Shown here piece by piece: positions 1-33,049 of a stretch of 33,049 bases of DNA. The notes under the pieces were generated by a model. That model did no database searches. It was not told the DNA's origin and was given only the letters and a program-made list of their open reading frames with translations. Each line of letters begins with the position of its first letter. Position 1 is the first letter of the stretch. This stretch comes from Geobacteraceae bacterium (lineage in GTDB: Bacteria; Desulfobacterota; Desulfuromonadia; Geobacterales; Pseudopelobacteraceae), in the NCBI GenBank assembly GCA_025355325.1, contig JANXZX010000087.1, positions 1 to 33,049 of the forward strand. The letters run 5' to 3'. Both the position numbers and the translations under genes were made by a program.

Positions 1-2609
1 CGTTTTGCCCACGGGGTGGTCGGCAGGTTGCCGCCGTAGATGGAGGTACAGCCGGTGGCGTTGGCGATCATGGCCCGGTCGCCGAACAGCTGTGACAGCA
101 GTTTCAGATAGGGGGTTTCGCCGCAGCCGGCACAGGCGCCGGAGTATTCGAAGGTCGGACGTACCAGCTGGCTGCCGCGCAGGGTGTCCAGCTTGAGTTT
201 GGTCGGATCCATGTCGGGCAGTGCCAGGAAGAAGTCGTAGTTGGCGGCTTCTGTTGCTCTCAGCGGTGGCTGGAACTGCATGTTGATGGCTTTGTGGTTT
301 GCGTCTTCCTTGCTCTTGGCAGGGCAGTTGTGGACGCAGGCGCCGCAGCCGGTGCAGTCTTCCGGTGCTACCTGCAGGGTGTATTTCATGCCTTTGAATT
401 CGGGCAGTTTGCAGTCGGTTGATTTGAAGGTTTTGGGTGCGCCTTTCAGCAGTTTGCCGTCATAGGCTTTCATGCGGATGGTGGCGTGTGGGCAGACGAA
501 GGAGCAGATGCCGCACTGGATGCAGAGTTGTTCGTCCCAGACCGGGATGTCAACGGCGATGTTGCGTTTTTCATATTGCGAGGTGGCGGTCGGGAAGGTG
601 CCGTCAGCGGGCATCAGGGATACGGGCAGGTCGTCGCCGAAGCCGGCTATGATGCGGCCGGTTACGTCCTGGACGAATTTAGGTGCGGTTTTGGCGACAG
701 CCGGCGGCATTTTGAGTTTGCTGGTGGCTTTGGCCGGTACTTTGACTTCGTAGATGTTTTTGAGTGCTTCGTCAACGGCGGCGTTGTTCATGGCGACGAC
801 TTTATCGCCCGATTTGCCGTAGCTTTTCTTGATGGCGCCTTTGATTTCTTTCAGCGCGGTGGCCAGTGGGATGATGTTGGAGATTTTGAAGAAGGCGGTT
901 TGCATGATGACGTTGATGCGGGCGCCCAGGCCAAGTTCTTCTCCCAGTTTGATGGCGTTGATGACGTAGAATTTGAGTTTTTTGTCGATGATCTGCTGCT
1001 GGACTTCTTTGGGCATTTTGTCCCAGACTTCACCCTGCTCGAATGGGGAGCAGAGCAGGAAGGTCGCGCCCGGTTTGGCCTGGCTGACCATGTCGTATTT
1101 CTCCAGGAAGGAGAAGTTGTGACAGGCGATGAAGTCGGCGTGGTCGATCAGGTAGGGGGCGTTGATGGCCTTTTTCCCGAAGCGCAGGTGCGAGATGGTG
1201 ATGGTGCCGGCTTTTTTGGAGTCGTAGACGAAGTAGGCCTGGGCAAAGTTCTTGGTGGTTTCACCGATGATTTTGATGGTGTTTTTGTTGGCGCCGACGG
1301 TGCCGTCGGAGCCTAAGCCGTAGAACATGGCTTCGTAGGTGCCGTCCATGGCGTTACGGAAGGAGGGGGTGTACTCCAGGCTGCAGTTGGTGACGTCTTC
1401 TTTGATGCCGACGGCAAAGTGGTTTTTCGGTTTGGCTTTTTTGAGGTTGTCCAGAACGGATTTTGCCATGGCCGGGGTGAATTCTTTGGAGCCGAGGCCG
1501 TAGCGGCCGCCTACGATGGTCGGATAGCCTTTGAAGCTGAATTTGCCGGCAGACATGGCTTCGCCGATGGCGGTGCGGACGTCCAGATAGAGTGGTTCGC
1601 CGAGTGAGCCGGGTTCTTTGGTGCGGTCGAGGACGGCGATGCTCGTGACGGTTTTCGGTAGTGCTTTGATGAAGGCGTCCAGCGGGAAGGGGCGATAGAG
1701 GTGGACTTTGACAACGCCGACTTTCTCACCTTTTTTGATGAGGGTTTTGACGGTTTCTTCGACGGTGTCGGCAGCGGAACCCATGACGACGACAATCCGC
1801 TCGGCGTCTTTGGCGCCGACGTAGTCTACCAGTTTGTATTTGCGGCCGGTAAGTTTGCCGAATTTGTCCATTTCTTCCTGGACGATTTTGATGCAGGGTT
1901 CATAAAATTGGTTGACGGTTTCACGTCCCTGGAAGTAGACATCCGGGTTCTGGGCGGTGCCGCGCATGACGGGGCGGTCGGGGGATAGGCCGCGCAGACG
2001 GTGGGCGTTGACGAGGTCGTTGTCGATCATGGCGCGCATGTCGTCAAAGGTCAGTTCTTCTACTTTCTGGACTTCGTGGGAGGTGCGGAAGCCGTCGAAG
2101 AAGTGCAGGAACGGGATCCGGCTGCGCAGGGTTGAAGCCTGGGCGATCAGGGCAAAGTCCATGACTTCCTGGACGTTGTTGGAGCAGAACATGGCCCAGC
2201 CGGTGGAACGGCAGGACATGACGTCGGAGTGGTCGCCGAAGATGTTCAGTGCGGCGGCGGAGATGGCACGGGCAGATACGTGGAATACCGTGGAGGTCAG
2301 TTCGCCAGCGATCTTGTACATGTTGGGGATCATCAGCAGCAGACCCTGGCTGGCGGTAAAGGTGGTGGTCAGTGCGCCGGCCTGCAGAGCGCCGTGCACG
2401 GTGCCTGCCGCGCCGCCTTCTGACTGCAGTTCGGATACCAATGGGATGGTGCCCCAGATGTTCTTCTCGCCTGCGGCGCTCTTCGCGTCGGAGATCTCCC
2501 CCATTACGGATGAAGGGGTGATCGGATAAATTGCGATGACTTCGTTGGTGGCATGTGCCACGTGGGCGGCGGCGGTGTTGCCGTCAATGGTTACCATTTT
2601 TCTACTCAT
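1..2609 (-). CDS. nifJ: Pyruvate:ferredoxin (flavodoxin) oxidoreductase, C-terminus cut by window edge
   Basis: This is the single-chain enzyme that decarboxylates pyruvate to acetyl-CoA with reduction of ferredoxin, or the reverse, in the cytoplasm. The frame is open from the ATG at 2609 to the left edge: 869 codons of about 1190 usual for the family. Residues 28-33 read YPITPS (pyrimidine-binding domain I), followed by a conserved SEGGAAG segment at 63-69. Two ferredoxin motifs follow, CIQCGICSFVCP near residue 695 and CTGCGACVHNCP near 755. The start of the TPP domain (CAGCGETPY) lies near 828. The missing part should hold the rest of the TPP domain. The start is set by AAGGAGG a few bases upstream and by the typical N-terminus (KMVTIDGNTAAAHVA). 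It lies 37 bp after recR and is probably cotranscribed with it. Its codons are more GC-rich than the nuo genes, as might be expected of a highly expressed gene (inference). Confidence 0.96.
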   Translation of the reverse strand, partial: MSRKMVTIDGNTAAAHVAHATNEVIAIYPITPSSVMGEISDAKSAAGEKNIWGTIPLVSELQSEGGAAGTVHGALQAGALTTTFTASQGLLLMIPNMYKIAGELTSTVFHVSARAISAAALNIFGDHSDVMSCRSTGWAMFCSNNVQEVMDFALIAQASTLRSRIPFLHFFDGFRTSHEVQKVEELTFDDMRAMIDNDLVNAHRLRGLSPDRPVMRGTAQNPDVYFQGRETVNQFYEPCIKIVQEEMDKFGKLTGRKYKLVDYVGAKDAERIVVVMGSAADTVEETVKTLIKKGEKVGVVKVHLYRPFPLDAFIKALPKTVTSIAVLDRTKEPGSLGEPLYLDVRTAIGEAMSAGKFSFKGYPTIVGGRYGLGSKEFTPAMAKSVLDNLKKAKPKNHFAVGIKEDVTNCSLEYTPSFRNAMDGTYEAMFYGLGSDGTVGANKNTIKIIGETTKNFAQAYFVYDSKKAGTITISHLRFGKKAINAPYLIDHADFIACHNFSFLEKYDMVSQAKPGATFLLCSPFEQGEVWDKMPKEVQQQIIDKKLKFYVINAIKLGEELGLGARINVIMQTAFFKISNIIPLATALKEIKGAIKKSYGKSGDKVVAMNNAAVDEALKNIYEVKVPAKATSKLKMPPAVAKTAPKFVQDVTGRIIAGFGDDLPVSLMPADGTFPTATSQYEKRNIAVDIPVWDEQLCIQCGICSFVCPHATIRMKAYDGKLLKGAPKTFKSTDCKLPEFKGMKYTLQVAPEDCTGCGACVHNCPAKSKEDANHKAINMQFQPPLRATEAANYDFFLALPDMDPTKLKLDTLRGSQLVRPTFEYSGACAGCGETPYLKLLSQLFGDRAMIANATGCTSIYGGNLPTTPWAK

Positions 2610-2646
2610 GCGTTCCTCCTTTGTTGGGTGTATGTTAACGTAGTGC

Positions 2647-3240
2647 CTACAATTCGTTTCTTCCCTGTAGCGCCCACTGAACGGTGGCCGCATCAACAAA
2701 TTCGATATCACTTCCGAGCGGAATGCCATGTGCCAGCCGACTGATTTTAACTCCGGTCGGCTTTAGTACTTTGGTCAGATAAAGAGCCGTTGCTTCTCCC
2801 TCAACCGTGAAGTTTGTGGCAATTACCACTTCGTGAACCGACCCTGCTTCGACCCGATTCACCAGTTCTGCTATCCTCAGGTTTGATGGCCCAATACCCG
2901 ACAGCGGCGATATGGACCCTTCCAGGACGTGATAGGTACCCTGATAGGCATTGCTCCGTTCCAGAGCCATCAAGTCCTGAGAGTTTTCAACGACACAGAT
3001 GATACCGGAATCGCGATTGCCGGAGCAGATAGAGCAGGGATCGGTCTCGGTGATGGCGAAGCAGATCGAACAGGGTCGGACCCGGTCTCGAACCTCACAG
3101 AGCGATTCCGACAACGCTGTCATATTCCGGGGCGATTTAAGAAGATGAAAAGCCAAACGGAGCGCGGTTCGTTCTCCGACCCCTGGTAACTTCTTCAGTT
3201 CTCCTACCAAACGCATCAATGATGACGATTTTGTTAACAT
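2647..3240 (-). CDS. recR: Recombination protein RecR
   Basis: RecR works with RecO/RecF to load RecA at gaps and stalled forks. The product is 197 aa, the usual size. An N-terminal helix-hairpin-helix (LKKLPGVGERTALRLAFHLL, 16-35) precedes a four-cysteine zinc finger (C57, C60, C69, C72) and a Toprim domain that starts near residue 79 (VVENSQDL). The ATG at 3240 is preferred because homologues begin MLTKSSSL. A GTG at 3252 would add four residues. Neither start has a good Shine-Dalgarno sequence. A consensus -10 box lies 33-38 bp upstream, so recR may have its own promoter after a terminator-like structure, instead of depending only on dnaX-ybaB transcription. Confidence 0.96.
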   Translation of the reverse strand: MLTKSSSLMRLVGELKKLPGVGERTALRLAFHLLKSPRNMTALSESLCEVRDRVRPCSICFAITETDPCSICSGNRDSGIICVVENSQDLMALERSNAYQGTYHVLEGSISPLSGIGPSNLRIAELVNRVEAGSVHEVVIATNFTVEGEATALYLTKVLKPTGVKISRLAHGIPLGSDIEFVDAATVQWALQGRNEL

Positions 3241-3272
3241 AAAATCCGGCACAAATAAAACATTTTTTTAGT

Positions 3273-3278
3273 ATTATA
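3273..3278 (-). promoter_or_regulatory. Candidate -10 box for recR-por
   Basis: The minus strand reads TATAAT, a perfect sigma-70 -10 element, 33-38 bp before the recR ATG. No convincing -35 lies 16-18 bp upstream; that place holds the right arm and U-tract of the terminator-like hairpin. It could be an activator-dependent or weak promoter that restores expression after attenuation. Confidence 0.4.
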
Positions 3279-3284
3279 GCGTGG

Positions 3285-3346
3285 TTAAAAAAGATGCTCC
3301 CCCGCTCTGGACGGGTCAGACGATGACCAAAAACCATGGAGGAGCA
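3285..3346 (-). terminator. Intrinsic-terminator-like structure between ybaB and recR
   Basis: On the minus strand TGCTCC (3346-3341) pairs with GGAGCA (3300-3295), with two or three further pairs after one mismatch. It is followed by ATCTTTTTT. The long loop contains a second perfect hairpin, GGTCA-5 nt-TGACC. The U-run directly after the closing arm makes this a plausible Rho-independent terminator or attenuator for transcripts coming from dnaX-ybaB. The rest of the 252-bp ybaB-recR gap is AT-rich and holds no gene I can support. Confidence 0.5.
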
Positions 3347-3492
3347 ATATTAATAAGGTTCTTTGAGTATACAAAACAGCTGGCAATGACACTGTTTGCC
3401 AAAGCTGCGATTAGTCGAACTAAAATATTCAATTACAATAAAATATCAATTGGGCGAATCATGGCAATCAATGCTCCAACTATCCGATATTA

Positions 3493-3807
3493 CTAAAAAA
3501 GACCAGGTATACTCATACCGCCGGTAATTTTTGACATTTCATCACCCATTTCAGCGTGAACTTTCTTCAGGGCCTCATTTGCGGCTGTCATAACCAGGTC
3601 CTGCAGCATTTCGACGTCATTCGGATCAACCGCTTCTTTTTTAATTTCCAGTGAAATTATTTCATTCTTGCCGTTCACGGTAACCGTTACCGCTCCACCG
3701 CCGGATGTTGCAACAGCAGTTTTTAAACTGGCTTCCTCCTGCAGTCTGGCCATTTTCTGCTGAATCATCTGGGCTTGTTTCATGATATTTGCTAATCCCT
3801 TTGACAT
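3493..3807 (-). CDS. ybaB: YbaB/EbfC family nucleoid-associated protein
   Basis: A small DNA-binding protein, 104 aa, the usual size. It begins with the family pattern MSKGLANIMKQAQMIQQKM, a long N-terminal helix, and continues with the conserved VTVNGKNEI beta segment and an amphipathic C-terminal helix (DLVMTAANEALKKV). YbaB/EbfC dimers bind DNA and sit between dnaX and recR in many bacteria, as here. The Shine-Dalgarno is a G-rich GAGGGGGG 5 bp before the ATG. A MITE-like repeat separates it from dnaX, and a terminator-like hairpin separates it from recR, so expression of the three genes may be uncoupled in this genome. Confidence 0.95.
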   Translation of the reverse strand: MSKGLANIMKQAQMIQQKMARLQEEASLKTAVATSGGGAVTVTVNGKNEIISLEIKKEAVDPNDVEMLQDLVMTAANEALKKVHAEMGDEMSKITGGMSIPGLF

Positions 3808-3850
3808 CTTTCCCCCCTCGAATTTTCATGATTTTGTTTCAGGTTCGCCC

Positions 3851-4014
3851 AGGAGTCTGTCGGACTTAGGAAATCGTAGCGAAAATTCGGCTGAGCGAGA
3901 GCAGATTTTGTCGATTTTGAAGGTCAATAGTTGTTCTATTGACCGAGAAAGCGGCGAAATATGATTCGTTCAGACGGATTTGCAGCAGATTTCCCCTAAG
4001 TCCGACAGGCTCCT
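3851..4014. repeat. MITE-like element with 20-bp terminal inverted repeats
   Basis: The left end 3851-3870 (AGGAGTCTGTCGGACTTAGG) and right end 3995-4014 are inverted copies with one mismatch in 20. The 164-bp element has no plausible gene. It contains a perfect hairpin at 3922-3944 (GGTCAATAG, 5-nt loop, CTATTGACC). This is the architecture of a non-autonomous miniature transposable element mobilised by a transposase in trans. I see no clear target-site duplication. It lies 7 bp past the dnaX stop and 33 bp before the ybaB Shine-Dalgarno region, so the flanking genes are intact. No second copy occurs in the window. Confidence 0.75.
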
Positions 4015-4021
4015 AGAATCT

Positions 4022-5716
4022 TTAAAATTCCCGCACATCTGTAATTGTGCCGCCAAACACACGCTGTGCCTCTTTGACAACCGGATGGTTTGCCACCTCC
4101 TGTTTCAACTCTTCCAGGTGTTGTTCGTCGTCACTCTTTTTTTTTTCAGCCAACGACAAGGGCGCATCCGCGAAACCGGTTTCAATCGATTTAACCCGGA
4201 TTACCGTATCCCCTCCGCCAAAAGCACAGGCCATTTTTTGCACATCCGCTATAAATTCGGCATCCTGGGCTGCAGTCAGGTAGTAACTGCCGGCAGGGAA
4301 ACCGATTTCAATCAAACCGTTTTCCTGTTTGAGCGGACTGCCGTGCTCAAGTACCGATCCGAGCAATGGCTCTTTTTCATTTACAAATGCCACAAACCGG
4401 CCCCAATCAGTGTGTCCCCCGGCAGGCTTTGGTGCGGCAGCAGCGACAACGGCCGCCGGTTGCGACGGGCGAGCAGGGGAAGTCCTTTGCGGCTCAGCAG
4501 AGTACAATGGCTGAGCAGGTGCCGTTCTGGCAGTTTCCCATGGCAGCGCCGGCGTATGAACCGCAGCCGTTTCCAACGTTTTTATCTTATCAATCAGCTC
4601 CTGAATGGGTACCAGAGGGGCCATTATCGTAGCTTTCAAAAGTGCCATTTCCACAATAAGTCGCGGAAAACTGGCGTACGCCATCTCAGATTCGGCTTTT
4701 ATCAGCAGAGTCAAGCGACGTTGAATATCCAGTGCCGTGACGTGAAGCGACCTCTTTTGCAGATCCTCAAGTTCCGCAGCTGTAAGCTCAAGGATTTCTT
4801 CGGGTTTTTTGACCGAATGGATCACCAGCAGATTCCGAAAATGCTCGATCAACTCCTGACAGAACTGCCGCATGTTGTAGCCGACCAGATCGACCTGTTT
4901 GATACCGGCTAGCACGCTCTGAGTATCGCCACTGAATACCGCCGCCGAAATATCCCCAAGCAGTCGCCGGTCGATGGTCCCCAGCAACGTGCCGACATCG
5001 TCGTCACTGACCGTGTCACCGCAAAACGCCAGCACCTGATCGAATGCGGTCAGGGAATCGCGCATGCTGCCGTCCCCTTTGCGTGCAATCAAAGCAAGGG
5101 AAGCATCTGTTATGGTAACGGATTCTTTTTCGGCTATTTCACGCAGACGGGCGATTATTTTCGGCAGAGTGACCCGTTTAAAATCAAAACGCTGGCAGCG
5201 GGAAAGAATCGTTACCGGAAGCTTGTGCGGTTCGGTTGTTGCGAAGATGAATTTAACATGTTCAGGCGGTTCTTCGAGCGTCTTCAGCAGCGCGTTGAAC
5301 GCGTTGGTAGAGAGCATGTGGACTTCATCGATGATGATGATGCGATAACGGCTATGGGAAGGAAGATACTTGATGTTGTCGCGCAGGTCGCGAACATCGT
5401 CAACACCGTTGTTGGAAGCGCCGTCAATCTCGAAAACGTCGGTAGATGTACCTTTTGTTATCTCGATGCACTGCTGGCAGACGTTGCACGGCTCATGCGT
5501 GACCCCTCTCTCGCAGTTGAGGGTCTTGGCCATAATGCGGGCGGTACTGGTTTTACCGACACCGCGCGCGCCGGTAAACAGAAAGGCATGAGCAACACGC
5601 CCCGAGTCGATGGCATTCTGTAGCGTGCGGCTGACATGTTCCTGTCCAGCCAGTTCGGAAAAGCTTTGGGGGCGGTATTTCCTTGCCAGGACTTCATAGT
5701 GCGTGCCGTTGGACAA
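4022..5716 (-). CDS. dnaX: DNA polymerase III subunits gamma/tau
   Basis: The AAA+ clamp-loader subunit, 564 aa. Motifs in order: Walker A GARGVGKT (49-56), zinc-binding cysteines C68, C77, C80 and C83, Walker B DEVH (130-133), sensor 1 and SRC (172-174). An Ala/Pro-rich linker near 385-430 leads to a C-terminal domain. The start is a TTG at 5716 after GAGGTTAG; the protein begins in the normal family place (YEVLARKYRP), so this start is likely. A run of ten A in the mRNA at codons 524-527, followed by GAGTGA in the -1 frame, would give a 528-residue second product. Upstream lie the SRP RNA and tRNA-Ser, an arrangement familiar from Geobacter. No separate dnaX promoter is obvious between ffs and the TTG. 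Confidence 0.97.
   Translation of the reverse strand: MSNGTHYEVLARKYRPQSFSELAGQEHVSRTLQNAIDSGRVAHAFLFTGARGVGKTSTARIMAKTLNCERGVTHEPCNVCQQCIEITKGTSTDVFEIDGASNNGVDDVRDLRDNIKYLPSHSRYRIIIIDEVHMLSTNAFNALLKTLEEPPEHVKFIFATTEPHKLPVTILSRCQRFDFKRVTLPKIIARLREIAEKESVTITDASLALIARKGDGSMRDSLTAFDQVLAFCGDTVSDDDVGTLLGTIDRRLLGDISAAVFSGDTQSVLAGIKQVDLVGYNMRQFCQELIEHFRNLLVIHSVKKPEEILELTAAELEDLQKRSLHVTALDIQRRLTLLIKAESEMAYASFPRLIVEMALLKATIMAPLVPIQELIDKIKTLETAAVHTPALPWETARTAPAQPLYSAEPQRTSPARPSQPAAVVAAAAPKPAGGHTDWGRFVAFVNEKEPLLGSVLEHGSPLKQENGLIEIGFPAGSYYLTAAQDAEFIADVQKMACAFGGGDTVIRVKSIETGFADAPLSLAEKKKSDDEQHLEELKQEVANHPVVKEAQRVFGGTITDVREF
4131..4146 (-). other. dnaX: Candidate slippage/frameshift site in dnaX
   Basis: On the coding (minus) strand, codons GAA AAA AAA AAG AGT GAC contain ten consecutive A. 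A -1 shift or insertion of one A gives AAA GAG TGA, ending after residue 528. The string A AAA AAG AGT GA is the same as the E. coli dnaX slippery site and its out-of-frame stop. In Thermus dnaX an A9 run causes transcriptional slippage. Here the site is much closer to the C-terminus (36 residues lost) than in E. coli. Confidence 0.55.
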
Positions 5717-5802
5717 GAGATCTAACCTCGCTCGGTGGACCGACTCTCCACGTAAAGATGCGGGGAGCAGTTTTTATTCTGGGGGCTGTGAAAGGGAAAT
5801 GT

Positions 5803-5938
5803 TGTTTGCAGACGCAGATGATAGCCGGGTTTGCCCGCGGCACACAGCAGGAGCCGCTGCCGTTGCTTCCTTCCGGACCTGGCGGAGTTCACGGCGTGCC
5901 GTTGCGCGAGGCCCGGCTATCATCTCCGCCTGCAAACA
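5803..5938 (-). ncRNA. ffs: Bacterial small signal recognition particle RNA (4.5S type)
   Basis: The minus strand carries the SRP domain IV signature AGGTCCGGAAGGAAGCA, which binds Ffh, within a long hairpin. The outer stem AGATGATAGCCGGG/CCCGGCTATCATCT (5816-5829 with 5912-5925) closes a core of about 110 nt. Beyond a 4-nt internal loop on each side the pairing continues for nine more bp (5803-5811 with 5930-5938), giving the 136-nt span annotated. The mature ends are not certain; the extra stem may be a processing stalk. It lies between tRNA-Ser and dnaX on the same strand, with no terminator visible after it. Confidence 0.93.
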
Positions 5939-5989
5939 GGTAAACAAAAAAACAGATTTTCAAAAATGCCGCATATGATTCAAAAAAAA

Positions 5990-6080
5990 TGGCGGAGAGA
6001 GAGGGATTCGAACCCTCGGTACGCTATTAACGTACACACGCTTTCCAGGCGTGCTCCTTCAACCGCTCGGACATCTCTCC
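5990..6080 (-). tRNA. tRNA-Ser(GGA)
   Basis: Class II tRNA, 91 nt including an encoded CCA. The acceptor GGAGAGA pairs with TCTCTCC. The discriminator is G. The anticodon stem CACGC/GCGTG holds the loop CTGGAAA, with anticodon GGA for UCC/UCU. A long variable arm (GTACGTTAATAGCGTAC) marks serine, and GGTTCGAATCC is the T loop. Eight T follow the CCA directly. Confidence 0.97.
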
Positions 6081-6096
6081 ACAAAAGTGAACAGTA

Positions 6097-6125
6097 TGTA
6101 TAGTATATCCGTTACGATTTGTCCA
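6097..6125 (-). promoter_or_regulatory. Sigma-70-type promoter for tRNA-Ser
   Basis: On the minus strand TGGACA (6125-6120) and TATACA (6102-6097) are separated by exactly 17 bp. The predicted start is about ten bases before the tRNA 5' end. It probably also drives ffs and perhaps dnaX, since no other promoter is clear before them. Confidence 0.6.
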
Positions 6126-6191
6126 GCATTTCATATTATGCTTTGAATTACTCTGTTGAAAATTGTACAGTCGGGACAGGAGAGCTGATCT

Positions 6192-6959
6192 ATGAAGATT
6201 GCCGTTATTACCGCCATGCCGGAGGAGTTCAGGGTTGTATTCCGCTGGCTGAAATCCGGTGCTGCCGCACGGCTTGGCGGGATCAAAGCCATCCACTGCC
6301 AAACGGCCGGACATGATTTTGTTCTGGTTCAATCCGGGATGGGTTTTGACAATGCCGCCAAGGCGGCGGAGACAGTCATCCGTGAGACCCCTCCCGATTT
6401 GATAATCTCCGCCGGATTCTGCGGTGGAATCACACCGGAAGTGCGAATTGGCGATGTTGTTGTAGCGCATACTATTGTTATTACAAACGAAAGTGGCGTT
6501 GAAGAGGTGCCGGTTGAATTCTCCGGCATCGGCCAGGCACTTGTTACCAATCTGACCGAGAAGGGAAAACGGGCTGTTGAGGGGACGTTTGTCAGTACGC
6601 GGGCTATCATGCCAAAAGCGCATCTGGCCGGATTACTGGCGGACCGGTACCGCAACCCGGTTGTAGAGATGGAGAGTGGTGCAATTGCGTTGGCCGCTGC
6701 TGAACACAGTATCCCGTTATTGGCAATCCGTGCGGTCAGTGATGCGGCAGATGAGGAACTCGGATTTTCTCTGGATGAATTCTGCGACCCGGAATTACGC
6801 TGTATCCTGTTTCGCAAGGTGCTGCTGAAGATTCTGCGCAAACCCGCCATCATCCCACAGCTCATCCGCCTTTCCCGCAGCAGCCGCAAGGCGGCAGAGG
6901 AGTTGACAACTGCCATGGCGCATCTATTTCCCTTGCTTGAGAACCCGTCCAGCCGGTGA
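6192..6959 (+). CDS. Nucleoside phosphorylase / MTA-SAH nucleosidase superfamily protein
   Basis: A 255-aa cytoplasmic protein of the PNP/UDP phosphorylase superfamily. It begins MKIAVITAMPEEF as in MTA/SAH nucleosidases, has a glycine-rich SAGFCGGI strand (73-80), the substrate-binding MES triad (160-162) and the SDAAD motif (183-187) whose Asp is catalytic in the family. A Shine-Dalgarno AGGAGA stands about 9 bp upstream. Substrate cannot be decided from sequence: the SDAADE form is also seen in hopanoid-associated phosphorylases (HpnG) and related futalosine hydrolases, but no hopanoid or menaquinone genes lie nearby. The C-terminal 50 residues are basic and helical, longer than in MtnN. 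Its 3' end overlaps the convergent carotenoid gene by 36 bp. Confidence 0.85.
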   Translation: MKIAVITAMPEEFRVVFRWLKSGAAARLGGIKAIHCQTAGHDFVLVQSGMGFDNAAKAAETVIRETPPDLIISAGFCGGITPEVRIGDVVVAHTIVITNESGVEEVPVEFSGIGQALVTNLTEKGKRAVEGTFVSTRAIMPKAHLAGLLADRYRNPVVEMESGAIALAAAEHSIPLLAIRAVSDAADEELGFSLDEFCDPELRCILFRKVLLKILRKPAIIPQLIRLSRSSRKAAEELTTAMAHLFPLLENPSSR

Positions 6960-7793
6960 CCAGGGATAATCACGCAGATGATCACCCAACTGCTCTTTCG
7001 TAAAACGGTTGACCCGCTGTAGAGCCTGCAATACAACGATCAGAATCGGCAGTGTGTACATCAGCGCTCCGCAAAGAGCCATGAAGCGTTCGCCAATGAC
7101 TAGTGCCATCGTGATATTGAAGATCAGCACTGACAGATACAACAGCGGCCCCAGCAGAGAATGACAGGGGACAGCGACCAGTCCCGCCGCAGTTTCGTCG
7201 AGACGCCGGGCATCGATCAGCTGAAACAGTGCAATCAGGCAAAAACTGGTCACCAGCCAACCTGCGTAATTGGAAAGCGGCACCCCAAAGTGTACCCCCT
7301 GTTCGCGATAGCCGTAAATCTGGCCAAGGAACCAGCGCCGCCCCTGAAGGGCAACCGGATCGATGATAATATCGAGGCAGGTTTGCAGAAATGACCCCAG
7401 CAGCAATACCGAAAATGAGCGGCGGATACGCCTGGTCTCCAGCGTTGCAAGATTCCAGCGCCATGCTTTTAGTGGTGAAAGGATGAACAGTGCGGTCGCA
7501 TAGCTGCAGTAGGCAAGAAAAACGTAGGAGAGCGAATCGAAAAACGGCACCCCGGCCACCCATAATTCATGGTTGCTGGTGGTATCAATGTAATAGTACC
7601 AGCCGTAGGGGAAACCGGTGTTGATTGAGAGCCACTCGGAACAGAAGGCAACGGTATAGCCACCCAGAGTAAAGGTAAGAGTCCGTTTCCATCCGACGTG
7701 TGGCACGCAGACCGCAAGAAAGGCCCCGAAAAAAGCGAATACATACGGTCGCATAGTAACGGTGCCGATGGCGATGTCGAGAAAGTGTGGCAT
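6924..7793 (-). CDS. Carotenoid biosynthesis (CruF-type) integral membrane protein
   Basis: A 289-aa polytopic membrane protein with about seven hydrophobic segments. It matches the pattern of the carotenoid biosynthesis family that includes CruF, the 1',2'-hydratase of gamma-carotene, and bacterioruberin-type hydratases: conserved SEWLSINTGFPYGWY near residue 50, GVPFFDSLSY near 80, DIIIDPVA near 140 and GVPLSNYAGW near 170. ATG 7793 is chosen because AGGGA stands 8 bp upstream. The longer frame to a TTG at 7874 has no Shine-Dalgarno and a non-family N-terminus. No other carotenoid genes are in the window. Either the family role here is different, or the pathway is encoded elsewhere. Confidence 0.8.
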   Translation of the reverse strand: MPHFLDIAIGTVTMRPYVFAFFGAFLAVCVPHVGWKRTLTFTLGGYTVAFCSEWLSINTGFPYGWYYYIDTTSNHELWVAGVPFFDSLSYVFLAYCSYATALFILSPLKAWRWNLATLETRRIRRSFSVLLLGSFLQTCLDIIIDPVALQGRRWFLGQIYGYREQGVHFGVPLSNYAGWLVTSFCLIALFQLIDARRLDETAAGLVAVPCHSLLGPLLYLSVLIFNITMALVIGERFMALCGALMYTLPILIVVLQALQRVNRFTKEQLGDHLRDYPWSPAGRVLKQGK

Positions 7794-7941
7794 ATGGCCG
7801 ATCCCTGGGTGCCCGGAATGACACATGGAAAGATTAGAGGCGAACGCGTCAGTACTATAGCCAAAATGCCGCAATAGCGCAAGACCGCACCAAAATCGGT
7901 TGCACCGTCTAATGGAACATTATGGCAGAGGGGGAATACAG

Positions 7942-8433
7942 TTGTTTCATATGCATGACATCATATTGGCAGCACCTCTCGTGCTGATCGGCATTGTCCA
8001 CCGCCGGATTGCCCAGAAGGGGGCCTTCTTTTTGGTAGTGTCAAATCTGCCGATTACGATCATGCACGAGTTGGCGCACTATGCATCGGCTTTGCTGCTG
8101 GGTGGCAGACCTGTTGGGTTCAACCTCTGGCCAAAGTTGAAGAACGGCACATGGCAACTGGGCAGCGTTACGGCAAGAGCCACCGTACTATCAGCAGCGC
8201 CAACAGCACTGGCTCCGCTCGTATGGTTTTTAGTCGGCGTTCTGCTGCTGGTAGAAAGAAATACGTTAGCGGAAGGATCAATACTGATGCTCTGCGGCCT
8301 GTATGGTGCCGTGTATTTGTGCGTAGCTGCAAGTATTCCGTCATGGCAGGATATTAAAATTGCCCTTTCCAATCCGCTCAGCCTGATGCTGTGGGGTGCC
8401 ATTCTGATTACCGCTGACTTTGTGATTGGCTGA
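7942..8433 (+). CDS. Small integral membrane protein with HELAH motif (M50-like)
   Basis: A 163-aa protein with four to five hydrophobic segments. HELAH (42-46) lies inside a hydrophobic stretch, as in site-2-protease-type (M50) metallopeptidases, and SIPSWQDI near residue 131 offers an Asp (D137) that could be the third zinc ligand. The usual M50 NPxPxLDG motif is absent and the protein is short. Catalytic activity is therefore unproven. The start is a TTG at 7942, chosen because GGGGGA ends 6 bp before it. ATG 7951 is too far from that site, and ATG 7912 or TTG 7900 have none. It is divergent from the CruF-like gene and convergent with the small Cys protein gene. Confidence 0.65.
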   Translation: MFHMHDIILAAPLVLIGIVHRRIAQKGAFFLVVSNLPITIMHELAHYASALLLGGRPVGFNLWPKLKNGTWQLGSVTARATVLSAAPTALAPLVWFLVGVLLLVERNTLAEGSILMLCGLYGAVYLCVAASIPSWQDIKIALSNPLSLMLWGAILITADFVIG

Positions 8434-8453
8434 ACGCCTGGCAATCATTCCTT

Positions 8454-8630
8454 TTACTCAGCAGGCATGCAGACATTTCTGGAGGAATTTGCCCGAGCAC
8501 CGCAATTTTCACAGCTTACTGTCGGTGCCGAGGTGACTTTCGCCAGCGTTTCCCAATCCTGCTCACTTTCCAGTTCACAGATATGCCCTGCATGCTCTTC
8601 AGCAACCGCACATTTTTTTTCTGAGTTCAT
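8454..8630 (-). CDS. Small cysteine-containing protein (58 aa), function unknown
   Basis: An ATG-started 58-codon frame with GAGGGA about 6 bp upstream. The N-terminal part is charged (MNSEKKCAVAEEHAGHICEL) and the C-terminal part reads CENCGARANSSRNVCMPAE. Cysteines are at 7, 18, 40, 43 and 54, with histidines at 13 and 16. The CxxCGA pair plus NVCxP ending looks like a small zinc- or metal-binding protein, and I have the impression of similar unannotated proteins in Geobacter relatives, which I cannot verify here. It begins 63 bp after the radical SAM gene on the same strand, so it could also be a substrate of that enzyme. Two perfect hairpins lie in the 63-bp gap. Confidence 0.7.
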   Translation of the reverse strand: MNSEKKCAVAEEHAGHICELESEQDWETLAKVTSAPTVSCENCGARANSSRNVCMPAE

Positions 8631-8659
8631 CTAGTTCCCTCTCACTTTAATGCCCACGA

Positions 8660-8690
8660 CCGGTGTTAATACCGGCTACGATTCGTCGTA
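8660..8690. repeat. Two tandem hairpins between the radical SAM and small Cys genes
   Basis: CCGGT-GTTAAT-ACCGG (8660-8675) is followed directly by TACGA-TTCG-TCGTA (8677-8690). Both stems are perfect 5-bp pairs. No U-tract follows on the minus strand, so they do not look like a terminator. They may be transcript-stability or processing elements. Confidence 0.45.
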
Positions 8691-8693
8691 TGA

Positions 8694-9950
8694 TCAAAAA
8701 TACTCCGCCAGTCCGTTCGTAATCTGCTCAAAACGATCTGTTAACTCAGACAATTGACCAGCCGCAAGAGCAACCCGTTCGCTGGCCGAGAGTTCTATCT
8801 CTGGCGCCACGGGCCTCCGTTCAAGATACAGGGCGCGACCTGTTTCCAACACTATTTTTTCGAAAGGATGGCGATAACTGGGATTCTGTAGCAGTGCCGC
8901 TTCATAATAACGAACTCCGGTTTCCGTGAGGGTTCGCAGATAGCCCGCTTCCGTCACTACCTCACCGGAAGCGCACACGGCCTGAGCCGCTCGCCTGCGG
9001 GCAGCTGCATGCTGAAAGCGCCGTTTATAAGGGAATGAACAATAATTGACCGGTAACGGAAGCCCCTGTTCCAATCCGAAACGAACCATCCGCAAAGCGC
9101 ACAGTTCGGATTCAAGTACCGTAATCTTCTCACCATGCACAAAAGTATAGCCACGTTCCGTCAATGGTCCGAAGTTGTGGGGTGTCAATCTCATCTGATG
9201 CAGGTTGAGGTGATTAACTCCCGCTTCGGCCATTTCAACCATCTTTAGTTTCAAGAGTTCTTCATCCTCCGGCACCGCTGGGATTTCAACCGTAACTGTC
9301 GGAATATGCCCCACTGCCAGCCGCAACTTCTTCAGATTATACCGAACGGCCCCCAGATCGAAACGGATTTCATTCAGACCGGCATCCCGCAACCTGACGC
9401 AGAGATCTGTCGTCAGCATGGTGCCATTGGTATACAGCCAGAGGTGCACATCATCGCCACATCGCTGATGCACGGCACTCAGGTAGGCAAGGGTTAAATC
9501 GGGTGTCAGCAACGGTTCGCCTCCACTTATGCTGACACCGTTGAACCCCAGGGCGGCCACATAGGAGGCATAATCGCGGGGATCTGTGAAAGCCAGCCCA
9601 TTAGTGACCGGCGGCCCATCATCATCCTGTGCCGTAGGACAGTAGAAACACCGGCCATTGCAGCGGCCATTGATAAAAAGGCAGGACCAGCCGCCATCGG
9701 CACAGCACCGGCAACCGGGAGAAAGACCGGTGCAATCGACCTTGGTTCCGGCACAGCCGAAAGTTGCATGTTGCGCCAGCCATTTCAGCAGTTCATTCCG
9801 CTCTTCACCTGCAGCAGTCAGTTGTTCACTGGTTGCAAAGGTCAGCAGATCATATTGAAGGCCGTATTCGCGGCGATTAGATTCAATAAGCTGCTGTTGA
9901 GCATCAATCCCGAGTCCGGATTGAACATAAGGTGACAGCGGTATTGGCAC
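8694..9950 (-). CDS. Radical SAM domain protein with extra N-terminal cysteines
   Basis: A cytoplasmic radical SAM enzyme, 418 aa from the GTG at 9950. The cluster motif is CNGRCFYC (C97, C101, C104), and ISGGEP (141-146) is the SAM-binding glycine motif. Six further cysteines lie just upstream (66, 73, 80, 82, 83, 90), and C-terminal cysteines occur in NYCSFPYK and AVCASGE. There is no recognisable SPASM repeat. GTG 9950 follows AAGGA at 7-bp spacing. An ATG at 9998 or TTG at 10004 would add 16 or 18 residues but lack a well-placed Shine-Dalgarno. It follows the PPC-domain gene and precedes the 58-aa Cys protein on the same strand. Reaction and substrate are unknown. Confidence 0.88.
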   Translation of the reverse strand: MPIPLSPYVQSGLGIDAQQQLIESNRREYGLQYDLLTFATSEQLTAAGEERNELLKWLAQHATFGCAGTKVDCTGLSPGCRCCADGGWSCLFINGRCNGRCFYCPTAQDDDGPPVTNGLAFTDPRDYASYVAALGFNGVSISGGEPLLTPDLTLAYLSAVHQRCGDDVHLWLYTNGTMLTTDLCVRLRDAGLNEIRFDLGAVRYNLKKLRLAVGHIPTVTVEIPAVPEDEELLKLKMVEMAEAGVNHLNLHQMRLTPHNFGPLTERGYTFVHGEKITVLESELCALRMVRFGLEQGLPLPVNYCSFPYKRRFQHAAARRRAAQAVCASGEVVTEAGYLRTLTETGVRYYEAALLQNPSYRHPFEKIVLETGRALYLERRPVAPEIELSASERVALAAGQLSELTDRFEQITNGLAEYF

Positions 9951-10079
9951 GAGGAAATCCTTGGTATGAGTATATTTGACGGGTCTTTGGATGTGCATAA
10001 TCAAAGGGTGGAGTTCCTTCCGATTGACGCATCCGGTGAATGGGAACTACTCATCAGCTCTGATTTTCCTGATGATGTT

Positions 10080-10520
10080 TCAAGGGGCAAGCCGCAGCAG
10101 CACCATGCCCGATTCCTGATCGAGTTCCCGGGTGGCATCAATACCAAGGACCTCGGTTATGACAACCTCCAACACCAGGAAAGCCTCACTGTCGCGGCGC
10201 AGGCAGCCTGCTCTGACGCTATCATGCTTGGCATAGGCACCATGAAAATGCACCTTCGGCTGATCACCATGCCAGAAGATGGTGCCGAACCCGGTGGCCT
10301 CGTGACTCTCAGCCAGCTCGCGCCAAACCGGAATCGGCGGCATTTCCTCTGTTTCGGGTCCGACGACATATCCACCCTTCTTGATGCCGCCAACCATACT
10401 GAAGCAGGCAGCCCTCAAACTTTCCTGACGGGCTATCGTCTCCAGGCCTACCAGTACATCGTCACCGTCATTGAAGCGAGCCACAATGACCCGCCCCGGC
10501 TTACCTACCTGATACTGCAT
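10080..10520 (-). CDS. PPC/DUF296 domain protein
   Basis: A 146-aa single-domain protein of the plants-and-prokaryotes-conserved (PPC, DUF296) family, trimeric beta-sandwich proteins, some linked to AT-hook DNA binding. The N-terminal GRVIVARFNDGDDVL, the SMVGGIKKGGY turn and the PKVHFHGAYA segment with a metal-binding-type HxH are typical. It carries no AT-hook. The ATG at 10520 is preceded by GGGGGGA at 4-5 bp. An upstream ATG at 10532 adds MGGY but lies within that Shine-Dalgarno. It lies 24 bp after the rhomboid gene, which suggests cotranscription. A role cannot be named. Confidence 0.88.
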   Translation of the reverse strand: MQYQVGKPGRVIVARFNDGDDVLVGLETIARQESLRAACFSMVGGIKKGGYVVGPETEEMPPIPVWRELAESHEATGFGTIFWHGDQPKVHFHGAYAKHDSVRAGCLRRDSEAFLVLEVVITEVLGIDATRELDQESGMVLLRLAP

Positions 10521-10544
10521 ATATCCCCCCATAAGTGGAAACAG

Positions 10545-11348
10545 TTATCTAAAATATGCGCTTACAGTTATCCAGGCCAGTACTCCAATAGTTGTGACGC
10601 CGCACAACAGTGCCAGGCCAAGATCAAAATAGTTTTCACGTCGGCGCTCGTTATAGCCGATTAGCGCTGCGACAATAATTCCGCCAACGAGCCCTCCGCC
10701 ATGTCCCCAGTTGTTGATTCCAGGGAAGATCAACCCAAATATGAAAAGACTGATAACCCAACCGCTTACCTCACGGTAAACCGAACTACCATAGGCCCCA
10801 CCTCTGCTTTTTCCATAATAAAGAAGTGATCCAATCAGACCGCAGACTGCAGCCGAAGCGCCGATGGTAAACGGTATCCCCGCCTTGTAAGAAACAATAT
10901 AGCCGATAACACCACCAAAGGTATAAATTGTGAACATGCGCCCGGTTCCATACTCACCGGACACTTGTGGTGCTATCTGTTTCAGGGCCATAAGATTGAA
11001 TACAAGGTGAAGGATGCCCCCGTGCAGATAATTCGCACTGAGCAGCGAAATATAACTACCAAAATGATCTATTGGATACGTGCCTGTTGCACCGAGAACA
11101 AGGAGGCTTCTCTGACTGGGGGAGAGAAAACCGTTCCCACCTCCACTGAGTATCAATGAAAGAGCAAAAAAGAGAACATTAGCGGTTATAATTGCTTTTA
11201 TCAACCAATCGCCTTCCATGGCTCCGCGTGACCAGTTCATGAAATGCCACCATGAAGCCGAGCGTGAGGTGCCACACCATGAACAAGCTGCTTCTTCACT
11301 TCCAATCAAGCGTCTGCAACGCGGACAGAGAATTGCCCGTTGGGTCAT
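10545..11348 (-). CDS. Rhomboid family intramembrane serine protease with N-terminal zinc ribbon
   Basis: A 267-aa inner-membrane protein. Residues C8, C11, C22 and C25 form a small zinc ribbon ahead of six or seven hydrophobic segments. Rhomboid motifs are present: YLHGGILHLVFN (108-118, with H109, H114 and N118), the nucleophile in GASAAVCG (S165) and the second catalytic residue in NNWGHGGGLVGG (H216). The usual GxSG is GASA here, a tolerated change in bacterial members. GAGG stands about 7 bp before the ATG. It follows prmC with a 115-bp gap that may hold a promoter. Substrates are unknown. Confidence 0.93.
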   Translation of the reverse strand: MTQRAILCPRCRRLIGSEEAACSWCGTSRSASWWHFMNWSRGAMEGDWLIKAIITANVLFFALSLILSGGGNGFLSPSQRSLLVLGATGTYPIDHFGSYISLLSANYLHGGILHLVFNLMALKQIAPQVSGEYGTGRMFTIYTFGGVIGYIVSYKAGIPFTIGASAAVCGLIGSLLYYGKSRGGAYGSSVYREVSGWVISLFIFGLIFPGINNWGHGGGLVGGIIVAALIGYNERRRENYFDLGLALLCGVTTIGVLAWITVSAYFR

Positions 11349-11391
11349 TAGATTACCTCATTCATCATACTCATAGTGTGTTCAGCTTGAA

Positions 11392-11422
11392 ATTGTATCC
11401 GTTATAACATAAAGCGTGACAA
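11392..11422 (-). promoter_or_regulatory. Weak promoter candidate for the rhomboid gene
   Basis: On the minus strand TTGTCA (11422-11417) and TACAAT (11397-11392) match the sigma-70 boxes 5/6 each, but the spacing is 19 bp, longer than ideal. It lies about 45 bp upstream of the rhomboid ATG, in the AT-rich gap after prmC. Confidence 0.3.
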
Positions 11423-11463
11423 CAAATTGGACATTCAAAGATACGCATATATCCACTCACATT

Positions 11464-12336
11464 TTATACCAGGTCATGGTCTTCGTTTCGTTGAGCCCCA
11501 ACAACTCTTTCAATACCGGATGGATCAAGGGAAACAATTGGCTTGCTGAATTTACCGGCACTTTGAAAGAGCTGCGTAACTTCTTGTGCCTGACCAATTC
11601 CTATCTCAACAAACAACCATCCACCCGGATTTAGGTGTGTTACAGCCGACGGGATCAGTAATCGATAGATATCAAGGCCATCATGACCACCATCAAGTGC
11701 TATTTGTGGATCGTAATTACGAACTTCGATATCAAGTGATTCAATATCAAGCCTTGGAATATATGGCGGATTAGATACAATTAAATCGAAACATCGACCT
11801 GCCACCGGAGTAAATAAATCACCTTCTAAAAATTCAATTGGAGTCTTATTTTTTTCTGCATTACGACGAGCGATCGCCAACGCTGGAGCAGAAATATCGG
11901 TGGCGGTAACATGTGCATGCACAAGCCGTTTACAAAGTGAAACGGCAATGCACCCACTTCCGGTACCGATATCAAGAATTGAGAGAGCGCCAGGATGTCG
12001 CAAAACCGCTTCACCCACAAGAACTTCTGTGTCATGACGAGGAATCAGAACATCTGGCGACACCTCAAAATCAAGACCACAGAATTCCTGACTGCCCAGT
12101 ATATGCTGAAGAGGTTCATGACGTGCTCTTCGTGCTATCATCGCGCGATAATCTGACAACTCAATTTCACTTAACGGCTTATCGTACTGGAGATACAGGC
12201 CGACACGGTCAAGGCCTGTCGCTGCGCACAGGAGCCACTCAGCCTCCAGGCGAGCATTAACAATTCCCTTTGAGAGCAGAAATTCTTTTGTCCAGTTCAG
12301 CACCTTCAATGTAGTCCAGGTTTCCTGTTCAGCCAT
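11464..12336 (-). CDS. prmC: Peptide chain release factor N5-glutamine methyltransferase
   Basis: PrmC (HemK) methylates the GGQ glutamine of release factors RF1 and RF2 using SAM. The 290-aa length fits the family. It has an N-terminal helical domain (ARLEAEWLLCAATGL), the conserved LIPRHDTE segment (97-104), SAM-binding LDIGTGSGCIA (121-131) and the catalytic NPPY (189-192). GGAG precedes the ATG by 6 bp. prmC stands directly after the nuo terminator on the same strand. In many bacteria it follows prfA, which is not seen here. Confidence 0.96.
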   Translation of the reverse strand: MAEQETWTTLKVLNWTKEFLLSKGIVNARLEAEWLLCAATGLDRVGLYLQYDKPLSEIELSDYRAMIARRARHEPLQHILGSQEFCGLDFEVSPDVLIPRHDTEVLVGEAVLRHPGALSILDIGTGSGCIAVSLCKRLVHAHVTATDISAPALAIARRNAEKNKTPIEFLEGDLFTPVAGRCFDLIVSNPPYIPRLDIESLDIEVRNYDPQIALDGGHDGLDIYRLLIPSAVTHLNPGGWLFVEIGIGQAQEVTQLFQSAGKFSKPIVSLDPSGIERVVGAQRNEDHDLV

Positions 12337-12373
12337 ACATTCTCCATTACTAATCAGCTAAAATCTCACAATA

Positions 12374-12410
12374 AAATGAGGGCGGTCTCAACAGGAGACC
12401 GCCCTCATTT
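12374..12410. terminator. Strong intrinsic terminator after nuoN
   Basis: AAATGAGGGCGGTCTC (12374-12389), a five-base loop AACAG, and its perfect 16-bp complement to 12410. The A and T ends give a U-tract for either direction, but both neighbours are on the minus strand, so it ends the nuo transcript before prmC. Confidence 0.9.
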
Positions 12411-12430
12411 ATAATCATATAGATGAAAAA

Positions 12431-13888
12431 CTAGATAAGCTTGACTGCCATCTGAGCATATTCCAGTATAATCGATGGAATGATGCCGGGGATCAGTGAA
12501 CCTGCAGCAGAAATAATAAGTGCCAGAGCAACCGGAGCAGTAACCTGTACCCACTCGAATTCTTCAGTTGCATCCTTCATGTACATGTAAACCATGATGC
12601 GAAGATAGTAATATACCGATGCAGCGCTATTCAACACACCGATAACTGCAAGCCAGATATATCCTTTTTGAACAGCACCGGAGAAGAGGTAGAACTTGCC
12701 GATAAACCCGGCGGTTGGAGGCATACCAGCCAATGAAAACAAGAAGAGCGTCATGACGACAGCAAGGACAGGCTTCTTGAAGCCAAGACCTGCGAAGTCG
12801 GAGACATTACCATTAGTCTCACCCTTCTTGGCAACCAGTATGATAATTGCAAAAGCCCCTATATTCATAAAAGCATACGAAAGCATATAAAACAGGATAC
12901 CTGCAGTACCGGTACCATTTCCGGCAGTAAAACCGACCAGCGCATACCCTGCGTGAGCAATTGATGAATAGGCAAGAACACGTTTGATGTTGTCTTGACG
13001 CAGAGCAGTAATGTTACCGACCGTCATGGTTAATACGGCCAAGACCCAAAGGACCTGACTCCATTCTGCCTGAAGAGTCGGCAGAGCAAGCAAGAAGATT
13101 CGGAGCAGTGCAGCAAAACCTGCAGCTTTTGGACCCGCGGACATAAAAGCGGTCATCGGTGTCGGGGCACCTTCATAAACATCAGGAGTCCACATATGGA
13201 ACGGTGCAGCGGCAATTTTAAATGCAAAACCTGTCATCATGAGCAGCATGCCGGCAACCAGCATTATGTTGGCTGATGGAAGAGTCATCTGTCCGACAAT
13301 CGTAGCAATCTTGTAGAGGCGAGTAGTGCCGGTTGCACCATAAATCAAAGCCATACCATACAGGAGGAAGCCGGTTGAAAAGGCACCCAGAAGGAAGTAT
13401 TTAAGGCCGGCCTCGTTGGACTTTTTATTGGCTCTATTGAATCCGGCGAGAACATAAAGCGACACAGACATAACTTCGAGCCCAAGGAATATTGTCATCA
13501 GATCCGTTCCGGAAGCCATCAGCATCATACCGACAACCGTGAAAAGAATCAGAGGATATAACTCGCCATGGTTGCATTCTTCACGCTCCATGTAGCGATC
13601 TGAAATGAGCACCGCAAGTCCGGCAGCCACCAGAAAAATCATCTTGAAAAACGTTGCAAAGTTATCGAGTACCACAGAGCCGCTGAAGCTCTCTACGTGG
13701 GAACCCCACCCTGCTGCAACCAGTACCGCCGATGCGACAATACCGAAAAAACTGATGTATGCCAGATATGTCTTCTGTCCGCCGGGCACAAAAACATTGA
13801 TCAGCAGAAGAGCCATGGCCAGCACGGAGAGAAAAATCTCCGGGAGAATCGGCGTCATGTTGACGGCTGGAATTACAATCATGTCCAT
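12431..13888 (-). CDS. nuoN: NADH-quinone oxidoreductase subunit N
   Basis: An antiporter-like membrane subunit of complex I, 485 aa, about 14 transmembrane helices. Family hallmarks include LEVMSVSLYVLAGF, with the transmembrane glutamate, the PFHMWTPDVYEGAPTP loop after helix 7, and RVLAYSSIAHAGYALVG with the broken-helix lysine region (DNIKRVLAY). These subunits are thought to pump protons through Lys/Glu channels. GGAGGA stands 8 bp upstream of the ATG. It is the last gene of the operon, 37 bp after nuoM and followed by the hairpin terminator. Confidence 0.97.
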   Translation of the reverse strand: MDMIVIPAVNMTPILPEIFLSVLAMALLLINVFVPGGQKTYLAYISFFGIVASAVLVAAGWGSHVESFSGSVVLDNFATFFKMIFLVAAGLAVLISDRYMEREECNHGELYPLILFTVVGMMLMASGTDLMTIFLGLEVMSVSLYVLAGFNRANKKSNEAGLKYFLLGAFSTGFLLYGMALIYGATGTTRLYKIATIVGQMTLPSANIMLVAGMLLMMTGFAFKIAAAPFHMWTPDVYEGAPTPMTAFMSAGPKAAGFAALLRIFLLALPTLQAEWSQVLWVLAVLTMTVGNITALRQDNIKRVLAYSSIAHAGYALVGFTAGNGTGTAGILFYMLSYAFMNIGAFAIIILVAKKGETNGNVSDFAGLGFKKPVLAVVMTLFLFSLAGMPPTAGFIGKFYLFSGAVQKGYIWLAVIGVLNSAASVYYYLRIMVYMYMKDATEEFEWVQVTAPVALALIISAAGSLIPGIIPSIILEYAQMAVKLI

Positions 13889-13925
13889 CTAAAATATCCT
13901 CCGGTCGGATTGACTCGTTATTAAT

Positions 13926-15587
13926 TTACTTTGCTTCGTGCGGATTTACAGCTGGTGTAACTTGTTGTGGTGCAGGTGAAGACCCTTGATTAACAGCAGC
14001 AGGAGTAGCCCCACCGGGATGTCCGGCAGGCATTTGCTGTGCCCCAGGGTGTCCTTCTGGTATCTGTGTTTGAGTTGAAACCGGAATCACTTGGGCAGTA
14101 GCCGGTGAAATACGAACCTGTGCGACAAGTTTCTTGATCGCAGGATCCATTTTATCAATGAATGGCTTAGGATAGAGACCCATAAAAAAGATCATTACCA
14201 GCAGCGGAACCATAATTGTGATTTCGCGGGCATTCAGATCAAGCAGCTTTTGGTTCTTGGGGTTGTCAAGTTCACCAAACATTACTCTCTGGAAAACCCA
14301 GAGCATGTATACAGCTGAAAGGATAACGCCACTTGTTGCGACAACTGTCCACCAGCGCAACTGGCCTTCAAAAGCACCAAGCAGGATCAAAAATTCACCA
14401 ACAAAACCGTTCGTACCAGGCAAGCCAACTGAAGAGAAGGTGACGATCATGAAGATCGTGGCAAATATAGGCATTTGCTTGGACAGGCCACCGAAATCGG
14501 TAATGAGTCGGGTGTGACGGCGTTCGTAAATAAACCCGACGATAAGGAACAGTGCGCCGGTTGATATACCATGGTTAATCATTTGCAGCATACCGCCAGT
14601 AATACCTTCAACATTGAAAGCAAATACGCCAAGCATAACAAAACCAAGGTGAGCAACTGATGAGTAGGCAACCAGTTTTTTAACATCCTCTTGCACCATG
14701 GCGACCAGCGCCGCATAGATGATACCGATTACAGCCAAGGTAGCGATCAGTGGTGCAAACTTGTGTGCAGCCTCAGGGAAAAGCGGTATGGCGAAACGGA
14801 CATAACCATATGTACCCATTTTCAGCAAAACAGCGGCAAGTATTACAGAGCCGGCGGTTGGCGCTTCAGTATGAGCATCCGGTAACCAGGTATGGAGCGG
14901 AAACATCGGAACCTTGATTGCAAACGCAAAGGCAAAAGCGAGAAACAGCCATATCTGTGTTGCCAGATCAAGTTTAAGGCTAAAGAATTGCAGCAGGCCA
15001 AAGTCAGTTATGCCAGCCTCAAGACCTTTGAAGTAAAGGAAGATTAAAGCTACCAGCATCAGTAAGGAACCGACCATCGTGTAGATAAAGAATTTTACAG
15101 CTGCGTAAATTTTGTTTTTTCCACCCCAGATACCGATCATGAAATACATTGGAATCAGCATAACTTCCCAGAAAATGTAGAACAGGAAAAGATCCAGCGA
15201 AATAAATGCGCCAAGCATGCCGGTTTCGAGTAGCAGAAGGCAAATCATGTACTCCTTTACCTTCTCTTCAACGGCGGTAAATGTTGAAAGTACTGCAATA
15301 GGCATGATGAATGTCGTGAGAATAACAAGCCAGAGACTGATCCCATCAATACCAATGTTGTAGCGCATTACGAACGGCCCGGCGGCAATCCAGGGCATGT
15401 TCTCGATAAACTGGAATTCAGCATTACTCTGGAAGCCAGTCAGTATAATCAGCGACACCAGAAAGGTGACAACTGTTACCGCGAGGGTGACATTCCGAAG
15501 TACTCCCTTGCTGTCCTTCGGGATAAACAGCAGCAACAGGACACCCAGTATCGGCAGGAATGTCGTCAGGCTCAGTACGTTACTCAT
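13926..15587 (-). CDS. nuoM: NADH-quinone oxidoreductase subunit M with Pro/Ala-rich tail
   Basis: An antiporter-like complex I subunit, 553 aa. It carries the transmembrane glutamate in IFWEVMLIPMYF, MFPLHTWLPDAHTEAPT, and VKKLVAYSSVAHLGFV. The body ends near residue 500, as usual. It is followed by about 50 residues rich in P, A, Q and G, with two GHPG repeats, that have no counterpart in the subunit M sequences I know. From the inside-out topology of the family the tail should lie free at a membrane face; its function is unknown. Shine-Dalgarno AAGGAG. Confidence 0.97.
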   Translation of the reverse strand: MSNVLSLTTFLPILGVLLLLFIPKDSKGVLRNVTLAVTVVTFLVSLIILTGFQSNAEFQFIENMPWIAAGPFVMRYNIGIDGISLWLVILTTFIMPIAVLSTFTAVEEKVKEYMICLLLLETGMLGAFISLDLFLFYIFWEVMLIPMYFMIGIWGGKNKIYAAVKFFIYTMVGSLLMLVALIFLYFKGLEAGITDFGLLQFFSLKLDLATQIWLFLAFAFAFAIKVPMFPLHTWLPDAHTEAPTAGSVILAAVLLKMGTYGYVRFAIPLFPEAAHKFAPLIATLAVIGIIYAALVAMVQEDVKKLVAYSSVAHLGFVMLGVFAFNVEGITGGMLQMINHGISTGALFLIVGFIYERRHTRLITDFGGLSKQMPIFATIFMIVTFSSVGLPGTNGFVGEFLILLGAFEGQLRWWTVVATSGVILSAVYMLWVFQRVMFGELDNPKNQKLLDLNAREITIMVPLLVMIFFMGLYPKPFIDKMDPAIKKLVAQVRISPATAQVIPVSTQTQIPEGHPGAQQMPAGHPGGATPAAVNQGSSPAPQQVTPAVNPHEAK

Positions 15588-15625
15588 GAATTCTTGCTCC
15601 TTTATACAAAGTGCTTATGAATCAG

Positions 15626-17620
15626 TTATTTAAAAATGAAGTAGCCGAGCATTACAACCACACCAAGCGCCATGGAAAATGCATAATTATATATGTAACC
15701 AGACTGCATGTAGCGGAATATGCCACTGAATCCCATCACAACATTTGCAACACCATTGACAACACCGTCAACAATCACGACGTCAAAGCCTTTCCAGAGG
15801 AACTGGCCAAAAGCCTTGCAGGGGTTTACAAAGATAAAGTCATAAAGCTCATCAACATACCACTTATTGTACACAGCACGGTGGAGAGCAGGGAATGTTG
15901 CAACAAATTTCCCGGGAAGCTCGGTGTTCTTGACGTACATGGTAAAAGCGATAGTAATGCCTACAAGTGCTATTACCACTGACAGCCCCATCAATCCCCA
16001 CTCTACGGCATGACTTGGATGGGCGCCCTGATGTGCATATGTGTGACTGTACTCCGTTGCCAATTCAAATACCGGTTCCAGCCAATGCTCGAAATAGTTG
16101 GGAAGCATTCCAAGAATTTTGGGCATACCGATGTAACCACCGACAACCGCGAGAGTTCCAAGAACCATGAGCGGAATTGTAATAACAAGCGGAGACTCAT
16201 GAAGGTAGCTTTTGGCCTTTGGATTAATGCGGCACTCTCCAAAGAACGTCATGAATACCAGCCTGAACATATAGAAGGCTGTGAAGCACGCTGCTATTGC
16301 ACCAATTCCCCACAGCACTATATTAATATTGCCGTGGTACGGATTTGAAAACGCCATCCAAAGAATTTCATCCTTGGAGAAGAATCCGGAAAAACCAGGA
16401 ATACCCGAAATAGCAATCGTAGAAACAAGGAATGTCAGGAAGGTAATCGGCATGGCGGACTTAAGTCCACCCATATTACGCATATCCTGAGCATCATCAT
16501 GTGAATGAATTTTATGCAGAGCGTGATGCATTGAGTGAATAACTGAACCGGAACCAAGAAACAGACAGGCTTTAAAGAATGCATGTGTCATAAGGTGGAA
16601 AATACCGGCAGTGAATGCGCCGACACCCATCGCAAGGAACATGAAACCAAGCTGAGAAACTGTCGAATAGGCAAGTACGCGTTTTATGTCATTCTGAGCC
16701 GTGCCGATGGTTGCGGCGAAGATTGCGGTAGCAGCACCAACACAAGCAACGACCAGCATTGTGTCGGGGGATTTAATAAATACAAAGCTCATTCTTCCGA
16801 TCATGTAAACACCCGCTGTAACCATTGTTGCTGCATGGATCAGAGCGGATACTGGTGTCGGACCTTCCATAGCATCAGGCAACCAGGTAAAGAGAGGAAT
16901 CTGAGCCGACTTGCCTGTTGCTCCGACAAAGAAGCACAAAGTAGCAATTGTTACAACGCCGCCATACGGGAGCAGATGAGATGCAGCCTTGATTTCAGTG
17001 AAATTGACTGTCCATATATTATGATTGCTGCCAAACCACCAATAGAGAGTGAACAGACCGATCAGGAATCCGAAGTCACCAACGCGGTTCATAACGAAAG
17101 CTTTTTTAGCTGCATCACCGGCAGACTTTTTATGGAAATAGTAACCAATCAGCAGGTACGAGCAGAGACCAACACCTTCCCAACCGATAAACATGACCAG
17201 CATATTAGCGCCGAGCACCAGAAGAAGCATCGACATACAGAAAAGATTCAGGTAAGCAAAGAATCTGTAATATCCTTCTTCTCCATGCATGTATCCAATT
17301 GAATAAAGATGAATCAATGAGCCAACGCCCGTTACTACCATAATCATTACGCATGACAGCGGATCGAGGAGGAAGGCCATATCAGCTTTAAAATTACCGC
17401 ATTGAATCCACGGAAAAACAACCTTCTCAAATACTCTCTGCTCCGGTGGTAGACCGATCATCTGCATGAGTATTCCGCACGACACCAGAAAGGACAGGAA
17501 TATCATCAGCGTACCAATTCCGCCGATTACAGCCTCATTCTTGATCTTTTTCCCGAAGAGCCCGTTGATCAAGAACCCGATGAGCGGGAAGAGCGGTATT
17601 AGCCATACGTTTTCAAACAT
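15626..17620 (-). CDS. nuoL: NADH-quinone oxidoreductase subunit L
   Basis: The distal antiporter-like subunit, 664 aa, with the long lateral helix expected at its C-terminus. Motifs include FIGWEGVGLCSYLLIG with the transmembrane glutamate, QIPLFTWLPDAMEGPTPVSA, NDIKRVLAYSTVSQLGFM and HAFFKACLFL. The C-terminal region ends with a further hydrophobic helix (SMALGVVVMLGYFIF). AAAAGGAG lies 7 bp before the ATG. It starts 54 bp after nuoK. Confidence 0.97.
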   Translation of the reverse strand: MFENVWLIPLFPLIGFLINGLFGKKIKNEAVIGGIGTLMIFLSFLVSCGILMQMIGLPPEQRVFEKVVFPWIQCGNFKADMAFLLDPLSCVMIMVVTGVGSLIHLYSIGYMHGEEGYYRFFAYLNLFCMSMLLLVLGANMLVMFIGWEGVGLCSYLLIGYYFHKKSAGDAAKKAFVMNRVGDFGFLIGLFTLYWWFGSNHNIWTVNFTEIKAASHLLPYGGVVTIATLCFFVGATGKSAQIPLFTWLPDAMEGPTPVSALIHAATMVTAGVYMIGRMSFVFIKSPDTMLVVACVGAATAIFAATIGTAQNDIKRVLAYSTVSQLGFMFLAMGVGAFTAGIFHLMTHAFFKACLFLGSGSVIHSMHHALHKIHSHDDAQDMRNMGGLKSAMPITFLTFLVSTIAISGIPGFSGFFSKDEILWMAFSNPYHGNINIVLWGIGAIAACFTAFYMFRLVFMTFFGECRINPKAKSYLHESPLVITIPLMVLGTLAVVGGYIGMPKILGMLPNYFEHWLEPVFELATEYSHTYAHQGAHPSHAVEWGLMGLSVVIALVGITIAFTMYVKNTELPGKFVATFPALHRAVYNKWYVDELYDFIFVNPCKAFGQFLWKGFDVVIVDGVVNGVANVVMGFSGIFRYMQSGYIYNYAFSMALGVVVMLGYFIFK

Positions 17621-17674
17621 GTAAGACTCCTTTTATGCAATCTTTAAACGTAATCGTAGAGGTTGAATCGTTTG

Positions 17675-17977
17675 CTACCACTTCATCAAATTTACGTCTT
17701 CAACATCAATTGATTCTTTGTTATTGAAAAACGCAATGATAAGTGCCAGACCGACAGCCGCTTCAGCAGCTGCAACGGTCATGATAAAGAAGACAAACAC
17801 TTGTCCATCAAGGTTCCCGAGATGGCGAGAAAATGCGACAAATGTCAGGTTAACGGCATTAAGCATCAGCTCAATACACATGAATACGACAATTGCATTC
17901 TTGCGGGTCAGGACTCCTATTGTACCGATCGCGAAGAGTATGGCGCTTACGACGAGATAACTGTTCAGGTTTTCCAT
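17675..17977 (-). CDS. nuoK: NADH-quinone oxidoreductase subunit K
   Basis: A 100-aa, three-helix membrane subunit. Family residues [12 protein letters not shown] appear as [17 protein letters not shown], with the conserved glutamate in helix 2, and a second acidic position in [12 protein letters not shown] in helix 3. Both lie on the proton path at the E-channel. Shine-Dalgarno AGAGGGA; 14 bp after nuoJ. Confidence 0.97.
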
Positions 17978-17991
17978 GAAATATATCCCTC

Positions 17992-18495
17992 TTATATTTT
18001 TTTCTTGGCAAGAATGACGGCGCCAACAATCGCAACTAACAGCAGAATTGAAGTTATTTCAAACGGCAACAGGAAGTTTGTAAATATTTCCTTACCAACT
18101 AATTCCGTGTGGCCAAGCTTTTTAATCACTTCACCGCTGTAAGGTCCATTAGGCATTGCTGCCTTACTTTTAAACAGTATAAAAAGAGTATTAACCAATG
18201 TGAAGAAGCCGATAATCGAGCCAAGTACAAGTTTATGTGAATGTTTTTTCGATGAATCGACCCGGATATTCAGGAGCATGATCGTGAAGACCATCAGAAC
18301 CATGATTGCACCGGCATAAACCATAACCTGAACAGCAGCCATAAACGGAGCATCAAGCATCACATAGTATGTAGCCAGACAGAAAAAAGTCATTATGAGC
18401 GACAGAGCGCTATTGATCGGATTCTTGCACGTGACAACCAAGATCGCCGAAATAATAGCTACTAACGTAATGATGAGAAAGAAGAGGGTTTCCAT
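17992..18495 (-). CDS. nuoJ: NADH-quinone oxidoreductase subunit J
   Basis: A 167-aa membrane subunit with five predicted helices. The conserved helix 3 reads [20 protein letters not shown], whose tyrosine and small residues form the pi-bulge region coupling quinone reduction to pumping in resolved structures. AAAGGAG precedes the ATG. It starts 11 bp after nuoI. Confidence 0.97.
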
Positions 18496-18506
18496 GCACT
18501 GCTCCT

Positions 18507-18911
18507 TTATTTCTTTTCTAAAAGACGATCTTTGGAGTAGACGAAGTCTTCACGACGGTAATTTGCCAACTCAAACTCGCCGGTCATCCGTATAGCATCA
18601 ACCGGGCATGCTTCAACACAGTATCCACAAAAAATGCACCGCAGCATGTCTATTTCGTAAGTAGCTGCAAATTTGTCGTGGTTTGCATCCTCACCAGCTT
18701 CCACTGTGATACATTTGGCCGGGCAGACGGTTGGGCAAAGATAGCAGGCAACGCATTTCGCTTTGTTATGCGATACATTCAAAGCGTGCAGACCACGAAA
18801 ACGGGCAGCCACTTTTGGTCGTTCTGTAGGATATTGCAACGTCACGGGCTTCATGAACAAGTGTTTCAATGTAATTGCCATGCCGTTAATAATTGGTGTT
18901 ATCGGATTCAT
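18507..18911 (-). CDS. nuoI: NADH-quinone oxidoreductase subunit I (2[4Fe-4S])
   Basis: A 134-aa iron-sulfur subunit of the peripheral arm carrying clusters N6a and N6b that pass electrons to NuoB. Ligands are C53, C56, C59, C63 and C92, C95, C98, C102 in CVACYLCPTVCP and CIFCGYCVEACP. An amphipathic N-terminal helix should anchor it to the membrane arm. GAGGA lies 6 bp upstream of the ATG. Confidence 0.97.
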   Translation of the reverse strand: MNPITPIINGMAITLKHLFMKPVTLQYPTERPKVAARFRGLHALNVSHNKAKCVACYLCPTVCPAKCITVEAGEDANHDKFAATYEIDMLRCIFCGYCVEACPVDAIRMTGEFELANYRREDFVYSKDRLLEKK

Positions 18912-18956
18912 ATTTCCATCCTCGTGTCTGAAATTACGTAACTGATTCAGCTTGTT

Positions 18957-20021
18957 CTAAATAAAAAAGCCGATGATTCCTGTTACTACAATGTTTAGCA
19001 GCGCCACTGGAATAAATACTTTCCAGCCGAGATGCATTAACTGATCATACCGGTAACGCGGCAGTGTCGCGCGAATCCACATGCAGGCAAACATCAGGAA
19101 ATACACTTTAGCAACAAAGTACACTGGTCCGAGCAGCGGAATAGCTGTGGCCAACGGGCCATTCCAACCACCAAGGAACAACGTAGCTGTGAGCGCACAG
19201 ACTGTTACCATGTTTGCATATTCTGCCATAAAGAACATGGCGTACTTCATAGATGAATATTCGGTACAGAAACCTGAAACCAGCTCCGTCTCTGCTTCAG
19301 GAAGGTCGAACGGAGTGCGGTTAATTTCGGCAAGCGAGCAGATGAAGAAGATAAACGCAGCCAACGGTTGTTTAAAGATGTACCACTCAAAGCCACCCAA
19401 TCCAGACTGAAGTTCTACGATTTTTGTAAGTGACAGCGTACCGGACAGCATAAAAACTGCTATAATTGACAGTCCAGCTGATAATTCATACGATATCATC
19501 TGTGCAGAGGCACGCAATCCACCCATCAGAGAGTATTTGCTGTTTGATGCCCATCCCGCCAGGACAATTCCGTAAACACCAAGCGATGACATAGCCAGGA
19601 CATAAAGCACACCGACATTTACGTCGAAGACCTGACCGGCAGCGGTATCGTAATATGCCGCAACCTGAAGAGGTATCTTGTAACCAGCAATCTCAATGGT
19701 GCCGCCAAATGGTATAACAGCGAATGTAATAAACGCCGGTATGAGAGCAATCAGCGGAGCAATCAAAAATGCAAACGTGCTTGCCTGTGAAGGGATGATC
19801 TCCTCTTTAAAGAAAAGCTTGACCCCGTCGGCAATCGGCTGCAGCAATCCGTGCCACCCTGTGCGCATAGGTCCAAGGCGAACCTGCATATGGCCGATAA
19901 TTTTGCGCTCGGCATATGTGGCGTAGGCTACGGTCAGCAGCACAAAGACAAAAGCCACCAGGACCTTGACAACCATAGCGATGTAATACATCAGCGGAAG
20001 TCCTAATATCTCGATTCCCAT
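18957..20021 (-). CDS. nuoH: NADH-quinone oxidoreductase subunit H
   Basis: A 354-aa membrane subunit that forms most of the quinone-binding chamber. It has about eight helices and the conserved loops AERKIIGHMQVRLGPMRTG, GVKLFFKEEIIP, SLAEINRTPFDLPEAE and LVSGFCTEYSS. The acidic residues of these loops lie on the quinone side. The C-terminus has LPRYRYDQLMHLGWK. AAAGAGGGA precedes the ATG. It lies 57 bp after nuoG. Confidence 0.97.
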   Translation of the reverse strand: MGIEILGLPLMYYIAMVVKVLVAFVFVLLTVAYATYAERKIIGHMQVRLGPMRTGWHGLLQPIADGVKLFFKEEIIPSQASTFAFLIAPLIALIPAFITFAVIPFGGTIEIAGYKIPLQVAAYYDTAAGQVFDVNVGVLYVLAMSSLGVYGIVLAGWASNSKYSLMGGLRASAQMISYELSAGLSIIAVFMLSGTLSLTKIVELQSGLGGFEWYIFKQPLAAFIFFICSLAEINRTPFDLPEAETELVSGFCTEYSSMKYAMFFMAEYANMVTVCALTATLFLGGWNGPLATAIPLLGPVYFVAKVYFLMFACMWIRATLPRYRYDQLMHLGWKVFIPVALLNIVVTGIIGFFI

Positions 20022-20078
20022 CTGTCCCTCTTTCCTTGCTTGTATAAATTAGTTAAATCCAGCAGTTAATATGAGTAA

Positions 20079-22556
20079 TTATCTTTTTGCCAACGTAACA
20101 AACGTAACTGGGGATCCGCTCCAGATTGTATTAACCGGAGAATCACTGAAATGATACGGAGCAAATACAACACCTGCCGGGATACGTGTACTAATTTTTG
20201 CTTTAAGTTGCAGACTGCCAGTTGCAGATGAAACCGTAACAAGATCGTTATTAGCAATTTTATTAGCTGAGGCATCTGAATGTGACATTTCGATGTAACC
20301 TTCTGGACAAACATGCATCGGGCCCTCTCCATACTGCGAGAGAGTACCGTTATGATATAGTGCACTGCCAATAACAAGAGCCAGTTTACCCTGTTCGACT
20401 GGAATTGCTGAAGTGGCTTGCGGTATGACAAAAGCCGGAGTTATTACAACAGATGCAAAAGCGCTATCTTTTTTCAGGGCAACATGGCTCATACCTTGAT
20501 AGCCCGGTACGCCTTCGGAAATTTCTTTAAAAACAGCAGAACCTGATGCAGGAGCATTTCCACCGAGTCTTGCAATCAGATCAGAGAAGACTTCGTAATC
20601 TGTTTTGATCTGCACGTTTTTCCGGATTGCCGGTTTAAAGTATTGAACGCGGCGATCCGCGCTGGTGAAGGTGCCTTCTTTCTCTGCGAAAGAACATACT
20701 GGCAAAACGACATCGGCCATGGCCGCCGTCTCGGAAAGGAATAATTCAGAAACAACAAGGAACTCAACAGAATCAAGAGCAGCTTTGACTTTGCTGCGAT
20801 TCGGATATGTAGTCAGTGGGTTTTCACCGGCAATAAAAAGTGTTTTAACAGTACCGTTAGTACAGGCATCCAGTACTTGCATGCCATTCAAGCCACCATT
20901 CTGAGCGTAAAAGCCCATGTCAACGGCACCCTGGCTGTTGTTCTTCTCAGACAGACAAAGGACTCCACACCCTTCTTTACCATATTTGCCGGTTAATATT
21001 GCCAGGTTTGCAACCGCACTTGCCAGATCAGCATTATGACCGGTGTACGCCTGACCTGTCGGGAATATTATGAGAGTTTTCTCGGCAGAAGCGTAATCTG
21101 ATGCGAGTTTTTTGATTGCTGCCGCAGTCAAACCGCACTGATCAGCAACCGCTTCAGCGCTAAAAGCAGACAAAGCACTCACCAGTTCAGCAAAACCTGG
21201 TACTGATGCTACAGCATCGTTAGACAGCTTCTCATCAAGAATAGTCTTTGCAATTGAGTTCAATAGCGCAACTTCACTGCCCGGACGGTGAACAAGAGTA
21301 ACTGCATCCGGCAATTTTGAAAGCTTGCCCCGTTTATCTGACAGTATATTGAGCTTAACGCCTTTATTCTTTACTGCCATGTTTATTTCAAACCCGACTA
21401 CCGGGTGTGTTTCATAAGTATCGGTCTTTATTACGAGGAGCAGATCGCTTTTTTGAATATCAAGTATACTTGCAGATGATGCACTTGTACCAAAGCTGCG
21501 TACAAAACCCTCCGTTAGCGCCGAATGTGCGTAACCGGCTGCGTGGTCATAATTCTTGGTACCAACGTTCTCATCCAATAATTTTTTAAAGAGTACAAAC
21601 TCTTCGTTCGTGAGGCGAGGTGTCGCCAGTGCAGCGACAGAACCGGCATCCTTAAGGCGTCCGGCAACAAGTCCAAGTGCCTCATCCCATGTAGATTCTG
21701 TCAGTACACCGTTCTTTTTAATCAATGGTTTCATTAAACGCTTGGTACTGTTAATAAACTGGTAACCAAAGCGGCCACGCACACATAACTGGCCTTTGTG
21801 AAAACCCTGATTCTCATCGTATATTGTTGTCAGTATCTTATTGTCTTTTACGCCTAATGTCAGACCGCAACCGGTACCACAGTATCCGCAAACAGACTTC
21901 TCTTTTGTAAGCGACCAGAAACGGGCCTTGAATTTGAACGGACGGGCAAGGAGTGATCCAACCGGACAAACTGAAATACACGATCCGCAAAACTCGCAGT
22001 TTAAGGCTTCATCGAACTCGCACCCGATCTTTGTCTCAATTCCGCGATCAATAAAAGTCAAGGCACCATAACTGACTATTTCATCACAGATTCGCGCGCA
22101 CTTACCGCACAGAACGCAACGGTTCATGTCACGTTCAATCAGTGGATTGTTATAGTCGATCTCGTGGTGAAACTTTTCATCACTGAAACGGTTGCTATCA
22201 ACTTTGTATTCATAGGTTAAATTCTGAAGATCACAGTCACCGGCTTTATCGCAGACAGGGCAATCAAGAGGATGATTGAGCAATAACAACTCAAGTACCA
22301 TTTTCCGTGCTTTGACAATATCCGGTGTTGCAGTACGAATTATCATCCCTTCAGTTACAGGGGTCGTACATGCTGGGATCTGCCGCCCTTTCATCTGTTC
22401 AACCTCAACCAGACACATACGGCATGCACCGAAAGGTTTAAGTTTCTTGTCGTGACACAGAATCGGAATATTAACTCCGTTCATCTTGGCCGCTTCGTAA
22501 ATAGTCGCGGTTTTGGGTGCTGTAACCTGCTTGTCATCTATTGTAAGATTTACCAT
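20079..22556 (-). CDS. nuoG: NADH-quinone oxidoreductase subunit G
   Basis: The large iron-sulfur subunit of the peripheral arm, 825 aa. The 2Fe-2S cluster N1b has C34, C45, C48 and C63. The His-Cys3 4Fe-4S cluster N5 has H95, C99, C102 and C108. A ferredoxin pair follows: C147, C150, C153, C157 and C187, C190, C193, C197. Then comes a molybdopterin-oxidoreductase-like domain with its own cluster, CGYCGTGC (C223, C226, C230 and C258), equivalent to N7. The first ferredoxin set (CVLCGKCARIC) is all-cysteine. The C-terminal molybdopterin-dinucleotide-binding-like domain is complete, but a bound cofactor is not expected in complex I. AGAGGTTGAG precedes the ATG. Confidence 0.96.
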   Translation of the reverse strand: MVNLTIDDKQVTAPKTATIYEAAKMNGVNIPILCHDKKLKPFGACRMCLVEVEQMKGRQIPACTTPVTEGMIIRTATPDIVKARKMVLELLLLNHPLDCPVCDKAGDCDLQNLTYEYKVDSNRFSDEKFHHEIDYNNPLIERDMNRCVLCGKCARICDEIVSYGALTFIDRGIETKIGCEFDEALNCEFCGSCISVCPVGSLLARPFKFKARFWSLTKEKSVCGYCGTGCGLTLGVKDNKILTTIYDENQGFHKGQLCVRGRFGYQFINSTKRLMKPLIKKNGVLTESTWDEALGLVAGRLKDAGSVAALATPRLTNEEFVLFKKLLDENVGTKNYDHAAGYAHSALTEGFVRSFGTSASSASILDIQKSDLLLVIKTDTYETHPVVGFEINMAVKNKGVKLNILSDKRGKLSKLPDAVTLVHRPGSEVALLNSIAKTILDEKLSNDAVASVPGFAELVSALSAFSAEAVADQCGLTAAAIKKLASDYASAEKTLIIFPTGQAYTGHNADLASAVANLAILTGKYGKEGCGVLCLSEKNNSQGAVDMGFYAQNGGLNGMQVLDACTNGTVKTLFIAGENPLTTYPNRSKVKAALDSVEFLVVSELFLSETAAMADVVLPVCSFAEKEGTFTSADRRVQYFKPAIRKNVQIKTDYEVFSDLIARLGGNAPASGSAVFKEISEGVPGYQGMSHVALKKDSAFASVVITPAFVIPQATSAIPVEQGKLALVIGSALYHNGTLSQYGEGPMHVCPEGYIEMSHSDASANKIANNDLVTVSSATGSLQLKAKISTRIPAGVVFAPYHFSDSPVNTIWSGSPVTFVTLAKR

Positions 22557-22600
22557 CTCAACCTCTGTTCAGTGAGTTTGACCGTGAGCGTGATTGGTTA

Positions 22601-24382
22601 CTATTCAAGCGCCATAAAGCGACAGGCATCGTAGCAAGATTTACATTTGGTGCATTTTTCCTTGTCCAAAACAGCCAGTTGGCCCTTTTCCCAAATAATA
22701 GCATCAACCGGACAGGCTTTTTTACAGGCGCCGCATTTTACGCATTTGTCCTCTACAACCTGCCACAGAAGCAACTCTTTACAACAGTTGGACGGACAAC
22801 GCTTGTCGTTGATATGTGCCTCATACTCATCCCGGAAATAATTTATCGTGGAGAGGATCGGGTTAGGAGCTGTCTGACCAAGTCCACAGAGCGAAGCTTT
22901 CTTGATAGCGATTCCCAGATCTTGCAGGGTCTCAATATCAGATGGTATTCCACGCCCTTCGGTGATTCGCTCCAGAATATCAAGCATGACCTTGAGGCCT
23001 ATACGGCATGGGACACACTTGCCGCAGGACTCATCTCTGGTAAAGTTAAGAAAGAAGCGAGACACATCAACCATACAGGTAGTCTCATCCATAACTACCA
23101 GACCACCGGAACCCATCATGGCACCGGCCTTGATCAGGGAGTCATAATCCACCGGAGTATCCAGAATCTCGGCAGGTATACAACCGCCGGATGGTCCACC
23201 GGCCTGAACTGCCTTGAATTTACGATTATTGGCGATGCCGCCGCAGACGTCATAAATAACTTCGCGGATTTTCATTCCTGCCGGTACTTCCACCAGACCG
23301 GTGTGTTTAACTTTTCCGGTAACGGCGAAGATTTTTGTACCTTTGGTTGTCTCTGTGCCGAGCGAGGCGTACCAGTCGCCACCTTTATTAATGATGTGGC
23401 GAACGTTACCGAAAGTTTCTACGTTATTGATATTGGTGGGCTTGCCCCACAGACCCCGGACGGCAGGAAAAGGCGGACGGGGACGGCTCATGCCGCGATG
23501 TCCCTCAATGGAGGCCATCAGCGCGGTTTCCTCACCGCAAACAAACGCTCCTGCTCCCATCTTGATACGCATATCAAAGTCGAAGCCCCAACCCTGGATA
23601 TTCTTACCAAGGTAGTTTTTCTCGTAACAGATATCTATCGCGTGCTGCAAACGCTGAACGGCCAGCGGATACTCGGCACGAACATACACGTAACCAAAAT
23701 CACAACCAATTGCATACGCGGCAATCATCATTCCTTCGATAATGCAGTAGGGGTCACCTTCCAAAAGGGAACGATCCATGAATGCGCCCGGATCACCTTC
23801 ATCGGCATTACAGATAAGATATTTGTGATCTCCAGGTGAGGCCTTGCAGAATGACCATTTCATTCCGGTCGGGAAGCCACCGCCGCCTCGTCCACGCAGA
23901 CCGGATTTTTTAACTTCCTCAATAACCTCTTCAGGTTTCATGCTCTTAATGCACTTTTCTATCGCCTTGAAGCCATCTTCCTCTTTGTAGGCATCGATAC
24001 TGTCCGGATCAATCTGTCCGCAGCCGGTCATAACAACGCGCATCTGAGCGTCAACAAACTGATTGTAGTAAGGCTTGGCCTTACGTTTTTCTAAAACAGT
24101 TTTACCGACGATATGCTCATCAATAATCTTTTCAACTTCTTCAGGCTTAACAAAATCGTAGGTAATTCGGCCCTGTTCCGGAGTGATAATATCAACCAGA
24201 ACGTCGTTGGCACAAAGTCCGCGACACCCGGTTTTGATGACATCACACCGCTTGCCAACTACGGCATCAACACCTTTTTCAGCGAGAATCTTGACGAAAG
24301 CCGCCTCAACCTCTTTGGCGCCCATCGAAACACCGCCGGTACCCTGGCAGATCAGAATTTTAATACCTGCGTTTTCGCTCAT
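22601..24382 (-). CDS. nuoF: NADH-quinone oxidoreductase subunit F, long form
   Basis: The FMN and NADH-site subunit, 593 aa, longer than the classical ~430-450 aa. Domains: a thioredoxin-like ferredoxin domain (about 1-95); the FMN/NADH core with GRGGGGFPTGMKW (164-176) and NADEGDPGAF (192-201); N3 cluster ligands C453, C456, C459 and C499; and an added C-terminal ferredoxin with C547, C550, C553, C557 and C577, C580, C583, C587. This layout is that of NuoF/HydB/HndC-type proteins from anaerobes. In the thioredoxin-like domain the usual CxxxxC is C12-x4-G17; C46, C53 and C57 remain. The extra ferredoxin may allow exchange with soluble ferredoxin (inference). Confidence 0.96.
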   Translation of the reverse strand: MSENAGIKILICQGTGGVSMGAKEVEAAFVKILAEKGVDAVVGKRCDVIKTGCRGLCANDVLVDIITPEQGRITYDFVKPEEVEKIIDEHIVGKTVLEKRKAKPYYNQFVDAQMRVVMTGCGQIDPDSIDAYKEEDGFKAIEKCIKSMKPEEVIEEVKKSGLRGRGGGGFPTGMKWSFCKASPGDHKYLICNADEGDPGAFMDRSLLEGDPYCIIEGMMIAAYAIGCDFGYVYVRAEYPLAVQRLQHAIDICYEKNYLGKNIQGWGFDFDMRIKMGAGAFVCGEETALMASIEGHRGMSRPRPPFPAVRGLWGKPTNINNVETFGNVRHIINKGGDWYASLGTETTKGTKIFAVTGKVKHTGLVEVPAGMKIREVIYDVCGGIANNRKFKAVQAGGPSGGCIPAEILDTPVDYDSLIKAGAMMGSGGLVVMDETTCMVDVSRFFLNFTRDESCGKCVPCRIGLKVMLDILERITEGRGIPSDIETLQDLGIAIKKASLCGLGQTAPNPILSTINYFRDEYEAHINDKRCPSNCCKELLLWQVVEDKCVKCGACKKACPVDAIIWEKGQLAVLDKEKCTKCKSCYDACRFMALE

Positions 24383-24421
24383 GACTGAATTGTCCCCTGC
24401 TGGATAGTTTCGAGCTTCATG

Positions 24422-24934
24422 CTATTTCAGTGGTCTCTGGCTGTAGTCAGCAACAATATCATCAACCTTTTGTACCGTCATGCCACCATATGTTGAATCA
24501 TTAACCATTGCCAGTGGTGCCATTCCACAGGCTCCAAGGCATGCAACCTTCTCGAAGGTAAACCGCAAGTCGGCAGTTGTCTCGGCATGTCCGATATGCA
24601 ACTTGTCGAAGAACGTTTCAACTATGCGGGGGGCGCCTTGAACGTGACATGCTGTACCCACGCAGACACGGATAATAAATTTGCCGCGCGGTTTGAGATG
24701 AAACTGGGCATAAAAAGTGAGCACACCATAGATCTGGCTTGGGTAAACATTCAAACGCTCTGCAATATGATCCGCCACGGCACGGGGTATGTACCCGTAT
24801 TCGTCTTGAGCTGCCTGAAGGACAGGCATCAGATTGCCAGGGATATCAATATATTTATCGATGATAGCATCAGCTATCGAAAGGTCTACTTCAGGTTCTG
24901 TTTCTTCTGCTTGCTGCGCCACTACGTCACTCAT
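24422..24934 (-). CDS. nuoE: NADH-quinone oxidoreductase subunit E
   Basis: The 24-kDa-type subunit with the N1a [2Fe-2S] cluster in a thioredoxin-like fold, 170 aa. Ligands are C91, C96, C132 and C136 (CVGTACHVQG and CLGACGMAP). The ATG at 24934 is chosen because AAAGGAG lies 9 bp upstream. The frame can be extended by three codons to 24943, but that ATG abuts the Shine-Dalgarno. The N-terminal 20 residues are acidic and probably disordered. Confidence 0.96.
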   Translation of the reverse strand: MSDVVAQQAEETEPEVDLSIADAIIDKYIDIPGNLMPVLQAAQDEYGYIPRAVADHIAERLNVYPSQIYGVLTFYAQFHLKPRGKFIIRVCVGTACHVQGAPRIVETFFDKLHIGHAETTADLRFTFEKVACLGACGMAPLAMVNDSTYGGMTVQKVDDIVADYSQRPLK

Positions 24935-24963
24935 GCGCCCCATCTCCTTTGAATCGTGCGGAG

Positions 24964-26136
24964 TTATCTGTCAATTTCACCGAGGACGATATCCAAGGTT
25001 CCGATTACAGCCACCAAGTCGGCAATCATTGTACCTACGCTCATCTTTTCAATGGCTTGAAGATTCACGAATGATGGCGGGCGAATTCTCATCCGCTCCG
25101 GCTTGTTGCCACCGTCACTGACGATATAAAAGCCAAGTTCGCCTTTTGGCGCTTCAACTCCTTGGTAAACTTCACCTTCCGGCGCAGGGAACCCTTCAGA
25201 TGCAATCTTGAAGTGATGAATCAGTCCTTCGATGCTATTGTACACGTTTTCTTTCGGTGGATAGCAGACCTGCGGACAATCAGCCAGCACTGGACCGGGC
25301 TTGAGCCTATCCAGAGCCTGCCGCACAATCTTACAGGCTTCGCGCATCTCAATCAGACGCACTTTGTATCTATCAAACGTATCGCAGTTCTCTCCCACCG
25401 GCACCTTGAACTGGTATTTGTCGTAACCGCTGTACGGATTGTCGCGACGAAGATCCCAATCAACACCCGAGCCACGAAGCGCCGGACCGGTAATACCGAA
25501 GTCGATGGCATCTTCAGCAGAAATTACACCGTTGCCGATAGTACGCTTGAGCCAGATCGGGTTTGTCGTCAAAAGGCCCTCATACTGATCCAGATAACCA
25601 GGCATCACATTGATAAAATCGCTGACTTTTTTGACAAATTCATCAGGGACATCCTGCGACAAGCCACCGACACGGAAAAAGTTCGACGTCATACGGGCAC
25701 CGGAGATAAGCTCGTAAATCTCCATGACTGTCTCACGCTCGCGAAACGCATAAATAAATACCGTCATGGCACCGATATCGAGAGCATGGCACGCTATCCA
25801 GACCAAATGCGATTCCAGACGAGTCAACTCAGCCATAATAATCCGGATAGTCTCGGCCCTGTCAGGCACTTCAACACCCATCAACTTCTCAACCGCCAGA
25901 ATATATCCCAGGTTGTTGCTCATCGGTGCCAGATAATCAAGGCGGTCGGTAAGCGGGAGAATCTGGTGGTACGTACGATGCTCTGACAGTTTTTCAACGC
26001 CACGATGCAGGTAGCCGATATGAGGAGTGACCTTGACAATCACCTCACCGTCAAGCTCGAGTACAAGCCGCAGAACCCCGTGGGTACTGGGATGCTGTGG
26101 GCCCATATTTAGTGTCATTGTTTCAGTAGTAGCCAT
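24964..26136 (-). CDS. nuoD: NADH-quinone oxidoreductase subunit D
   Basis: The 49-kDa-type subunit that forms the quinone site with NuoB, 390 aa. It is related to the large subunit of NiFe hydrogenases but lacks the metal cysteines. Family blocks are NMGPQHPSTHGVLRLVLEL, PHIGYLHRGVEKL, DYLAPMSNNLGY, ESHLVWIACHALDIGA and RGSGVDWDLRRDNPY. The HPSTHG histidines and the downstream Asp contact quinone in known structures. AAGAGG precedes the ATG. It is a separate gene and not a NuoCD fusion, with a 45-bp gap from nuoC. Confidence 0.97.
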   Translation of the reverse strand: MATTETMTLNMGPQHPSTHGVLRLVLELDGEVIVKVTPHIGYLHRGVEKLSEHRTYHQILPLTDRLDYLAPMSNNLGYILAVEKLMGVEVPDRAETIRIIMAELTRLESHLVWIACHALDIGAMTVFIYAFRERETVMEIYELISGARMTSNFFRVGGLSQDVPDEFVKKVSDFINVMPGYLDQYEGLLTTNPIWLKRTIGNGVISAEDAIDFGITGPALRGSGVDWDLRRDNPYSGYDKYQFKVPVGENCDTFDRYKVRLIEMREACKIVRQALDRLKPGPVLADCPQVCYPPKENVYNSIEGLIHHFKIASEGFPAPEGEVYQGVEAPKGELGFYIVSDGGNKPERMRIRPPSFVNLQAIEKMSVGTMIADLVAVIGTLDIVLGEIDR

Positions 26137-26181
26137 GTAGTGCCTCTTATAGTATCGGATTACAGAACGATGTAGTAAAAA

Positions 26182-26670
26182 CTATGACAAACGCCCTTTA
26201 TACGGCTCACGATCAGGTCCCTGCAATGGATAATCTTTACGCAGAGGATGTCCGACCCAGTCATCTGTCATGAGTATGCGGCGCAGATCCGGATGTCCTT
26301 CAAACGTGACACCAAAAAGATCGTATACTTCTCGCTCAAGCCAGTTGGCTGTGCGCCAGACCTGGGTAGCGGTCGGTATACTACAGTTCTCTTCGGAAAC
26401 AGGAGTCTTGATTCGCAAGCGATCCTTATTGGGAATTGAGTAGAGCAGATAAACCATCATGAAACGCTCTTCTTTTTTTCCCAAATAATCCACTGCGGTA
26501 AGATCTGTCAGGAGATTGTACTGAAGCGACTGCTTAAGGAAAGAAAGGATTTCAATAATCGCAGTTTTTGCCACGGTTACTGTTACCTCCCCTCTGAACT
26601 CGACTACATCGATGATTGAAGCGGCGAACTTTTCCCTTAGCTTCTGCACTGCACGATTATTTTCTGCCAT
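26182..26670 (-). CDS. nuoC: NADH-quinone oxidoreductase subunit C
   Basis: The 30-kDa-type subunit, 162 aa, packing against NuoD in the peripheral arm with no cofactor. The conserved end reads ANWLEREVYDLFGVTFEGHP...RILMTDDWVGHPLRKDYPL. ATG 26670 is chosen; the open frame extends three codons to a TTG at 26679, but AAGGG sits at a better distance from the ATG. It is 53 bp after nuoB. Confidence 0.96.
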   Translation of the reverse strand: MAENNRAVQKLREKFAASIIDVVEFRGEVTVTVAKTAIIEILSFLKQSLQYNLLTDLTAVDYLGKKEERFMMVYLLYSIPNKDRLRIKTPVSEENCSIPTATQVWRTANWLEREVYDLFGVTFEGHPDLRRILMTDDWVGHPLRKDYPLQGPDREPYKGRLS

Positions 26671-26723
26671 GGCATCCAACCCTTTTGTGGGATTTGTGTA
26701 ATAGATTCTATTAAAATTATGAT

Positions 26724-27239
26724 CTAGGCTGCTTCCGGTATATAACGCTCACCCAGGCCAATAGATGCGCCGAACGAGTTACGCTCTGACATTATTTTGT
26801 CCTGTAGCTTCATGAGACCAAACAACAACGCTTCGGGGCGCGGAGGACAGCCAGGAATGTAGACATCTACCGGCAATGCCTCATCAATACCCTGAACAAC
26901 ACTGTAGGTATCAAATACTCCTCCGGAACACGCACATGCACCCATTGCAATCACCCATTTCGGCTCAGGCATCTGCTCATAAACTGTCATGATTACCGGC
27001 AGCATTTTTTTGGTAACCGTTCCGGCGATAATAATACAGTCAGACTGACGTGGAGATGCACGAAAGATGATTCCGAAACGGTCCAAGTCATTATGTGAAG
27101 CACCAGTGGCCATCATTTCGATTGCGCAGCAGGCAAGACCGAAGGTCATCGGCCAGATGGATGACTTCCGGGACCAGTTAACCAATAGATCCAGTGACGT
27201 GGTGATAACGTTATCGCCAAGCGGATTGTCTACTCCCAT
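26724..27239 (-). CDS. nuoB: NADH-quinone oxidoreductase subunit B
   Basis: The PSST-type subunit carrying the terminal cluster N2, next to the quinone site; 171 aa. Ligands are the tandem cysteines C37 and C38 ([10 protein letters not shown]), C102 (MGACACSGG) and C131 (IPGCPPRPE). The start is the ATG at 27239, which overlaps the nuoA stop by 10 bp and has AAGGAG 7 bp upstream. A longer reading to 27260 gives seven non-family residues. The overlap suggests translational coupling. Confidence 0.96.
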
Positions 27240-27586
27240 TCCAGCGCTCCTTTTTTCCACACATAAATATAACCGACAAAAAGTATGACAATAAAAAGGC
27301 CCATCTCAACCAGACCGAAAACGCCCAGTTTTTTGTAAAGGATGGCCCATGGGTACAAGAACACTGCCTCAATGTCGAACAGGATAAACATCATGGCAAT
27401 CAGGTAAAATTTGATGGAGTAACGCTCACGGGCGGTACCAACCGGCTCACAACCGCTCTCGTATGGCTGAAGCTTCAACTTGGACGGTTTTTTCTGGCCA
27501 ATCAAAGAGGAAAAAACCAGTGAGCAGAGCCCGAATATGAGCGCCACTATGACCAGAAGTAGTATTGGCAGATATGCACCAAGCAT
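27230..27586 (-). CDS. nuoA: NADH-quinone oxidoreductase subunit A
   Basis: A 118-aa, three-helix membrane subunit and the first gene of the complex I operon. Conserved features are [20 protein letters not shown] and [24 protein letters not shown], with acidic residues at the quinone-chamber exit. GAGGAGGA lies 6 bp upstream of the ATG. Its transcript should start about 42 bp upstream, directly next to a palindromic operator candidate. Confidence 0.97.
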
Positions 27587-27610
27587 TATGAATCCTCCTC
27601 ACTGCGTACG

Positions 27611-27623
27611 GTATACTGTATAC
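27611..27623. promoter_or_regulatory. Palindromic operator candidate at the nuo start site
   Basis: GTATAC-T-GTATAC is a perfect 13-bp palindrome from about +5 to +17 of the predicted nuo transcript, where a bound repressor would block promoter clearance. GTATAC-containing sites are common among GntR-family regulators. In Geobacter sulfurreducens nuo genes are reported to be repressed by HgtR, but I do not recall its site well enough to match it. Confidence 0.45.
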
Positions 27624-27634
27624 AAACGTTGCTT

Positions 27635-27663
27635 GTAATAGGTTATTTGAATTTCTTTGTCAA
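27635..27663 (-). promoter_or_regulatory. Sigma-70-type promoter of the nuo operon
   Basis: The minus strand has a perfect TTGACA (27663-27658), a 17-bp spacer and TATTAC (27640-27635), with a predicted start near 27628. The leader to the nuoA ATG is about 42 bp. Confidence 0.7.
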
Positions 27664-27740
27664 CAGTTTTTTTACTCATGCTTAATTACCTGACAGACGA
27701 GCTTATACACCTAAATTACAATAATATTACTGCTTTAAGA

Positions 27741-27770
27741 TTGACAATTTCAGAGAATCCGTGGTACAGA
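27741..27770 (+). promoter_or_regulatory. hemL: Promoter candidate for hemL
   Basis: A perfect TTGACA (27741-27746) is followed after 18 bp by TACAGA (27765-27770), a weak -10. It lies 50 bp upstream of the hemL ATG in the region shared with the divergent nuo promoter. Confidence 0.4.
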
Positions 27771-27819
27771 TTCTACGCTATCATCATCTAACTATCTATT
27801 TTGGCACGAGGTATCTACC

Positions 27820-29106
27820 ATGAATCACGAGCGTTCCAGCTACCTATTTCAGCAGGCAAAAGCAGTTATCCCCGGCGGTGTAAACAGCCCCGTGCGCGCT
27901 TTCAAATCCGTTGGCGCCGATCCTGTTTTTATCAACAAAGCGTCCGGTTGCACAATTTTTGATGAAGATGGAAACTCATACATTGATTATGTCGGTTCAT
28001 GGGGACCGATGATTGTCGGCCACTGCCACCCGGATATCATTAAGGCAGTTCATGACACAATGTCCTGCGGTGCCAGCTTTGGTGCGCCTACAGAGCGCGA
28101 GACAATTCTTGCCAATATGGTAATTGATGCGGTTCCCTCTATTGAAATGGTTCGCATGGTCAGCTCCGGCACCGAAGCGACTATGAGTGCCATCCGCCTT
28201 GCTCGCGGTTTTACCAGTCGCGATAAAATATTGAAATTTTCCGGATGCTATCACGGCCATGCTGACTCCTTGCTGGTCAAGGCCGGCTCCGGCGCCGCCA
28301 CCTTTGGAGTACCTGATTCTCCCGGCGTTCCGGCTGATGTTGCCAAACTTACGTTAACAGCCGAATACAATTCGCTTGATTCGGTAAAAAAACTGGTCGC
28401 CGAAAACAAGGACTCAATTGCCTGTATTATTGTCGAGCCGGTTGCCGGTAACATGGGAACTGTCCCTCCTCGTGAAGGGTTTTTGGAAGGACTTCGGGAA
28501 CTTTGCACAAATGAAGGTATTGTACTAATTTTCGACGAAGTCATGTCCGGATTTCGCGTCGCCTTTGGCGGTGCCCAGGAGCTTTTTGGTATTACTCCTG
28601 ACTTGACAACATTAGGGAAAATCATTGGAGGAGGTCTGCCGGTCGGTGCATTTGGCGGAAAACGAGAGATTATGGAAAAACTTTCTCCATCCGGCGGCAT
28701 CTATCAGGCTGGGACCTTGTCGGGAAATCCTCTCGCCATGTCAGCAGGTATCGCAACGCTGAAAATTCTAAAACAGCCCGGTTTTTACAAAACACTGGAA
28801 GAGAAAAGCCAGATGATCGCCAACGGAATTGCCAAAGCAGCCAGTGATGCCGGCTATCCGATATACTCAACCCGCGTTGGCAGCATGTTTTGCGCATTTT
28901 TCAGCAAGAGCGCGGTTTACGATTGGCCAACTGCATCGCAGTGTGACACCAAAGCCTTTGCAAAATACTTCCTCGCCATGCTGAATGAAGGAATCTATCT
29001 GGCTCCTTCGCAATTTGAGACGGCCTTTGTTTCCGCTGCCCACGGTGAGGCCGAGATTGAGAAAACCATTGCAGCAGCTGCTAAATGTTTCAAGTTAATC
29101 GCGTAG
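27820..29106 (+). CDS. hemL: Glutamate-1-semialdehyde 2,1-aminomutase
   Basis: The PLP enzyme of the C5 heme pathway that converts glutamate-1-semialdehyde to 5-aminolevulinate. It has 428 aa, the normal size. The N-terminal [15 protein letters not shown], the [16 protein letters not shown] cofactor-phosphate loop (115-130), the FDEVMSGFR aspartate segment (238-246) and the PLP lysine K267 in [15 protein letters not shown] are all present. GAGGT precedes the ATG by 8 bp. It is divergent from nuoA. The ATP synthase genes follow after 83 bp on the same strand. The demand for cytochrome heme in Geobacter relatives fits this context (inference). Confidence 0.97.
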
Positions 29107-29189
29107 CATGCTTTCATTTATGTTTGACACATCATCTCCTTCTGTGGTAAGCAGTACCGGTTTTGTGCCTCTCTTGCTCCTGACTTTTT

Positions 29190-29426
29190 ATGGGCAGTAA
29201 TAATCGACAGCTGTTTCAGAGCCTGGCAATGGTATCCAGTATGGGTATTTCCGTTGTTCTGGCAATTGCTATCGGAGTCTGGTTTGGGCTGACGCTTGAT
29301 CGTTGGCTTGGCACAAAGCCCTGGTTCTTTTATATTTTTCTGTTCATCGGAATTGCCGCCGGTTTCAAGAATGTGTATGTAATCGCCGGCAGGGAGATCC
29401 GTAAAAGTGATGATAACGATCAATGA
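29190..29426 (+). CDS. AtpZ/AtpI family F0F1-ATPase accessory protein
   Basis: A 78-aa protein with two transmembrane helices joined by a short basic/acidic loop (GLTLDRWLGTKPW), the pattern of the small AtpZ family (DUF/PF09527 type) linked to c-ring assembly or to a Mg/Ca channel with AtpI. No Shine-Dalgarno is visible before the ATG; a TGA at 29181-29183 excludes upstream extension in this frame. Its end overlaps the next gene by 20 bp. Confidence 0.85.
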   Translation: MGSNNRQLFQSLAMVSSMGISVVLAIAIGVWFGLTLDRWLGTKPWFFYIFLFIGIAAGFKNVYVIAGREIRKSDDNDQ

Positions 29427-29790
29427 GGACAACCTCTTTGCTGTCATCATCAAGGGAAGCCTGGGCTTACTGGCAATTATGGCTCTTGCCGGATGGCTTC
29501 TTTTCTCTATAAAAGTCTGTCTCGGGGTTTTGGCAGGCGGGTCTATCGCGATTGCCAATTTTTTCTGGATACGAAATGTACTCCAGCGCATTCTCAGCCA
29601 GCTGCCGGCACGAGCAACTGCGTATGCCCAGCTGCGATACATTGCCCGCTTGAGTCTGACAGGATTGGTTTTGTACTTCGTCATAACATCCGGGAAGTTT
29701 TCAATCGCGGGACTTTTTGTTGGACTTTCAATTATTGTAATTAACATAGTCGCACTTTCATTATACAGCGCCCTACGCGCAGGAGGTTAG
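29407..29790 (+). CDS. atpI: ATP synthase I-like membrane protein
   Basis: A 127-aa protein with four predicted helices, of the ATP synthase I family that helps assemble the c ring. The [12 protein letters not shown] segment and the basic loop [21 protein letters not shown] fit the family. The start is a GTG at 29407, 10 bp after GGAG, inside the preceding gene; an ATG one codon later is possible. It ends 4 bp before atpB. Confidence 0.8.
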
Positions 29791-29794
29791 CTCC

Positions 29795-30484
29795 ATGGTT
29801 CATCCGTTGCTTTTTCTTGAATTTTTCCGCAAGCTGCTTGCCCCGCTTCATATATCCGGGGCAAGTGCCGATGCGATCAGCTATACGTGGTTGATAATTG
29901 TGCTGCTGCTTGTTCTTTCGTTGCTGGCTACGTCTGCTCTCAAGTCGATTCCCAGCGGAATGCAGAACTTCATGGAAACAGTTATCGGCGGCATTGAGGG
30001 TATGATTGTTGACACGATGGGAGAGCAAGGACGCCCGTTCTTCCCGCTTATTGCGACACTGGCCATTTTCGTACTTGTGTCGAACCTGATCGGCCTGATA
30101 CCCGGTTTTTTCCCGCCGACGGCAAATATCAACACAACTGCAGCCTGTGCAGTAATTGTTTTTGTTTCTACCCATGTGGTAGGGATCAAACATCACGGCC
30201 TGGGTTATATAAAGCACTTTCTCGGACCAATCGCCTGGCTGGCTCCGGTAATGTTTTTCATCGAAGTCATCGGTCACATGAGCCGTCCGGTTTCACTCAC
30301 ACTGCGTCTGTTCGGAAACATGAACGGCCACGAACTCGTGCTGATGATCTTTTTCGGACTGGCCCCTTTCCTGGTACCGCTGCCGATGATGCTCATGGGG
30401 GTTCTGGTGTCATTCATCCAGGCCTTCGTGTTCATGCTCCTGGCCATGATCTACATTCAGGGTTCGCTGGAGCACGCACACTAA
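29795..30484 (+). CDS. atpB: ATP synthase F0 subunit a
   Basis: The stator channel subunit, 229 aa. The essential arginine is R171 in [16 protein letters not shown]; other hallmarks are [20 protein letters not shown] and the C-terminal [24 protein letters not shown] stands 8 bp upstream. Genes for b, delta, alpha, gamma, beta and epsilon are not in the window, so F0 and F1 are encoded apart, as in Geobacter. Confidence 0.97.
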
Positions 30485-30600
30485 TCAGTGCGGCGGCAGA
30501 CAGGATTTGAGTCCTTGTTGGAAAGCTGAAAACACAAATTATCGCAACTAATAAATTCCTATACTATTTAGGATAATTACATCACGAGAGGAGAAGTAAA

Positions 30601-30876
30601 ATGAGTTTTTTCACGATGTGCGTTCTTGCAGCAGGTATTGGTATGGCATTGGGTACACTGGGTACCGGTATTGGTCAGGGTATGGCAGTTGCACGCGCCG
30701 TTGAAGGCGTTTCCCGTAATCCAGGCGCTTCCGGCAAAATCCTGACCACCATGATGATCGGTCTGGCCATGATCGAGTCACTGGCAATTTATGCACTGGT
30801 AGTCTGCCTGATCATCCTGTTCGCCAACCCTTACAAAGATATCGCACTCAAACTGGCTGAAACTGTAGCCAAGTAA
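30601..30876 (+). CDS. atpE: ATP synthase F0 subunit c
   Basis: The c-ring subunit, 91 aa, two transmembrane helices joined by a polar loop SRNPGASGK. The ion-binding glutamate is E59 in GLAMIESLAIYALV, with Q26 in the first helix (GTGIGQGMAV), S60 and Y64. GAGAGGAG lies upstream of the ATG. The 116-bp gap after atpB contains a TATACT at 30560-30565 but no clear -35, so separate expression of this high-copy subunit is possible but not shown. It is followed by an intrinsic terminator. Confidence 0.97.
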   Translation: MSFFTMCVLAAGIGMALGTLGTGIGQGMAVARAVEGVSRNPGASGKILTTMMIGLAMIESLAIYALVVCLIILFANPYKDIALKLAETVAK

Positions 30877-30899
30877 TTCCGCTTTCAGTTTAGCAAAAC

Positions 30900-30940
30900 A
30901 AGAAAGGGCATCCGCATGTGGGATGCCCTTTCTTATTTTA
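30900..30940. terminator. Bidirectional intrinsic terminator after atpE
   Basis: AAGAAAGGGCATCC (30900-30913), a 7-nt loop and the perfect complement GGATGCCCTTTCTT (30921-30934), then ATTTT. It ends the hemL-atp side and, from the other strand, the lipoprotein operon. Confidence 0.9.
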
Positions 30941-30967
30941 GCTATCGACGTTTATAACGAACGAAAT

Positions 30968-31738
30968 CTATTCGTCGTCTTTCAATTTCCCTTCAACAGC
31001 CGGTGATTCTGAACTTTCTACGACATCTCCCGATGCCGGCATGATCAATGCTCTGGCCGAATAACGGTATGTAACACCCCTTTCAAGTACACTGTCAACA
31101 TACTCACCACTTTTCAACGGCTCTCTGTTAAGAGGCTGGAAAGATTGGCGAGCCGCCATGTACGAACGATAAAGGTTGTATCCGATAAGCTTTCCGGCAC
31201 GTAAGGACTGGAGGGTGAATTGCAGTTTGATTTCAGTTGGAAATGTTTCGACTTTTATTTCGGGTGCCGGAAGAGGTGTCGCCATGCGGACTGAGACAAT
31301 CGCTGACGAAGCACCATCAACACCATCAGCGGTAAACGGAACGATACGGTATGAATAGGTGTTTTCCGCACTCACATCACTGTCGAGAACTATCAGGCGA
31401 TTTCCGAAACGCTGGGCAGTCACCGGCAAACTGGCCAGATATACCGTCCGTAACGGCGTGTAGTCCGCCGTACAGGCCCGACAGACATTTTTCTGATCTG
31501 AGCTGTCTGTTTTTCTGCTAATCCTTACACCGGTCAAATCCTTAGCCGGGTGCCCGGCCCGATCTTTATCAGGAAGAGCACATTGTATTTTCACTACAGA
31601 ACCGCTCTGCTGTCCGGTTACGGCTGCCGGTGCTGCCAGCACCATCATGTCGGGATAGATCAACGGGCCTTTTCTGCCACAGGCAGTAACCATCAATGAC
31701 ACTCCCGCCACTAATGCTGATCGCCCAAACAGATTCAT
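30968..31738 (-). CDS. Lipoprotein with LptM-like N-terminus and fibronectin-III-like body
   Basis: A 256-aa predicted lipoprotein: a positively charged start, a hydrophobic stretch and lipobox VTAC with lipid-accepting C20. After it comes GRKGPLIYPD, the short consensus of the LptM/YifL group (CGxKGPLxxP), here fused to about 225 residues of beta-rich sequence that resembles two fibronectin-III-like domains (NTYSYRIVPFTADGVDG, RGVTYRYSARAL). C87 and C90 form a CxxC. It overlaps the gspB stop by ATGA, so it is translationally coupled to the type II secretion genes. GGAGGAG precedes the ATG. A secretion-system or envelope role is inferred. Confidence 0.75.
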   Translation of the reverse strand: MNLFGRSALVAGVSLMVTACGRKGPLIYPDMMVLAAPAAVTGQQSGSVVKIQCALPDKDRAGHPAKDLTGVRISRKTDSSDQKNVCRACTADYTPLRTVYLASLPVTAQRFGNRLIVLDSDVSAENTYSYRIVPFTADGVDGASSAIVSVRMATPLPAPEIKVETFPTEIKLQFTLQSLRAGKLIGYNLYRSYMAARQSFQPLNREPLKSGEYVDSVLERGVTYRYSARALIMPASGDVVESSESPAVEGKLKDDE

Positions 31739-32415
31739 CGGACTCCTCCAGCTGGTAATACGGTATCAAGCGTAATCTCAAACTGACCGGCAGCGGACAT
31801 GAATCGGACCTTGGCAGCCTGGATTTCCATAATGGTCGCTCCTGAAACAACAGAACCTTCTTTGAGCAAGAAACCGTTCACAACGGCCCTGCGGGCGGCG
31901 CGTTCATCCTGCCAGGCGATACCGGCCAGCTTGATGTCAGCTGGTGCAGGTATGAGCTGAGTGGGCTGCTTCACCTCTGGTGCCTGTTGTACAGGTCGGC
32001 TTTCAGTACGGATTTCTTTTCGACCGGATAATGCACCGTTTGCATCTGCATCTTTCTTTTTAGAAGTGGGCAGAACCGCAGGCGCCACGAAAATTGACTG
32101 TGGAGGAGATGGCGGAGGAACAGATGGAGCGACACTCTCGGAAGGCCTTGAAATTGAAGGCGCAGATACCAACGGCAACGGCCTGGTTACAGCGGTGACC
32201 TTTTTACTCCCCCCTTTAAGGACTAACCAGGTACCGGCACATGTCACCAGTGAAGCCACAATAACGAGCGTTGCTACTTTTCGGCGTGATGTTCTGCTGT
32301 CAGGCTGCTTTCTTTCCTGAAACAGATCCCCGGAAATATTTACTCTTCCAGGTGGCCGTATTTTTTTGTTTTTTTCATGTTCGATTTTTTTTAAGGCATC
32401 AAGAATATAACTCAT
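31735..32415 (-). CDS. gspB: Type II secretion system assembly factor GspB
   Basis: A 226-aa inner-membrane protein. The N-terminus MSYILDALKKIEHEK is the GspB signature. A basic cytoplasmic segment, one transmembrane helix (about 47-66), a Pro/Ser-rich periplasmic linker and the C-terminal T2SSB domain (KLAGIAWQDERAARRAVVNG ... VVSGATIMEIQAAKVRF) follow. With GspA it helps insert the GspD secretin through peptidoglycan. It starts 9 bp after gspA. The only upstream purine run (GGAAAG) lies rather far from the ATG. Confidence 0.92.
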   Translation of the reverse strand: MSYILDALKKIEHEKNKKIRPPGRVNISGDLFQERKQPDSRTSRRKVATLVIVASLVTCAGTWLVLKGGSKKVTAVTRPLPLVSAPSISRPSESVAPSVPPPSPPQSIFVAPAVLPTSKKKDADANGALSGRKEIRTESRPVQQAPEVKQPTQLIPAPADIKLAGIAWQDERAARRAVVNGFLLKEGSVVSGATIMEIQAAKVRFMSAAGQFEITLDTVLPAGGVR

Positions 32416-32424
32416 ATGTTCAGG

Positions 32425-33049
32425 TCACTTTCCGGCAGACAGCCAACGTGAAATTCGAAACCAGAGACCTTCACGCTCATCAACAGGTTGCAGCTCTTCA
32501 ATGACCTCTGCGGCGATTGAGGAAGAGATAGTCTGTAGTTCACGAGTCCAGGCCATAACAAGCGCGTGCTCGCAGACAATATTTATCAAACGGGGGACAC
32601 CGTGTGAAAATCGGTAAATACGCTTTACTGCAGCGCGCGAAAAGAGGTCAGGTACTCTGTTGCCGGATATTTTAAGTCGGTGGCTAATATAATCAACCGT
32701 TTCGTCAAAATTCATCGGAGTAAGCCGACATCGCATCGTGATACGCTGATTGAGCTGACGCAGGTCATGTCGCCGGAGTATACCGTTCAATTCCGGCTGC
32801 CCGGCCAATATAATCTGAATCAGCTTGTCACGTTCCGTTTCAAGATTTGAAATCATGCGCACCTGTTCCAAAACGTCCTTTCCCAGGTTTTGCGCTTCGT
32901 CAATTACAAGCAGGACAGTCCGGCATGCGCTATTTTGATCAATCAGGAAGTCGTTGAGAAGATCAAGATACCCAACGTCGCCACTCTCACCCGCTTCAAT
33001 GCCGAACTCACGACAAATCCCGATCAGCAGCTGTTCCCCGGACATACAG
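32425..33049 (-). CDS. gspA: GspA/ExeA-type AAA+ ATPase, N-terminus cut by window edge
   Basis: About 207 residues of the C-terminal part of an ExeA/GspA ATPase. It has Walker B VLLVIDEAQNL, sensor region IQIILAGQPEL, RQLNQRITMRC and the ETVDYISHRLKISG lid. Walker A is missing and must lie beyond position 33049, so the ATG at 33045 is internal. No transmembrane helix or peptidoglycan-binding domain follows as in the long GspA form, since the protein stops at SAGK. It is followed by gspB. In the family the ATPase drives secretin assembly. Confidence 0.88.
   Translation of the reverse strand, partial: CMSGEQLLIGICREFGIEAGESGDVGYLDLLNDFLIDQNSACRTVLLVIDEAQNLGKDVLEQVRMISNLETERDKLIQIILAGQPELNGILRRHDLRQLNQRITMRCRLTPMNFDETVDYISHRLKISGNRVPDLFSRAAVKRIYRFSHGVPRLINIVCEHALVMAWTRELQTISSSIAAEVIEELQPVDEREGLWFRISRWLSAGK

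Follow-up and report, generated by a model that had tools for sequence, protein, structure and literature searches.

Is a short gene lying directly downstream of a radical SAM gene its dedicated partner, or are the two genes functionally separate? The question is raised by a 33,049-nucleotide stretch of DNA from a Geobacteraceae bacterium (the whole of this stretch is referred to here as the window). A sequence-only reading of the window had pointed out that a 58-aa protein with five cysteines and two histidines is encoded 63 bp downstream of a radical SAM gene, on the same strand, and this layout was confirmed by the open reading frames. Both genes are uncharacterised. The features concerned are listed below.

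7900..8433, + strand: M50B-like peptidase neighbour, convergent (PF13398, E 5.6e-5, 23.4 bits, below the cut-off of 26)
8454..8630, - strand: small gene, 58-aa Cys/His miniprotein of the CELES subfamily (ORF, sequence, relatives)
8631..8693, - strand: intergenic gap of 63 bp (pattern scan)
8694..9950, - strand: orphan radical SAM enzyme, 418 aa (ORF, PF04055, relatives, model)
9039..9041, - strand: codon of C320 (NYCS), a possible fourth auxiliary ligand or catalytic cysteine (39/39 members)
9639..9662, - strand: CNGRCFYC, SAM [4Fe-4S] cluster motif, C113/C117/C120 (39/39 members)
9681..9713, - strand: C96 to C106 stretch, CxxCx6C, with the probable auxiliary Fe-S ligands C96/C99/C106 (39/39 members; putative cluster)
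10080..10532, - strand: PCC/DUF296-domain protein, upstream of the enzyme (PF03479, E 7.4e-22)

Gene models and layout

The small open reading frame runs from an ATG to a TAA; its product carries C7, H13, H16, C18, C40, C43 and C54 and ends in CENCGARANSSRNVCMPAE. It is a real gene, with relatives of up to 74% identity aligned over nearly their full length, and so is the enzyme gene, which has relatives up to 82% identical. The frame of the enzyme remains open up to a TTG at 10004, and the GTG at 9950 gives a protein of 418 aa. As this is the commonest length among the relatives (10 of the 38 listed) and an AAGGA stands 7 bases before that GTG, 8694-9950 is the likely gene; cysteines are numbered here on the 434-aa frame that begins at the ATG at 9998.

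A pattern scan of positions 8300-10200 placed no terminator-like site between the two genes. The three terminator-like sites found in that interval all lie at 9649-9695 (1.7 expected in shuffles), and the promoter-like sites (two found, 1.7 expected) were not used. With a gap of 63 bp and no reported terminator-like site within it, the two genes could possibly share one transcript. The M50B-like peptidase is outside the system, and the PCC/DUF296 neighbour was matched in the window's own locus only, among the enzyme loci compared. A run of complex I (nuo) genes, named by reading, adjoins the studied pair (window 12431-27586, - strand).

The radical SAM enzyme

Membership of the radical SAM superfamily is clear from the PF04055 score (46.4 bits, cut-off 29.5), the CxxxCxxC motif (39/39 members), the GGEP motif and the radical SAM barrel of the AlphaFold model (mean pLDDT 90.0), for which the best structure match has a Z of 14.3 over 218 residues (rmsd 3.5). 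Viperin (Z 14.3), PFL activase (13.4), LipA (13.4) and NifB (13.0) all score high and are tied, with GDGT-MAS also at 13.0; many radical SAM structures thus match about equally, and the fold names no function. By sequence, the nearest PDB relative is MoaA. The enzyme has no curated equivalog: its best NCBIfam match is moaA, at 51.5 bits against a cut-off of 284, and all 25 matches listed, out of 38, score well below their cut-offs, a similarity at superfamily level only. In a general Pfam search, PF04055 and PF13353 are its only matches at E <= 1; the RRE, a PqqD-like recognition domain, is described as present in most, not all, RiPP classes (PMC7470986).

The sequence-only reading had also drawn attention to six further cysteines ahead of CNGRCFYC. 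All six are there (C82, C89, C96, C98, C99 and C106), but only C96, C99 and C106 occur in 39 of 39 aligned members, together with C320 and the C113/C117/C120 of the cluster motif; C89 is found in 32/39, C98 in 9/39 and C82 in 4/39. This alignment omits four partial rows (L043, L073, L092 and L096), and in a set of 31 that includes L092, C96 is nearly invariant. Of the six extra cysteines, three thus appear to remain, joined by the distant C320; four is the number of ligands that one auxiliary Fe-S cluster usually has, and their invariance makes C96, C99, C106 and probably C320 the probable ligands of such a cluster.

An auxiliary cluster with cysteines N-terminal to the SAM motif is also a feature of GDGT-MAS, the tetraether synthase (PDB 7tol), which matches the enzyme model over 244 residues (Z 13.0, rmsd 3.9). 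The N-terminal cluster of GDGT-MAS is held by C73, C77, C80 and a His (PMC9433317), a CxxxCxxC pattern. The enzyme differs in having CxxCx6C at this place, and the sequence match between the two has an E-value of 0.49. The SPGCxxCxxGxWSC stretch is an extra feature of the enzyme relative to known radical SAM proteins, and its family has a C-terminal GLxEYF-like ending of its own (7 of the 12 members shown, with close variants in three more). In a distant relative (L095:1033-3444, - strand), the enzyme part follows a GlcNAc-type glycosyltransferase domain (PF11397, E 6.2e-66) in a single fused protein, possibly a functional hint for the family.

The small protein and its paralogues

The small protein belongs to a paralogous family, with six members in the window's own genome (the window's included). 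Of 98 genomes, the own one among them, 88 have one member or more, and a profile found the family in 34 of 297 genomes of the phylum. H13, H16, C18, C40, C43 and C54 are invariant in 29 main-clade members, and C7 is nearly so. In 12 members chosen for divergence, invariance is restricted to C18, C40, C43, A47, C54 and P56. A metal site formed by the four invariant cysteines would be the simplest reading of this pattern.

Small zinc-ribbon and rubredoxin-like proteins resemble the family in having four cysteines, one CxxC among them, and a length of about 60 aa. In rubredoxin, two CxxC knuckles hold one iron. The small protein differs from these proteins in its single CxxC pair, accompanied by the isolated C18 and C54, and is not a rubredoxin by this measure. 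Nor does it reach the cut-off of any known zinc-ribbon family, its best Pfam score being 14.7 bits against 23. The best Pfam E-value among the 29 members was 0.0035, and in NCBIfam the window's protein and seven other members were all below the cut-off. The predicted structure has a mean pLDDT of 81.4 and a pTM of 0.59. Foldseek returned no match for it at E <= 0.001 and, of the 106 chains compared by VIA-align, not one reached Z >= 2; the fold may nevertheless be a known one.

Retroviral nucleocapsid knuckles gave the best PDB profile match (E 0.026, about 20 residues), and this kinship was not accepted. Fusions of the small domain, which could have pointed to a function, were also considered: none of 11 members with long frames was convincing on reading of the frames, their extra length being upstream or in short tails. 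Two different paralogues stand in tandem at L076:3193-3652 (W and CELES subfamilies) and at L024:934-1337. Another paralogue, short and divergent, has the four core cysteines but no HxxH (G000:C155; L071:5020-5199) and lies just downstream of a protein read as rhodanese-like.

Distribution and adjacency

The enzyme was detected in 42 of the 98 genomes searched (own genome and relatives, E <= 1e-90), a number that counts G060, where the gene is a piece with stops, and G027, where it is divided between two contigs; across the phylum it was detected in 11 of 297 genomes (E <= 1e-40, own genome included). A contig scan gave 495 confirmed places, and the 80 best were retained as named loci; judging by record titles, Geobacter, Desulfuromonadales and other deltaproteobacteria make up most of them, alongside two Deferribacterales-type records and one each from Latescibacterota and Omnitrophota. 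Geomonas azotofigens has a copy 62% identical (L155). The gene neighbours of the enzyme vary between genomes. Broken or remnant pieces, with inner stops or short matches at 58-74% identity, were seen at G060:C32, G005:C1:54889-55068 and G042:C8:53620-53730, and suggest repeated loss. Searches of plasmid records with the enzyme and with one W-type small protein gave no match.

A gene of the small family lies directly downstream of the enzyme in three of the 80 named loci (the best 80 of 495), 77 of which have at least 500 bp of downstream sequence; in two more, a family member is located about 3 kb away. The three loci (L101, L123 and L134, the same places as L075, L074 and L073) carry a gene of the W subfamily (HKGHICWLSRMG) rather than the window's CELES. 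Among the 98 genomes, adjacency was found in the window and for three further enzyme copies. Members of the small family occur in every one of the 42 genomes with the enzyme and in 46 of the 56 without it. CELES itself shows no association with the enzyme (12/42 genomes with it, 9/56 without, Fisher p 0.15). Subfamilies were called by E-value against one query each (CELES <= 4.6e-17, W 1e-18, M strict <= ~3e-24), and borderline members may be misplaced by such single-query assignment.

The suggestion that the small protein is a substrate, RiPP-like or otherwise, is largely refuted by these figures: the window's subfamily, checked for co-occurrence and adjacency as that suggestion had proposed, neither stays next to the enzyme nor co-occurs with it, whereas W does co-occur. 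A dedicated peptide-maturase pair was rejected on the same two grounds. Radical SAM enzymes with cysteine-containing peptide targets are known, and together with the adjacency and shared direction of the two genes in the window they speak for a RiPP-like pair, in which the enzyme would place a thioether or another modification on a cysteine of the 58-aa protein. Such a pair is nevertheless very improbable, given the rarity of adjacency, the frequency of the small family in enzyme-less genomes and the invariance of the four core cysteines in members from genomes both with and without an enzyme match. SPASM-type maturases, moreover, have a C-terminal multi-cysteine SPASM set. No such pattern is present in the enzyme, where C320 is the sole invariant cysteine past C120, and the 25 NCBIfam matches listed, out of 38, include no maturase model close to its cut-off. 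The GeoRSP and geopeptide systems (TIGR04303 and TIGR04280), presumably named after Geobacter, likewise have radical SAM enzymes; against their models the enzyme scores 21.2 and 18.8 bits, with cut-offs of 400.

The enzyme might instead act on the small protein by maturing its metal site or by radical activation. The presence of PFL activase among the fold matches (Z 13.4, 199 residues, rmsd 2.9) is consistent with this, although it is tied there with viperin, LipA and NifB. A glycyl radical enzyme would be far larger than 58 aa, and the distribution that argues against a RiPP-like pair applies equally here; this explanation is hardly credible. A literature search noticed no paper on the enzyme and small protein as a pair, and absence from print is not claimed.

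Co-occurrence with the W paralogue

W was found in 28 of the 42 genomes with the enzyme and in nine of the 56 without it (Fisher p 6e-7), the association having p 0.039 within the genus and p 0.036 outside it. Raw Fisher tests were also positive for the controls M strict (p 0.012, 98 genomes) and M50B (p 0.003, 93 genomes), which shows that kinship inflates them. The C112 paralogue could not serve as a control, because its 15 matches outside G000 fell on places found by the M query.

Kinship was taken into account with a single-gene HemL tree of 93 genomes, five genomes without a HemL match having been dropped. A dependent model for enzyme and W was favoured over an independent one in the full set (LR 17.1, p 0.002), and for strict W in complete genomes the LR was 13.5, a value reached in none of the 89 simulations completed out of 120. 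Controls tested with the enzyme gave LR values of 0.5 to 3.4 (CELES 0.5, M 3.1, M50B 3.1). A near-ubiquitous carotenoid-type control, however, reached 14.3 with the enzyme (12.1 in complete genomes), the trend being negative, and 15.5 with W. The tree test is thus prone to false signals and was not relied on; the co-occurrence of W and enzyme is a hint, not a result.

This hint, and the adjacency of W to the enzyme, would fit W and CELES miniproteins acting, unmodified, as one-iron or zinc redox or accessory partners of iron-sulfur enzymes, this one included. The genomic settings of CELES point the same way. In 20 CELES loci besides the window's, korAB was found in three, rubrerythrin in four and nitroreductase in two, for five loci in all, and genes of a flavodoxin-like type are also among the neighbours. 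The CELES gene stands directly after the alpha/beta genes of 2-oxoacid:ferredoxin oxidoreductase at L268:4208-7969, L269:6588-9759 and L270:3676-7956, and before a rubrerythrin gene at L268, L270 and L271:6738-8214; at L268-L271, CELES and the 2-oxoacid:ferredoxin oxidoreductase and/or rubrerythrin genes look like one operon. Such neighbours are absent from 15 of the 20 CELES loci and 27 of the 30 W loci, in fetched flanks of about 1.5 kb, and the LR of 17.1 is not clearly exceptional beside the carotenoid-type control. General partnership with iron-sulfur enzymes is, on balance, unlikely. The 30 W loci fetched, out of 39 W matches listed, include ten that adjoin a gene read as prfB and three that adjoin the enzyme.

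A probable shared neighbourhood

The adjacency in the window can be explained by a neighbourhood common to several loci. The window has the order NuoN-HemK-rhomboid-PCC-enzyme-CELES, and L074 has HemK-rhomboid-EamA-enzyme-W. NuoN-HemK (both named by reading) is followed by W in the enzyme-less L371 and L372, and HemK is near W, again without the enzyme, in L370. In L371 and L372, the W gene is a few kb past the end of the nuo run. Enzyme and small gene appear to be long-standing occupants of a single neighbourhood, kept, broken or refilled according to lineage. In the window, a CELES gene may have replaced a W gene; the own genome has its W gene on another contig (C206).

Because adjacency is rare (3/80 of the best 80 of 495 loci), the neighbours of the enzyme vary, the small family has six paralogues in the genome and CELES is independent of the enzyme, the two genes are probably functionally separate and share an old neighbourhood, one encoding an orphan radical SAM enzyme and the other a four-cysteine metal miniprotein. 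The co-occurrence of W, its position directly downstream of the enzyme in three genomes, the presence of the small family in every enzyme-bearing genome and the 63-bp gap that would allow one transcript are points against separateness. The earlier idea of an independent metal protein is, accordingly, favoured by the six paralogues, the four invariant cysteines and the other genomic settings; a weaker link to W persists as a hint.

If the two genes are separate, the enzyme would act as a stand-alone radical SAM enzyme, in which the [4Fe-4S] cluster of CxxxCxxC would cleave SAM reductively, a chemistry suggested by the motif and the fold family, while C96, C99, C106 and probably C320 would hold the auxiliary cluster. 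A dedicated neighbour peptide is unlikely to be its substrate. The small protein would fold around one metal ion, zinc or iron, through C18, C40, C43 and C54, with HxxH and C7 being typical of its main clade; its family has expanded to several paralogues per genome and, as a group, would not be tied to the enzyme. It is also conceivable, but rather doubtful, that each paralogue is a dedicated one-metal partner (redox carrier or adaptor), with CELES serving 2-oxoacid:ferredoxin oxidoreductase and rubrerythrin units and W serving this enzyme, in which case the window would represent a swap of paralogues at one position next to the enzyme.

Significance

A single window in which two genes are adjacent offers little ground for calling a peptide-maturase pair. 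The locus also brings out two families for which the present Pfam and NCBIfam searches gave no family-specific model: radical SAM enzymes with an N-terminal auxiliary-cluster stretch, confirmed at 495 places in one scan, and the multi-paralogue four-cysteine miniproteins of Geobacter relatives. If W is truly linked to the enzyme, or CELES to redox operons, the miniproteins would add new electron-transfer or adaptor partners to a group known for its electron transport.
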